Shown here: positions 1 through 64,000 of the stretch, piece after piece
How the letters are laid out: each line of letters starts with the position of its first letter
Position numbering within the stretch: the first letter of the stretch is position 1
Assembly: GCF_039727615.1 (NCBI RefSeq)
Contig: NZ_CP152474.1
Location: 3,782,001 to 3,846,000 of the forward strand
Direction of reading: 5' to 3'
DNA length: 64,000 nucleotides
Origin: Leclercia sp. S52
Lineage (GTDB): Bacteria; Pseudomonadota; Gammaproteobacteria; Enterobacterales; Enterobacteriaceae
Notes under the pieces: generated by a model
Database searches by the model: none
What the model was told of the DNA's origin: nothing
The model's input: only the letters and a program-made list of their open reading frames with translations
Position numbers and translations under genes: made by a program

Positions 1-14
1 GTTGAAACTTACGA

Positions 15-30
15 CAACTACATCTAGTAT
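15..30 (+). promoter_or_regulatory. Candidate NrdR box upstream of nrdH
   Basis: This 16-base stretch matches the known NrdR box consensus (ACACTATATATAGTGT) at 11 of 16 positions, including the central A-T and the TAGT half. NrdR represses ribonucleotide reductase operons in enterobacteria and normally binds paired boxes; a partner box would lie left of the window edge. The match is by eye and the second box cannot be seen. Confidence 0.45.
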
Positions 31-104
31 TCCCTTTAGCAAGAGAGACTCCTGGTGACGCACTAACTGGCGTCGGAATCCTATTCTAGATGGAAATACG
101 AATC

Positions 105-350
105 ATGCGCATTATTATTTACACTCGAAACGACTGTGTGCAGTGCCATGCTACCAAACGCGCCATGGAGAGCCGCGGCGTGACCTTTGAAATGGTGAAT
201 GTTGACCAGGTTCCTGATGCGGCAGAGACGCTCAAAGCCCAGGGGTTCCGCCAGCTGCCGGTGGTGATCGCCGGGGAAACGAGCTGGTCGGGCTTCCGTC
301 CGGACCTGATTAACCGTCTGCCGCAGCCCGCCCAAGCCGCCCGGGCATGA
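105..350 (+). CDS. nrdH: NrdH glutaredoxin-like electron donor
   Basis: Small glutaredoxin-like protein that passes electrons, usually from thioredoxin reductase, to the class Ib ribonucleotide reductase NrdEF. It has the redox motif C-V-Q-C near residues 11-14 and the conserved WSGFRPD segment near the C-terminus. An in-frame ATG lies 15 bases further upstream at 90, but the product starting [11 protein letters not shown] is 81 residues, the family's usual length, and a GGAAA sequence sits nine bases before the ATG at 105, so that start is chosen. It is the first gene of nrdHIEF and overlaps nrdI by four bases. The family is certain; only the start is open to question. Confidence 0.95.
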
Positions 351-757
351 GCCTGCTCGTCTACTTCTCCAGCAGCTCGGAGAACACGCACCGCTTTATC
401 GTCCGCGTCGGGCTGCCCGCCGTGCGGATCCCGCTGAACGAGCGGGAGCGGATCCAGGTAGACGAGCCTTTTATTCTGGTGGTGCCCAGCTACGGCGGGG
501 GTGGAACGGCCGGGGCGGTGCCGCGTCAGGCGATCCGCTTCCTCAACGATCCGCACAACCGGGCGCTCATCCGCGGGGTGATTGCCGCCGGCAACCGTAA
601 CTTCGGCGAGGCGTTCGGCCGTGCCGGGGATGTCATCTCACAAAAATGCGGCGTGCCGTACCTCTATCGCTTCGAGCTGATGGGTACGGAGCAGGACGTC
701 GCCAACGTGCGTAAAGGAGTGAACGAATTTTGGCAACGACAACCGCAGAGCGCGTAA
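347..757 (+). CDS. nrdI: NrdI flavodoxin-like activator of NrdF
   Basis: NrdI is an FMN protein that delivers an oxidant for assembly of the dimanganese-tyrosyl radical cofactor in NrdF. The 136-residue product has the family's usual length. It carries the N-terminal phosphate-binding YFSSSSENT segment, the flavin-loop VPSYGGGG and the conserved [16 protein letters not shown] region. The start ATG overlaps the nrdH stop, and the gene overlaps nrdE by about 28 bases, which implies translational coupling through the operon. The frame is intact and nothing is unusual. Confidence 0.97.
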
Positions 758-2876
758 TGCAGCGATCGACCGATTACCATGCGCTGAACGCCATGCTGAA
801 CCTGTACGATCGGGACGGGAAGATCCAGTTCAGCAAAGATCATGAGGCGGTGGACGCCTTTTTTAACGCCCACGTCTACCCCAACAGCATGACCTTTGCG
901 AGCCCGCAGGCGCGTCTCGACTATCTCGTCAGCGAGAGTTACTACGATCCGAAGGTGCTGGCCCGCTTCGATCCTGCCTTCGTGCTGGCGCTGTTCGCTC
1001 ACGCCCATGCCAGCGGTTTTCGTTTCCAGACCTTCCTCGGCGCCTGGAAGTTTTACACCAGCTACACGCTGAAAACCTTCGACGGTAAGCAGTACCTCGA
1101 ACACTTTGAGGATCGGGTGGTGATGGTGGCCCTGACGCTGGCCCAGGGGGATGAGACCCTCGCCCGCCAGCTTACCGACGAGATGCTCGCCGGACGTTTT
1201 CAGCCCGCAACGCCCACCTTCCTCAACTGCGGCAAGGCCCAGCGCGGAGAGCTGGTCTCCTGCTTCCTGCTGCGCATTGAGGACAATATGGAGTCGATCG
1301 GCCGCGCCGTGAACTCGGCGCTACAGCTCTCCAAACGCGGCGGCGGCGTGGCATTTTTACTCTCGAACCTGCGGGAAGCGGGCGCGCCGATCAAGCGCAT
1401 TGAGAACCAGTCCTCCGGGGTGATCCCGGTGATGAAAATGCTGGAAGACGCCTTCTCCTACGCCAACCAGCTGGGGGCGCGCCAGGGGGGCCGGAGCGGT
1501 CTATCTCCACGCCCATCACCCGGATATCCTGCGGTTCCTCGATACCAAACGCGAAAACGCCGACGAAAAAATCCGCATCAAAACCCTGTCGCTGGGGGTG
1601 GTGATCCCGGATGTCACCTTCCGGCTGGCGAAGGAGAACGCCGACATGGCGCTGTTCTCCCCCTATGACGTGGAGCGCCTCTACGGCAAGCCGTTTGGCG
1701 ATGTGGCGGTGAGCGAGCTGTACGACGAGCTGGTGGCGGACGCGCGGATCCGTAAGACTTACATTAACGCCCGCGACTTCTTCCAGCGGCTGGCGGAGAT
1801 CCAGTTTGAGTCCGGCTATCCGTACATCATGTACGAAGATACCGTTAACCGCGCCAACCCCATCGCCGGGCGCATCAACATGAGCAACCTGTGCTCGGAG
1901 ATTTTGCAGGTCAACAGCCCCTCGACCTATGACGAGGATCTGGACTACACCCGGATCGGGCACGATATCTCCTGCAATCTGGGCTCGCTGAACATTGCCC
2001 ACACCATGGACTCCCCTGACTTTGGCCGCACCGTCGAGACCGCGGTGCGCGGCCTGTCGGCGGTGTCGGACATGAGCCATATCCGCAGCGTGCCGTCGGT
2101 GGAGGCCGGGAACGCCGCCTCGCATGCCATTGGCCTCGGGCAGATGAACCTGCACGGCTATCTGGCACGGGAAGGGATCGCCTACGGCAGCCCGGAGGGG
2201 CTGGACTTCACCAACCTCTATTTCTACACAATCACCTGGCACGCCCTGAATACCTCGATGCTGCTGGCGCGCGAACACCAGCAGCGTTTTGCGGGCTTTG
2301 AACAGTCGCGCTACGCTAGCGGGGAGTATTTTAGTCAGTACCTGGAAAACGACTGGCAGCCGAAAACGGAGAAGGTACGTGCCCTGTTTGCCCGAGCTGG
2401 CGTGACCCTGCCGACGCGGGAGATGTGGCAGAAGCTGCGCGATGACGTGATGCAGTACGGCATCTACAACCAGAACCTGCAGGCGGTGCCGCCCACCGGG
2501 TCAATCTCGTACATCAACCATGCGACCTCCAGCATTCACCCTATCGTGTCGAAAATTGAGATCCGCAAAGAGGGGAAAACCGGGCGCGTCTACTACCCTG
2601 CCCCCCTTTATGACCAACGAGAATCTGGCCCTGTACCAGGACGCCTACGAGATTGGTCCGGAAAAGATTATTGATACCTATGCCGAGGCGACGAAGCACG
2701 TCGACCAGGGGCTGTCGCTGACGCTGTTCTTCCCGGACACCGCCACCACCCGCGACATCAACAAAGCGCAGATTTACGCGTGGAAGAAAGGGATCAAGAC
2801 CCTGTATTACATTCGCCTGCGCCAGCTCGCGCTGGAAGGCACCGAAACAGAAGGCTGCGTGTCCTGCGCGCTGTAA
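730..2876 (+). pseudogene. nrdE: NrdE class Ib reductase large subunit, two +1 frameshifts
   Basis: Catalytic subunit of the aerobic manganese-dependent ribonucleotide reductase, which reduces ribonucleoside diphosphates. Translation would start at a TTG (product MATTTAE...), as in relatives, inside the end of nrdI. The frame breaks twice. The first break is in the G run at 1485-1490 (six bases where [12 protein letters not shown] needs five); the second is in the C run at 2601-2606 (six where [12 protein letters not shown] needs five). Removing one base at each site gives a complete protein of about 714 residues ending in the redox tail EGCVSCAL. Catalytic-site segments such as NLCSEILQ and the [19 protein letters not shown] region are present. 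Two errors in homopolymers of an otherwise conserved essential-type gene suggest sequencing error, but true inactivation is not excluded. Confidence 0.9.
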
Positions 2877-3845
<969 letters not shown>

Positions 3846-3847
3846 TG

Positions 3848-3872
3848 ATTTCACCCCGAAAAGGGGTGAAAT
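3848..3872 (+). terminator. Hairpin after nrdF
   Basis: Perfect 10-base arms (ATTTCACCCC / GGGGTGAAAT) with a five-base A-rich loop, starting three bases after the nrdF stop. There is only a short T content on either side, so it may work as a transcript 3' end stabiliser or as a shared barrier between nrdF and the convergent aldo/keto reductase gene. Confidence 0.7.
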
Positions 3873-3886
3873 AGTGGCGCAACGGC

Positions 3887-4756
3887 TCAGTCGTGGATCC
3901 TGACGCCCAGGCAACCGCGCACAAACTCAGGGTTAAAGTGCTTCACGGACTCCCCGACGTAACCCAAATCGAGGGAGCCGATCTGCGCCATTTCGCTCTC
4001 CGTCAGTGAGAAATCCCAGATGGCAAAGTTCTCTTCAATGCGTTGCTGATGGGTGGATTTTGGAATGACGGTCACGCCACGCTGGACGTTCCAGCGCAGG
4101 ACTACCTGAGCAACGGTTTTGTTATGGGCGTCGGCAATGCCCTGCAGCATCGCATTGTCATAAGGCCTGTGGCGTCCACCGCCTAACGGTGCCCAGGCTT
4201 CAGGCTGAACGTTGTAATAGCGCATGGTTTCCAGTGCGGCAGGTTGGGCAAAGTAAGGATGCAGTTCAACCTGGTTGGCCATCGGCCTGATCCGAACGGT
4301 TTCACAGAAGTTGGCTAACACATGGGGATAAAAATTGGACACGCCAATCGCTTTCAGTTTACCGGCTTCATAAGCCTCTTCCATCGCCCGCCACGCGCTG
4401 AAATAGTCCCGCATGGCCTGATGCAGCAAGTAGAGATCAAAATATTCCAGCCCCGATTTTTCTAACGAGGCGTCGATACCGGCTTTGGCCGTTTCGTAGC
4501 TGGCCATGTCCTGCACCCACAGTTTTGAGGTGATGAACAGTTCGTCGCGGGTGCACAGCCCCCCGGCAATGGCTTCCCGAACGGCGTCGCCAACGGCATC
4601 TTCATTACCGTAGACCGCAGCGGTATCGATCAGACGATAGCCTGCCCGAATCGCACTCAACACGGACTGTTTACACTCTTCTTTGTCGGTCACCTGAAAT
4701 ACACCAAAACCGGCCATCGGCATTTTCAGGCTGTTGCTTAATTCTGCATATTCCAC
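3887..4756 (-). CDS. Aldo/keto reductase
   Basis: NADPH-dependent oxidoreductase of the aldo/keto reductase superfamily, probably cytoplasmic, of the 2,5-diketogluconate reductase-like type. The catalytic tetrad is visible: Asp and Tyr in LIDTAAVYGNE, Lys in ITSKLWV, His in LYLLHQ. The C-terminal cofactor loop PKSTHQQRIEEN is present. An upstream in-frame ATG at 4780 exists, but AGAGAGG sits about six bases before a GTG at 4756, giving a 289-residue product of normal length; that GTG is preferred. It is divergent from a LysR regulator, which suggests control by it. The substrate cannot be told from sequence. Confidence 0.88.
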   Translation of the reverse strand: MEYAELSNSLKMPMAGFGVFQVTDKEECKQSVLSAIRAGYRLIDTAAVYGNEDAVGDAVREAIAGGLCTRDELFITSKLWVQDMASYETAKAGIDASLEKSGLEYFDLYLLHQAMRDYFSAWRAMEEAYEAGKLKAIGVSNFYPHVLANFCETVRIRPMANQVELHPYFAQPAALETMRYYNVQPEAWAPLGGGRHRPYDNAMLQGIADAHNKTVAQVVLRWNVQRGVTVIPKSTHQQRIEENFAIWDFSLTESEMAQIGSLDLGYVGESVKHFNPEFVRGCLGVRIHD

Positions 4757-4832
4757 GATTGAACCTCTCTGCCCTGTCAAACGTCCATTCTAAAATGAAA
4801 AGACAAGGGTGATTAGCAGGTGGAACCTGATA

Positions 4833-4852
4833 TGAATTATGCAAATAATTCA
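4833..4852. promoter_or_regulatory. Probable LysR operator between the divergent pair
   Basis: Perfect 20-base interrupted palindrome (TGAATTAT, four bases, ATAATTCA) in the intergenic region between the aldo/keto reductase gene and the LysR gene. Autoregulating LysR proteins usually bind AT-rich palindromes of this kind placed between the regulator and its divergent target. The binding partner is inferred from position only. Confidence 0.6.
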
Positions 4853-4917
4853 TTAATCACTTCTGACTGACGTTGCGTACACTGAGGTTTCATTTTTTCG
4901 GCAGTAAGGGGCAGAGC

Positions 4918-5817
4918 GTGGCGCGGGAAAACCTGAATGATTTGATGGCGTTTATCGTCGTCGCACGTGAAAAGAGTTTTACCAAAGCGGCGGCCCAGTT
5001 AGGCATTTCACAATCCGCTCTCAGCCACTGCATGCGCACTCTGGAATCCCGTCTGGGGATGAAACTCATGACGCGCACCACCCGCAGTATAGCGTTAACC
5101 GATATAGGGCAATCCATGCTGGACGATCTGGGCCCCTACATCGATGGCATCCAGGGGCGGTTACAGTCGCTGAAGGATCTCAACAGCAAAGCCGCCGGAA
5201 CCGTGCGTATATCCACGTCGGATTACGCCATCAGCTCTGTCATCTGGCCGAAACTTGAACCGCTGCTCAAGGACTACCCGGATATAAACCTCGAGCTGAT
5301 TGATGACTATGCCCTGACGGATATCGTTTCTGGCCGGTTCGATGCAGGAACCCGCCTGGGAGAGCAAATTTCCAACGGCATGATTTCGGTGCGTATTGGC
5401 CCGGACGTGCGCTTTGCCGTTGTCGGCTCTCCGGACTATTTTTCCCGTCACCCTTACCCGCAGCATCCTCACGATCTTATCGCTCACAACTGCATCAATC
5501 TGCGCTTTCCCACCCATGGCAACCTGTACGTCTGGGAGTTCGAGAAAGAGGAAAAATGCCTGAATGTGAAAGTCAGCGGCCAGCTGGTGTTCAGCCGTAT
5601 TTATCAGAATCTCCAGGCCGCAGTGGAAGGGTACGGACTGGCGCATGTTCCACGGGATATCGCCGAAAAGCACATCGCCCGCGGGGAGTTGATTAGCGTG
5701 CTCGAAGACTGGTGTCCTTACTGGGAGGGTTATTACATCTACTACCCGGAAAATCGCAATCTTTCGAAAGCATTCCAGCTGGTTATCGACGCGCTACGCC
5801 ATTACAAGCATCCCTGA
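4918..5817 (+). CDS. LysR-family transcriptional regulator
   Basis: Winged-helix DNA-binding activator/repressor. The N-terminal HTH (residues about 5-60) shows the usual pattern LNDLMAFIVVAREKSFTKAAAQ...SQSALSHCMRTLE; the rest is a periplasmic-binding-protein-like effector domain. A TTG at 4873 opens the longest frame, but AAGGGG lies six bases before the GTG at 4918 and homologues begin just before the HTH, so the GTG giving 299 residues is chosen. The gene is divergent from the aldo/keto reductase and faces the exported three-gene cluster from the other side. Its inducer is unknown. Confidence 0.88.
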   Translation: MARENLNDLMAFIVVAREKSFTKAAAQLGISQSALSHCMRTLESRLGMKLMTRTTRSIALTDIGQSMLDDLGPYIDGIQGRLQSLKDLNSKAAGTVRISTSDYAISSVIWPKLEPLLKDYPDINLELIDDYALTDIVSGRFDAGTRLGEQISNGMISVRIGPDVRFAVVGSPDYFSRHPYPQHPHDLIAHNCINLRFPTHGNLYVWEFEKEEKCLNVKVSGQLVFSRIYQNLQAAVEGYGLAHVPRDIAEKHIARGELISVLEDWCPYWEGYYIYYPENRNLSKAFQLVIDALRHYKHP

Positions 5818-5822
5818 CAAAA

Positions 5823-5842
5823 AGGCCCCGTATTGGGGGCCT
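5823..5842. terminator. Terminator hairpin after the LysR gene
   Basis: AGGCCCC, a short loop, then GGGGCCT, beginning six bases after the LysR stop and preceded by an A run. It lies between two convergent genes and could end transcription from both sides. Confidence 0.7.
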
Positions 5843-5865
5843 GATGGATTTGCACTGCTCCCTGC

Positions 5866-6657
5866 TCAGGCTGGGTTTCTGCCCGCAAATACCTCTTTAA
5901 ACACCGGCAGTGCCGAGAAGATATTGGGCCAGCCGGCAACAAACGCGAGCTGGGTCAGCACCTCTGAGGCCTGCGTTTGGGTCAAACCGTTATCCATCGC
6001 GCGATTGAGATGGTAAGGGATCTGAGCCACCTGCCCGGCGGTCACCAGAGCGGTGACGGTCACCAGGCTTCTGTCACGGGGCGCCAGGCCAGGCCTCAGC
6101 CACAGGTCCTGAAAGAGCGCCTCTGTGGTGTACTTCACCACGCCCGGCGCGACCATACCAAATTTTGACTCAACCAGGGTGGCGCGCTGGTTCTCTTTCT
6201 CTTTATCCAGCGGCAGTAAATCCACTTTTTCGCCTGGCAATGAGGCCATATCAACATGACGCCCGGCAAATACGTGACGCGCGACCAGAGCCGCAGAGGT
6301 GGCATTTGGCCAACCGGCGTAAAACGCCAGATGGGTAATGGTCTCTGAGATTTCCGTTGGCGTGATACCACTGTCCAGCGCCACGTTCAGATAGTTGGGA
6401 AGTTCAACGGTATCATTACGGCTAATCAGCGCGGCAACCGTCACCAGACTACGGTCGCGACGCGACAGTTCCGGGCGGCTCCAGAGATCCTTTTCAATAA
6501 AGCGTTCAGAATAGGCCGCCATTGCGGGTGCGACGTCCGCCACTGCGCCCTGCGCATCGTCTGCTATCATTTTCGAACTCCTGTTTTGCGTGGTCTGGGA
6601 GACACATCCGCTCATCAACAACAGAGAAACCGTGACTAGGCATGTCCTGCTAATCAT
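5866..6657 (-). CDS. Lipoprotein with two carboxymuconolactone decarboxylase (CMD) domains
   Basis: A 263-residue protein with a lipoprotein signal (MISRTCLVTVSLLLMSGC; lipid attached at Cys18) and two copies of a CMD/AhpD-like helical domain. The copies show matching segments, SRRDRSLVTVAALIS with HLAFYAGWPN and APRDRSLVTVTALVT with QLAFVAGWPN. CMD proteins are usually cytoplasmic gamma-carboxymuconolactone decarboxylases or CxxC peroxidases. Here no CxxC is visible and the protein is exported, so the reaction is unknown. The start overlaps the cupin stop by four bases (ATGA), so the two are co-translated. Confidence 0.85.
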   Translation of the reverse strand: MISRTCLVTVSLLLMSGCVSQTTQNRSSKMIADDAQGAVADVAPAMAAYSERFIEKDLWSRPELSRRDRSLVTVAALISRNDTVELPNYLNVALDSGITPTEISETITHLAFYAGWPNATSAALVARHVFAGRHVDMASLPGEKVDLLPLDKEKENQRATLVESKFGMVAPGVVKYTTEALFQDLWLRPGLAPRDRSLVTVTALVTAGQVAQIPYHLNRAMDNGLTQTQASEVLTQLAFVAGWPNIFSALPVFKEVFAGRNPA

Positions 6658-7151
6658 TCATGTTCTCCTGCCTGCAGATACTGTTCATCCGTGACTTTTT
6701 CAAGCCAGTTTACGTTTTCACCTTTATCATTCGATTCCTGGATGGCGAGATGCACCATCGTGTTTTTATCCGTTGCGCCGTGCCAGTGTTTCACCCCTGG
6801 CGGGCACTGAACGACATCGCCCGCGTGAATTGTTTTTCGCTCCCTACCCCACTGCTGAACCCAGCCCGTGCCCGAGGTGACAACCAGTGTTTGCCCAAGG
6901 GGATGAGTATGCCAGTCGGAACGCGCCCCGGGTGCGAAGGTGACATAGGCTCCACCCGTCCTTTGCGGTGCGACAGCGGAGAAAAGGGGGTCAATATAAG
7001 CACGCCCGGTAAAGTGCTCAGCAGGTCCGGCAATCGTTGTGCGGCTGCCTGTTTCTGAGAGTCTCATTTGAGCTGAAGTGGCGGTTTCGCCGTGTGCGGA
7101 CATACCCGCGAATAACAACAGTGATACAGCTACAGGGGTGAAACGGATCAT
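6654..7151 (-). CDS. Exported cupin-domain protein
   Basis: A 165-residue single-domain cupin with a Sec signal peptide (MIRFTPVAVSLLLFAGMSAHG, cleavage near residue 20-22). Metal-binding motif 1 is DWHTHPLGQTLVV and motif 2 is CPPGVKHWHGA, so His residues for a metal are kept. Related cytoplasmic proteins include (R)-mandelonitrile lyase-like cupins, often encoded with CMD and aldo/keto reductase genes. It lies between the cyclophilin-like gene (about 47 bases upstream) and the CMD lipoprotein (overlapping), so a periplasmic three-gene operon is likely. Its substrate is unknown. Confidence 0.85.
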   Translation of the reverse strand: MIRFTPVAVSLLLFAGMSAHGETATSAQMRLSETGSRTTIAGPAEHFTGRAYIDPLFSAVAPQRTGGAYVTFAPGARSDWHTHPLGQTLVVTSGTGWVQQWGRERKTIHAGDVVQCPPGVKHWHGATDKNTMVHLAIQESNDKGENVNWLEKVTDEQYLQAGEHE

Positions 7152-7198
7152 CGTACTCTCCTGTTATGAATGAAACGGTGGATCCGGTACCGGGGAGA

Positions 7199-7673
7199 CT
7201 ATTTGTCGGTCAGCAGCTCAAATCTGGCTGAATAAGAATCGGGATGTACAGGCAAAGCATCCGGCTCATCCAACTGCCCCAGCTTAATCAGCCCTCTCTC
7301 ATAGCCATGGGATTTATAGAAAATGGCCAGATTTCCCCAGGGTGCATATATCGTTATATCGCCCTTTTTCACCGCCGTGCCTGCGGGTGAGCTCGCCGTG
7401 GGAAGCCGTGAAGGCAAGTCACTGATTTTCTCCTCACCGGCATAATCCTTTAGCTGTAGCGTAAGGGGGGAGGAGCGCCGCAAATTCGCGGCTTGCCTGG
7501 CTGTCGTTCAGGGTGGCGTAAAGCGTCTTATCCTGAAGTATTATCTGTAACTTCATAGGAGTTTCCTGGGTATTACGGGCACTCGCCGTCGCCGGGAAGG
7601 CTGATATCACTGCCAGCACTAGCCATCCTGAACGTCCGGGTAATAGCCGCTTCGATGTAGAATTAATAAGCAT
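7199..7673 (-). pseudogene. Exported cyclophilin-like fold protein, one +1 frameshift
   Basis: About 157 residues after correction. It begins with a signal peptide (MLINSTSKRLLPGRSGWLVL..., cleavage near ATASA) and continues with a small cyclophilin-like domain: LATLNDSQASREFAALLP-like start, LKDYAGEEKISDLP, GDITIYAPWGNLAIFYK, and a GLIKLGQLD end. The frame breaks in the G run at 7465-7470 (six bases; five restore FAALLPLTLQLKDYAG). AGGATGG before the ATG at 7673 supports that start; an earlier in-frame ATG exists at 7703. Such proteins often occur with cupin, CMD and aldo/keto reductase genes. The function is unknown and the frameshift is probably a read error. Confidence 0.75.
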
Positions 7674-7703
7674 GACGAACCATCCTGCTGAAGCCATTTT
7701 CAA

Positions 7704-7886
7704 ATATTTTTAACAGAATAAAGGGGCTTGTTAATAGCCATTATCAGAATAGAAAAATGAGCAAATTTCATTAATCGACTAACTACTGCAGCTGAAATTG
7801 CTGAGATTTTTTTTCTTAACCTGTCGAGGCGAGATGTTGATCGAATGTAAATAAGTGGCTAACATCCGTCCTTTCGGATAAAGAAA
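7704..7886. other. AT-rich divergent intergenic region
   Basis: This region separates the exported three-gene cluster (leftward) from the LysE exporter (rightward). It is AT-rich and should hold both promoters. I see no strong palindrome or clear -35/-10 pair. Confidence 0.4.
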
Positions 7887-8507
7887 ATGTCTGTCACCGA
7901 TTCACTTCTCGCTTTCTCCTTCGCCGCCTTATTGCTTACGCTCACCCCCGGTCTTGATACCGCACTTATCCTGCGAACGGCCTGTGCCGAAGGGGGAAAG
8001 AAGGCGTTTCATGCGGCGCTCGGCATTGATACCGGCTGTTATATCTGGGGAGCGCTTGTCGCCCTTGGCCTTGGGGCGCTGCTGGCGTACTCCGGGCTGG
8101 CGTATACCCTGCTGAAATTCTGCGGCGCGGCTTATCTTTGCTGGTTAGGCTTACAGCTGCTGCTGCGCCCCCGGTCGTCGTTCAGTCAGGACGAGGGCAA
8201 TCCCTCTTCAGGCGGGAACTGGTTTGTAAAAGGGATGTTGGGAAATGTGCTCAATCCAAAGATGGGCATTTTTTACGTCTCGTTTTTACCGCAGTTTATC
8301 CCTGCCGGGCACTCGCCTTTCATCTGGACATTTATTCTGGTCAGCATTCATGTGCTGATTGGCACCCTGTGGTCGGTGACGCTGATCCTGTCCACACAGC
8401 TGGCAACCGGGATCCTGAAAAAGAGGCGCGTTATCATGGCGATGGATCGGGCAACCGGCGGGCTCTTTTTATGCTTTGCGGCAAAACTTGCTTTAAGCGG
8501 CCGATAA
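7887..8507 (+). CDS. LysE-family amino-acid exporter
   Basis: A 206-residue inner-membrane protein of the LysE/RhtB superfamily, which exports amino acids or their derivatives. It has about six membrane segments and family signatures: an N-terminal LTPGLDTALILRTA (the common PGP motif reads PGL here), GxxxG-rich helix 2, and GNVLNPKMGIFYVSFLPQF in the middle. The start ATG has only a weak upstream purine stretch. It stands alone between divergent clusters; its substrate cannot be predicted. Confidence 0.88.
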   Translation: MSVTDSLLAFSFAALLLTLTPGLDTALILRTACAEGGKKAFHAALGIDTGCYIWGALVALGLGALLAYSGLAYTLLKFCGAAYLCWLGLQLLLRPRSSFSQDEGNPSSGGNWFVKGMLGNVLNPKMGIFYVSFLPQFIPAGHSPFIWTFILVSIHVLIGTLWSVTLILSTQLATGILKKRRVIMAMDRATGGLFLCFAAKLALSGR

Positions 8508-8591
8508 AGGGGCTTGGGCAGTTTTGAACGCGTAGCCGATATTGTTTTATTGGCTACTTCCTTATTTGATCGCTAAAAGCGAAAAATTGCG

Positions 8592-8607
8592 TGTGATCAT
8601 GTTCACA
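8592..8607. promoter_or_regulatory. Consensus CRP (cAMP receptor) site
   Basis: TGTGA, six bases, TCACA: both half-sites match the CRP consensus fully and the whole 16 bases are nearly self-complementary. It lies about 110-125 bases before the EAL gene start. A TATACA sequence at 8644 would place the site about 57 bases upstream of a transcription start, a spacing used for activation. Confidence 0.75.
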
Positions 8608-8716
8608 CTAATAAATTTGCGTTAAGATTTAACATGCAAATTTTATACATGTTATCAAGCCGGAAAGGATGCCTGCACATTGCTTCATGATAACTCTACT
8701 CTGTGGCGAGCATTTC

Positions 8717-10966
8717 ATGACCCTTATTGAATCCTTAAAGTCTCATTATAATTTACACAAAAGCAGTAAAATTCTTCACACAGTGATCACATTTATTACT
8801 GTATTGATTTTCCTGCCCCTCCTGCGAGAGTTTTCTCCACGCGTTGCGATTGACCATACCATTATTTACGTAGCGTATTTGCCCATCAGCCTTTTTATCG
8901 CGCTGGTGGGCATTTATGGTGCCAGCGTATTGCCTGCATTAACGCTGGCAACCTGGTTATCTTTCCAGCACCAATTAAATCTCAACGTCACCCAAACCTG
9001 GGCGGTGACGCTCAGCCTGATGATCCCCCTGGCGATTGCCCAGTTTATTCTCCATAAAAGGCTGGGACGCTATGCCAGAATAGATATCACCAAAAGCACC
9101 GGGATTTTTGTCCGGCTGTGGTGTTTTGGTTTTATTTATCCCATTCTTGCCCAGGCGGCAATGTACATTGTTGGCGCATTAACCCTCATTCCCGACGATT
9201 TTCAATATTACTTTTCAGCCAGTGAAATTCGCCTGCTGATCCTGAATTTGCAAAGCCTGATGATGCCCGCGGTGGTGTTCAGCTCCGGTTTATATTATTT
9301 ATTACGATTCCTGACCTCATGGCATTATGCACGCAAGTTCTACACAAGGAATATACTGGAAGCCAGCAACCGAAACACCTTGATTGTCTGGATGATAGTG
9401 ATTGGTGCGCTTATTTTTACCTATACCAACGTCAGCCAGTATCCGGTTATCTCCAGCTATGCCATTCCGCTGGTCTTTCTGGCCTTTGTGTATGGGGTGA
9501 TTAATTTTAGCGCGCCGATCGTCTCGCTGACCTGGCCGTGTGCCATCTTTATACTCATCACCGGTAACCCGCAGTTTATAAAAGTTGTCGAAAAAGGTCA
9601 GCTTTTAACCTCTTTCTCCGCCTTTTTTATCGTGTTTACTATCGCCAATGCCTATCTCGCCACCATGAAGAGAAACCTGAAGCAGGCGAACGTAAAAATA
9701 ACAAATGCAGCTTTCCGGGAGCCGCTGACCATGCTGCCGAACCTGCTGCTGATGAATAAAGATCTTCAGCAGCTTACCCATCCGGCGATGCTCTGTTACG
9801 TAAAAATATTCTCTGCCGATAACCTGGATAAACATCTTGGCTTTACCTTCCGGGTTAATGCCAAAGTCGCCGTCTATTATCTGCTGAAAAAATTCCTGCC
9901 AAAAAATGGCAGTATCTATTCCGTACCTTATGGCGATCTGCTGATTGTGCTGCCAGAAAAAGGTGGGCGTAGCGTCCTGCAGGAGCTGCTGAAGAAACTT
10001 AATCAGGCGAAGGGCTATGCCAGGGTGAGTGACGTGGACGTCGCGTTCGGTCTCGCCTGGATGACATTCAACGCGAACGTTGATTTAAGCAAGTCTGTCT
10101 CCGAGCTGGATTATCTTGCGACAACCAAAGGCGCGGATCACATTAGTGCGCTTGATAAAAACCAGGATTTCATTGAGCAACATATGACGCTGGATATCGC
10201 GTTGCTGCAAAAGCTTAAGCAGGCCCTGCTCCGCAACGACATCGTTCTGTATGCGCAAAAAATAAAACACAGAAACAGTGACGCACAATATTATGAGATC
10301 CTCTGCAGGATGAAACTCGACGGAAATATCGTTACGCCGGATAAATTTATACCGACTATTACCGAGTTTGGTCTGTGCGGGCTGCTCGACTTCAAAGTGT
10401 TAGAGACCTTTATCGATTTTTATCATGAAAATCTGGCTAAGTGCCAACACATCCGTTTTTCATTGAATATTACCCCAGAAACACTGGCAGATGAAAACAC
10501 GGCTGAAAGGATTATTTCCATGTTTGAGAACAAGAATAAAAAACCCGACAACATTGTATTTGAAGTAACGGAAGAACAGCTGTTCCTGAATGAAAGAAAC
10601 GTACTCAATAATATTAAACGTTTACGTCATTATGGCTTTCAAATTGCGATTGATGATTTTGGCACCGGGTATGCTAACTATGAAAGGCTGAAAAATCTTG
10701 ATGCCGATATCGTTAAAGTTGACGGCATGTTCATCAAAGAAATTATCAGTAACAGAGTGGATCAGCTGATTGTAAAGTCAATCATTGATATTGCCCGGGC
10801 CAAGGGCATGTCTATCGTGGCTGAATATGTGGAGACGCAGGCGCACCAGGCGCTGTTAACGCAGCTTAGCGTGGATTATCTACAGGGGTATTACATAGCG
10901 AAGCCGCTGCCGCTGGAAGGCATTATGAAAGAAGAGTCCGATTCCATTGTAGCTTTTACGGGGTAA
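8717..10966 (+). CDS. Membrane c-di-GMP phosphodiesterase (MASE1-like, degenerate GGDEF, EAL)
   Basis: About 749 residues. The N-terminal half has roughly eight membrane helices resembling a MASE1 sensor. A middle domain resembles GGDEF but its signature is replaced (SVPYGDLLIVLP), so no cyclase activity is expected. The C-terminal EAL domain keeps the catalytic residues: Glu in YEILCRMK, Asn in FSLNITP, Glu in FEVTEEQ, the DDFGTG loop, Lys in DIVKVDG, Glu in VAEYVET and Gln in YLQGYYI. The layout is that of E. coli YfgF. In-frame ATGs at 8669 and 8687 also exist; GGCGAG spaced six bases from the ATG at 8717 favours the latter. It lies six bases before the diguanylate cyclase gene and is more AT-rich than its surroundings. 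Confidence 0.88.
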   Translation: MTLIESLKSHYNLHKSSKILHTVITFITVLIFLPLLREFSPRVAIDHTIIYVAYLPISLFIALVGIYGASVLPALTLATWLSFQHQLNLNVTQTWAVTLSLMIPLAIAQFILHKRLGRYARIDITKSTGIFVRLWCFGFIYPILAQAAMYIVGALTLIPDDFQYYFSASEIRLLILNLQSLMMPAVVFSSGLYYLLRFLTSWHYARKFYTRNILEASNRNTLIVWMIVIGALIFTYTNVSQYPVISSYAIPLVFLAFVYGVINFSAPIVSLTWPCAIFILITGNPQFIKVVEKGQLLTSFSAFFIVFTIANAYLATMKRNLKQANVKITNAAFREPLTMLPNLLLMNKDLQQLTHPAMLCYVKIFSADNLDKHLGFTFRVNAKVAVYYLLKKFLPKNGSIYSVPYGDLLIVLPEKGGRSVLQELLKKLNQAKGYARVSDVDVAFGLAWMTFNANVDLSKSVSELDYLATTKGADHISALDKNQDFIEQHMTLDIALLQKLKQALLRNDIVLYAQKIKHRNSDAQYYEILCRMKLDGNIVTPDKFIPTITEFGLCGLLDFKVLETFIDFYHENLAKCQHIRFSLNITPETLADENTAERIISMFENKNKKPDNIVFEVTEEQLFLNERNVLNNIKRLRHYGFQIAIDDFGTGYANYERLKNLDADIVKVDGMFIKEIISNRVDQLIVKSIIDIARAKGMSIVAEYVETQAHQALLTQLSVDYLQGYYIAKPLPLEGIMKEESDSIVAFTG

Positions 10967-10972
10967 AGCGTT

Positions 10973-12441
10973 GTGTTTCTCTTTTCCAGAAAAAAAATTG
11001 CCAGCAAAGTCTATGCTATCTCCGCAGCCGTCTGCGTAATATTTTTGGCTATCATGATGTCGTTTATTTTTCTCCATCAAAAAAATGAAGCCATTAAGCT
11101 GACCAATGAGGTACGCGCTAAGCTGCTGAACATTTTTGATGAAAATGAAAATATAGCCGATGCCATTACCACCAGATATACCACGTCCCTGCAAAATGGC
11201 AGGTGCGAAATCCCGGCGCTGGCGCGTGAAAATGAGGAGTGGCACTGGCGTAAATCCGATGACGCCGCCGACGATTCTGGCAGCCTGTTTTTAAACCAGG
11301 AGCCTGATTTAGCTGAGCGATGCCTGGTCTCGTCGGCACTGTTTGTGCGGCAGAATATTGCTAAAAGCGATCTTTCAACCAAAGAGGGTTTTCGCTATAT
11401 CATTAGCATGCGGCAAAAAATGTTCTACTTTTTCAGTCGCATCAATTCGGACAACTTTGCTATTGAAGATTCAAAGATGTTCAACGAACTGCCTTTTTAT
11501 ATTCCCACCATGCCGGATTACTATAAGCGCAAGCTGACCCATAAACTGACGCAAAAAGGCACGGTAGCCACCCCCATCTATCATGATTTGATCACCCGAA
11601 CCAACGCCCTACAGCGTGGTGAGTTTTATCTATGACCTGAACAGCAGCACTGTGCCGGTCGCCTACCTGCTCTACGATCACAACCTTGCAGAGCTGCACG
11701 GTATTGCGAAAACCTTAGCCCGCCAGAATAAATGGGTGAAGATCACCCTGCATGAGACGGACAGTCCGAACAAATTGTGCATTTTTGGCTGCGATATAAG
11801 CCACGCTTTCCAGGCTAACGTTGAATCAGGGCTGTCATCGCAGTTTAAGGTGGTAACCCATATCAACATTTTTGCTTCTGTTTATCACAGCGTGATGTTT
11901 AAGCTGCTGATACCGGCCACGTTGTTATTGTTTATGCTGGTGGTGAAACTGACTTCACGCTATCTGACGAGCGTGGCCCGACATACGTTAATCGATCACT
12001 TAACGGGCCTGTACAGCAGGAAAATCGAAGCTGAGCTCACCCACACTACGCTTGAAAGACGCTTTTTTTGCCCTGGTGGATTGCAATAAGTTCAAAATAA
12101 TTAACGACATGCATGGTCATGCCGTAGGCGACAGGGTGCTACAAATGGTCGCCGACGTGATTAAACAGACCATCCGCAGAGAAGATATTGCCATTCGTTA
12201 TGGCGGTGACGAGTTTCTGCTGATTATCAAAACCGAACACAAATGCGATGCGCTGCTGGTGATGGAAAGAATCGCTGAAGAGATCGCCCGGCGGTCGATT
12301 GGGGTGAATGGCGACGTGATAACCAGCACCATTTCCTACGGCGTGAGCAAGTTTTGCCAGGACCTGAAAACCAGCATCCTGTTAGCCGATAAAGAGATGT
12401 ACAAAATGAAAAAGCAGCAGGCACAAACGCCCGCTAACTAA
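10973..12441 (+). pseudogene. Membrane-bound diguanylate cyclase, two +1 frameshifts
   Basis: Likely makes c-di-GMP in response to a periplasmic signal. It starts at GTG with an N-terminal membrane helix (residues about 10-33), a periplasmic region of about 280 residues, a second helix near LLIPATLLLFMLVVKL, then a GGDEF domain with intact RYGGDEF. Two single-base shifts interrupt it: near 11607-11609 (deleting one C gives NAYSVVSFIYDL) and near 12052-12053 (deleting one T gives TLKDAFFALVDCNKFK). Corrected length is about 488 residues. No inhibitory-site RxxD is obvious just before GGDEF. It forms an operon with the phosphodiesterase upstream and ends before a strong terminator. Unlike most other shifts here, these two are in very short runs, so genuine decay is more possible. 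Confidence 0.8.
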
Positions 12442-12450
12442 GAAAATAAA

Positions 12451-12471
12451 AAACCCGCTCAAGGCGGGTTT
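12451..12471. terminator. Bidirectional rho-independent terminator
   Basis: AAACCCGC, five-base loop, GCGGGTTT, with A-rich sequence before and T-rich sequence after. It sits between the convergent cyclase and cold-shock genes and can end both. Confidence 0.9.
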
Positions 12472-12550
12472 ATTTTATTATCAGCGGAGATTAACTGCTC
12501 AGGCTATTACCTTCATCGCTATCGTAATAACTACTGATAATTAACGCAGA

Positions 12551-12763
12551 TTACAGAACTGTGACGTTTCCGGCAGCAGGACCTTTAGCGCCATTTTCAA
12601 TGGTGAAGGAGACTTTCTGGCCTTCTTCCAGCGTTTTGAAGCTGTCGCTCTGAATAGCAGAGAAGTGTACGAAGACATCTTTGCTGCCGTCATCAGGGGT
12701 GATAAAGCCAAAACCTTTATCTGCGTTAAACCATTTTACTAAACCAGTCATTTTATTAGACAT
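12551..12763 (-). CDS. CspA-family cold-shock protein
   Basis: A 70-residue single cold-shock domain that binds single-stranded RNA/DNA. Both nucleic-acid-binding motifs are intact: KGFGFITP (RNP1) and VFVHFSAI (RNP2). The sequence is closest to the CspA/CspB/CspG group of E. coli; I do not assign one paralogue letter. AAGGAAT lies before the ATG. It has the long structured 5' leader typical of cold-induced members. Confidence 0.93.
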
Positions 12764-12960
12764 AGATAATTCCTTAATGATGAGCCACTTAAACGCGGCG
12801 ATGATGGCCTGTATTGCGAGAGTTACTTACCTGGCACTTAGGAGGAGACTCATGAAGAAGGGTATCTGTGGATAACACTTGAACTGAGGACTGCTTTACT
12901 AAAACTGCTTTCGTAAGGTCTGTTTTCCAAACCGATGGCGCTATTAAGACATAGAAAAAT
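12764..12960 (-). promoter_or_regulatory. Long 5' leader of the cold-shock gene
   Basis: Roughly 160-200 bases without a gene lie upstream of the csp start. CspA-family mRNAs have leaders of this length that act as RNA thermosensors and contain a cold box. The exact transcription start and cold box are not defined here; the call rests on family knowledge and on the empty space. Confidence 0.45.
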
Positions 12961-13121
12961 TAGCTAAGCAATGTTTATATTATTTATTTTACCCATGTAA
13001 ACACCCGGATGGCTGAATGGCTGCCCTCTCCTGCCAATTATATTTTCAGCTTTCGCGATCAAAGGAATATATTCCCGATTAAAGAATGAGATGACTCTGT
13101 TTTTTAATTTAAGTAACACGC

Positions 13122-13148
13122 AAAAAAAAGCAGCCCCTGAGGGCTGCT
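13122..13148 (-). terminator. Rho-independent terminator of fdhF
   Basis: On the minus strand AGCAGCCC, a four-base loop and GGGCTGCT are followed by a run of eight T residues. It ends transcription of the fdhF gene, which reads leftward. The REP pair lies between it and the stop codon. Confidence 0.9.
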
Positions 13149-13171
13149 GAGTATGATAACGCTCGCCTTTA

Positions 13172-13242
13172 TGCCGGGTGGCGCTGCGCTTACCCGGCCT
13201 ACAAGACCCCAGGCCCGTGCAAGCAAAGCGCCACCGGGCGGC
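13172..13242. repeat. REP/BIME element (two inverted REP units)
   Basis: Two units in opposite orientation: one beginning GCCGGGTGGCGCTGCGCTTA and ending CCGGCCTAC, the other ending AGCGCCACCGGGC. These match the enterobacterial REP (palindromic unit) consensus and lie in the 3' untranslated part of fdhF, where REPs stabilise mRNA or bind gyrase/IHF. Confidence 0.85.
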
Positions 13243-13244
13243 CT

Positions 13245-15392
13245 TTACCCTTTGGCCATCTCCTTCAGGTGCTTTTTCAGCTTGTGATATTCATCAATCA
13301 CGTACTGTTCCGCCCTCTGCTGGTCGGCAATCGGCTCCACGCGCACGGCGCAATACTTATACTCCGGCGTTTTGGTAATCGGGCTCAGGTTCTCCGTCAC
13401 CAGCTCGTTACAGGCACCAATCCACCACTGGTAGGTCATGTATACCGCCCCGATATTCGGGCGATCGCTCACCTGGGCGCGGGTAATGACTTTGCCTTTG
13501 CGCGACGTAACCCAGACCAGGGCTTCGTCCTCAATACCGAGGCGCTTCGCATCGGCGGTATTGATCTGCGCATAGCCCGGTTCATCCGCCAGGGCAGCCA
13601 GCGCCGCACAGTTACCGGTCATTGAGCGGCAGGAGTAGTGGCCGACTTCGCGCACCGTCGACAGCACCAGCGGGTACTCCTCGGTGAGCTTGTCGATCGG
13701 CGCAACCCAGTCGCAGGTATAGAGCTGCCCCAGCCCGTTCGGGGTGGAAAACTCTTTCTCGAACAGGTAATCCGTCCCCTGATCGGCCTCTGACTCGTCG
13801 CGGCACGGCCACTGGATATAGCCCAGCTCGCCCATCTTCTCGTAGGTGGCACCGAAGAAATCCGGGCACAGATGACGCAGTTCATCCCAGATCTGCCGGG
13901 TGTTGTCATAGTGCATCGGATAGCCCATCCGGGTGGCGATCTCGCTGATGATCTGCCAGTCGGTTTTCAGGTCCCACTTCGGCTCGACCGCTTTGAAGAA
14001 GCGCTGGAACCCCCGGTCGGCGGCGGTGTAGACCCCTTCGTGCTCACCCCAGGAGGTGGACGGCAGGATCACATCGGCGGCGGCGGCGGTCTTGGTCATA
14101 AAGATGTCCTGCACAATGACCAACTCCAGCTCCTCAAAGGCCTTACGCACCGCAGACAGCTCGGCGTCGGTCTGGAGTGGATCTTCCCCCATGATGTAGG
14201 CGGCACGCACTTCGCCGTGCGCGACCCGGTGCGGCAGCTCGCTGATGCGGTACCCGGTATGGGCAGGCAGAGCGTCCACGCCCCAGGCTTTCGCGAACTT
14301 GGCCCGGTTTTCCGGATTGTTGATGTACTGATAGCCTGGATAGGTATCCGGCAGTGCACCCATGTCGCACGCGCCCTGGACGTTGTTCTGACCGCGCACC
14401 GGGTTCACCCCCGCGTACGGCTTGCCGAGGTTGCCGGTGAGCAGCGCCAGGCTGGTCAGGGAACGCACGGTTTCCACGCCCTGGTAGAACTGGGTCACTC
14501 CCATGCCCCACAGAATGGCCGCGTTTTCCGCTGCGGCATACATCCGTGCCGCCTGACGGATCTCCTGGGCGCTGACACCGGTGATCGCTTCAACGGACTC
14601 CGGCGTATAGCCTTCGACAATTTTGCGATACTCCTCGAAGCCTTCGGTACGCGCCGCCACAAAGGCGCGGTCGTACAGCTGCTCTTCGATAATCACGTGC
14701 CCCATCGCGTTAAGCAGCGCGATGTTGGAGCCGTTTTTCAAAGCGATGTGCATATCGGCAATGCGCGCGGTTTCGATTTTGCGCGGATCGCAGACGATAA
14801 TTTTTGCCCCTTTGCGTTTGGCTTTGATCACCCGGTTCGCCACGATAGGGTGCGAATCCGCTGGGTTATAGCCGAAAATAAACACCATATCGGCATTCTC
14901 GATGCCAACAATGGAGTTACTCATTGCGCCGTTACCGACCGACTGGTGCAGACCTGCAACCGATGGGCCGTGTCAGACGCGCGCGCAGCAGTCGACGTTG
15001 TTGGTGCCGACTGCCGCGCGGGCAAATTTTTGCATGATGTAGTTGGTTTCATTCCCGGTGCCGCGGGATGACCCGGTGGTCATGATCGCATCCGGGCCGT
15101 GTGCCGCTTTGATCGCACTGAGTTTAGTGGCAACGTAATCCAGGGCTTCGTCCCAGGAGGCGGCCTCCAGCTTGCCGCCGCGCTCGCGACGGATCATCGG
15201 GGATTTCAGGCGCGGGGTCAGGATCTGCGTATCGTTGATAAAATCCCAGCCGTAGTAGCCTTTCAGGCAGAGATCGCCCTGATTGGTCTTACCCTGTGCC
15301 GCTTCAGCCTTGACGACTTTGCCGTTATCGACCACCAGGTTAATTTTGCAACCCGATGCGCAATAGGGGCAAACCGTGACGACTTTCTTCAT
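13245..15392 (-). CDS. fdhF: Formate dehydrogenase H, selenocysteine form
   Basis: Molybdenum bis-MGD enzyme that oxidises formate to CO2 in the formate hydrogenlyase complex. The N-terminal 4Fe-4S motif is VCPYCASGCK with the fourth Cys in LCLKGYYGWDF. An in-frame TGA at 14973-14975 is codon 140, in CCARV-U-HGPSVAG, exactly the selenocysteine position of E. coli FdhF, and the hairpin needed for its insertion follows. Total length is 715 residues, equal to E. coli. The following His141 and the later molybdopterin-binding regions (CDPRKIETARIAD, GQNNVQGACDMG) are kept. It has its own sigma-54 promoter and is preceded by the nickel permease gene. In E. coli this gene is far from the other FHL genes; here it joins them. 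Automatic callers will split it in two at the TGA. Confidence 0.97.
14934..14972 (-). other. bSECIS hairpin for selenocysteine insertion in fdhF
   Basis: Immediately after the UGA codon the mRNA can fold with arms around GGTTGCAGGTCTGCACC: the apical GGTGCAGA/TGCAACC pairing and the exposed GGTCT loop match the E. coli fdhF element bound by SelB. This explains the in-frame stop codon. Confidence 0.9.
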
Positions 15393-15429
15393 CGGTAGTT
15401 ACTCCGTTAGTAATATGTCCTCAGCGGTA

Positions 15430-15445
15430 TGCATGAAGTGTGCCA
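15430..15445 (-). promoter_or_regulatory. Sigma-54 promoter of fdhF
   Basis: Minus-strand TGGCACACTTCATGCA: the -24 element TGGCAC is perfect and GC of the -12 element is at exactly the right distance. It lies about 40 bases upstream of the fdhF start. Confidence 0.92.
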
Positions 15446-15512
15446 GCCCGAGATTAATCTTTAAGCCATTGAAACAGATAAAGAATGAAGGGAAGTTTTT
15501 GCGGGGAGCCAG

Positions 15513-15541
15513 CCGTTCGTCATAAATGTCATGACGAACGG
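15513..15541. promoter_or_regulatory. Candidate FhlA upstream activating site for fdhF
   Basis: Perfect 11-base inverted repeat (CCGTTCGTCAT / ATGACGAACGG) about 70-110 bases upstream of the -24/-12 promoter, a typical enhancer distance. It includes the TCGTCA/TGACGA core also seen near the other FHL promoters. It lies just after the permease stop, so it may double as a 3' hairpin. Confidence 0.55.
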
Positions 15542-15553
15542 ACAGCGATGACG

Positions 15554-16573
15554 TTAGCGTACGACCAGCGCGTCGTAGCCTTTGAAGCGGTAGTTAATCA
15601 GAGAGGCGATCCAACAGAGGATAAACAGCCCGACCACGATAAACCCGGCGTTGCCGAGGTTGTCATTCAGCGCGGCCACGCCGTTCCACAGACCGCCCGT
15701 CAGGCCAAACTTATCTGCCAGCAGGCCCAGCGCTTCCAGCCCGCCGATGAACAGCGCCACCACCACCGAGGTACCGGTAATGGTCATGTTGTAGTAGAGC
15801 TTGCGCTGCGGCTTGTTGAAGGCCCAGCCGTAAGCGCCCACCATGATCAGGTTGTCGAGGGTGTCGATCAGCGCCATGCCGCTGGTGAACAGCAGCGGGA
15901 AGACCATGATCGCCCACACCGACATGCCGCTGGAGGCCCCGGCGGCGGAGATCCCCAGCACCCCGATCTCGGTGGCGGTATCAAAGCCGAGGCCAAACAG
16001 AAAGCCCACCAGATACATATGCCAGCTGCGGGTCACCAGGCGGAACGCCGAGCGGAACAGCCAGTTCATCACCCCGCCGCGCGCAAAAGAGACCTCTTCC
16101 GGCACCTTCTCGCCGCGCTTCATTTTGTTAAAGCTGCCCCAGACGTCGCGCAGGATCGCCAGGTTCACCAGCGCCATCGCCAGCAGGAAAAAGGCCGACA
16201 CCGCCGTGCCGATGGTGCCGCCGGTCTCGTGGAACCACTCCATGTTGCGGCTGAAGGCGGTGGCGGTCGCGGCGATGGCAATCGAGGCCAGCACCACAAT
16301 GGAGGAGTGGCCCAGCGAGAACCAGGCCCCCACGCCGCACGGACGTTTGCCCTGCTGCATCATCTTGCGGGTGACGTTATCAATGGCGGCGATGTGATCC
16401 GCATCCACCGCGTGACGCAGGCCGTAGCACCAGGCCAGCAGGCTGGCCGCCATCAGCGACGGGGTGTTGTGAAACAGGTAAAACGCGGTTCCCCAGGCGA
16501 CAATGTTGGTAGCGATCAGAGCCAGCATCAGCGCCATGGCCTTGGGGTGGTTATTGAAGTATTTGATAAACAT
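15554..16573 (-). CDS. NiCoT-family nickel/cobalt permease
   Basis: A 339-residue inner-membrane transporter of the HoxN/NixA/HupN family with about eight membrane helices. The signature RHAVDADHIAAIDN (His-X4-Asp-His) is present in helix 2, with LGHSSIVV and FGLGFDTATEIG further on. It supplies nickel, and possibly cobalt. It lies 14 bases after hypF in the same direction and before fdhF, so it is probably transcribed with hydN-fdhF2-hypF and dedicated to hydrogenase maturation. E. coli uses the NikABCDE ABC importer instead. Confidence 0.93.
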   Translation of the reverse strand: MFIKYFNNHPKAMALMLALIATNIVAWGTAFYLFHNTPSLMAASLLAWCYGLRHAVDADHIAAIDNVTRKMMQQGKRPCGVGAWFSLGHSSIVVLASIAIAATATAFSRNMEWFHETGGTIGTAVSAFFLLAMALVNLAILRDVWGSFNKMKRGEKVPEEVSFARGGVMNWLFRSAFRLVTRSWHMYLVGFLFGLGFDTATEIGVLGISAAGASSGMSVWAIMVFPLLFTSGMALIDTLDNLIMVGAYGWAFNKPQRKLYYNMTITGTSVVVALFIGGLEALGLLADKFGLTGGLWNGVAALNDNLGNAGFIVVGLFILCWIASLINYRFKGYDALVVR

Positions 16574-16587
16574 CCTGATATCCCGAT

Positions 16588-18814
16588 TTAAGAAAGAGAC
16601 GCGGCAGCAATCACCGCCTGTCCAAATGCAATCGCGCCGTCTCCGGCGGGCAGTCGCCCGGGAAACAGCACGGTAAAATCGCCCAGCCAGAACTGCAGGC
16701 GTTCCCGCAGGAGCCGGTTATGCATCACCCCGCCGCTGCAGACGATGGTGTCGAGGTTGCGCATCCTGGCGTGCAGCGCCGCCAGCGTCGCCAGGCCGTG
16801 GGCCAGCGCGTCGTGGAACGCCCAGGCGCGTGCCTCAGCCGGGGCCTGCCAGCCCAGCCACTGCTGCCAGAAGGTGGCCATATCCAGATCGCCGTCGATG
16901 ACCGGCAAGGTGACCGGATGGCTGACCGGCCCGCCGCGCAGGGCCAGGGCTTCCAGCCGACAGGCGGCCTCCCCCTCATAGCTGAGCTGCGCCGGGGCAC
17001 AGTCCGTTGCGGCAGCCACGGCGTCAAACAGCCGTCCGGCAGACGAGGCCAGCGGCGAATTGACCCCGCGGGCGATCGCCTGAGCCAGCGGCGGCCAGGG
17101 TTTATCGGCGAGGATTTTTGCCTCCGGCAAGGTCTGCCACTCGGGCACAAAGGCCTGGAACTGCGCCAGCAGGTTGCGCCACGGCTGACGCGCCGCCAGG
17201 TCACCGCCGGGCAGCGCCACCGCCGGCAACCCACCGAGCCGGTCACAGCTGCGGTAGTTGACCCGCAGGCACTCCCCGCCCCACAACTCGCCTTTTTCCC
17301 CCTGGCCGATACCGTCAAGGACCAGGGCGATGACATCCCCGCCGTCGCGCGGCCAGTCGTGTTCCGCCAGACAGGCCGCCGCGTGGGCGTGGTGATGCAG
17401 CACCCGATGATGCGGATACGGCATCTGCTCCCCAAGCCGGGTGGAGCGATAGCCGGGATGGGCATCGGTCACTACGCCTTCCGGGCTAAACTGCCAGAGA
17501 TCCTGCAGCGCGTTCAGCGCCTGCTGCCACTGGGCCAGCGCGTCGTCGTCCCCCAGATCGCCCAGGTGCTGGCTGAGGATCGCCTCCCCGCCACGCACCA
17601 GGCAGAAGGTGTTTTTCAGATCCGCGCCAAGACACAGCAGCGAAGGCACATGGTCAAAACCGGGCGGCAGCGGCAGCGCATCCGGGACAAAGCCCCGGGA
17701 GCGGCGCAGCATTTCGCCGCTGGCGCGCAGCACCGAGTCGTCCATGCGCTGTACGATGTCGCGGTTATGCAGCAGCCAGCCGTCGGCGATCCCGTCCAGA
17801 TCCTGCATGGCCCGGTCGTTGGTCAGCGCCGGCGGGCAGCCGTTAAGGTTGCCGGAGGTCATCACCAGAGGGCAGTCCAGATCCTGCATCAGCAGGTGCT
17901 GGATCGGGTTCGCCGGCAGCATTACCCCCACCTCGTTCAGCCCCGGCGCGATGGCCTCGCAGCAGGCCAGCAACCGTTTATCCACCAGCACAATCGGCGC
18001 CGCCGTGGAACGCAGCAGCGCCTGAGCCTCTGCGGGGAGTGCATCGGCTAAGCGCTGCGGGATCATCACCGCCAGCGGTTTCGCCGGACGCCCCTTGCGC
18101 TCGCGCAGCCGGGCAACCGCCTGCTGATTACCGGCATCGCAGGCCAGATGGAAACCGCCCAGCCCCTTTATCGCCACGATCCCGCCCTGCTTGAGCGCCG
18201 CCTCCGCAGCCCGCAGGGCGTGGTCTTTCTCTGCTCGCGCTTCGCCGCACACCCAGCTCAGCTGCGGCCCACAGTCCGGGCAGGCCACCGGCTGGGCGTG
18301 AAAGCGCCGGTCGGCGGGGTTGCGGTACTCCGCCTCACAGGCCGGACAGAGGGCAAACTCCGCCATGGTGGTGGCCGGACGGTCATAAGGCATCGCCCGG
18401 ATAATGGTGAAGCGCGGCCCGCAGTGGGTGCAGTTGATAAAGGGATAACGGTAGCGACGCTCCCGCGGATCGTTCATCTCGGCCAGACACGCCGGGCAGG
18501 TGGCGGCATCCGGCACCACCTGGGTGGCCATCTGCCCCTGCCCGCTGGGCAGAATGGTGAAATCCACCGGCAGCGGTGCCCAGTGCCACGGCTGCTCGCT
18601 GATGTCGTCAATGCGCGCCAGCGGCGGGCCTCCGGCAGCCAGCCGGGTGATGAAGGCCTGCGACTCGCCGGTGAGGCGCACCACCACCCCTGCCCCGTCG
18701 TTGCAGACGTCACCCTTCAGCTCCAGCTGCCGGGCCAGTTGCCAGACCCAGGGGCGAAACCCCACCCCCCTGGACTTTGCCGCGAATGCGCAGCAGCGTG
18801 CCATTTGTCCTCAT
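16588..18814 (-). CDS. hypF: HypF carbamoyltransferase, +1 shift near the N-terminus
   Basis: Makes the cyanide ligands of the NiFe site with HypE, using carbamoyl phosphate. Domains in order: acylphosphatase (residues about 1-90), double zinc finger (CPACLAEM... CTHCGPRF and CPAC... CPDCG), YrdC-like, and Kae1-like ([30 protein letters not shown]). The real start is an ATG at 18814, three bases after the second fdhF. After 15 codons the C run at 18765-18770 has six bases where five restore [16 protein letters not shown], the acylphosphatase core; without correction only an ATG at 18804 in the other frame opens the gene and the product lacks that core. Corrected length is about 741 residues. 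It belongs to the hydN-fdhF2-hypF operon. Confidence 0.93.
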
Positions 18815-18817
18815 GAA

Positions 18818-20968
18818 TTAACTCTCTACCGCCTCGCGCAGGCGTTGTTTCATCGCGCTGTAGGTGGTCTGGGCATAGTTTTCTGCCCAGTGTTGATCGG
18901 CAATAGTGTCGATCTTCACCGCGCAGTATTTGGTTTCCGGCGTTTTCGAGACCGGGTCGAGGTTGTCCTGGGTCAGCTCGTTGCAGGCCCCAATCCACCA
19001 CTGATAGGTCATGTATACCGCCCCCTGGTTGATGCGCTCGTTGACGTCAGCGCGGCTGATCACCTTCCCGCGGCGGGAGCTGACCCACACCAGCTGGCGA
19101 TCGCGGATGCCGAGCACCTGGGCATCCTGCGGGTTGATCTGCACAAAACCCGGCTCGTCCGCCAGGGTTTGCAGCGCCGCGCAGTTGCCGGTCATCGAGC
19201 GGCAGGAGTAGTGCCCCACCTCGCGCACGGTGCAGAGCACCAGCGGATAGTCGGCGTCCGGCATCTCCGCCGGTTTGCGCCACGGGGCGGCAAACAGCTG
19301 GCCTTTGCCGCTCGGGGTGTCGAAGCGGTTGCCCTCGTACAACCACGGCGTACCCGGATGGTCGAGGGTCGGGCACGGCCACTGGATATGCCCCATCTCG
19401 CCCATTTTTTCGTACGTCACGCCGTAGAACAGCGGGCAGAGCTCGCGCATTTCGTCCCAAATCTGCTGGTTATCGCGGTACGCCATCGGGTAGCCCATCG
19501 CGGTGGCGATCAGGCTGATGATCTCCCAGTCGCGCTTGACGTTGCCCTTCGGTTCAACGGCTTTTTCAAAGCGCTGGAAGCCGCGGTCGGCGCAGGTGAA
19601 GACCCCGCCGTGTTCGCCCCATGAGGTGGCGGGCAGCAGCACGTCCGCCGCCTCGGCGGTTTTGGTCATAAAGATGTCCTGCACCACCACAAAGTCGAGC
19701 GCGTCAAACCCTTTGCGCACCAACCCTAAGTCGGCTTCGGTCTGAAGCGGATCTTCCCCCATGATGTAATAGGCTTTGACCTTGCCCTCCAGCGCCAGGT
19801 GCGGCACTTCGGTGATGCGCACCCCCACCTGGTCGTCCATCAGCGCAGGATCGACGCCCCACGCCCGGGCGAATTTCTCCCGCACCTGCGGGTCGGTCAC
19901 GTCCTGATAGCCGGGGAACTGGTTGGGGATCACCCCCATGTCGCACGCGCCCTGGACGTTGTTCTGCCCGCGCACCGGGCCGACGCCGCAGTGTTCGCGC
20001 CCGAGGTTGCCGGTGAGCAGCGCCAGGGTGGAGAGCCCTTTCACCACGTCCACCGCCTGCCCGAACTGGGTGACGCCCATCCCCCACATCACGGTGGCGG
20101 ACGGCGCGGCGGCGTAGATGCGCATCGCCTCGCGGATCTGCCGGGCGCTGACCCCGGTGATCCCCTCGACGTTTTCCGGGGCGTACTCACTGACCGTTTC
20201 GCGCAGGGCGTCCAGCCCTTCGGTGTAGCGGGCCACGTAGTCGGCGTTGTAGAGGCTCTCGTCCAGCAGGGTATAAATAAAGGCGTTCACCAGCGCCATG
20301 TTGCAGCCGTTGTGGATCTGCAGGTGCCGGTCGGCAATGCGCGCGGTTTCAATTTTGCGCGGATCGCAGACGATCACCCTTGCGCCGTTCTGTTTGGCTT
20401 TGATCACCCGGCGGGCGACGATCGGGTGCGAGTCGGCGCAGTTGTAGCCGAAGATCAGCAGGCATTTTGAGTTTTCGATATCGCTGATGGAGTTGCTCAT
20501 CGCCCCGTTGCCCAGCGTCTCCTGTAGCCCGGCCACGCTCGGCCCGTGGCAGACGCGGGCGCAACAGTCGACGTTGTTGGTGTTGAGCACCCCGCGGGCA
20601 AACTTCTGCATCACGTAGTTGGTTTCATTCCCGGTGCCGCGGGACGATCCGGTGGTCATGATGGCGCGAGGCCCGTAGTTAGCCTTGATTTCACTCAGGC
20701 GGCGGGCGGTGTAGCGGATGGCTTCATCCCAGGTGACCGGCTCCAGCTTGCCGCCTTTCTGGTAACGGATCATTGGCTGGGTGAGGCGCGGCGTCAGCAG
20801 CCGGGTATCGTTGAGAAAATCCCAGCCGTAATAGCCCTTCAGGCACAGCTGATTCTGGTTGGTGACGCCCTGCGCGCCCTCCGCACGAACGATCTTATTG
20901 TTGTCGACGACGAGTTTTAATTTACAGCCCGCACCACAGTACGGGCAGACGCTGGTGATTTTTTTCAT
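18818..20968 (-). CDS. Second FdhF-type formate dehydrogenase, cysteine form
   Basis: A 716-residue bis-MGD protein that aligns along its length with FdhF: VCPYCGAGCK cluster motif, CLKGYYGWDF, GTGNETNYVMQKFAR, CDPRKIETARIAD and GQNNVQGACDMG. At residue 140, where FdhF has selenocysteine, it has Cys: CCARV-C-HGPSVAG, codon TGC at 20549-20551, one base from TGA. The bSECIS hairpin sequence is not kept after it. An upstream ATG at 21046 exists, but homology begins at the ATG at 20968. Cys enzymes of this family normally turn over more slowly but need no selenium, so it may serve under selenium limitation or use another partner. It is encoded between hydN and hypF. Product identity is firm; the physiological role is inferred. 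Confidence 0.93.
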   Translation of the reverse strand: MKKITSVCPYCGAGCKLKLVVDNNKIVRAEGAQGVTNQNQLCLKGYYGWDFLNDTRLLTPRLTQPMIRYQKGGKLEPVTWDEAIRYTARRLSEIKANYGPRAIMTTGSSRGTGNETNYVMQKFARGVLNTNNVDCCARVCHGPSVAGLQETLGNGAMSNSISDIENSKCLLIFGYNCADSHPIVARRVIKAKQNGARVIVCDPRKIETARIADRHLQIHNGCNMALVNAFIYTLLDESLYNADYVARYTEGLDALRETVSEYAPENVEGITGVSARQIREAMRIYAAAPSATVMWGMGVTQFGQAVDVVKGLSTLALLTGNLGREHCGVGPVRGQNNVQGACDMGVIPNQFPGYQDVTDPQVREKFARAWGVDPALMDDQVGVRITEVPHLALEGKVKAYYIMGEDPLQTEADLGLVRKGFDALDFVVVQDIFMTKTAEAADVLLPATSWGEHGGVFTCADRGFQRFEKAVEPKGNVKRDWEIISLIATAMGYPMAYRDNQQIWDEMRELCPLFYGVTYEKMGEMGHIQWPCPTLDHPGTPWLYEGNRFDTPSGKGQLFAAPWRKPAEMPDADYPLVLCTVREVGHYSCRSMTGNCAALQTLADEPGFVQINPQDAQVLGIRDRQLVWVSSRRGKVISRADVNERINQGAVYMTYQWWIGACNELTQDNLDPVSKTPETKYCAVKIDTIADQHWAENYAQTTYSAMKQRLREAVES

Positions 20969-21008
20969 CAGTAACAGACCTGCTAAAAGTGAAAAGAGAG
21001 GCAGAGGC

Positions 21009-21554
21009 TTACAGCATCTGCGAGGAAACGGAGTCCAGCGCCGCACGGCGGCGTTTATCGAGACTCAACTGCTCAAGCTTCTTGCGATCGATGCAAACAA
21101 TGGCATTGGTCGGGCAGGCCTGAATGCAGGCCGGGCCGTCCGGCTGGTGGTAGCAGAGGTCGCACTTGTTGGCCTCGGCCTTTTCCGACATCACGTTCAG
21201 CCCCGCGCCGATGCTGCGCACAACCGGACGCAGCACCACTTCCATCGCGCCGTACGGGCAGGCGACGACGCAGGTTTTGCAGCCGATGCAGCGCTCCTGA
21301 TGGACGTGAACAAAGTCGTTATCGCGGGTGATGGCCCCGTTCGGGCAGACGCTGGCGCAAGGGGCGTCTTCACACTGGCGGCACATGGTGGCCGTGGAGA
21401 CGTTGACGCCTTTGATGACGTGAATGCGCGGCAGGAAGTTCTGCGGGGTCAGCGAGGCGCAGTCCTGGGTATCGTGGTGTGACACCACGCAGGCCACTTC
21501 ACAGGTACGACAGCCGATGCATTTGCTGGCATCGGCGATGATGAAACGGTTCAT
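21009..21554 (-). CDS. hydN: HydN 4Fe-4S ferredoxin-like electron carrier
   Basis: A 181-residue iron-sulfur protein with four clusters predicted from Cys motifs CIGCRTCEVAC, CRQCEDAPCASVCP, CIGCKTCVVACP and CDLCYHQPDGPACIQACP. HydN is thought to carry electrons from formate dehydrogenase H or to assist it, and resembles HycB. A GGAG sequence precedes the ATG. It is the first gene of the operon hydN-fdhF2-hypF-nickel permease behind a sigma-54 promoter. In E. coli the operon is hydN-hypF without the second dehydrogenase, which suggests that HydN here is a partner of the Cys enzyme. Confidence 0.93.
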   Translation of the reverse strand: MNRFIIADASKCIGCRTCEVACVVSHHDTQDCASLTPQNFLPRIHVIKGVNVSTATMCRQCEDAPCASVCPNGAITRDNDFVHVHQERCIGCKTCVVACPYGAMEVVLRPVVRSIGAGLNVMSEKAEANKCDLCYHQPDGPACIQACPTNAIVCIDRKKLEQLSLDKRRRAALDSVSSQML

Positions 21555-21593
21555 TCTTAATCTCCGGGAATGATGGTTAGCTTGCCGGAGGTA

Positions 21594-21609
21594 TGCATAA
21601 ATTGGGCCA
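21594..21609 (-). promoter_or_regulatory. Sigma-54 promoter of hydN operon
   Basis: Minus-strand TGGCCCAATTTATGCA: GG of the -24 element and GC of the -12 element are spaced exactly as required. It lies about 40-55 bases before hydN. Confidence 0.85.
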
Positions 21610-21653
21610 GATATTAAAATAATGAAATTAAAGGGTTTTATCTGGTGGGGTGG

Positions 21654-21681
21654 CTGTCATCGACATAAGTGACGATGACAG
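21654..21681. promoter_or_regulatory. Candidate FhlA site upstream of hydN
   Basis: Perfect nine-base arms CTGTCATCG / CGATGACAG separated by ten bases, 45-90 bases upstream of the sigma-54 promoter. The TGTCATCG element resembles the palindromes near hycB and hycA. Confidence 0.55.
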
Positions 21682-21702
21682 TATTGGCGTATGTAACATC
21701 CA

Positions 21703-21728
21703 GGCCGGGCAAGCGAAGCGCCCCCGGC
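21703..21728. repeat. Single REP-like unit
   Basis: GCCGGGCAAGCGAAGCGCCC followed by CCGGC: the folded half of an enterobacterial REP. It lies alone between the hydN control region and the P4-like leader. Confidence 0.7.
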
Positions 21729-21835
21729 ATGGCCTTTCTGGAAAGCTCCTCGCAAACTTCAAAGTAACCTTATGTAATTCAGGGTTAAGGCTTTTATTCC
21801 CGTTATCAGGCTCGTAAAGTGACTGCGTTGCGGCA

Positions 21836-22015
21836 CATCCGCAATCGGGCGTAGGAACCCGTTAGCATGTATCGACATTCACTATGTCGTGGCAGCGTTT
21901 ATCCCGTTACAATCACGGTGGCGCTGGCGGAGCAGCCGAAAGGCTGGCCGTTTTCTATGTGCGCGGTATTCCTACCTCCGTCAGCGCTGCCTCCCTCGAG
22001 CGTAGGAACTCATAG
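21836..22015 (+). ncRNA. P4-like immunity (CI RNA) leader with seqA, seqB, seqC-type elements
   Basis: Two copies of GTAGGAA (21851-21857 and 22002-22008, in GCGTAGGAACCC and GCGTAGGAACTC) flank a reverse complement TTCCTAC (21969-21975, in GGTATTCCTACCTCC). Phage P4 lysogeny works by a small CI RNA whose seqB pairs with seqA and seqC in the leader transcript and causes early termination; the order and spacing here are the same. The stretch also encodes ALAEQPKGWPFS, a peptide seen in the Ash/Icd reading frames of P4-type elements. No P4 integrase, primase or attachment site is nearby. RNA function is inferred from arrangement and memory of P4. Confidence 0.5.
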
Positions 22016-22048
22016 GGTGGCTAATTTAAATAGCATGTAGAGGATGTC

Positions 22049-22508
22049 ATGATGACTACTATCCCAACCCTGACTTACCCGCAATCTGACGAACAGGTTA
22101 TTCCCGCTTCCCTGACTACGCCCCTTTCTGCTGCAGCGGATCTCTTTGAGGTCGCCGACCGCTGCGCCGCGCTGGTGAGCGTATTGATCGAAACTGACGA
22201 CAGAGCATCCCGCACTGCGCTCTGCGAAGGTCTGCTGCACGCGCTGCGCCAGCTGCGTGAACGCTGTGATGCCGAACTCCCGCCGCACCTTATCGCCCAG
22301 CTGATCCAGGGGGGAAACACTCACCTCCTGTATGCCGGACTGCTGGCAGGAAACCGCCCCGCAGGTGGATTATGCGCTGGCTTTGGTGCAGGCAATTCTG
22401 GGTGGAACGTTGCCCGTCAGCGTCGAGAAAGAACTGGCGGGGCTGCTGCACGATCTGGTCTGGCTGGTTAATGAGTTTGTGAAGGAGCCGTATATTACGG
22501 TGCATTGA
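22049..22508 (+). pseudogene. Small unrecognised protein behind the P4-like leader, one +1 frameshift
   Basis: About 152 residues after removing one G from the run at 22309-22314 (six bases; five give AQLIQGETLTS and a frame continuing to the TGA at 22506). As sequenced it stops with an unrelated tail at 22471. The product is acidic and helical, with no signal peptide or membrane segment. I do not recognise a catalytic motif. GAGGATG precedes two consecutive ATG codons. Small genes placed directly after P4-type ash/icd leaders are common in enterobacterial genomes, and this fits that layout; its function is unknown. Confidence 0.55.
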
Positions 22509-22675
22509 TGGCGGTTGGAGGTCGGGGAAGGCTGACTGATTTCAGGTTTGATAAGGGGCTGTGGTGGGCCCCTGAATGCGTTTGAGGATGGGTTGGCGTT
22601 GTGGTGACCTGCTCCCCGTTGATTAATACACCGCGATGTTAGTAATGTCTTCATAAGCCACATGAGGACATCCCC

Positions 22676-22939
22676 ATGAAGAAGCGTTTTTCCGAAGAAC
22701 AGATCATCAGTATTCTCCGAGAGGCCGAAGCCGGGGTTTCTGCCCGTGAGCTCTGCCGCAAGCACGCCATTTCCGACGCCACCTTTTACACCTGGCGTAA
22801 GAAGTATGGCGGTATGGAGGTGCCCGAGGTTAAGCGCCTGAAGTCGCTTGAGGAAGAGAACGCCCGCCTCAAGAAGCTGCTCGCTGAAGCCATGCTGGAT
22901 AAGGAGGCGCTTCAGGTGGCTCTGGGGCGAAAGTACTGA
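22676..22939 (+). CDS. IS3-family transposase OrfA
   Basis: An 87-residue helix-turn-helix protein (residues about 1-50) followed by a leucine-zipper segment ([20 protein letters not shown]). OrfA recognises the ends of the element and is the N-terminal part of the OrfAB fusion. The next gene is in the -1 frame relative to it, as for programmed frameshifting in this family, although I see no classic A6G slip site. Confidence 0.92.
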
Positions 22940-22962
22940 CGACAGACCAGAAGCGGGAAGCT

Positions 22963-23796
22963 GTGGTGTTGATGTGTGATGCGACCGGTCTGTCGCAACG
23001 TCGTGCCTGCAGGCTTACAGGTTTGTCCCTGTCGACCTGCCGCTATGAGGCTCAGCGACCGGCTGCTGATGCGCATTTATCAGGGCGTATCACTGAGCTG
23101 GCACTGGAGCGCAGGCGTTTTGGCTACCGACGCATCTGGCAGTTACTGCGCCGTGAAGGCCTTCATGTTAATCACAAGCGCGTGTACCGCCTTTACCACC
23201 TTAACGGGCTGGGCGTAAAACGCAGACGACGTCGTAAAGGGCTGGCAACAGAACGTCTGCCGCTGCTCCGCCCGGAGGCGCCCAACCTGACCTGGTCGAT
23301 GGATTTTGTCATGGACGCGCTGGCCACCGGTCGCAGGATCAAGTGCCTGACCTGCGTGGACGACTTCACGAAGGAGTGTCTGACGATTACCGCCGCATTC
23401 GGGATTTCAGGCGTTCAGGTCACGCGAATTCTGGACAGCATTGCACTGTTTCGCGGCTATCCGGCGACGATAAGAACGGACCAGGGGCCGGAGTTTACCT
23501 GCAGAGCACTTGACCAGTGGGCTTATGAGCATGGGGTGGAGCTGCGGCTTATCCAGCCGGGCAAGCCAACACAGAACGGATTTATTGAAAGTTTTAACGG
23601 ACGATTCAGGGATGAGTGCCTCAATGAGCACTGGTTCAGCGATATAGTTCACGCCAGGAAAACGATTAATGACTGGCGGCAGGATTATAACGAGTGTCGT
23701 CCACATTCATCGCTGAACTACCAGACTCCGGCTGAATTTGCAGCGGACTGGCGAAACGGGAAATATGAAGAAAAACCAACCGACATTACTAACTGA
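22963..23796 (+). CDS. IS3-family transposase OrfB (DDE catalytic subunit)
   Basis: Integrase-core transposase. The DDE triad is visible: Asp in TWSMDFVMD, Asp in IRTDQGPEF, and Glu in [17 protein letters not shown]. The N-terminal region ([16 protein letters not shown]) is a HTH. The GTG at 22963 opens the frame, but the frame extends upstream to about 22924 ([12 protein letters not shown]), so natural expression is probably by -1 frameshift from orfA. The protein is full length, so the element may be active. Confidence 0.92.
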
Positions 23797-23822
23797 AGGT
23801 TGTATCTAATCCTGGGGGCAGG

Positions 23823-24134
23823 TCACGCCAACTTCACCGCCTCACAATACTCTTTGTTGCCCCTGCTGGTTGATACCTTCAACGCCGTACCATCCTGCGC
23901 GAACTCCATATGCAACCTGCATTTTTTACCCTTCCAGCGTTGTGGCTCAGCAATTTTATCTTCTATCGCCGCCCTAATACCCCGCGCCTGCGCGCCCCAT
24001 TCATCCTGATCGTCCCAGCGACCAGAACTGCAACTCCCTATTGCTGAGGTTTTGTGGCATCCCGAAGGCTGTAACGGCGCGCAACCCGCTATCAGGCTGA
24101 CCACCACTGCAAGCATGAACATCTTCCCTGGCAT
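23823..24134 (-). pseudogene. TolA-C-like lipoprotein truncated by the IS
   Basis: A 103-residue product with a lipoprotein signal (MPGKMFMLAVVVSLIAGC) and a domain resembling the TolA C-terminal domain: GIRAAIEDKI, GKKCRLHMEFAQDG, then CEAVKLA where TolA continues for about 25 more residues ending PLDFKP. The stop TGA is formed by the first bases of the insertion sequence, so the last strand and helix are lost. TolA-C domains bind phage/colicin proteins and TolB; solitary lipoprotein forms are of unknown function. Confidence 0.7.
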
Positions 24135-24282
24135 TTCGCGTGCTCCTGTTTAAATTGTTGGCGCGTTATTTCCGGCATGGCGGATTATCAGGCCACGGCA
24201 GTCAACTTTACCTTGTCCGGAAACAAAAAAAGAGCCCGCAAATCAGCGAACTCCTTTAACAAACCCCGTTAACACTAACCGA

Positions 24283-24739
24283 CTACAGTTCGCCAAACCC
24301 CAGCACCCCATCCCTCTCCGCCAGGCTTTCATACATGATTTCCACCGCCTCTTTAACCTTCTCCGTCATCGGATAATAAAACCCCACAATATCCGGTTGA
24401 ATCCCTAAAAACACCACCTCCCCCACATCCCCCCTTCAGCTGATCCACCAGGTAGTTCAGCGGCATATTGTGCGTCGTCATCATAAACATCTCGGCGATG
24501 TCGTCCGGGTCGATGCGGCGGATCTCGCCGGGGTTGAGCCCCATATCCGTCGCATCGACAATCAGCAGGCGCGCCGGGCGCAGCTCGCGGATCGCGACCA
24601 CGTCGTTTTCCGGGGCGCTGCCGCCGTCGAACACCACCCAGTCGCCGCGGGGCGCTTCGCGGCACATCTCGGCCAGCAACGGACCGGCACCGTCGTCGCC
24701 CATCATGCTGTTGCCGACGCAAAGTAAAACATCAGTCAC
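24283..24739 (-). pseudogene. hycI: HycI endopeptidase for HycE, one +1 frameshift
   Basis: Nickel-dependent protease that removes the C-terminal peptide of HycE once nickel is inserted. The N-terminal CVGNSMMGDDGAGP and DATDMGLNPGEIR, with THNMPLNYLVDQLK, are kept, including the acidic residues (Asp in GDD and in VDATD) and His that bind nickel. The C run at 24429-24434 has six bases; five give QLKGDVGEVVFLGIQPDIVG and a frame ending in LGFGEL at 24283, about 151 residues against about 156 in E. coli. Without correction the product ends at 128 residues with a foreign tail. It overlaps hycH by eight bases and is the last gene of the hyc operon. Confidence 0.9.
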
Positions 24740-25142
24740 GTTGCCTCCGAACCATCAGATAGATGGCGTTTTCCTGGTGAATGGCGTGGAGCATGCCGAG
24801 CATCGCCCGGCTCCACGTCTGCTGCTGCGCCGTCTGCCGCGCTATTGCGGCGTCAAAGGCGCTGGCCAGCATTACAATATGATTCGCGTCGATCACAATC
24901 TCCCCGTAGCGCGGCACGCCCTCCATTTTGCGCCGCGCCTCGCTCCCCGTTTCCAGAGTGGCGATCCATGACAGGTACGCCTCCCACGGGCAGGTCAGCG
25001 CCGCCTCCAGGCAGTCGATGACCCCCAGATGGTGGCCGATGGCCAGCCCGTAGTAGATCACCTGCTGGGCGTCGTCGGGCGTGTTGTCATTTTCATCAAT
25101 GAACTTGCGGCTGAGCTGGCTGAAGACCACGGTTTCGCTCAT
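24732..25142 (-). CDS. hycH: HycH formate hydrogenlyase maturation protein
   Basis: A 136-residue soluble protein needed for full maturation of hydrogenase 3, with a role near processing of the large subunit; it is not a structural part. No metal-binding motif is visible. Identification rests on similarity to E. coli HycH (FSQLSRKFIDENDNTP, YYGLAIGHHLGVIDCLE) and on position between hycG and hycI, sharing one base with hycG. Confidence 0.93.
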   Translation of the reverse strand: MSETVVFSQLSRKFIDENDNTPDDAQQVIYYGLAIGHHLGVIDCLEAALTCPWEAYLSWIATLETGSEARRKMEGVPRYGEIVIDANHIVMLASAFDAAIARQTAQQQTWSRAMLGMLHAIHQENAIYLMVRRQRD

Positions 25143-25906
25143 CAGACACGCTCCTGCCCGACCACCTCGATGAGGTTGCCGACAATCTCGTTCAGACGCG
25201 GGTCGTTCTCCCGGGCCAGCCAGTCCACCACGCTTTTATCCCCTTCCAGCAGATGGCGCATAAAGTTGTCGGCGATCTGGCGGCCGTAGCGGTAGCCCGC
25301 CAGACGGCGCGCGGCGCGGTCGATGCGGACCCGCAGGGGCTGAACCATCTCCGGATGCAGCAGTTCAGCGGGCTGGCTGTCCAGCGCGCCCGGCTCGCGG
25401 GCGTGGATCTTCTGCTCCAGCAGCCCCAGCGCCATGGCAAAGCCGTACAGGGTGGCGGCAGGCGACGGCGGGCAGCCGGGGATATAGACATCCACCGGAA
25501 CGATTTTGTCGGTGCCGCCCCAGACGCAGTAGAGGTCGTGGAAGATGCCGCCGGAGTTGCCGCAGGCTCCGTAGGAGATACAGATTTTTGGATCCGGGGC
25601 GGATTCCCACGCGCGCAGCGCCGGGGAGCGCATCGCGCGGGTGACTGCGCCGGTAAACAGCAGGATGTCGGCGTGGCGCGGGGATGGCACCACCTTAATG
25701 CCGAAGCGCTCAGTGTCGAAGATCGGCGACAGGGTAGCGAAGATCTCAATCTCGCAGCCGTTGCAGCCGCCGCAGTCCACGCGGTAGACGTAGGCCGAGC
25801 GCTTGATTTTTTTCAGCAGCGAGGCCTTCATGCTGGCGATGGACTCATCCACCGTCACCGGCACCGGGATCCCCTGCTCGTTACGTGGCCCTAACAGTTC
25901 GCTCAT
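25142..25906 (-). CDS. hycG: HycG hydrogenase 3 small subunit
   Basis: A 254-residue NuoB-like [4Fe-4S] subunit that passes electrons to the NiFe subunit HycE. Cluster ligands are in [20 protein letters not shown] and [11 protein letters not shown]. It lacks the long second and third cluster regions of uptake hydrogenases, as in other group 4 hydrogenases. It overlaps hycF by four bases and sits on the cytoplasmic side of the complex with HycE and HycF. Confidence 0.95.
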
Positions 25907-26449
25907 CGTGTCGCTTCCTTCATCTCGCGGGTCAGATGGATTTTGTCCGAGGGGGTCAGCCCCTGCAGGCGCTTGCAGTCCGGGCAGGTCTCAAAACTTT
26001 CCCGGTGACGCTCCGCGCGTTTATCGCCGTTGTGGCGCAGCAGTTCGATGACGTAGTCGATCTCTTTCTGCACCGCGTACGGGCGCTCGCACACCCGGCA
26101 GTGGCAGATATCGAAGCGCGACTGCTGGAGGAAATCAGCCTTGCTCCACACCGCCAGTTCGTACTCCTGAGAGAGCTTGATGGCGGTGGTCGGGCAGACC
26201 TCTTCGCAGCGTCCGCAGAAGATGCAGCGCCCCAGGTTGAACTGCCAGAACAGCTCGCCGTTCTTTAAATCGGTCTCCACCGTCAGGGCATTGGACGGGC
26301 AGGCGTTCACGCACGCCGCGCAGCCGATACACTGCTGTGGGTCGTGCTCCGGCTTGCCGCGCATATTTTTGTCGACCGCAATCGGCTGGAGGGGATAAGA
26401 CTCCGTCACCGTGCCGGTTTTGATGACTTTTTTTGATAAAGGTAAACAT
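25903..26449 (-). CDS. hycF: HycF ferredoxin subunit, +1 shift near the N-terminus
   Basis: NuoI-like protein with two 4Fe-4S clusters, [16 protein letters not shown] and [16 protein letters not shown], plus further Cys pairs (CHCRVC, CPDC) near the end. The correct start is the ATG at 26447-26449 ([20 protein letters not shown]). The T run at 26428-26434 has seven bases where six are needed. As sequenced, only a later ATG giving 168 residues opens this frame; the corrected protein has 181 residues, like E. coli (180). Confidence 0.93.
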
Positions 26450-26461
26450 GGATGCTCCGGG

Positions 26462-28171
26462 TTATTTCAGCGGCGAGTTCTTGCGTTCAATGCTGTAGCG
26501 TTCCAGCTCTTTGTACGGCACCACCTTGCTCTTCTTCTTGCGCACATCCACCACCGTCATGCGGTCGGTGCAGGAGTAGCAAGGGTCGAGGCTGCCGATA
26601 ATCAGCGGCGCATCGGAGACGGTGTTGCCGCGCAGCATGTAGCGCAGGGTCGGCCAGTTGGCGTAGGTGGCCGCGCGGCAGCGCCAGCGCCACAGCTTCT
26701 GGTTGTCGCCGGTCATGCTCCAGTGGATATCATCCCCGCGCGGCGCTTCGCTGAAGCCCAGCGCAAAGCGGTTCGGGATATAGGTAAAGCCTTCCACCAT
26801 CAGCTCGCCGCCCGGCAGGTTGTCGAGGCCGAAATCGATCATGTTCAGGGCGGTGTAGACCTCGTTGATGCGCACTTTCAGGCGGGAAATCACGTCGCAG
26901 CCCTGTTCGGTGTGAACCTCCATCGGCAGCAGGCCGTAGCCGACAAACGGGTGATCGGCGCGGGTGTCGCGGGCGTGGCCGCTGGCGCGCACCATCGGGC
27001 CGACGTTGCTGAAGTCGCGGGCGATCTGCGGGTCGAGACGGCCCACGCCGACGGTGCGCTGGTCGATATTCGGCGTGCTCAGCAGAATATCCACCAGATC
27101 CTGCACCTCGCGACGCATCTGCTGGGCCAGCAGGCGGGTGGCGATCATGTCCTCTTTCAGCAGGTCGCGACGGATGCCGCCGATCAGGTTCAGGCCGTAG
27201 GTTTTACGCGCCCCGGTGAGGATCTCCGCCATCTTCATGGAGGTCTCACGCACGCGGAAGAACTGCATAAAGCCGGAGTCAAATCCGACGAAGTGGCAGG
27301 CCAGCCCGAGGTTCAGCAGGTGCGAGTGCAGGCGCTCCACCTCAAGCAGGATGGCGCGGATCATCTGGGCGCGTTCCGGCACCACGATCCCCATCGCGTT
27401 CTCCACCGAGGTGGTGTAGGCCGTGCTGTGGGCAAAGCCGCAGATGCCGCAGACGCGATCCGACAGGAAGGTCACTTCGTTGTAGCCCATGCGGGTTTCG
27501 GCCAGCTTCTCCATGCCGCGATGGACGTAGAACAGGCGGTAGTCGGCGTCGATGATGTTCTCGCCGTCGACGAACAGGCGGAAGTGGCCCGGCTCATCGG
27601 AGGTAACGTGTAGCGGGCCAATCGGCACCACGTTGTTTTTCTTGTCGCCGAGTTCGTTGATGAACTCGTAAGTCTCTTTATCGGTGGTCGGAGCCGGGCG
27701 CTGACGGTAGTCCATGCTGTCTTTGCGCAGCGGATAGAGTTCGTCCGGCCAGTCATCCGGCAGCACCAGACGACGCTCGTCCGGCAGGCCCACCGGCACC
27801 AGGCCGTACATGTCGCGCACTTCGCGCTCGCCCCACACCGCCGCGGGCACGCGCGGGGTGACGGACGGGAACTCCGGCTTGTCGGCGTCCACTTCCACGC
27901 GCACGGTGAGCCAGCAGCGGGTGCCCTGCTCCATCGACAGCACGTAGTAGACGGCGTAACTGCCGCAGAGCTGGCGTTCGTCGTTGCCAAACAGCACCGA
28001 CAGCCAGCCGCCCTGCTTGTAGTACAGGAACTCGACCACTTCCGGCAGGTAGTTAATTTTTACCGTCACGGTGATTTGATCTTTGGTCTGCCAGGCTTCA
28101 TCGAGCACCACGCCCGGGAAGGCCTGATGCAGTGCGGCGAGATAGTGTTGACCAACTTTTTCTTCAGACAT
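26462..28171 (-). CDS. hycE: HycE NiFe hydrogenase 3 large subunit
   Basis: A 569-residue fusion of a NuoC-like N-terminal domain (about 1-170) and a NuoD-like NiFe catalytic domain. Nickel ligands are in RVCGICGFAHS and in DPCYSCTDRMTVVD. HycI cuts after the Arg of CTDR and removes the tail MTVVDVRKKKS...NSPLK. This is where protons are reduced to H2. Intact and of normal length; 15 bases separate it from hycD. Confidence 0.97.
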   Translation of the reverse strand: MSEEKVGQHYLAALHQAFPGVVLDEAWQTKDQITVTVKINYLPEVVEFLYYKQGGWLSVLFGNDERQLCGSYAVYYVLSMEQGTRCWLTVRVEVDADKPEFPSVTPRVPAAVWGEREVRDMYGLVPVGLPDERRLVLPDDWPDELYPLRKDSMDYRQRPAPTTDKETYEFINELGDKKNNVVPIGPLHVTSDEPGHFRLFVDGENIIDADYRLFYVHRGMEKLAETRMGYNEVTFLSDRVCGICGFAHSTAYTTSVENAMGIVVPERAQMIRAILLEVERLHSHLLNLGLACHFVGFDSGFMQFFRVRETSMKMAEILTGARKTYGLNLIGGIRRDLLKEDMIATRLLAQQMRREVQDLVDILLSTPNIDQRTVGVGRLDPQIARDFSNVGPMVRASGHARDTRADHPFVGYGLLPMEVHTEQGCDVISRLKVRINEVYTALNMIDFGLDNLPGGELMVEGFTYIPNRFALGFSEAPRGDDIHWSMTGDNQKLWRWRCRAATYANWPTLRYMLRGNTVSDAPLIIGSLDPCYSCTDRMTVVDVRKKKSKVVPYKELERYSIERKNSPLK

Positions 28172-28186
28172 GGTTATTCTCTACAG

Positions 28187-29110
28187 TCACGCCGCCAGCA
28201 AGGAGACGAAAGCTAAAAATGCCAGACCGAAACCGGTCCAGGTAATGCGTGAGGTGGCGTTAAAGCGCAGGCGCGCCATGCTGTTCTCAAACAGGGCGAT
28301 CACCAGCACGCCCGCCACCAGCTTCACCACCGCAATGACGATCGCCAGCAGCAGGCCGCCTGCGGAGAACTGCGTCATCTGTCCCCAGGGGATAAACACC
28401 CCGACGAACATCTGCAGCACCACCAGCTGTTTCAGGCTGATGCCCCACTTGAGGAGCGCAAAGCCCGCGCCGCTGTATTCCGACAGCGGGCCTTCCTGCA
28501 GCTCCTGCTCGGCTTCGGCGAGGTCAAACGGCAGCTTGCCCATCTCAATAAAGGTGGCGAAGGCGCAGGCGCACAGCGCCAGAATCAGCGTCACGGAGTG
28601 CGCCCCCGGCCAGTGATAGATGGTCGCGGTCACGGCGCTGATGTGGGTATTGCCCGCCACCTGCGCGGCGACCCACAGACCCAGCAGCAGGATCGGCTCT
28701 ACCAGCACGCCGAGCATCGCTTCACGGCTCGCGCCAATCCCGGTGAACGGGCTGCCGGTATCGAGCCCGGCAATGGCGAAGAAGAAGCGGGCGATAGCGA
28801 AGAGGTAGATCAGAACGATCAGATCCCCCAACGCAGGCAGCGGCGAAGCGACGGTGATCACCGGCAGCGCGGTGGCAATGGCGAACATCACCGCCACCAT
28901 CACAAAGGGCATCAGGCGGAAGACCCAGCCGGAGGCGGCCGGGGCCACGCTCTGGCGGCCCAGGAGTTTGATCAGATCCCGGTACTCCTGGAAGATATCC
29001 GGCCCGCGACGGGTATGCAGACGGGCACGCGCCACGCGGGTAATGCCCGCCAGCAGCGGCGCAACGGCAAACAGCACCAGCGCCTGAATCAAAGCAAAGA
29101 TGAGGGTCAT
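28187..29110 (-). CDS. hycD: HycD membrane anchor subunit
   Basis: A 307-residue NuoH-like integral membrane protein with about eight helices that ties the soluble hydrogenase arm to the membrane. Signature stretches RRGPDIFQEYRDLIKLL and MGKLPFDLAEAEQELQEGP are typical of NuoH relatives. Intact. The hycC gene begins two bases upstream of it, so they are translated together. Confidence 0.96.
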   Translation of the reverse strand: MTLIFALIQALVLFAVAPLLAGITRVARARLHTRRGPDIFQEYRDLIKLLGRQSVAPAASGWVFRLMPFVMVAVMFAIATALPVITVASPLPALGDLIVLIYLFAIARFFFAIAGLDTGSPFTGIGASREAMLGVLVEPILLLGLWVAAQVAGNTHISAVTATIYHWPGAHSVTLILALCACAFATFIEMGKLPFDLAEAEQELQEGPLSEYSGAGFALLKWGISLKQLVVLQMFVGVFIPWGQMTQFSAGGLLLAIVIAVVKLVAGVLVIALFENSMARLRFNATSRITWTGFGLAFLAFVSLLAA

Positions 29111-29112
29111 GC

Positions 29113-30946
29113 TCAGGCTCCTCGGGAGATAACGACAACCACCAGCACCGCCAGCTCAATCAGGGCGATACGGTGGAACAACACGGCGGTGCCGTCGCAC
29201 TGCCAGCCGGGGATCAGGCGCACCGGGTTGAGCCACTTGCGCAGCTTCAGCACCGGGGCAAAGGACTCTTTCACCGGCATCGCAAAGCCGTGAGCGGTGA
29301 TGACCATCGCGGCTTCGTGATCGTAGCCGCAGACCCAGGCAAAGCCGCGGGAGCGGTTCGCCAGACGGTCGCCTTTGAACAGCACCATCACGATAAACGG
29401 CAGCAGCAGACCGGCGAGCAGCAGCAGGGTCATCATCGGCTGCGAGACCGTGGACATCTCGCCGCCGCTGACCGGGAACAAACCGCTGATCATCGGCAGG
29501 AACCATGGGGCCGCCACACCGCCCGCCACGCAGAGCAGCGCCGCCAGCACGGTGCTGAAGGTCATCATCCCCGGCGCGCAGCGGGCGTTTTCCGCCTCCT
29601 TTGTGCGCGGTGCGCCGAGGAAGGTGACGCCATAGATTTTCGCCATACACATCACCGCCAGCGCGCCGGTGATTGCCAGGCCGGTCGCCAGCAGCGGCCC
29701 CAGCAGACGGGCGATAAACGCATCGTGGGTGCCGAGGTTAAAGAAGGACTGATAGATCACCCACTCTCCGGCAAAGCCGTTCAACGGCGGCAGGGCTGCC
29801 ATCGCCATCAGCCCCACCAGCATGGCCAGCGAGATGAGCGGCATTTTTTTGCCGATACCGCCGAGCTTCTCAATATCGCGATGGCCGGTGCGATACCACA
29901 CCGCGCCCGCACCGAGGAACAGCGTGGTTTTAAACAGCCCGTGGCTGACCAGGTGGTAGAGACCGCCGGTAAAGCCGAGCGCAATCAGCAGGTTGCTGTG
30001 CAGCGCAATACCGGTGACGCCCGCCCCGAGGCCGAGCAGGATAATGCCGATGTTTTCCAGGGTGTGATACGCCAGCAGGCGCTGGATGTTGTGCTCCATC
30101 AGAGCGTACAGGCCGCCGATAAAGGCGGTGAGCATCCCCATCACCAGCAGCAGCACCCCGAGCCACAGCGGCGGTAAGGCTCCACTGAGGGAAACGGTGA
30201 GCATGCCGTAGAGACCGACCTTCATCACCACCGTGGAGAAGAGCGCGGCGGCCGGGGCGCTGGCGTTAGCATGCGCCTGCGGAGCCCAGCCGTGCAGCGG
30301 GATCACCCCGGCCAGCAGGCCAAAGCCCGCCAGCCCCGGCAGCCAGACGCTGGCCCCCGGTGCCTGGGCGGTAGCCAGGGCACTCATCGCCCCAAAGTTC
30401 AGGGTGCCGTAGTAGATCCACGCCTGCCAGCAGGCGATGGCCAGCAGGATCGTCCCGAGACGACCCAGCACAAACCACAGCTTGCCGGACTGGGCGCAGC
30501 CGGTGAGAAACGCGGCGCAGAGGGCCATCACCTCGGCCATCACCACCAGCCAGCCGAAGTTATCGACCATGATGGCGGCCACGGCGGCAGCCATCAGCAG
30601 GTTGGTCAGCAGGCCGTGGCTTCTGGCCTGCGGGGGGGCGGATCCAGGCGACGGTATACAGGCTGATAAGAAACGCCGGCAGGCCGATGGCGATAAGCCA
30701 TACCGCGCGGATGCCGGTCATCTGCATGCCGATGTGAAGCCAGGTCATCTCAGCCTGCTGCGGCACGATCTGCGGCGCGGCGAGCAGCGTCATCACCCCC
30801 GCCATCACCGCCATAGCGCTGCCAATCGCCCCGCCGAAGCCGGAAGCGGCGCGGCTGAGGATGCGGTTTTCGCTGAACACCAGTGCCAGCACGGCGCTGG
30901 TCACGTACCACGCCAGCGCCTGGTTAATTAACGATAAGGCGTTCAT
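29113..30946 (-). pseudogene. hycC: HycC membrane subunit, one +1 frameshift
   Basis: NuoL/Mrp-antiporter-like subunit with about fifteen helices that may couple H2 production to ion movement. It keeps LHGWAPQAHANASAPAAALFSTVVMK and EHNIQRLLAYHTLENIGIILLGLGAG, containing the Lys/Glu/His residues of antiporter-like channels. The G run at 30632-30638 has seven bases; six join IRPPQARSHGLLTN in one frame. Corrected length is about 610 residues (E. coli 608). The ATG at 30946 overlaps the hycB stop as TGATG; an earlier TTG in the frame at 30949 is not needed. Confidence 0.94.
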
Positions 30947-31552
30947 CAAAGCTCTCCTTGTTGCGACTGGAACAGCGACAGATCGCCCAGATCCGTATGC
31001 AGGGTGAGTTCGCGCTTGTTCCGGCTGGCGCGCGCGATGTCCGCGTTATTAATCAGACGCAGGGATTTGGTCGGGCAGGTGCGGACGCACGCCGGGCCGT
31101 CCGGGTCGAAGTAGCAGAGATCGCACTTCACCGCGATGGCGCGCACGCCGGGCACCCAGTCGAGGAACGGGCTGACGCGGGCGGGAGCCGGCGGGGCCAT
31201 CGGCGCCTTGCTGGTATTACAGTTGGCAGGAATGGCCCGCGGGCGGCTGCCGGCAAATTCAACGGCGCCAAACGGGCAGGCAATACCGCACAGCTTGCAG
31301 CTGACGCACAGGCTTTCATTAAGCTGGATGGCACCGTCAATGCGGGTGATGGCATTGACCGGGCACACCTGGGCGCAGGGGGGCATCTTCGCAGTGATGG
31401 CACAGCTGCGGCGCAGAGTCGGTGTTGTTGCGCATCACTTTCAGTCGCGGCTGGCTTTGCAGGCCATGCTGGCGATGGTTTTCTGAACAGGCTGCCTCAC
31501 AGGTATGGCACCCGATACAGAGCGTGGGATCGGCAATTACAAAACGATTCAC
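30946..31552 (-). pseudogene. hycB: HycB electron-transfer subunit, one +1 frameshift
   Basis: Four-cluster ferredoxin that takes electrons from FdhF to the hydrogenase. Cys motifs are CIGCHTCEAAC, CHHCEDAPCAQVCP, CVSCKLCGIACP and CDLCYFDPDGPACVRTCP. The second motif is split by an extra G in the run at 31378-31383 (six instead of five). Translation starts at a GTG (MNRFVIADP), with AGAGGA six bases upstream; an upstream ATG at 31576 has no ribosome site. Corrected length is about 202 residues. Confidence 0.94.
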
Positions 31553-31573
31553 CTGGTTTCCTCTGGTGATAGT

Positions 31574-31613
31574 CATTTTTGACGAAAAATGGCGGAAGTG
31601 TCATTTTCGACAC
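31574..31613. promoter_or_regulatory. Paired palindromes, candidate FhlA sites between hycA and hycB
   Basis: CATTTTT-GACG-AAAAATG (31574-31591) and GTGTC-ATTTTC-GACAC (31598-31613) lie between hycA and hycB. In E. coli FhlA also binds in the hycA-hycB gap, with the published consensus CATTTCGTACGAAATG that the first palindrome resembles. Confidence 0.6.
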
Positions 31614-31628
31614 CTGACGACATCGAAT

Positions 31629-32087
31629 TCAGGCGGCAGCGTGGTGCCGGGCGAGCGTCGCCAGGGTCAGCGATTCGCCGCGTTCGGTAGCCTCAAACAG
31701 CGCGTTATACACCCCGTTGATTTTCCCGAGAAAATGGTCGAACACCGCCTCGCGCTGGTCGATGTGGACGCTGCCGTCCAGCATCCCGTCGTCGCCCAGA
31801 CGGGCGCGACCAATCAGCACGCTCTGTTCTTCGTCACGCGCTTCGATGGTGTAATTGAAGATATGCCCGTTGAACGCCTGCTCAGGCGTCACGCGGATCA
31901 GGAAGTGGTCGAACAGCCAGAAACCGAGCCCGGTGTCGTTATTGCAGCCCACACTCAGATGCAGACTGGCTTTAGAGAGGGTGATGGCCTGAACCAGGGA
32001 ATTACCGTAGTGGTTCCAGTGGGCGCGGAGCACGCGCTGTTGTCCGGCAATGAAATTGGCTTTTTCGCTCAATTCGTTAAGTGTCAT
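31629..32087 (-). CDS. hycA: HycA repressor of the FHL regulon
   Basis: A 152-residue protein that counteracts FhlA. The only features visible are an amphipathic, largely helical sequence (TLNELSEKANFIAGQQRVLRA) and no HTH. It is the first gene of the hyc operon, transcribed from a sigma-54 promoter 45 bases upstream and divergent from hypA. Identification is by similarity to E. coli HycA and by position. Confidence 0.92.
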   Translation of the reverse strand: MTLNELSEKANFIAGQQRVLRAHWNHYGNSLVQAITLSKASLHLSVGCNNDTGLGFWLFDHFLIRVTPEQAFNGHIFNYTIEARDEEQSVLIGRARLGDDGMLDGSVHIDQREAVFDHFLGKINGVYNALFEATERGESLTLATLARHHAAA

Positions 32088-32131
32088 GGTGATGTACCTG
32101 ATGCGTCATATGTAAAGAGTTGGCTTCACTA

Positions 32132-32147
32132 AGCACATTTCATGCCA
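32132..32147 (-). promoter_or_regulatory. Sigma-54 promoter of the hyc operon
   Basis: Minus-strand TGGCATGAAATGTGCT: correct GG/GC positions for -24/-12, ending about 45 bases before the hycA start. Confidence 0.85.
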
Positions 32148-32204
32148 TTTTTTAACGCATTGATTTAATGCATTTTTATTTTTTAAAGCCTGCCCGATCA
32201 CAAA

Positions 32205-32220
32205 AAATGACATGTCATTT
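32205..32220. promoter_or_regulatory. Shared FhlA-type palindrome between hyc and hyp promoters
   Basis: A perfect 16-base palindrome AAATGACATGTCATTT midway between the two divergent sigma-54 promoters (about 58 bases from each), followed by a further CGTCAT. Its position fits a shared FhlA activating site; binding is inferred. Confidence 0.6.
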
Positions 32221-32273
32221 CGTCATCTTTGTCAGGCTTGAGTCTTCCCCTGCACTTTCTCCTCACTAAAAGC

Positions 32274-32289
32274 TGGCATCAATATTGCT
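32274..32289 (+). promoter_or_regulatory. Sigma-54 promoter of hypABCDE-fhlA
   Basis: TGGCATCAATATTGCT: near-ideal -24/-12 element with correct spacing, about 33 bases before hypA. E. coli has the same promoter before hypA, plus a FNR-dependent promoter inside hypA. Confidence 0.92.
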
Positions 32290-32321
32290 ATAACCCACAA
32301 GACTTCACCGGGAATAGCACA

Positions 32322-32672
32322 ATGCACGAAATCACCCTCTGCCAGCAGGCGCTGGAATTGATCGAACAACAGGCCCATCAGCATCACGCGAAGCGGGTGA
32401 CGGATGTCTGGCTGCGCGTCGGCGCCTTTTCCTGCGTGGAAAGCAGCGCGCTGGAATTTTGCTTTGAGCTGGTGTGCCGCGGCACCCTGGCCGAAGGCTG
32501 CGGGCTGTATCTCGAAGAGCAGCAGGCGGAATGCTGGTGTCAGGACTGCCAGGCGTATGTCCAGCTGCTTACCCACCGCGTGCGCCGCTGCCCCGAATGT
32601 GGCGGCGCGAGTCTGAATATCGTCGCCGACGACGGACTGCACATCACGCGTCTGGAAATTGAACAGGAGTAA
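32322..32672 (+). CDS. hypA: HypA nickel-insertion chaperone
   Basis: A 116-residue protein that delivers nickel to HycE with HypB. The N-terminal MHE places His2, the nickel ligand, and the zinc site is formed by CWCQDCQ and CPECGG. A longer frame begins at 32229, but the N-terminal His must follow the initiator Met, so the ATG at 32322 is right. It is the first gene of hypABCDE. Confidence 0.95.
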   Translation: MHEITLCQQALELIEQQAHQHHAKRVTDVWLRVGAFSCVESSALEFCFELVCRGTLAEGCGLYLEEQQAECWCQDCQAYVQLLTHRVRRCPECGGASLNIVADDGLHITRLEIEQE

Positions 32673-32675
32673 ATC

Positions 32676-33548
32676 ATGTGTACTACCTGCGGTTGCGCTC
32701 ACGGCAACCTCTATATAGAAGGCGACGAGCGGAACGCCCATTCCGCTTTTCGCAGCGCCCCCTTCTCTCCGGCCCCGCGTCAGGCGTTTCAGGTCACGCG
32801 CATCGGCGGCGGGGATTTTGCGCCCTCAGAACAACAGCCGGGCCAGCTTGATTACGGCCAGGGCGCCGCAGGCACCCACGCTCCAGGCCTGAGCCAGCGC
32901 AAAATGGTCGAGATTGAGATCGACGTGCTGAGCAAAAATAATCAGCTCGCTAAGCTGAACCGCCAGCGGTTCAGCGCCCGACACCAGCTGGCGCTGAATC
33001 TTGTCTCCAGCCCCGGTTCCGGTAAAACCACCCTGCTGACCGAGACCTTAAAACGCTTACAGCAGCGCGTCTCTTGCGCGGTGATCGAAGGCGATCAGCA
33101 GACCGTGAATGATGCCGAGCGGATCCGCGCTACCGGCACCCCGGCGATCCAGGTCAATACCGGCAAAGGCTGCCACCTCGACGCTCAGATGATTCATGAC
33201 GCGACGCAGCGCCTGCCGCTGGATGACGGCGGGATCATGTTTATCGAGAACGTCGGCAACCTGGTCTGCCCGGCCAGCTTCGATCTCGGGGAGCGTCATA
33301 AGGTGGCGGTGCTCTCCGTGACCGAGGGCGAGGACAAGCCGCTGAAATACCCCCATATGTTCGCCGCCGCCTCCATCATGCTGCTCAACAAGGTCGATCT
33401 GCTGCCGTACCTCAATTTTGACGTGGAGAAATGCCTCGCCGCCGCCCGGGAAGTGAACCCGGATATCGCGATCCTGCTGGTCTCCGCCACGCGCGGTGAC
33501 GGGATGGACGCCTGGCTTGACTGGCTGGAGGCGCAGCGATGTGCATAG
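32676..33548 (+). CDS. hypB: HypB nickel-binding GTPase
   Basis: A 290-residue SIMIBI GTPase that loads nickel. The N-terminal CTTCGCAHG is the high-affinity nickel site (CxxCGC), the P-loop is [11 protein letters not shown] (about residue 110), and ENVGNLVCP and [10 protein letters not shown] are the G3 and G4 regions. No histidine-rich stretch is present, as in E. coli. It is three bases after hypA and overlaps hypC. Confidence 0.96.
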
Positions 33549-33817
33549 GCGTTCCCGGTAAAATCAGCGCCATCGTCGACGGTATGCAGGCCAAAGTAAA
33601 GGTCTGTGGCGTGCTGCGCGATGTGGATCTGACTCTGGTCGGTGCCCACGACGACAACGGCAACAGCCGTCTCGGCCAGTGGGTGTTAGTCCACGTCGGC
33701 TTCGCCATGAGCGTGATTAATGAAGAGGAGGCGCTGGACACCCTTGCCGCGCTGCAGAACATGTTTGACGTTGAGCCGGACGTGGGCCCGCTGCTGTTTG
33801 GCGAGGAGTCCCGCTGA
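33539..33817 (+). CDS. hypC: HypC hydrogenase maturation chaperone
   Basis: A 92-residue OB-fold chaperone that carries the Fe(CN)2CO unit together with HypD to HycE. The essential N-terminal MCIGVPG (Cys2) is intact, and [14 protein letters not shown] is typical. It overlaps both hypB (10 bases) and hypD (1 base). Confidence 0.96.
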
Positions 33818-34938
33818 TGCGCTTTGTAGATGAGTACCGCGACCCGCAAAAGGTGATGGCCCTGATTGAAACGCTCAACGACCGCGCCAAAGCCCTGCCC
33901 TGTACGCCCCAGCGCCCGCTGCGGATTATGGAGGTGTGCGGCGGGCACACCCACGCCATCTTTAAATTCGGCCTCGATCAGCTCCTGCCGGAGAATATCG
34001 AGTTTATTCACGGCCCCGGCTGCCCGGTGTGCGTCCTGCCGATGGGGCGGATCGACACCTGCATCGAGATCGCCAGCCACCCGGAGGTGATCTTCTGTAC
34101 CTTCGGGGATGCGATGCGGGTGCCGGGTAAAAACGGCTCCCTGCTGGATGCCCGGATGCGCGGCGCGGATGTGCGGATTATCTACTCCCCCGCCGACGCG
34201 CTGAAGCTGGCCCGGCAGAACCCGGATCGTAAAGTGGTCTTCTTCGGCCTCGGGTTCGAAACCACCATGCCCGCCACCGCCCTGACCCTGCGCCAGGCGA
34301 AAGCGGCTAACGTGCAGAACTTCTTCTTTTTCTGCCAGCACATCACCCTGATCCCGGTCCTGAAAAGCCTGCTGGAGCAGCCGGAAAACGGCATCGACGC
34401 CTTTCTGGCCCCGGGGCACGTCAGCATGGTGATTGGCACCCACGCCTACGATTTTATTGCCGATGAATATCAGCGCCCGCTGGCGGTGGCCGGTTTTGAG
34501 CCGGTCGACCTGCTGCAGGGGGTGTTGATGCTGGTGGAGCAGAAAATCGCCGGTGTCAGTCAGGTGGAAAACCAGTATCGCCGCATCGTGCCGGAAGAGG
34601 GTAACCCGCTGGCGCAGGCGGTGATGGACAAGGTGTTTACCATCGAAGGCGAAAGCGAATGGCGCGGGCTGGGGGTCATCGACCACTCCGGCGTGCACCT
34701 CACCGAGGCTTATCGCCAGTTTGACGCCGAGCGCCACTTCAGCACCCGGGCGCAAGACATCTGCGACGATCCTGAGGCACGCTGCGGGGCGGTTCTGACC
34801 GGGCGCTGCAAACCGGCCCAGTGTCCGCTGTTTGGTAACAAATGCACGCCGCAAAGCGCCTTTGGCGCGCTGATGGTGTCATCGGAAGGGGCGTGTAGCG
34901 CCTGGTATCAGTACCGTTCTCAGGAGTGTGAAAGTTGA
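33817..34938 (+). CDS. hypD: HypD iron-sulfur scaffold protein
   Basis: A 373-residue 4Fe-4S protein that assembles iron, cyanide and CO with HypC. Conserved motifs are CGGHTHAIFKFG, HGPGCPVCVLP and the C-terminal Cys set (CGAVLTGRCKPAQCPLFGNKC). Starts by TGATG overlap with hypC and overlaps hypE by four bases. Confidence 0.96.
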   Translation: MRFVDEYRDPQKVMALIETLNDRAKALPCTPQRPLRIMEVCGGHTHAIFKFGLDQLLPENIEFIHGPGCPVCVLPMGRIDTCIEIASHPEVIFCTFGDAMRVPGKNGSLLDARMRGADVRIIYSPADALKLARQNPDRKVVFFGLGFETTMPATALTLRQAKAANVQNFFFFCQHITLIPVLKSLLEQPENGIDAFLAPGHVSMVIGTHAYDFIADEYQRPLAVAGFEPVDLLQGVLMLVEQKIAGVSQVENQYRRIVPEEGNPLAQAVMDKVFTIEGESEWRGLGVIDHSGVHLTEAYRQFDAERHFSTRAQDICDDPEARCGAVLTGRCKPAQCPLFGNKCTPQSAFGALMVSSEGACSAWYQYRSQECES

Positions 34939-35946
34939 AACAGATAACCCTCGCCCACGGGAGCGGCGGCCAGGCCATGCAGCAGCTGATCGGCGAGCTC
35001 TTTATGCGCGCCTTCGCCAACCCGCTGCTGAACGAGCAGGAAGACCAGGCGCGTATTCCCCTGCATGAACTCACCGCCCAGGGCGACAGGCTGGCCTTTT
35101 CCACCGACAGCTACGTGATTGACCCGCTGTTCTTCCCCGGAGGCGATATCGGCAAGCTGGCGATCTGCGGCACGTCTAACGACGTGGCGGTCAGCGGGGC
35201 GATCCCGCGCTGGCTCTCCTGCGGCTTTATCCTCGAAGAAGGGCTGGAGATGGCGACGCTGGAACGCATCGTCACCAGCATGGCCACAACGGCCGCGGCG
35301 GCGGGGATCACCATCGTCACCGGCGACACCAAGGTGGTCCCGCGCGGCGCGGCGGATAAGGTGTTTATTAACACCGCCGGTATCGGTTCGATTCCCGAGG
35401 GGGGTAAACTGGGGCATGCGCCAGATTGCGGTCGGCGATGTGCTGCTGGTGAGCGGTACGCTGGGCGATCACGGCGCGACCATCCTGAACCTGCGTGAAG
35501 GTTTAGGCCTGGATGGCGATCTGCAGAGCGACTGCGCCGTCCTGACCCCCCTGATTCAGGCCCTGCGGGCGGAGCCGGGCATCAAAGCCCTGCGCGATGC
35601 CACCCGCGGCGGCGTGAATGCCGTCGCCCATGAGTTTGCCGCCAGCAGCGGCTGTGGGATTGAACTGCAGGAGGGCGCCCTGCCCGTGAAGCCCGCCGTG
35701 CGCGGCGCGTGCGAGCTGCTGGGGCTGGATCCGCTCAACTTTGCCAACGAGGGCAAGCTGGCTATCGTCGTTAGCCGCCATGAAGCGGAGCGCGTGCTAG
35801 GCTTACTTCGCCAGCATCCTCTGGGCCAGGATGCCGCCATCATCGGTGAAGTGGTCGAACGCAAAGGTGTCCGGCTTACCGGACTTTACGGCGTGAAGCG
35901 CACCCTGAACCTGCCGCATGCCGAACCGCTGCCGCGTATTTGCTGA
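34935..35946 (+). pseudogene. hypE: HypE cyanide-ligand dehydratase, one +1 frameshift
   Basis: Dehydrates the thiocarbamoyl group made by HypF on its own C-terminal Cys to thiocyanate. The start is a TTG with AGGAG upstream (MKQITLAHGSGG). The G run at 35399-35404 has six bases; five give GIGSIPEGVNWGM...VGDVLLVSG and one frame of about 336 residues ending in PLPRIC, the required C-terminal Cys. FSTDSYVIDPLFFPGG and DATRGGVNAV contact ATP. It ends about 30 bases before fhlA. Confidence 0.94.
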
Positions 35947-35976
35947 CAGCAGACTCTCATTTTCTGGATATAACGC

Positions 35977-38064
35977 ATGTCGTATACACCCACGAACGAT
36001 CCCATCGATCAAGGACTGTTCGATATTACCCGTACCCTGCTGCAACAGCCCGATCTCTGCGCCCTGGCGCGGTCGTTGACCTGGCATGCCCGGCAGATGA
36101 ACCTGGCCGATCGCGCCAACATCCTGCTCTGGCAGTCAGAGCAGCGTCGTGTCTGTCTGTACGGCACCGACGAGCAGGATCGGGATATCCGCTGTGAAGA
36201 TGAGCCGCTGCTGGCGAACGGGCCTTTCCGCCGCATGCTGTCGCGCCCGGACGTATTGCACTGTCAGGCGGACACCTTTAAAGAGACCTGGCCGGCGCTG
36301 GCCGGGCTGGATCTCTACCCGCCTTTTGCCCACTACTGCCTGACGCCGCTGGCGGCCGACGGCCGGATCTTCGGTGGCTGCGAGTTCCTGCGCGACGACG
36401 ATCGTCCCTGGCGCGACAGCGATCTCTCCCGGCTGCAAACCCTGACCCAGGCGGCCGGTCTGGCGGTGGAGCAAATCCTCGCCCGGCAGAACAACAGCGA
36501 CAGCTATGAGGTGCTGTGCCGGGAACGTAACGACTTTCGCCTGCTGGTCGCCATCACCAACGCGGTGCTGTCTAAGCTCGACCTTGATGAACTGGTGACG
36601 GAGGTCTCCCGGGAGATCCAGCGCAACTTCGGCATTGATTCCATCAGCATGGTGTTGCGCAGCGAGCGCAAGGGCAAGCTCCTCGTCTACTCCACCCATT
36701 ACCTGAATAAAGATGCCCCGCTGTACGATCAGAGCGAGGTGGACGAGAAAGGCACGCTGTCTGAAAAAGTCATGCTTAGCAAAAAGATGCTGATGCTTAA
36801 CCTGCACAGCCGCGATCGGCATGCCCCTTACGAACGCATGCTGTTTGATATGTGGGGCGAGCAGGATCAGACCCTGTGCCTGTTCCCGCTGATTTTCCGC
36901 GATCGGATCCTTGGCACCCTGAAGCTGGCCCAGTGTAAGGCTCAGGTCTTCACCGCCTCGAACCTGGAGCTGCTGAACCAGATCGCCGAACGCATCGCCA
37001 TTGCCGTGGATAACGCCCTCTCCTACCGCGAGATCAGCCACCTCAAGGAGCGGCTGATCGACGAGAACCTCGCCCTGACCGAACAGATCAACAACGTCGC
37101 CACCGATTTTGGCGAGATCATTGGCCGCAGCTCGCCGATGATGACGGTGATGAAGCAGGTGGAGATGGTGGCCCACAGCAACAGCACGGTGCTGATCCTC
37201 GGGGAGACCGGCACCGGTAAAGAGCTGATTGCCCGCGCCATTCATAACCTGAGCGGACGCAGCGAGCGCCGGATGGTGAAGATGAACTGCGCGGCGATGC
37301 CCGCCGGCCTGCTGGAAAGCGACCTCTTCGGCCACGAGCGCGGAGCCTTTACCGGTGCCAGCGCCCAGCATATTGGCCGCTTTGAGCTGGCGGATAAAAG
37401 CACGCTGTTCCTTGATGAAGTGGGCGATATGCCCGTTGAGCTCCAGCCCAAGCTGCTGCGCGTGCTCCAGGAGCAGGAGTTTGAGCGGCTCGGCAGCAAC
37501 CGCACCATCCGCACTGACGTGCGCCTGATTGCGGCCACTAACCGCGACTTAACGCAAATGGTCGCCGATCGTGAGTTTCGCAGCGACCTTTACTACCGGC
37601 TCAACGTGTTCCCGATCTTCCTTCCGCCCCTGCGGGAACGCCCGGAAGATATCCCCCTGCTGGTGAAGTCGTTCACCTTCAAGATCGCCCACCGGCTGGG
37701 GCGCAATATCGACAGTATTCCGGCGGAGACCCTGCGTCAGCTCAGCAAAATGGAGTGGCCGGGCAACGTGCGCGAGCTGGAAAACGTGATTGAGCGCGCG
37801 GTGCTTCTGACCCGTGGCAACGTCCTGCAACTGTCGCTGCCGGATATTGATTATCCGCGCTTCGTCAGCGCCGCGGTGCCTGAGACGCCAGTCAGCCCGA
37901 TCCGGGAAGGCGAGGAGGAGTATCAACACATTATGCGGGTGCTGAAAGAGACCAACGGGGTGATCGCCGGGCCAAAAGGCGCGGCCAAACGCCTGGGCCT
38001 GAAGCGCACCACGCTCCTGTCGCGCATGAAGCGTCTCGGGATCGATAAGAACGCCATTTTGTAA
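35977..38064 (+). CDS. fhlA: FhlA formate-responsive activator of the FHL regulon
   Basis: A 695-residue sigma-54 enhancer-binding protein (E. coli 692). Two GAF domains (about 1-380) sense formate. The AAA+ domain has Walker A GETGTGKELIARAIH, the sigma-54 contact loop ERGAFTGAS and Walker B LFLDEVGD. A Fis-type HTH closes the protein (AAKRLGLKRTTLLSRMKRLGI). It should act on the four -24/-12 promoters seen in this window, so the regulator is linked to all its targets. Co-transcribed with hyp. Confidence 0.97.
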   Translation: MSYTPTNDPIDQGLFDITRTLLQQPDLCALARSLTWHARQMNLADRANILLWQSEQRRVCLYGTDEQDRDIRCEDEPLLANGPFRRMLSRPDVLHCQADTFKETWPALAGLDLYPPFAHYCLTPLAADGRIFGGCEFLRDDDRPWRDSDLSRLQTLTQAAGLAVEQILARQNNSDSYEVLCRERNDFRLLVAITNAVLSKLDLDELVTEVSREIQRNFGIDSISMVLRSERKGKLLVYSTHYLNKDAPLYDQSEVDEKGTLSEKVMLSKKMLMLNLHSRDRHAPYERMLFDMWGEQDQTLCLFPLIFRDRILGTLKLAQCKAQVFTASNLELLNQIAERIAIAVDNALSYREISHLKERLIDENLALTEQINNVATDFGEIIGRSSPMMTVMKQVEMVAHSNSTVLILGETGTGKELIARAIHNLSGRSERRMVKMNCAAMPAGLLESDLFGHERGAFTGASAQHIGRFELADKSTLFLDEVGDMPVELQPKLLRVLQEQEFERLGSNRTIRTDVRLIAATNRDLTQMVADREFRSDLYYRLNVFPIFLPPLRERPEDIPLLVKSFTFKIAHRLGRNIDSIPAETLRQLSKMEWPGNVRELENVIERAVLLTRGNVLQLSLPDIDYPRFVSAAVPETPVSPIREGEEEYQHIMRVLKETNGVIAGPKGAAKRLGLKRTTLLSRMKRLGIDKNAIL

Positions 38065-38073
38065 TGGTGCCAG

Positions 38074-38134
38074 AGGGAAATATCACCCGCATGAGTGGAA
38101 TATAATGCTCATGTTTTCGGGGTGTTATTTCCCT
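38074..38134. terminator. Long interrupted hairpin after fhlA
   Basis: AGGGAAATA(T)CACCC pairs with GGGTG(TT)ATTTCCCT, and an inner CATGAG pairs with CTCATG. It begins ten bases after the fhlA stop. There is no long T run, so it may be a transcript-end structure or rho-dependent terminator region rather than a simple terminator. Confidence 0.5.
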
Positions 38135-38286
38135 GTCATATTCGCCCGCATTTTTGTTTTGACTCCGCGAATGTCGTCACAATAAGACATTTCTCAAGAA
38201 AAATTCATATCGCGCTCAGCCCTTATCTCATGGGAAATTGAGCCGTTTCGCGCGCGGCAAAAATCATGCCACAAGCCAATACAGGG

Positions 38287-38314
38287 TTGTCTCAGATTCT
38301 GAGTATGTTAGGGT
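38287..38314 (+). promoter_or_regulatory. proU P2-type osmotic promoter
   Basis: -35 TTGTCT and -10 TAGGGT spaced by 16 bases, within a segment (TCAGATTCTGAGTATGTTAG) nearly the same as the E. coli proU P2 region. In E. coli this weak sigma-70 promoter is silenced by H-NS at low osmolarity. The start site is about 60 bases before proV. Confidence 0.75.
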
Positions 38315-38382
38315 ATGGCCGGTTAATTATATTCACTGGTAATGATATCGACATAAATAAATAACGGGACATTCTTTATTGC

Positions 38383-39586
38383 ATGGCAATTAAATTAGAA
38401 GTTAAAAATCTTTATAAGGTATTTGGCGAGCATCCGCAGCGCGCATTCAAATATATTGAAAAAGGTCTTTCAAAAGAACAAATTCTGGAAAAAACCGGGC
38501 TGTCGCTTGGCGTTAAAGACGCCAGTCTGGCCATTGAAGAAGGCGAGATTTTTGTCATCATGGGGTTATCCGGTTCGGGTAAATCCACTATGGTTCGCCT
38601 TCTCAATCGCCTGATTGAACCCACCCGCGGGCAGGTGCTGATTGACGGCGTGGATATCGCCAGAATATCGGACGCTGAGCTCCGTGAGGTGCGCAGGAAA
38701 AAGATCGCGATGGTGTTTCAGTCGTTCGCCCTGATGCCGCATATGACGGTATTAGATAACACCGCGTTTGGCATGGAATTAGCTGGCGTACCGGCCAGTG
38801 AGCGCCAGGAAAAAGCGCTGGATGCACTGCGTCAGGTGGGGCTGGAAAATTATGCCCATGCGTACCCGGATGAACTTTCCGGCGGGATGCGTCAGCGCGT
38901 GGGATTAGCCCGCGCATTAGCGATCAACCCCGATATATTATTAATGGACGAAGCCTTCTCGGCGCTCGATCCCTTAATTCGTACCGAGATGCAGGATGAG
39001 CTGGTAAAACTGCAGTCGCGGCATCAGCGCACTATTGTCTTTATTTCCCATGACCTTGATGAAGCCATGCGAATTGGCGATCGGATTGCCATTATGCAAA
39101 ATGGCGAAGTGGTGCAGGTCGGAACCCCGGATGAAATTCTTAATAATCCGGCAAATGATTACGTGCGCACCTTCTTCCGCGGCGTGGATATTAGCCAGGT
39201 GTTCAGCGCCAAAGATATCGCCCGCCGATCCCCGAACGGCATTATCCGTAAAACGCCAGGTTTCGGCCCGCGCTCGGCGCTGAAGCTGCTGCAGGACGAA
39301 GACCGTGAATACGGCTATCTGGTTGAGCGCGGTAACAAATTTGTCGGTGTTGTCTCCATCGATTCCCTGAAAACCGCCCTTGGCGAAAACGCAGGTATCG
39401 ATGCGGCGTTAATTGATGCTCCGCTTGCCGTGGACGCCGAAACGCCGCTCAGCGAGTTGCTCTCCCATGTCGGTCAGGCGCCCTGCGCGGTGCCGGTGGT
39501 CGGAGAGGAACAACAGTACGTCGGCATCATCTCAAAACGCATGTTGCTGCAGGCTTTAGATCGCGAGGGGGGCAAACAATGGCTGA
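38383..39586 (+). CDS. proV: ProV ATPase of the glycine betaine/proline transporter
   Basis: ATP-binding subunit of the osmoprotectant ABC importer ProVWX. It has Walker [10 protein letters not shown], signature [15 protein letters not shown], Walker [15 protein letters not shown], and two C-terminal CBS domains. The G run at 39567-39572 carries one extra base five codons before the end. Corrected, the product ends DREGANNG at 39586 with 400 residues and overlaps the proW ATG, as in E. coli; as sequenced it runs on in the wrong frame to 39705 (440 residues). Confidence 0.95.
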
Positions 39587-40655
39587 TCAATCTAACCCGT
39601 GGGGCACCACAGAGGCCGCCGACAGCGCGGCACAATCCGCTGACGCGTGGGGCTCTTCCACCGCAGCACCCGCGCCAACCGATGGCGGCGCGGCAGACTG
39701 GCTGACCAGCGCCCCGGCGCCGGCACCCGAGCATTTCAATATTATGGATCCGTTCCATAAAACCCTGATCCCGCTCGACAGCTGGGTGACCGAAGGGATC
39801 GACTGGGTAGTCACACACTTCCGCCCGGTGTTTCAGGGCATTCGCGTGCCGGTGGATTATATCCTCAACGGCTTCCAGCAGCTGATGCTGGGGATGCCAG
39901 CCCCGGTGGCCATCGTACTGTTCTCGCTGATTGCCTGGCAGTTCGGCAGCGCGGGGATGGGTGTTGCGACCCTGATCTCGCTGATCCTGATCGGCGCGAT
40001 CGGGGCCTGGTCGCAGGCGATGATCACCCTGGCCCTGGTGCTGACCGCCCTGCTGTTCTGCGTGGTGATTGGCCTGCCGATGGGGATCTGGCTGGCGCGC
40101 AGTCCGCGGGCGGCCAAAATTATCCGCCCGCTGCTGGATGCGATGCAGACTACCCCGGCGTTTGTCTACCTGGTGCCTATCGTGATGCTGTTCGGCATCG
40201 GTAACGTGCCGGGCGTGGTGGTGACCATTATCTTCGCCCTGCCGCCGATTGTGCGTCTGACCATTCTCGGGATTAACCAGGTACCCGCCGATCTGATCGA
40301 AGCCTCGCGCTCGTTTGGTGCCAGCCCGCGCCAGATGCTGTTTAAAGTGCAGCTGCCGCTGGCGATGCCGACCATTATGGCGGGTGTAAACCAGACCCTG
40401 ATGCTGGCCCTGTCGATGGTGGTGATCGCCTCGATGATCGCCGTGGGCGGTCTCGGCCAGATGGTGCTACGCGGTATCGGCCGTCTCGATATGGGGCTGG
40501 CGACCGTGGGTGGCGTCGGGATCGTGATCCTCGCCATTATTCTTGACCGCCTGACCCAGGCCGTCGGTCGTGATTCACGCAGTCGCGGCAACCGTCGCTG
40601 GTATAACACCGGCCCTGTCGGGTTAATCACCCGTCCCTTCACAAAAGCAAAATAA
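39579..40655 (+). CDS. proW: ProW permease of the glycine betaine/proline transporter
   Basis: A 358-residue inner-membrane permease. It has a long periplasmic-facing N-terminal extension rich in Ala and Pro (residues about 1-70), then about seven helices with the EAA-like loop [20 protein letters not shown] that docks on ProV. Its ATG lies inside the proV stop region, so expression is coupled. Intact. Confidence 0.96.
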
Positions 40656-40664
40656 GGAACAACG

Positions 40665-41660
40665 ATGCGACATAGCGTAATTTTTGCCACAGCGTTTGCC
40701 ACCCTTGCCTCCACCAGCGCATTTGCTGCCGATCTGCCGGGCAAAGGCATTACCGTGCAACCGGTACAGAGCACCATCTCCGAAGAGTCGTTCCAGACCG
40801 GGCTGGTCAGCCGGGCGCTGGAGAAGCTGGGTTATACCGTGAGTAAGCCCAGCGAAGTGGATTACAACGTGGGCTATACCTCGATTGCCTCCGGCGATGC
40901 CACCTTTACCGCCGTGAACTGGCAGCCGCTGCATGACGATATGTATGCCGCCGCGGGTGGTGACAAGAAGTTCTATCGTGAAGGGACCTTTGTCACGGGT
41001 GCGGCGCAGGGTTATCTGATCGACAAGAAAACCGCCGACCAGTACCACATCACCAATATTGAACAGCTGAAAGATCCGAAGATCGCCAAACTGTTTGATA
41101 CCAACGGGGATGGCAAAGCCGACATGATGGGCTGCTCCCCGGGCTGGGGCTGCGAAGCGGTGATTAACCACCAGAACAAAGCCTTCGACCTGGCGAAAAC
41201 CGTGGACGTCAGCCACGGCAACTACTCGGCGATGATGGCCGACACCATCGCCCGCTTTAAGGAAGGCAAGCCGGTCATCTATTACACCTGGACCCCATAC
41301 TGGGTGAGCGACGTGCTGAAGCCGGGTAAAGATGTGGTCTGGCTGCAGGTGCCGTTCTCCTCCCTGCCGGGCGAGCAGAAGGATATCGACACCAAACTGC
41401 CGAACGGCATGAACTACGGCTTCCCGGTGAACACCATGCACATCGTCGCCAACAAAGCCTGGGCGGAGAAAAACCCGGCGGCGGCGAAGCTGTTCTCGGT
41501 AATGAAGCTGCCGCTGGCGGATATCAACGCCCAGAACGCGATGATGCACGCGGGCAAATCCTCTGAAGCCGATGTTCAGGGCCACGTTGACGGCTGGATC
41601 AAAGCCCACCAGCAGCAGTTTGATGCGTGGGTGAATGAGGCGCTGGCCGCGCAGAAGTAA
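40665..41660 (+). CDS. proX: ProX periplasmic glycine betaine-binding protein
   Basis: A 331-residue binding protein with a signal peptide ([21 protein letters not shown], cleavage before ADLPGK). The betaine is held by tryptophans; W residues in [17 protein letters not shown] and the CSPGWGCE loop (with a disulphide) are present. Nine bases after proW. Ends before a palindromic repeat. Confidence 0.97.
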
Positions 41661-41677
41661 GTCATTGCGCGCTGTGT

Positions 41678-41723
41678 CCCCTCACCCCGGCCCTCTCCCA
41701 AAGGGAGAGGGTTAGGGTGAGGG
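41678..41723. repeat. Palindromic intergenic repeat after proX
   Basis: CCCTCACCC...CCCTCTCCC, a short loop, GGGAGAGGG...GGGTGAGGG: nested inverted repeats of a type scattered widely in enterobacterial intergenic DNA. A partial relative, CCCTCTTAAGGGAGAGGG, follows luxS at 50752. It probably stabilises or ends the proVWX transcript. Confidence 0.75.
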
Positions 41724-41829
41724 AACCAGACCGCACAATCCATCACTTAACATCTCCCCGCCGCCCTTCTTCATCCGTTATTATTGTTTTTGAAAAAATA
41801 ATCACTCAACTAATGATTTCAAAAACCTG

Positions 41830-43014
41830 ATGACAAAAACTAATCAAGGGCTTAGCCCCGCACTTATCCTGCTGATGTCAGTGGCAACCGGTCTGGCGGT
41901 CGCCAGTAACTATTACGCCCAGCCCCTGCTGGAAACCATCGCCCGCAATTTTTCGCTCTCGGCAAGCTCGGCCGGTTTTATCGTCACCGCTGCCCAGCTG
42001 GGGTATGCCGTCGGCCTGCTGTTCCTCGTCCCGCTGGGGGATATGTTTGAACGCCGGGCGATGATTGTCTCCATGACCCTGCTGGCCGCTGGCGGGATGC
42101 TGATCACCGCCTCCAGCCAGTCGCTGGCAATGATGATCGTCGGCACCGCCCTGACCGGCCTGTTCTCGGTGGTGGCGCAGATTCTGGTGCCGCTGGCCGC
42201 CACCCTCGCCTCGCCGGAAAAGCGCGGCAAGGTGGTCGGGACCATTATGAGCGGCCTGCTGCTGGGGATTTTACTGGCGCGTACCGTTGCGGGCCTGCTG
42301 GCGGGCATCGGCGGCTGGCGCACCGTCTACTGGGTGGCGTCAGTATTGATGGTGGTCATGGCTCTCGCCCTGTGGCGCGGCCTGCCGAAGGTGAAGTCGG
42401 AAACCCATCTCAACTACCCTCAGCTGCTGGGCTCGGTCTTTAGCCTGTTCACCCACGATAAACTGCTGCGTACCCGGGCGCTGCTGGGCTGTTTCACCTT
42501 CGCTAACTTCAGCATCCTGTGGACCTCAATGGCCTTCCTGCTGGCCTCCCCGCCGTTTAACTATTCCGAAGGGGTGATTGGCCTGTTTGGCCTGGCGGGC
42601 GCGGCCGGTGCGCTGGGTGCGCGTCCTGCGGGTGGCCTGGCCGATAAGGGCAAATCGCATCTCACTACCAGCGTCGGGCTGGTGATGCTCCTGCTCTCCT
42701 GGGCGGCGATCTGGTATGGGCACGTCTCGGTGCTGGCGCTGATTGTCGGCATCCTGGTACTCGACCTGACCGTGCAGGGGGTGCATATCACCAACCAGAC
42801 CGTGATCTATCGCGTCAAGCCGGACGCCCGTAACCGCCTGACCGCCGGGTACATGACCAGCTACTTTATCGGCGGTGCCGCCGGGTCACTGATCTCGGCA
42901 TACGCCTGGCAGCATGCCGGCTGGACGGGCGTGTGTGCGGTCGGGACGGTAATGGCGCTGGTTAACCTGCTGGTCTGGTGGCGCGGCTACCATCGTCAGG
43001 AAGCCATTCAATAA
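41830..43014 (+). CDS. MFS transporter, YgaY-like
   Basis: A 394-residue major-facilitator permease with about 12 helices. Family signs are NYYAQPLLETIA near the start and GDMFERR (the loop 2-3 motif). In E. coli the related ygaY lies at the same place next to proX and is a pseudogene in K-12; here it is complete. The valine exporter genes ygaZH, which follow in E. coli, are absent. Substrate unknown. The initiating ATG at 41830 has only a weak ribosome site. Confidence 0.85.
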   Translation: MTKTNQGLSPALILLMSVATGLAVASNYYAQPLLETIARNFSLSASSAGFIVTAAQLGYAVGLLFLVPLGDMFERRAMIVSMTLLAAGGMLITASSQSLAMMIVGTALTGLFSVVAQILVPLAATLASPEKRGKVVGTIMSGLLLGILLARTVAGLLAGIGGWRTVYWVASVLMVVMALALWRGLPKVKSETHLNYPQLLGSVFSLFTHDKLLRTRALLGCFTFANFSILWTSMAFLLASPPFNYSEGVIGLFGLAGAAGALGARPAGGLADKGKSHLTTSVGLVMLLLSWAAIWYGHVSVLALIVGILVLDLTVQGVHITNQTVIYRVKPDARNRLTAGYMTSYFIGGAAGSLISAYAWQHAGWTGVCAVGTVMALVNLLVWWRGYHRQEAIQ

Positions 43015-43029
43015 GGTTTACATAAGTTT

Positions 43030-43057
43030 GGGGCTCCTCAGGGTGTTAAGGAGCCCC
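43030..43057 (+). terminator. Terminator hairpin after the MFS gene
   Basis: GGGGCTCCT and AGGAGCCCC arms (nine perfect pairs) 15 bases after the stop codon. Followed by TCACTCTGTTA rather than a T run, so efficiency is uncertain. Confidence 0.7.
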
Positions 43058-43326
43058 TCACTCTGTTATGGTGGCGATAATCATTTATTCCGGAAATTTT
43101 AATGTGGGTAATATATTAGAATACCGCATGAATAACTTACGCCCGAAGACCCATCCCCGTTTTGCCAGTGCTACCCCCTCTTTTCTGTGCTTACCGGGTC
43201 ACGGATCTACCCGGCTCTTGATGACGGTGAAATTTGTCTAATGGATTTTAGCCGCACAAATAATTCATTTACATTATTTGTCACTGTCGTTACTATATCG
43301 GCTGTAATTAATGAGGTTATGCCCAA
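43058..43326 (+). other. mprA upstream region
   Basis: About 270 bases without a credible gene. In E. coli the MprA (EmrR) repressor binds an imperfect AT-rich palindrome just upstream of its own gene, and the segment around TACTATATCGGCTGTAATTA at about 43292 is the likely equivalent. The remaining short frames are not supported. Confidence 0.4.
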
Positions 43327-43857
43327 ATGGATAGTTCGTTTACGCCCATTGAACAAATGCTTAAATTTCGCGCCAGTCGCTATGCAGATTTCCCGTATCA
43401 GGAGATCCTGCTGACCCGTCTCTGCATGCACATGCAGGGCAAGCTGCTGGAAAATCGCAATAAAATGCTGAAAGCTCAAGGGATTAACGAGACGTTATTT
43501 ATGGCGTTGATTACGCTGGAGTCTCAGGAAAATCACAGCATTCAGCCTTCCGAGCTGAGCTGCGCCCTGGGTTCGTCTCGTACCAATGCAACCCGTATTG
43601 CCGATGAGCTGGAAAAACGCGGCTGGATCGAACGCCGTGAAAGCGACAATGACCGTCGCTGTCTGCACCTGCAACTGACCGAGAAAGGTCACGAATTCCT
43701 GCGCGAGGTGCTTCCACCTCAGCACAACTGCCTGCATCAACTCTGGTCGTCTTTAAGCGGTACCGAGAAAGAGCAGCTCGAGCATATCACCCGTAAGCTT
43801 CTCACCCGTCTGGATCAGATGGATGAAGACGGCGCCGTTCTTGAGGCGCTGCGCTAA
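43327..43857 (+). CDS. mprA: MprA (EmrR) MarR-family repressor
   Basis: A 176-residue winged-helix repressor of emrRAB that releases DNA when bound to uncouplers and other hydrophobic drugs. The HTH lies in [36 protein letters not shown], the wing includes the conserved DxR. Intact; about 126 bases precede emrA, including a small hairpin. Confidence 0.96.
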
Positions 43858-43904
43858 CGCGACGACACGCTCCAAAAAATCCAGATTTATAAGAAAACCG
43901 AACA

Positions 43905-43930
43905 GGCCAGCACGCATACTGCTGGCCTTT
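43905..43930 (+). terminator. Hairpin between mprA and emrA
   Basis: GGCCAGCA and TGCTGGCC arms followed by TTT. Within the mprA-emrAB operon it may act as a partial terminator that lowers emrAB relative to the repressor. Confidence 0.5.
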
Positions 43931-43983
43931 CTGATAACAGGTCGGCTCAGCCGATGTGAAATAATAAGATCGTGGAGAGAAAC

Positions 43984-45159
43984 ATGAGCGCAAATGCGGA
44001 GAACACTACCCCGCAGCAACCGGTCAACAAGAAGAAAGGCAAACGCAAGCGCGCCCTTCTGCTGCTGACCTTGCTCTTTATTATCATTGCCGTGGCATAT
44101 GGGATCTATTGGTTTTTAGTACTGCGTCATAGTGAAGAGACGGATGACGCGTACGTGGCAGGGAACCAGGTTCAGATTATGGCGCAGGTGTCGGGCAGCG
44201 TGACGAAAGTCTGGGCGGACAATACCGACTTTGTGCAAAAAGGCGACGTGCTGGTGACGCTGGATCCGACCGACGCCCAGCAGGCGTTTGAAAAAGCGCA
44301 GACCGAGCTGGCCTCGAGCGTGCGTCAGACCCGTCAGCAGATGATCAACAGCAAGCAGCTGCAGGCTAACATCACCGTGCAGAAGACCGCTCTCGCCCAG
44401 GCGCAGAGCGACTTTAATCGCCGCGTTCCGCTCGGCACCGCCAACCTGATTGGCCGTGAAGAGCTGCAGCACGCCCGCGATGCGGTTGCCAGCGCGCAGG
44501 CCCAGCTCGATGTCGCTATCCAGCAGTACAACGCCAACCAGGCGGTGGTGCTGGACACGACCCTCGATCAACAACCTGCGGTGAAACAGGCAGCGACCGA
44601 AGTACGCAACGCCTGGCTGGCGCTGGAGCGAACCAAAATTGTCAGCCCGATGACCGGCTACGTATCCCGTCGCTCGGTGCAGCCTGGCGCGCAGATCAGC
44701 TCCTCAACCCCGCTGATGGCGGTGGTGCCGGCAACGAACCTGTGGGTGGATGCTAACTTCAAAGAGACGCAGCTGGCGCATATGCGTATCGGCCAGAGCG
44801 CAACGGTGGTCAGCGATATCTACGGCGACGAGGTGAAATACACCGGTAAAGTGGTCGGGCTGGATATGGGTACCGGTAGCGCCTTCTCCCTGCTGCCTGC
44901 GCAGAACGCCACCGGGAACTGGATCAAAGTGGTTCAACGCCTGCCGGTGCGTATCGAGCTGGATGAGAAACAGCTGGCGGACCATCCGCTGCGTATTGGC
45001 CTCTCCACGCTGGTGACGGTCGATACCGCCAACCGCGACGGTCAGATGCTGGCGAACCAGGCACGTTCTAACCCGGCCTACGAAAGTAATGCCCGTGAGA
45101 TCAGCCTTGAGCCAGTGAATAAGCTGATCGATGAAATCGTGAAGGCGAACGCCGGTTAA
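43984..45159 (+). CDS. emrA: EmrA membrane-fusion subunit of EmrAB
   Basis: A 391-residue adaptor with one N-terminal membrane helix (LLLLTLLFIIIAVAYGIYWF), a biotinyl-lipoyl-like fold (SGSVTKVWADNTDFVQKGDVL) and a long coiled coil of alanine/glutamine-rich heptads (about 95-190). It links EmrB to TolC for expulsion of uncouplers and hydrophobic antibiotics. GAGAG precedes the ATG at 43984; a frame-extending ATG at 43972 lacks homology. Confidence 0.95.
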   Translation: MSANAENTTPQQPVNKKKGKRKRALLLLTLLFIIIAVAYGIYWFLVLRHSEETDDAYVAGNQVQIMAQVSGSVTKVWADNTDFVQKGDVLVTLDPTDAQQAFEKAQTELASSVRQTRQQMINSKQLQANITVQKTALAQAQSDFNRRVPLGTANLIGREELQHARDAVASAQAQLDVAIQQYNANQAVVLDTTLDQQPAVKQAATEVRNAWLALERTKIVSPMTGYVSRRSVQPGAQISSSTPLMAVVPATNLWVDANFKETQLAHMRIGQSATVVSDIYGDEVKYTGKVVGLDMGTGSAFSLLPAQNATGNWIKVVQRLPVRIELDEKQLADHPLRIGLSTLVTVDTANRDGQMLANQARSNPAYESNAREISLEPVNKLIDEIVKANAG

Positions 45160-45175
45160 TCCGAAGGTGAGCGTT

Positions 45176-46723
45176 ATGCAGCAGCAAAAACCGCAAAAAC
45201 CGTTGGAAGGGGCGCAGCTGGTCATCATGACCATTGCGCTGTCGCTGGCGACATTCATGCAGGTGCTGGACTCCACCATCGCGAACGTGGCAATCCCGAC
45301 CATTGCCGGGAACCTTGGCTCATCCCTGAGCCAGGGGACATGGGTAATCACCTCGTTCGGGGTGGCGAATGCTATCTCCATCCCGATTACCGGCTGGCTG
45401 GCAAAGCGCGTCGGGGAGGTGAAACTTTTCCTCTGGTCCACCATCGCCTTTGTTATTGCCTCCTGGGCGTGTGGGATGTCCAGCAGCCTGACCATGCTGA
45501 TCTTCTTCCGCGTGATCCAGGGGATTGTCGCCGGGCCGCTGATCCCGCTGTCGCAAAGTCTGCTTCTCAATAACTACCCGCCCGCCAAACGCTCTATCGC
45601 GCTGGCGCTGTGGTCGATGACGGTGATCGTCGCCCCGATCTGCGGCCCGATTCTGGGCGGCTATATCAGCGATAACTATCACTGGGGCTGGATCTTCTTT
45701 ATCAACGTGCCGATTGGCGCGGTGGTGGTATTGCTGACCCTGCAGTCGCTGCGCGGTCGTGAAACCCGCACCGAGCAACGGCGCATTGATGGCGTGGGGC
45801 TGGCGCTGCTGGTGCTGGGCATCGGCAGCCTGCAGATCATGCTCGACCGCGGGAAAGAGCTGGACTGGTTCGCCTCGCAGGAGATCATCGTCCTGACGGT
45901 CGTGGCGGTGGTGGCGCTAAGCTTCCTGATTGTCTGGGAGCTGACGGATGACAACCCGATAGTCGATTTGTCGCTGTTTAAGTCGCGCAACTTCACCATA
46001 GGCTGTCTGTGTATCAGCCTTGCCTACATGCTCTACTTCGGCGCGATTGTTCTGCTGCCGCAGCTGTTGCAGGAGGTATATGGCTACACCGCCACCTGGG
46101 CGGGGCTGGCGTCAGCACCGGTCGGGGTGATCCCGGTCCTGCTGTCACCGATTATCGGCCGCTTCGCCCATAAGCTCGATATGCGTCGGCTGGTGACCTT
46201 CAGCTTCATTATGTATGCGGTGTGTTTCTACTGGCGTGCCTATACCTTTGAGCCGGGCATGGACTTTGGTGCATCCGCGTGGCCGCAGTTCATTCAGGGC
46301 TTTGCGGTGGCCTGCTTCTTTATGCCACTGACCACCATCACCCTCTCCGGCTTGCCGCCGGAACGGATGGCGGCGGCGTCCAGTCTGTCGAACTTTATGC
46401 GTACGCTGGCGGGTTCCATCGGTACCTCGATGACCACCACCATGTGGACCAACCGCGAGTCGCTGCACCATGCGCAGCTGACTGAATCGGTGAACGTGTT
46501 CAATCCGCAGGCGCAGGAGGTGTACAGCCAGCTGCAGGGGATGGGCATGACCGAGCAGCAGGCTTCGGGCTGGATAGCACAGCAGATCACCGCGCAGGGG
46601 CTGATTATCTCGGCCAACGAGATCTTCTGGCTATCGGCAGGGGTGTTTATTGTGCTGTTGGGGCTGATCTGGTTCGCCAAACCGCCATTTGGCGCGGGCG
46701 GCGGAGGCGGTGGCGCGCACTAA
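45176..46723 (+). CDS. emrB: EmrB drug/H+ antiporter (MFS, DHA2)
   Basis: A 515-residue 14-helix pump. The conserved DHA2 segment LDSTIANVAIPTIAG lies in helix 1, and GPILGGYISDNYHWGWIFFINVPIG in helix 5. The extended frame opens at a GTG at 45167, but AAGGTGAG fits the ATG at 45176 (MQQQKP), the E. coli start. It ends in a glycine-rich tail (GAGGGGGGAH) as in E. coli. Followed by a strong terminator. Confidence 0.96.
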   Translation: MQQQKPQKPLEGAQLVIMTIALSLATFMQVLDSTIANVAIPTIAGNLGSSLSQGTWVITSFGVANAISIPITGWLAKRVGEVKLFLWSTIAFVIASWACGMSSSLTMLIFFRVIQGIVAGPLIPLSQSLLLNNYPPAKRSIALALWSMTVIVAPICGPILGGYISDNYHWGWIFFINVPIGAVVVLLTLQSLRGRETRTEQRRIDGVGLALLVLGIGSLQIMLDRGKELDWFASQEIIVLTVVAVVALSFLIVWELTDDNPIVDLSLFKSRNFTIGCLCISLAYMLYFGAIVLLPQLLQEVYGYTATWAGLASAPVGVIPVLLSPIIGRFAHKLDMRRLVTFSFIMYAVCFYWRAYTFEPGMDFGASAWPQFIQGFAVACFFMPLTTITLSGLPPERMAAASSLSNFMRTLAGSIGTSMTTTMWTNRESLHHAQLTESVNVFNPQAQEVYSQLQGMGMTEQQASGWIAQQITAQGLIISANEIFWLSAGVFIVLLGLIWFAKPPFGAGGGGGGAH

Positions 46724-46734
46724 ACGACTGAAAA

Positions 46735-46767
46735 GAAAAACGGATCTGCATGCAGATCCGTTTTTTT
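46735..46767. terminator. Bidirectional terminator after emrB
   Basis: A perfect palindrome (AAAAACGGATCTGCA / TGCAGATCCGTTTTT) ending in a T run. It separates emrB from the convergent coiled-coil gene. Confidence 0.95.
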
Positions 46768-46783
46768 ATGGGCGCGATTAAGA

Positions 46784-49700
46784 TTACTTAATGCCGATAA
46801 TTTTAATCGTAATGATTGAGACCGTGCCTGGCGGCACAAAGCCTGGCACGCCCGCTTCACCGTAGGCCTGCTTCGCCGGAATATGCAGTTTTGCCTCTCC
46901 ACCCAGACCCAGCTTTTGCACTACCGTCTGGAACAGCGGCGGTAAGTCTTTCACCCGGCTGGCGCGAACCTCTTTACTGGACATCACCTTCCCGGTGCCC
47001 AGCACCTCGTCAAGCTCGGTAATGATCTCATTCTGGCCCGTAATCAACGGCGCCTCACCCTGCTTAATCACCCGGTAGATTGCACCATCAGGCAGTCGTT
47101 TAGCGCCCTTCTCATTCGCCGCCTTAGTCATGATCGCTTTGCTCTGCTTTTCGTTTTCGCTTTGCGTCGCGACAAACTGCTTTTTCTGGACCTGGTCCAG
47201 CGCGGCTAGCTCTTTCGACAGCGCAGCGGGTGCCAGCTGGAGCTTATTGTTTACCTTGTCGTTAAAGCCCTGCATAAAGGCGCTGAGATCGAGCTTTTTG
47301 TTCAGGCCGTCCAGCTTGCTCTTTTCACGCCCTGCCGCATCGCCGTACCAGGTGCCGATAGCGTAGCTGGTCAGGGTATCTTTTGCCGCCGTCTTATCGA
47401 TCTTCATCCGCTGCTTATCCGCACCTTCTTTTGCGGGTGCAGCCTGACTCTCTTTCAGCTTCTGGTTTTCAGCCGTCAGCGTTGCGAGGGAGGCGCTTTG
47501 CGTTTTCTGCTGCTCCTCAAGCGAGGCTTTTTGCGTCTGAAGCAGGGTCAGCTGCTTTTTCAGCTCCTCAGTCTCTTTTCCGGCGGTAGCCAGCTGGGTG
47601 GCCAGCGCACCGCTTTTGTCTTTCTCGCTGCCAACGTTATTTTTCTGAAGCGCCAACAGGGACTCCTGCGAAGCGATGACTTTTTTGGCGTCCTCAAGCT
47701 GGTTCTGCGCAATATCGGACTTAAACTTCTCGCTTTTAAGCAGTTTTTCCTGCTCGGCCATCCGGGTTTCCAGGGTGGTTTTTTGCACATTCAGCGCCGT
47801 CAGCTGGGCTTTTAAGGCATCGACCTCTTTCACCGCACCGGTGCTCTTGTCACTGCTGGTTTTGAGGGTGGCGAGCTGGGCATCCAGCGCTTTCTTCTGC
47901 GTTTGCAGATCGGCCAGCTCTTTAGTCAACGCGGCGTTCTTCTCGCGGGTCTCCTTCAGCGTGGCCAGCTCCGTCTCCAGTGCCTTCTTCTGCGCCTGCA
48001 GGTCAGCCATCTCTTTCGCCAGCGCGGCGCTCTTCTCATTGGCCGCTTTCAGCGCGGTCAGCTGAGTATCCAGTGCCTTCTTCTGGGCCTGCAGGTCGGT
48101 CAGCTCTTGAGTCAGCGTCGCGTTTTTCACACTGGCTTCTTTCAGGGAGGCCAGCTGGGTATCGAGTGCTTTCTTCTGCGTCTGCAGATCGGTCAGCTCT
48201 TTAAGCAGCTTCTCTTTGTCGCTTCCGGCGCTGCTCTTCTGCATGGCCAGGAGTGACTCCTGCGAAGAGATCACTTTTTTTGGCGTCCTCGAGCTGGTTC
48301 TGCGCAATCTCAGACTTTGTCTTTTCGCTGTTAAAGCGTTTTTCCAGGTCGGCCAGCTTTGTTTCAATCGTGGCTTTTTGCAGATTCAGCGCCGACAGCT
48401 GCGCTTTTAAGGTGTCGAGCTCTTTCGCTGCAGTGATGGCCTTCTCGCTGCTCGTTTTCAGCGTCTCTAACTGGGCATCCAGCGCTTTTTTCTGGGTTTG
48501 CAGATCGGCCAGAGTTTTAGTCAGCACCGCGTTTTGCTCGCTGGCCTTATTCAGCTGCTCGATCATCTGCGCAGTTTTCTGCTTATCCCCGGTGCTGTTG
48601 GTTTTCAGGGCCGTCAGCTGATCTTCCAGGGTCTTCTTCTGCCCCTGCAGATCGGCAAGCTGCTTGCTCAACTCATCGCTGCGGGCGGTGGCTTTACTCA
48701 GCTGCCCGGCCAGCTCTGCGCTTTTTTTCTTGTCATCGCTGCTGCTGGTCATCAGGGTAGCCAGCTGCTGCTCCTGATCTTTTTTCTGCAATTTGAGCTC
48801 AGCAAGCTCCTTGAGTAGTGCCGCGCTCTGTTCGCTGGCTTTGTTCAGCTGCTCGACCATCTGCGCGCTTTTTTGCTTATCCCCGGTGCTGCTGGTTTTC
48901 AGGGCCGTAAGCTGATCTTCCAGCGTTTTTTTCTGCCCCTGCAGATCGGCAAGCTGCTTGCTCAGCTCATCGCTGCGGGCGGTGGCTTTACTCAGCTGCC
49001 CGGCCAGCTCTGCGCTTTTTTTCTTGTCGTCGCTGCTGCTGGACATCAGGGTAGCCAGCTGCTGCTCCTGATCTTTTTTCTGCAATTTGAGCTCAGCAAG
49101 CTCCTTGAGCAGTGCCGCGCTTTGCTCGCTCGCCTTATTCAGCTGCTCGACCATTTGCGCGCTTTTTTGCTTATCCCCGGTGCTGGTGGTTTTCAGGGCC
49201 GTCAGCTGCTCTTCCAGCGCTTTTTTCTGCCCCTGCAGATCGGCAAGCTGCTTGCTCAGCTCATCGCTGCGGGTGGTGGCTTTACTCAGCTACCCGGTCA
49301 GCTCAGCGCTTTTCTTCTTGTCGTCGCTGCTGCTGGATTGCAATACCGCAAGCTGCTGTTCAAGCATTTTTTTCTGCGTTTGGGCGTCGGCGAGTTGTTT
49401 GCTGAGCTCTTCGCTCCGGGCCACAGACTTGTTCATCTGCCCGACCAGCTCGCTACTTTTTTGCTTGTCGCCAGTGCTGGAGGATTCCAGCGCGGTGAGT
49501 TGTGCTTCGAGCGTTTTTTTCTGCGTCTGGACCTCGGCAAGCTGTTTATTCAACTCCTCGCTTCGGGCCATCGATTTGTTTAGCTGCGCTGATAATTCAG
49601 CATTTTTCTGTTTGAAATCGCTGTTGGCTATATTTAGCGTTGCGAAGAGACTTTCCAGTGCCAATTTCTGAGCACTGGTTTTCGGCATATTTTCTTTCGT

Positions 49701-50141
49701 TGCCAGCATCTGGTCGTTAAGCGCAGCGTTACTTTGTTGTTCCGCCGCCGCTTTTTCCAGGGCTGCCTTTTTGTTTTGAGCATCAGCCAATGCCTGGCTG
49801 AGCGCGGTTATTTTCTCGTTAGCATTTTGTAAATCATTACTCAGAAGTGTTAATTTCTTCTGCGCCATGATAAGACTTTGGGTATCTCTTGCCGCAGCCT
49901 TACGGGATGGGGTTTCAGTCGCACGCGCAGGCTTCGCTTTCTGCTGCACTGGAGCGGCCATCGATGAGGTAATTTTAGACGGAGAGGGAGTAACTTCAGG
50001 AGCAATAAATGGATTTGCTGAATCGTTGCCGATAATTTTTTCTTTACTCAGCTGATCCAACAATTCGGTGCCTGCAGAATACGACTTCCCTGTCGACAAT
50101 AATAATCCGCAGCATATTGCTGCACTAAAGTATTTTTTCAT
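46784..50141 (-). pseudogene. Giant exported coiled-coil protein with FKBP-like C-terminus, disrupted
   Basis: About 1118 residues when read through. It has a signal peptide (MKKYFSAAICCGLLLSTGKS), a Pro/Ala-rich linker (40-90), then roughly 750 residues of Gln/Lys/Leu/Glu-rich coiled coil, and a C-terminal region like FkpA/Mip: an FKBP_N dimer part (LTSYAIGTWYGDAAG...LDLSAFMQGF) and an FKBP_C part ending KQAYGEAGVPGFVPPGT. The region that in active FKBPs holds the Asp and Tyr of the pocket (FDSS-like) is replaced by VLGTGKVMSSKEV, so isomerase activity is doubtful. It is broken by TAG at 49290-49292 where sister repeats have CAG, and by an extra T in the run 48275-48281 (seven; six restore AKKVISSQESLL). 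It overlaps the lipoprotein gene by four bases. It is not in the E. coli locus, and its function is unknown. Confidence 0.8.
48601..49482. repeat. Tandem 294-base repeat inside the coiled-coil gene
   Basis: Near-identical units start at 48601, 48895 and 49189, exactly 294 bases (98 residues) apart; the third is more diverged. Each encodes two 49-residue (seven-heptad) subunits, one around KSAQMVEQLNKASEQSAALL and one around KSAELAGQLSKATARSDEL. High DNA identity implies recent duplication or gene conversion and length polymorphism. Confidence 0.85.
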
Positions 50142-50518
50142 AACTTATTCATTTCATTCGCGCGATGCATCATGTTGGTATAAACAGAGTTTTTTACACG
50201 AACACAGACTAAAGAAATCTTTCTGTTTATTTCTGTTAACATTACTTCCGATGCATTTGAATCGATCAAACCTTTATTTGCTTCATATACTTTGTAGTTT
50301 TTATTAATATTATCGAATTGCTGACGAAATGTTTCATAAGCGGCAGGATCCAGTTTCTGCAGAGCAGAGAACTCCTGATAACACTGCACTTCCTGCTTAC
50401 GCGCCTCAGGGGCTTTAGAGATGGGTTCAGCAATAACTTTTGTTGATGATGTAGCGCTGCATCCCGGCAGGAAAAGAGCGGATAAAAAGATAGCAGTGCC
50501 AGTATGATAAAATTTCAT
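50138..50518 (-). CDS. Small lipoprotein co-encoded with the coiled-coil protein
   Basis: About 126 residues with a lipoprotein signal (MKFYHTGTAIFLSALFLPGC; lipid at Cys20), then a helical domain with two further Cys (VQCYQEF and ISLVCVRVK) that may pair. Frame-extending ATG at 50539 exists; the ATG at 50518 puts the signal peptide at the N-terminus. The gene lies upstream of the coiled-coil gene with a four-base overlap, so the two are expressed together and probably act together in the envelope. I recognise no family. Confidence 0.75.
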   Translation of the reverse strand: MKFYHTGTAIFLSALFLPGCSATSSTKVIAEPISKAPEARKQEVQCYQEFSALQKLDPAAYETFRQQFDNINKNYKVYEANKGLIDSNASEVMLTEINRKISLVCVRVKNSVYTNMMHRANEMNKL

Positions 50519-50751
50519 ATTTCCCTCTGAAAGATTCATTCTAATGTAGCGAGTATACTATTAACTCATCTGCAACATACGCGACAAATGGGAATTAAGT
50601 GTATACGTTCACGGAATGAATATATAGCATCCACAGTTATGCCCCGCAAGCAATATAATCAGAAACGGCTGGATTCACAACAGAGTACAAATTTTTAGGA
50701 AGATATAAAGAAATTATTTAGTGAATATTATTGGCAAATGTGGAAACCGTA

Positions 50752-50769
50752 CCCTCTTAAGGGAGAGGG
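50752..50769 (-). terminator. Small hairpin after luxS
   Basis: CCCTCT / AGAGGG arms 16 bases downstream of the luxS stop (luxS reads leftward). It is a weak terminator candidate and a truncated relative of the repeat at 41678. Confidence 0.45.
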
Positions 50770-50784
50770 CACGATGTTGAGGCA

Positions 50785-51300
50785 CTAGATGTGTAACTCT
50801 TGCAGTTTATCTTTTGGCAGCGCCAGCTCTTCATTGCTGTTAACGCGAACGTCACGCTCGATAATATGACGCGCAATCTCCTGCGCTTCTTCCAGGGAGT
50901 GCATCTGGTACGTACCGCACTGGTAAACGTTCAGCTCAGGGATCTGGTTCTGCTCTTTCACCTTCAGCACGTCTTCCATCGCGGCTTTCCACGCATCTGC
51001 GACGCGTTTCTCTTCCGGCACGCCAATCAGGCTCATGTAGAAGCCGGTACGGCAGCCCATAGGGGAGATGTCGATGATCTCAACGCCGTTACCGTTCAGG
51101 TGATCGCGCATGAAGCCGGCAAACAGGTGCTCCAGCGTGTGGATGCCTTTTTCCGGCATAACCTCTTTGTTAGGTACGCAGAAACGCAGGTCGAATACAG
51201 TGATCGTGTCGCCGTGCGGGGTATGCATGGTCTTCGCAACGCGTACAGCAGGGGCTTCCATACGGGTATGGTCGACAGTAAAGCTATCTAATAACGGCAT
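50785..51300 (-). CDS. luxS: LuxS S-ribosylhomocysteine lyase
   Basis: Cleaves S-ribosylhomocysteine to homocysteine and DPD, the precursor of autoinducer-2. Metal and catalytic residues are seen in [10 protein letters not shown] (HxxEH) and in the later CGTYQMHSL (Cys metal ligand). The 171-residue length is normal. GGAGG precedes the ATG. The divergent sRNA gene micA lies upstream, as in E. coli. Confidence 0.98.
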
Positions 51301-51335
51301 ACGTCACCTCCGATAGTGATTTTTTTAAAATAAAA

Positions 51336-51363
51336 TGAACTCTTCATTTCAACGCGAGTCTGA
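51336..51363 (+). promoter_or_regulatory. Sigma-E promoter of micA
   Basis: -35 TGAACTC and -10 GTCTGA at sigma-E spacing, six bases before the micA start. Envelope stress sigma-E drives micA in E. coli. Confidence 0.75.
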
Positions 51364-51369
51364 GTATAT

Positions 51370-51443
51370 GAAAGACGCGCATTTGTTATCATCATCCCTG
51401 TTCTTCAGAGATGTTATTTTGGCCACAGCGATGTGGCCTTTTT
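51370..51443 (+). ncRNA. micA: MicA small RNA
   Basis: Between luxS and gshA, as in E. coli and Salmonella. It starts GAAAGACGCGCATTTGTTAT, the conserved seed region that pairs with ompA mRNA, and ends in the terminator GGCCACAGCGATGTGGCC followed by five T residues. MicA works with Hfq to repress ompA and other envelope mRNAs. Confidence 0.93.
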
Positions 51444-51451
51444 CTTTTCTG

Positions 51452-52996
51452 TCAGGCCTGTTTCGCCAGGAAATCTGCAAACGACTCGGTATCCGCCGCT
51501 TCAATCTCCCCCTGACGCACTACAGACGCATCGCGCTCCGCAGCAAAATCGGCTTCGCTTAACACCTCCAGCGGCTCCTGCTGCAGCATATCGCGATACT
51601 CCGCCGCCAACGCACGACCGGTGCCGCCAATCCCCTGATCAATCATAGAACGCAGAATGCGCGCCGAGAATGTCAGCTCGGGATTATCAAAGCTTTCGAT
51701 CAGTTGGTCACAAACCTGCTGATACTCTTCGCCACCGTAAACGCTGTCCAGCGTGTGGGCGACGCGTTTGAGATCGCGGAACAGATCTTTACCCACCTGT
51801 TGTAACGGGAACTGCGCCGTTTGACAGCCAATGCCCAGCGTCAGACCAGGCTTGCGCCCTTCGAGGATCACCCGGTTCCAGTTGGTGCGGGTACAGAGCA
51901 GTTCGTCAGCGCTCATTTCCGGCGCATCGGCCAGCACGCACCAGACCATAAACAGATCCAGGAAGCGTACCTGCTGCTCATCCACACCGATTGGTGAGAA
52001 CGGGTTGATATCCAGGGAGCGCACTTCAATGTACTCAATACCGCCGCGTTGCAGCGCATCTGACGGTGTCTCGCCGCTGCGGGTGACGCGTTTCGGACGG
52101 ATCGGCGCGTACAGTTCGTTTTCGATCTGCAAAACGTTGGTGTTGATTTGCAGGCGTTTACCGTCTTTCTCAAGCCCGATTTCGTCGTACGCTTCCGACG
52201 GCGTTTTGATCGCCCGCTTCAATCCTGCCACATACTCATGCAATTCGTTAAACGTAATTCCGAGATTGCTTTGCGACTTATTGGTATAACCGAGGTCGCT
52301 GAGGCGCAGGGAGGTCGCGTACGGCAGGTAATACATGCCGCAATCGGTCTTCTCAAACGGCAGCGTGGTCGGTTTGCCCTGCAGGAACGAGGAACAAATC
52401 GCCGGTGACGCGCCGAACAGATACGGGATGACCCAGCCAAAGCGATAGTAGTTACGGATCAGGCGGAAATAGCCTACTGAGATCGCCTCTTTATCCGTCT
52501 CGCCGCACTTCGCCTGCCAGAATGCCATGGGCAGTGAAAAGTTATAATGCACGCCAGAAATCGTCTGCATCAGCGCGCCGTAGCGGTTTTTTAGCCCTTC
52601 GCGATAAAGCGTTTTCAGACGACCAATATTTGATGTGCCATACTGCGCCAGTTCGATGTCCTGGCCCTGCTCGATATAGCAGGGCATGCTGAGCGGCCAC
52701 ATACGCTCATCACCCAGATTGCGGGCGCTGTAGCGGTGGATATCACGCATAATCTTCAGCATGTGATCAATATCGCCATCGACCGGCGTGATGAACTCAA
52801 GCAGCGCTTCTGCGAAATCAGTCGTGATCCACTTATGAGTCAGCGCAGAACCCAACGCCTTTGGATGACCCGTCGTTGCAAGACTGCCATCCGCGTTCAC
52901 GCGCAGCGTTTCGCGCTCAAGACCACGCTGAATACCCTTCAGAGCCTGAGGGTGGTTTTCCAGCCAGGCCAGTGCCTGTGATACGTCCGGGATCAA
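51452..52996 (-). CDS. gshA: GshA glutamate-cysteine ligase
   Basis: First enzyme of glutathione synthesis, joining glutamate and cysteine with ATP. The 514-residue product aligns with E. coli GshA (518). It starts at TTG ([13 protein letters not shown]) with GGGAGGT upstream, the same unusual start codon as E. coli. Conserved segments include [13 protein letters not shown] and [16 protein letters not shown], which bind ATP and metal. Intact; it is downstream of yqaBA. Confidence 0.97.
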
Positions 52997-53067
52997 TTCG
53001 ACCTCCCGCCTGTCAAAATCATTTTATTTAGCATAATTGTAATGGTTCATGGTCACAAACAGTCCAA

Positions 53068-53496
53068 TTAGTGCCACCACGTCATGCCCTGCAAAGTCAC
53101 AACCGCCACGAGAACGTAGCGCAATGCCTTGCCCAGGCATAAAAAAAAGAGCACGGGCCCCCAGGAGATGCGCATCCATCCCGCCAGCAGGCACAGTAAA
53201 TCACCGATTACCGGCATCCAGCTTAGTAAAAGCGTGGCAGCCCCATAGCGTTTTAGCCAGCCGACTGCCTTTTCCTGCCAGCGCGACGTTTTGCGTAGCG
53301 GAAAGAATCGCCCAAGAATAACGTTAGTCAGCCCTCCAAAGCTATTACCCATTGTTGCTATTAACACGAGCAACCAGGGCTGACTTACGCCGGACAAGAG
53401 CATCGCCACCAGTACCACTTCCGAATTTCCCGGCAAAAGCGTGGCGCTTAAAAAACTGCTGGCGAAGAGTGAGGTCAGTGACAGCAGGTCACTCAC
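53068..53496 (-). CDS. yqaA: YqaA inner-membrane protein
   Basis: A 142-residue small membrane protein with about four helices, distantly related to the DedA/VTT family (LLPGNSEVVLVAML, MGNSFGGLTNVILGR, WMPVIGDLLCLLAGWMR). Its function is unknown. It overlaps yqaB by four bases (ATGA) and precedes gshA, as in E. coli. Confidence 0.93.
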   Translation of the reverse strand: MSDLLSLTSLFASSFLSATLLPGNSEVVLVAMLLSGVSQPWLLVLIATMGNSFGGLTNVILGRFFPLRKTSRWQEKAVGWLKRYGAATLLLSWMPVIGDLLCLLAGWMRISWGPVLFFLCLGKALRYVLVAVVTLQGMTWWH

Positions 53497-54059
53497 AGTA
53501 AGCGAACGTCCACCGCATCCATGCCGGCAGCGTGCGCCGCCTGAATACCGAAGTCGGCATCTTCAAACACGACGCACTTCGCGGCTGGCACACCCATAAG
53601 TTCTGCGCACAGCAGAAAGGTGTCCGGGGCGGGCTTATGGTTTTTAACATGATCGGCGGCAACCACCGCAGAAAAATAGTGGCGCAGGCCAAGATGGTTG
53701 AGCAATGCCTCTGCGATTGCGCTCTCGCTGCCCGTCCCGACCGACATCGGACGTCGTCCGTGCCACTCTTTGACCACCTCAATTAATGGCAAAGGGCGCA
53801 CGGTATCTAGCAACATCGCTTTTACCGCATCGGTTTTTTCACGCGCGAGCAGATGAGGGTCGAGATCGGCCTGATTCAGTTCAATCACGGCCTGCGCAAT
53901 ACGCCAGGTAGGAGATCCGTTGAGGGCAATCATAGCCTGTAAGTCGAAACGCATTCCGTAACGGCCGAGGACGTCAGTCCAGGCTTTACGATGCGTTGGC
54001 TCAGTGTCCAGGATGGTGCCATCCATATCGAAGATCAAACCGTCATACTGTGCGTACAT
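53493..54059 (-). CDS. yqaB: YqaB fructose-1-phosphate phosphatase (HAD family)
   Basis: A 188-residue HAD hydrolase. The nucleophile Asp lies in IFDMDGTILDTEP, the motif II Ser/Thr in SVGTGS, and the final acidic motif in VVFEDADFGIQAA. E. coli YqaB hydrolyses fructose-1-phosphate and 6-phosphogluconate. First gene of the yqaB-yqaA-gshA run. Confidence 0.95.
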   Translation of the reverse strand: MYAQYDGLIFDMDGTILDTEPTHRKAWTDVLGRYGMRFDLQAMIALNGSPTWRIAQAVIELNQADLDPHLLAREKTDAVKAMLLDTVRPLPLIEVVKEWHGRRPMSVGTGSESAIAEALLNHLGLRHYFSAVVAADHVKNHKPAPDTFLLCAELMGVPAAKCVVFEDADFGIQAAHAAGMDAVDVRLL

Positions 54060-54184
54060 CGTGCTCTCGCAAAAGGATTACAAAGCGTTACTTTATCGTA
54101 AACAAGGGCTTTTGTCGCTGCTTCTGGCTGGCATTAGATTGGGAGTGCTGAAGAAATAAACTACAGAGGGAACATCGAAGAGAA

Positions 54185-54261
54185 TGGTGCATCCGGGAGG
54201 ATTCGAACCTCCGACCGCTCGGTTCGTAGCCGAGTACTCTATCCAGCTGAGCTACGGATGC
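54185..54261 (-). tRNA. tRNA-Arg (ACG)
   Basis: A 77-base cloverleaf with encoded CCA; the anticodon ACG lies in CTCGGCTACGAACCGAG and the T-loop is GGTTCGAATCC. It is the fourth (promoter-distal) of four identical copies. Confidence 0.97.
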
Positions 54262-54290
54262 ATCGTGGTACTGCTTGCAGAAATAGTAAA

Positions 54291-54367
54291 TGGTGCATCC
54301 GGGAGGATTCGAACCTCCGACCGCTCGGTTCGTAGCCGAGTACTCTATCCAGCTGAGCTACGGATGC
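54291..54367 (-). tRNA. tRNA-Arg (ACG)
   Basis: Identical copy of the tRNA at 54185, with CCA end and anticodon ACG; 29 bases separate it from that neighbour. Confidence 0.97.
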
Positions 54368-54432
54368 ATCGGGATTTACTGCTGTTACTGCTGATACTTG
54401 GTATTGCTTCATAAGCAACACAAAGTAAAAGA

Positions 54433-54509
54433 TGGTGCATCCGGGAGGATTCGAACCTCCGACCGCTCGGTTCGTAGCCGAGTACTCTATCCAGCTGAGC
54501 TACGGATGC
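54433..54509 (-). tRNA. tRNA-Arg (ACG)
   Basis: Identical copy. Its spacer begins with GGATTTACTGCTG like the next one, so the repeating unit of 142 bases includes flanking DNA. Confidence 0.97.
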
Positions 54510-54574
54510 ATCAGGATTTACTGCTGTACTACTTGATACTACATATCGTTTCGAAAGCGACATGAAGTAAAGGA

Positions 54575-54651
54575 TGGTGCATCCGGGAGGATTCGAACCT
54601 CCGACCGCTCGGTTCGTAGCCGAGTACTCTATCCAGCTGAGCTACGGATGC
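54575..54651 (-). tRNA. tRNA-Arg (ACG)
   Basis: Identical copy, closest to the tRNA-Ser gene. Corresponds to the argV-Y-Z-Q set of E. coli. Confidence 0.97.
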
Positions 54652-54655
54652 AAAA

Positions 54656-54748
54656 TGGCGGTGAGGCGGGGATTCGAACCCCGGATGCAGCTTTTGACCG
54701 CATACTCCCTTAGCAGGGGAGCGCCTTCAGCCTCTCGGCCACCTCACC
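54656..54748 (-). tRNA. serV: tRNA-Ser (GCT)
   Basis: A 93-base class II tRNA with long variable arm, CCA encoded, anticodon GCT in CCCCTGCTAAGGGAG. It is first in the transcript serV-argV cluster, as in E. coli. Confidence 0.97.
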
Positions 54749-55090
54749 ACACAACGCCTCTTTCGAGTGCTTCGAGTAACTCGTTAAGAGCTTCTCGTCG
54801 CTGCGTGGCGCATATATTACTTTCTGGGACTTATAAGTCAAACAATTTTCCACAACCTTTTATCGTTTGCACAAATCACAGGCAATTCGCATGTAAAACC
54901 CGCAAAGAGGGTGTTTTATAAACGGATTTTGCAGGCCAGCTGGCAGTTATCCAGGGGTATAAAAGGGATGTCGGGCAGAGAAAGGGTATGGCAGAAGGTT
55001 AAAAAGAGAGCGGTTGAAATCGAACGGTAACTTTTGACAAGGAATATATCGGGAGGGTTGCGTCTCGCCAGACAGCGAGACGCGATAATA
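54749..55090. other. Spacer between tRNA-Ser and csrA
   Basis: About 340 bases without a supported gene. It should hold the tRNA operon promoter (reading leftward) and the csrA 3' end. Confidence 0.4.
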
Positions 55091-55276
55091 TCAGTAACTG
55101 GACTGCTGGGATTTTTCAGCCTGGATACGCTGGTAGATCTCTTCACGATGAACAGAGACTTCTTTAGGGGCGTTCACACCAATACGTACCTGGTTGCCCT
55201 TTACCCCTAAAACTGTCACGGTGACCTCATCCCCAATCATGAGGGTCTCACCAACTCGACGAGTCAGAATCAGCAT
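55091..55276 (-). CDS. csrA: CsrA global post-transcriptional regulator
   Basis: A 61-residue RNA-binding protein that binds GGA sites in leaders and controls carbon flow, motility and biofilm. [20 protein letters not shown] and Arg44 in VSVHREEI (RNA contact) are intact. AAGGAG precedes the ATG. Lies downstream of alaS in the same direction. Confidence 0.98.
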
Positions 55277-55471
55277 TCTTTGCTCCTTGAAAGATTAAAA
55301 GAGTCGGGTCTCTTGTATCCCGGCATTATCCATCATATAACGCCAAAAAGTAAGCGATGACAAACACGTAATGTGTAGGTAGTCACGGCATCACAATCTG
55401 TTAAACGTAAGTTTAGCCGATATACACAAACTCAACCTGACTTTATCATTATCGATAGCGTAGAGCGCAGT

Positions 55472-55497
55472 ACGCCATAACGTTGTCGTTATGGCGT
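55472..55497 (-). terminator. Hairpin after alaS
   Basis: Perfect 11-base arms ACGCCATAACG / CGTTATGGCGT with a TTGT loop, 20 bases after the alaS stop. No U tract on the minus strand. Confidence 0.7.
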
Positions 55498-55517
55498 CTG
55501 TGTACGCTTTGTAATTA

Positions 55518-58145
<2,628 letters not shown>

Positions 58146-58276
58146 AATTATCCTGAAATCAAGCTAACGAAATGTCACAGCCGGTCACTACACAACCTTT
58201 GTTGGACGGACCAGCTACTGAAAAAAGTGGGAATAAGATAAGTTTTCTTTAGAGGGAAGTAAAATCCCGCATGCGT

Positions 58277-58777
58277 TCAATCGGTAAAATTACGCCAGAT
58301 TTCCTGAATATCCTCCATCAGGAAGCCGCGATAAAGCAAAAAGCGCTGGATTTTGACTTTTTCTGAAAACTCACGCGGCAAGGGTTCACCGTACTTCCGC
58401 ACGGCCTGTTCCCGCGCCAGCTCGCACCAGTCAATCTCGCATTCACGCATCGCCTTTTCGCTGGTTTCGCGCGGGATACCTTTTTGATTGAGTTCCTGGC
58501 GGATGCGCGCCGGGCCGTAGCCTTTCCGGCTGCGGCTGGCGATGAAGCGTGAGACAAAACGGGTATCGTCCAGATAACCGTGCTCATAGCACCAGGCGAC
58601 GACCCGATCGTAATCTTCTGCCGTGGCATCGATGGCTTCTGGTCCGTTTTTGCTCATTACCGGCGCGGCGAGTTTACGGCGAAGCTCCTGCTCGCTGTGG
58701 TCACGAACCGCAAGGATGCGCACGGCGCGATCGAGCAGGCGATTATAAGCAGGACGACGTGCTGTTGATTCATTCAT
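58277..58777 (-). CDS. recX: RecX regulator of RecA
   Basis: A 166-residue helical protein that caps RecA filaments. The triple-helical repeats include [21 protein letters not shown] and [12 protein letters not shown]. An upstream ATG at 58798 exists, but the ATG at 58777 ([11 protein letters not shown]) gives the usual length and falls downstream of the recA terminator. Follows recA, as usual. Confidence 0.95.
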
Positions 58778-58812
58778 AGATAAACCTGCTGCAGTCAAAA
58801 TGCAAAAAGCAA

Positions 58813-58836
58813 AAGGGCCGCATTAAGCGACCCTTA
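58813..58836 (-). terminator. Intercistronic recA terminator
   Basis: Minus-strand AGGGTCGC...GCGGCCCT with one G-T pair followed by TTTTGC. In E. coli a partial terminator here lets only some transcripts reach recX. Confidence 0.75.
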
Positions 58837-58853
58837 TTTATTACTTCCGATTA

Positions 58854-59921
<1,068 letters not shown>

Positions 59922-59979
59922 TCATGCCGGGTGAAACAACTGCGCTTCACCTTGGATTTCTGTTCTGTTGCAGCAATTA

Positions 59980-59999
59980 TACTGTATGCTCATACAGTA
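59980..59999. promoter_or_regulatory. LexA (SOS) box of recA
   Basis: TACTGTATGCTCATACAGTA: perfect CTGT-N8-ACAG palindrome, close to the strongest known LexA site. It ends one base before the pncC stop codon. Confidence 0.97.
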
Positions 60000-60497
60000 T
60001 CAAGTGTTTTGTAGAAATTGTTGCCAGAGCGTTTTTAACGCATAAACGGTGGCCTGACGACGCACACTTTCACGGTCTCCGCTGAAGCATTCCCGGCGGG
60101 TAATCCCCTCGCCCTGCGCCGTCGCAAAGCCAAACCACACGGTCCCGACAGGCTTTTCAGCGCTGCCGCCGTCCGGCCCGGCGATACCACTTATAGAGAT
60201 AGCATAGTCTGCCCGGGCGGCACGCAGGGCACCAATCGCCATCTCGATCACCACCGGCTCGCTGACCGCGCCATGCTCGATAAGCGTGGGTTCACGGACG
60301 CCAATCATCTGCGCTTTCGCTTCATTACTGTAGGTTACAAACCCGCGTTCAAACCAGGCGGAGCTGCCCGCAATATCGGTGATAGCTTTCGCCACCCAGC
60401 CGCCGGTACAGGACTCTGCCGTGGTGACCGTCGCACCGCGCTGTTTCAGCGCCTGCCCTACCCTTTCACTGAGCTGCATCAATTCATGGTCAGTCAT
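60000..60497 (-). CDS. pncC: PncC nicotinamide-nucleotide amidohydrolase
   Basis: A 165-residue enzyme that deamidates nicotinamide mononucleotide in NAD recycling (CinA C-terminal family). Motifs TTAESCTGGWVAKAITDIAGSS and SGIAGPDGGS are present. An extended frame begins at 60530; the ATG at 60497 (MTDHELM) matches homologues. Upstream of recA in the same direction. Confidence 0.95.
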   Translation of the reverse strand: MTDHELMQLSERVGQALKQRGATVTTAESCTGGWVAKAITDIAGSSAWFERGFVTYSNEAKAQMIGVREPTLIEHGAVSEPVVIEMAIGALRAARADYAISISGIAGPDGGSAEKPVGTVWFGFATAQGEGITRRECFSGDRESVRRQATVYALKTLWQQFLQNT

Positions 60498-60621
60498 ATC
60501 GTTTTGACTCCTTAAAAACGTGCAGCACAAGATAGCACTTTAGTTGCCAGATATGAGGGTGAGGTGAAGGTTTTACGAGGGGGGCTTCAGAAAAATTAAA
60601 CAGGCCGAGCGGCTAAGAATG

Positions 60622-60653
60622 AAAAGTGAGTGGAACGGCTCCACTCACTTTTT
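60622..60653. terminator. Terminator between mltB and pncC
   Basis: AAAAGTGAGTGGA / TCCACTCACTTTTT arms with a five-base loop: a strong bidirectional hairpin with T runs. Terminates mltB (leftward). Confidence 0.9.
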
Positions 60654-60671
60654 CGGCGGGGAATGACAGTA

Positions 60672-61766
60672 TTAACTGAACGGCGATGCCACGCGCGCCT
60701 GCGCCACGGCCAGCCCCAGCTGCCAGACCGCCATCGCATAGTGCGTGCTGTGGTTGTAGCGGGTGATGGTGTAGAAGTTCGGCAGACCGTACCAGTACTG
60801 ATAGCCAGTGCCGATATCCAGACGCAGCAGGCTGACCTTTTGATTGGCGCTCAGCGGCTGCTGCGGCGTTAACCCTACGGACGTCAGCTGTGCCGGGGTG
60901 TAGCTGGTTTTAAAGCCATTCTCCAGCCCTGGTGCCTGGCCGTTAGCCATCACCGCGACCGGTTGACCTGGCGTCCAGCCATGCTCTTTGAAGTAGTTGG
61001 CGACGCTGCCAATCGCATCTTCCGGATCCCACAGGTTGATGTGTCCGTCGCCGTTGAAATCGACGGCATACTGCTTATAGGAGGACGGCATAAACTGGCC
61101 GTAGCCCATGGCACCGGCAAAGGAGCCCTTCAGATCCAGCGGGTCATCCTGCTCGTCGCGCGCCATCAGCAGGAAGGTTTCCAGCTCGGAGGAGAAGTAC
61201 TCCGCCCGGCGCGGATAGTTAAAGGAGAGGGTTGCCAGCGCATCCAGAATGCGGGTTTTGCCCATCACGCGGCCCCAGCGGGTTTCCACCCCGATAATCC
61301 CGATGATGATCTCCGGCGGCACGCCGTAGACCTGCTGGGCGCGGGTCAGCGCGTCCTGATACTGGTTCCAGAACGCCACGCCGTTCTGCACGTTGTCCGG
61401 GGTAATAAACTGGTTGCGATAGCGCAGCCACGCGCCGTTCGGCCCGGCCGGTGGCTGGGTGGTCGGTGCCTGTCGATCCATCAGTCGCAGCACGTAATCC
61501 AGACGCTTCGCCTGGGAGAGGATCTCCTGCAGCTGGGCTTTATTAAAGCCGTGCTTGCTCACCATTTTGTCGATGAACTGTTCCGCCGCGGGATTGTTGG
61601 CAAAGTCGCCCCCCATCTGCATCACATTATGCTGGGGTTCCAGCAGGAAGCCGCCGGACGGCGCGCCCGCCGTTTGTTGCTGGACCTCTTCGGTCTTCGG
61701 TTTGCTGCTACAGGCTGAGAGCAGGATAAGCGCAGGCAGTAAGGCTGCGTAACGACGCTTGAGCAT
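60672..61766 (-). CDS. mltB: MltB membrane-bound lytic murein transglycosylase B
   Basis: A 364-residue outer-membrane lipoprotein that cuts glycan strands to 1,6-anhydromuropeptides. The lipobox LSAC is at residues about 16-19, and the catalytic Glu is in GVETRWGRVMGKTRILDAL. DFNGDGHINLW forms the calcium-binding loop. A frame extension to 61841 lacks homology. Divergent from srlA. Confidence 0.95.
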   Translation of the reverse strand: MLKRRYAALLPALILLSACSSKPKTEEVQQQTAGAPSGGFLLEPQHNVMQMGGDFANNPAAEQFIDKMVSKHGFNKAQLQEILSQAKRLDYVLRLMDRQAPTTQPPAGPNGAWLRYRNQFITPDNVQNGVAFWNQYQDALTRAQQVYGVPPEIIIGIIGVETRWGRVMGKTRILDALATLSFNYPRRAEYFSSELETFLLMARDEQDDPLDLKGSFAGAMGYGQFMPSSYKQYAVDFNGDGHINLWDPEDAIGSVANYFKEHGWTPGQPVAVMANGQAPGLENGFKTSYTPAQLTSVGLTPQQPLSANQKVSLLRLDIGTGYQYWYGLPNFYTITRYNHSTHYAMAVWQLGLAVAQARVASPFS

Positions 61767-63554
<1,788 letters not shown>

Positions 63555-63566
63555 GAGGACTTCGTC

Positions 63567-63929
63567 ATGACCGTGATTTACCAGACCACCATTACCCGCA
63601 TCGGCCAGAGCGCCGCGGATGCGCTGAGCGACCAGATGCTGATTACCTTCCGTGAAGGCGCTCCGGCGGATATCGAAGAGTTCTGTTTTATCCACTGCCA
63701 CGGCGAACTGAGCGGCGCGCTGCGGCCTGGCAGCCAGCTCACGCTGGGCGACGCGCGCTATCCGGTGACGGCAGTGGGCGATGTCGCGGAGCAGAACCTG
63801 CGCGAGCTGGGGCATATCACCCTGCGTTTTGATGGCCAGACCGCGGCGGAATACCCCGGCACCGTGCACGTTGCCGGGCCGGTTCCGCAGGCGGTGATGG
63901 CCGGTTGTGTACTGAAATTTGTGGCGTAA
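63567..63929 (+). CDS. srlB: SrlB glucitol/sorbitol PTS EIIA component
   Basis: A 120-residue EIIA protein with the phosphoryl His in FCFIHCHGELSG. Separated from srlE by 12 bases. Intact. Confidence 0.97.
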   Translation: MTVIYQTTITRIGQSAADALSDQMLITFREGAPADIEEFCFIHCHGELSGALRPGSQLTLGDARYPVTAVGDVAEQNLRELGHITLRFDGQTAAEYPGTVHVAGPVPQAVMAGCVLKFVA

Positions 63930-63944
63930 TTAAAGGAGAGAAAC

Positions 63945-64000
63945 ATGGAACAGGTTGCAGTTGTCATTGGCGGGGGACAAACCTTAGGGGAATATCTCTG
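63945..64000 (+). CDS. srlD: SrlD sorbitol-6-phosphate dehydrogenase (start only)
   Basis: The first 18 codons run to the window edge: MEQVAVVIGGGQTLGEYLC, which includes the Rossmann glycine motif GGGQTLG of the short-chain dehydrogenase SrlD. AAAGGAGAG precedes the ATG. The rest lies outside. Confidence 0.93.
   Translation, partial: MEQVAVVIGGGQTLGEYL

Follow-up and report, generated by a model that had tools for sequence, protein, structure and literature searches.

Two FdhF genes in one formate hydrogenlyase locus

The stretch of DNA analyzed here, 64,000 nt in all and called the window below, contains a formate hydrogenlyase locus with two intact FdhF genes, one for a Sec and one for a Cys form (Table 1). 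The earlier note had described full-length proteins of 715 and 716 residues, with codon 140 as TGA accompanied by a SECIS element in the first gene and as TGC without a SECIS in the second, and our analysis confirms this. The TGA at codon 140 is the only one in frame in fdhF(Sec), while fdhF(Cys) has no internal stop codon and no match to any SECIS model at E-values up to 1. As expected for a selenoprotein gene, the in-frame UGA of fdhF(Sec) has the SECIS directly 3' of it, and the organism's own genome has a SelB match over the cut-off and a tRNA-Sec (80.9 bits, over gathering).

Table 1. Features of the locus, with positions in the window
Feature	Position	Strand	Match or remark
fdhF(Sec), cluster lineage, 715 aa; TGA codon 140 at 14973-14975	13245..15392	(-)	
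SECIS element inside fdhF(Sec)	14926..14980	(-)	Rfam SECIS_2 RF01988, 86.3 bits, gathering 70
Sigma-54-like promoter TGGCACACTTCATGCA of fdhF(Sec)	15430..15445	(-)	begins 53 nt before Sec ATG
Inverted repeat CCGTTCGTCAT-N7-ATGACGAACGG, fdhF(Sec) upstream	15513..15541	(-)	candidate FhlA site, putative activator
NixA/HoxN-type nickel permease	15554..16573	(-)	TIGR00802, 399 bits, cut-off 333
hypF reading frame, 5' end shifted in window assembly	16588..18804	(-)	family match over cut-off
fdhF(Cys), 716 aa; TGC codon 140 at 20549-20551	18818..20968	(-)	TIGR01591, 899 bits, cut-off 666
hydN, ferredoxin-like electron transport protein	21009..21554	(-)	NF007658, 353 bits, cut-off 260
Sigma-54-like promoter TGGCCCAATTTATGCA of hydN unit	21594..21609	(-)	begins 55 nt before hydN ATG
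Inverted repeat CTGTCATCG-N10-CGATGACAG, hydN upstream	21654..21681	(-)	candidate FhlA site, putative activator
hyc operon (hydrogenase 3)	24353..32087	(-)	presumed electron acceptor
hypB, hypD, hypE (hypE frame shifted in window assembly), fhlA	32676..38064	(+)	
fhlA	35977-38064	(+)	FhlA family match, 1248 bits

The TIGR01591 match assigns fdhF(Cys) to the formate dehydrogenase alpha subunit family; fdhF(Sec) is placed by 460 of 713 amino acids identical to the Cys form and by a Sec clade shared with K-12 FdhF. Both window proteins, and a third copy described below, carry what we take to be the active-site and iron-sulfur residues of FdhF (C8, C11, C15, C42, K44, U or C at position 140, H141 and R333). 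In a midpoint-rooted tree of 203 FdhF sequences (the unique proteins out of 227 found), the two forms fall into separate deep clades, which, with their limited identity, rules out a recent Sec-to-Cys duplication inside the organism. Both frames are open in 10/10 genomes of the clade, and mean omega (NG86, ten genomes) is 0.049 for the cluster Sec gene and 0.085 for the Cys gene. The possibility raised earlier that the Cys gene is a recent pseudogene does not agree with this value over ten orthologues, nor with the retained active-site residues. As judged from sequence, the Cys and Sec forms represent two ancient clades, both maintained by purifying selection.

Several frames of the locus are shifted in the window assembly: hycB, hycC and hycI each by one additional base within a G/C run, the 5' end of hypF by an extra base in such a run near 18765-18770, and hypE. 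The extra bases are missing at all five genes in a genome of the same species (G011), where hycB, hycC and hycI are open, and single extra bases also occur outside the hydrogenase genes of the window assembly. The shifts are therefore probably sequencing errors, although real private mutations are also possible, and a dead hydrogenlyase was set aside as an explanation because of the G011 sequence.

The earlier proposal that each FdhF gene has its own sigma-54 promoter holds for fdhF(Sec) and for the hydN unit, but not for the Cys gene itself, which is second in the order hydN-fdhF(Cys)-hypF-nixA and has no match to our relaxed pattern in the 230 nt upstream. (A first pattern overlooked the K-12 fdhF promoter; the relaxed one was used for the counts.) The sigma-54 cores before hydN and before the cluster fdhF(Sec) are each found in 10/10 clade genomes. 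A generic CGTCA-TGACG scan for FhlA sites gave a single match, at 57473, with 0.52 expected, and this unspecific pattern was dropped as a marker. Promoter-like sites, inverted repeats and an fhlA gene are all in the window, and the two units may belong to a sigma-54/FhlA regulon in which the activator would bind the repeats. The Salmonella hydN-hypF unit is listed as sigma-54/FhlA dependent (PMC3844500).

A third FdhF at the E. coli fdhF site

Outside the window, at C1:321398-323545(-), lies a third full-length FdhF gene with TGA at codon 140, whose product is identical to the window Sec form at 618 of 715 amino acids. Its synteny is that of K-12 gltP-yjcO-fdhF, and we refer to it as the native copy. 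The window Sec gene had been regarded as the E. coli-type enzyme; it is instead a separate lineage, and is not the orthologue of E. coli fdhF by shared position and clade. In a tree of 47 Sec-lineage FdhF sequences (a chosen subset, with residue 140 masked), the cluster-Sec clade has support of 100/96 and the native clade of 98/99. Forcing the cluster and native copies of the ten genomes and G028 into a single clade was rejected (p-AU 0.0076), and with it the idea that the cluster gene arose within the clade as a duplicate of the native copy. The separateness of the cluster Sec lineage, as read from these trees, is the new element here.

The native copy differs from its counterparts in other congeners. 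Its omega is 0.083 in the same ten genomes versus 0.031 in ten other congeners, which have no linked Sec copy among the matches listed, and native dN exceeds cluster dN in 45/45 pairs, although these pairs are not independent. SECIS_2 scores are 73.0-80.4 for the native copy in the ten clade genomes versus 81.9-86.3 in nine other congeners; the cluster Sec gene scores 86.3 in 9/9 tested. The native promoters examined come from 25 genomes that we picked among the 55 of the genus with a Sec copy. The proximal sigma-54 core, also found in K-12, is present in 3/10 clade genomes versus 14/15 other congeners, not counting distal matches (at 194 in G032, further out in the rest). One of the clade misses, in G032, is due to a deletion; a TGC to GGC change in the proximal promoter leaves the GG and GC dinucleotides intact. 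The conserved upstream repeat is found in 0/10 versus 14/15. An omega of 0.083 still indicates strong purifying selection, and the cell probably still makes the native enzyme and benefits from it.

A distal sigma-54-like site, TGGCCCATTCTGTGCA, precedes native fdhF in all ten clade genomes, exactly in nine and with a single base changed in the tenth; where measured, it lies 194-232 nt ahead of the ATG. The native upstream regions of K-12 and of the 15 other congeners lack it. At all three clade loci checked (L011, L053, L056), the site is next to a divergent response-regulator gene; this gene is absent at the congener loci L048 and L222 and at K-12 L217. Given the distal site in all ten and the adjoining regulator gene, the native gene may have come under new control and need not be fading. 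It could then have left the FhlA regulon and specialized, under a new two-component regulator or in formate-linked purine breakdown, a reading that we consider unlikely. It would fit the ten open native frames with omega well below 1, and in the congener G003 an additional Sec FdhF gene lies next to ygfT, ssnA and a gene for a xanthine permease. However, the distal block, at a distance of about 34 nt from the start of the regulator gene, may serve to control that gene instead, and the native copy adjoins yjcO and gltP, not purine genes, in L011, L053 and L056. Moreover, G028, a sister of the clade without hyc or hypF match, has similar native-copy changes but no distal site.

The native-copy changes are confined to one related clade and its sister G028, so that the number of independent events is small.

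Distribution of the Cys unit and comparison with known systems

The tie of the Cys form to hydN and hypF, already pointed out in the earlier note, is borne out by the gene order in the window. In E. coli K-12, hydN-hypF has no fdhF in between and fdhF lies elsewhere. The arrangement had been thought unusual, but hydN-fdhF(Cys)-hypF is found in 48/79 named loci and is thus widespread. A neighbouring Sec copy was present in the retrieved stretch in only 4 of the 79. Sec and Cys forms co-occur in at least 29 of 69 FdhF-bearing family genomes, among the matches listed; up to 18 first-look candidates per genome were scored in one search and up to 7 in another, and FdhF counts are to be read as "at least". 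G056 entered the count as a Cys genome; its match is partial, contains two stops, and comes from a genome that is 78% complete. In Franconibacter (G153) and G161, the FdhF genes at E<=1e-250 among the matches listed are the cluster Sec copy and the Cys copy, with no other. A second Sec FdhF in a hyc locus was not described in the literature searched, mostly without subscription papers, and this is not proof of absence.

None of the 20 'orphan' Cys loci of the genus has hypF or nixA within 1.5 kb flanks (20/20); five have a hydN-like match, which is 29% identical in L052, the one looked at more closely. The Cys gene of the clade groups with the operonic genes of Siccibacter and Izhakiella and not with the orphan genes of congeners. 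This grouping would suit extra copies that came along redundantly with a hydrogenase cassette moved by horizontal transfer, without any role tied to selenium. We regard this as improbable, the least likely of the readings weighed here, since both genes are under purifying selection with frames open in every clade genome, and no clade genome has lost the promoter-like core before hydN or that before cluster fdhF(Sec).

A SelB match over the cut-off is missing in 13/20 Cys-only genomes versus 0/49 genomes with a Sec form, and a selenium-independent role of the Cys form, suggested in the earlier note, is therefore plausible. In Pectobacterium atrosepticum FHL-2, a Cys-140 FdhF with hypF and hoxN in one locus-tag run drives H2 formation as its main donor (PMC7384014). 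There, the hydrogenase is Hyd-4 and not Hyd-3 and selenocysteine machinery is lacking, unlike here, where SelB, tRNA-Sec and Sec isozymes are retained. In Serratia liquefaciens, hydN and fdhF(Cys) likewise form one transcription unit (PMC6004506); the accessible text mentions no adjoining Sec copy, in contrast to the present locus.

E. coli FdhF (PDB 1aa6, 7z0t) and FHL-1 are of the same family, and hyc, hyp and fhlA are present here too; the four iron-sulfur cysteines, Lys44, His141 and Arg333 recur in all three copies. In contrast, the K-12 gene encodes a Sec form away from hyc, and the present genome has three FdhF genes, of which two lie within the hyc locus. Genomes that encode both a Sec and a Cys isozyme of the same enzyme are also found in termite-gut Treponema, with a Sec/Cys FdhF pair, and in Methanococcus. 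M. maripaludis uses Cys enzymes when selenium is depleted, and expression of the isoform genes tracks selenium status (PMC11097638).

In the FHL structure, E. coli FdhF Glu621 contacts HycF Arg122 (PMC9474812). On the Sec side of the tree, position 621 is Glu in 58/86 sequences and Lys or Arg in 16 others; among the 117 Cys-side sequences, the commonest residues are Arg (38), Lys (19), Ala (18) and Thr (13). Position 623 changes from Glu (68/86, Sec side) to Gln, Arg or Gly (103/117, Cys side). That most Cys forms have lost an acidic docking patch would be the only hint toward the different partners (HycB versus HydN) envisaged earlier. Together with hydN lying directly before fdhF(Cys) in 52/79 named loci, this loss could reflect a division of labour, in which the Cys enzyme, partnered by HydN or some other ferredoxin-like acceptor, serves a purpose other than hydrogenase 3 and the Sec enzyme feeds HycB. 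We doubt this explanation: the Cys-only genomes G175 (L223) and G165 (L224) have hyc adjoining hydN-fdhF(Cys) and no Sec FdhF at threshold among the matches listed, so that the Cys form presumably supplies FHL there. The P. atrosepticum donor is also a Cys form, though for Hyd-4, and E. coli retains hydN without an adjoining fdhF.

Proposed handover and selenium-independent backup

We favour, with a probability of roughly 0.55, a handover from the native to the cluster Sec copy, with the Cys enzyme as a selenium-independent backup. The locus would be self-contained, with hydrogenase 3, maturation genes, fhlA and two FdhF enzymes of different old lineages, both presumably transcribed from one sigma-54/FhlA regulon and co-expressed. 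With selenium present, UGA-140 would be recoded and the more active Sec enzyme would dominate; efficient recoding of the fdhF UGA requires selenium (PMC4513850). With selenium absent, translation would end at UGA-140, only the slower Cys enzyme would be completed, and formate electrons could still reach hydrogenase 3. Such a switch would be passive, acting at translation, and should require no selenium regulator. Two points weigh against the proposal: docking of Cys forms to hydrogenase 3 is not assured, since most of them lack the acidic patch that meets HycF in the E. coli complex, and replacing Sec by Cys lowers the activity of E. coli FdhF about 20-fold (cited in PMC6004506, PMC3349551). 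The cluster Sec lineage would meanwhile have taken over the function of the native copy, which in this clade is under weaker coding constraint and has lower SECIS scores and a damaged proximal promoter.

More tentatively, and with distinctly less confidence, a second Sec FdhF lineage in the hydrogenlyase locus of several enterobacterial genera may be displacing the E. coli-type fdhF. This displacement would be finished in Franconibacter and G161 and half-way in the Enterobacter/Silvania clade, and the co-regulated Cys isozyme would provide a passive selenium switch by translation termination alone.

FdhF is a textbook selenoprotein, and an enteric fdhF is easily mistaken for the E. coli gene. 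One clade seems to capture the passing of a role from one Sec copy to another, with a selenium-free form alongside. It offers naturally occurring material for studying why Sec and Cys enzymes coexist, and a source of selenium-free FdhF that evolved beside hydrogenase 3 and would be useful for hydrogen engineering.

Gene order and control sites of the fdhF pair

The Sec/Cys pair described in the earlier note is borne out by the codons and by the SECIS search: a SECIS_2 match of 86.3 bits lies downstream of TGA-140 in fdhF(Sec), while fdhF(Cys), with TGC-140, gave no match to any SECIS model at E up to 1. The gene order likewise ties the Cys form to hydN and hypF, and the Sec form to the nickel permease end, as had been stated. 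Past hydN follow the hyc operon and, farther out, hypB, hypD, hypE and fhlA.

Features of the fdhF locus in the window
Feature	Positions	Strand	Remark
hydN	21554-21009	minus	
fdhF(Cys)	20968-18818	minus	codon 140 TGC
hypF	18804-16588	minus	
NixA/HoxN-type nickel permease gene	16573-15554	minus	
fdhF(Sec)	15392-13245	minus	codon 140 TGA; preceded by its own promoter-like site
C4 antisense RNA (P4-phage type)	21911-21997		between hydN and hyc
Small unassigned ORF adjoining C4	22049-22471		between hydN and hyc
IS3-family element with IS1222 frameshift signal	22906-23796		inserted between hydN and hyc operon

A separate sigma-54 promoter had been proposed for each form. This holds for fdhF(Sec), where a sigma-54-like site starts 53 nt upstream; on the Cys side, the site precedes hydN, by 55 nt. 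An inverted repeat is found upstream of each site, and both cores are kept in all ten congeneric genomes that carry the linked Sec copy, the Cys copy and a further Sec copy (the clade). For Salmonella, both hydN-hypF and fdhF are given as depending on sigma-54 and FhlA (PMC3844500). C4 matches also occur in the hydN-hyc gap of 6 of the 8 relatives scanned; one of the other stretches (L042) is without the gap, and another (L044) has C4 elsewhere.

Compared with a genome of the same species (G011), the window contains single extra bases, mostly in homopolymers, at 10968, 11609, 12069, 18770, 22314, 24434, 30638, 31383, 35404 and 39572. They shift the frames of hypF, hycB, hycC, hycI, hypE and some genes outside the hydrogenase set, and are probably sequencing or assembly errors.

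A third FdhF, and the distribution and ancestry of both forms

The genome (one 4.93 Mb contig) encodes another full-length FdhF with TGA-140 at C1:321398-323545, so that the pair is in fact part of a trio. This copy adjoins genes matching K-12 YjcO (61% over 220 aa) and GltP (93%), and fdhF of E. coli K-12 likewise neighbours yjcO and gltP. The earlier note's set of two is thus correct for the window, but the E. coli-type gene (the native copy) is the one outside it. The third copy is identical to the window Sec form at 618 of 715 residues, and the two window forms to each other at 460 of 713. A sok antitoxin RNA lies just beyond the 3' end of native fdhF in one clade locus (L011:7073-7222), and near native fdhF also in two others (L053, L056) and in a congener stretch (L048).

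Within the genus, FdhF was found in 59 of 60 genomes (E<=1e-250), with the Cys form in 53 (counting one partial entry, G056), the Sec form in 55 and both in 49; ten carry this Cys type with the linked and a further Sec copy. Across the family, 69 of 149 genomes have FdhF (both forms 29, Cys only 20, Sec only 20), and the two genes lie within 6 kb of each other by coordinates in 5 of the 29. Among 80 named loci, 79 have the Cys gene. hydN is directly upstream of it in 52 of these, with hypF directly downstream in 48, so the order hydN-fdhF(Cys)-hypF is ordinary and the idea that the Cys arrangement is unusual does not hold. nixA is present at 38 of the 79, and Sec FdhF lies within the fetched stretch at four (Silvania hatchlandensis, S. 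confinis, Franconibacter pulveris and Hafnia alvei); all these neighbours are absent at 27. In five congeners examined, hydN adjoins hypF without an intervening fdhF.

In a tree of 203 unique FdhF proteins, built with residue 140 masked and split at the midpoint, Sec and Cys sides separate: one holds 84 U and 2 C at residue 140, the other 115 C, 1 U and one protein whose motif reads Cys-Cys. Of the 42 orphan Cys genes placed there, 41 group in one clade. When 47 chosen proteins of the Sec side were treed separately, the cluster Sec copies formed a clade of their own (100/96), which joins those of the ten to Franconibacter, G161, G086, G108 and G118; native copies, including K-12, form a separate clade (98/99). 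In Franconibacter (G153) and G161, the cluster Sec copy is the sole Sec copy shown alongside the Cys copy at E<=1e-250. The G118 member lies ~35 kb from the Cys gene of that genome, and the G108 member is now Cys-coded. Recent duplication within the clade as origin of the cluster and native Sec copies was rejected (p-AU 0.0076).

The G108 gene (L226:3851-5986, nixA-fdhF position) has TGT in place of TGA at codon 140 and a SECIS still scoring 71.9 bits, likely a recent change from Sec to Cys that left a fossil SECIS behind; between hydN and hypF at this locus, no fdhF match was found. Zhang et al. 2006 (PMC1794560) reported that Sec-using organisms had few Cys homologues of FdhA or none, and that they saw no change from Cys to Sec in this protein. 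In contrast, both forms are present here in 29 of the 69 FdhF-bearing family genomes, and a TGA-140 FdhF of Shewanella fodinae (L133:9001-11151 and L125), beside a Cys paralog on the same contig, lies inside the Cys side. With a weak SECIS_2 match (34.6 bits versus gathering 70), it is a candidate Cys-to-Sec change. An extra Sec FdhF was also seen in the congener G003 (L049:7580-9724), between xanthine dehydrogenase-like and xanthine permease genes, near ygfT and ssnA.

Cluster and native Sec copies in the clade

In the ten clade genomes, omega is 0.049 for cluster Sec, 0.085 for Cys and 0.083 for native Sec, versus 0.031 for native Sec in ten other congeners (none found to have a linked Sec copy; G003 has its second one in another locus). 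A proximal sigma-54 core remains in the native promoter of 3 of 10 clade members (in G032 it is deleted), whereas K-12 and 14 of the 15 other congeners have it. None of the ten matched the repeat that lies upstream of native fdhF in 14 of these 15 congeners; K-12 matched a looser form only. Native SECIS scores are 73.0-80.4 in the ten versus 81.9-86.3 in nine others, and all nine cluster copies tested reach 86.3. From these sequence comparisons, we infer that the cluster Sec copy may have taken over from native fdhF. The native-copy changes represent few independent events, because the genomes are related. Similar changes are seen in G028, whose native copy branches as sister to those of the clade; this genome has no match to hyc or hypF at E<=1e-100, as expected if hydrogenlyase duty holds native fdhF.

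Simple fading of the native gene is argued against by a second, more upstream sigma-54-like site, common to all ten native copies (exact in nine, differing by one base in the tenth); neither the 15 other congeners nor K-12 have it there. A divergent gene for an OmpR-type response regulator starts ~34 nt away; it is present at all three clade loci checked and absent from two congener stretches and the K-12 stretch. Either the distal site would belong to this gene, or native fdhF may have come under new control. Upstream of native fdhF in L011, the regulator gene (9812-10543) is followed by PfkB-type kinase and sugar ABC-transporter-like genes.

Proposed role of the Cys enzyme

The fdhF(Cys) product keeps the active-site and FeS residues. 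A SelB match over the cut-off is missing in 13 of the 20 Cys-only genomes versus none of 49 genomes with the Sec form. In P. atrosepticum, which is without Sec machinery, deletion of a Cys-140 fdhF lowered H2 about 500-fold; identity of its product to E. coli FdhF is given as 85% and also as 65% in the same paper (PMC7384014). In the E. coli complex, FdhF Glu621 meets HycF Arg122, within an acidic patch at 621-623 (PMC9474812). Cys-side proteins have mostly lost this patch or carry the opposite charge there, which points against a working Cys enzyme; HycF residue 122 is Arg or Lys in 13 of 15 loci compared (reference and two same-species pairs counted in). Judged from these residues, docking of the Cys form may be different or looser. 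At positions 141 and 333, the orphan Cys FdhF of Intestinirhabdus alba (L126:9001-11142) carries Cys and His where His and Arg are usual, and it is possibly inactive.

Formate would act via FhlA on both the hydN-fdhF(Cys) and fdhF(Sec) units, which would be co-expressed, and completion of the Sec enzyme during translation would depend on selenium; recoding at the fdhF UGA is efficient only with selenium (PMC4513850). The Cys enzyme would then serve as a backup.
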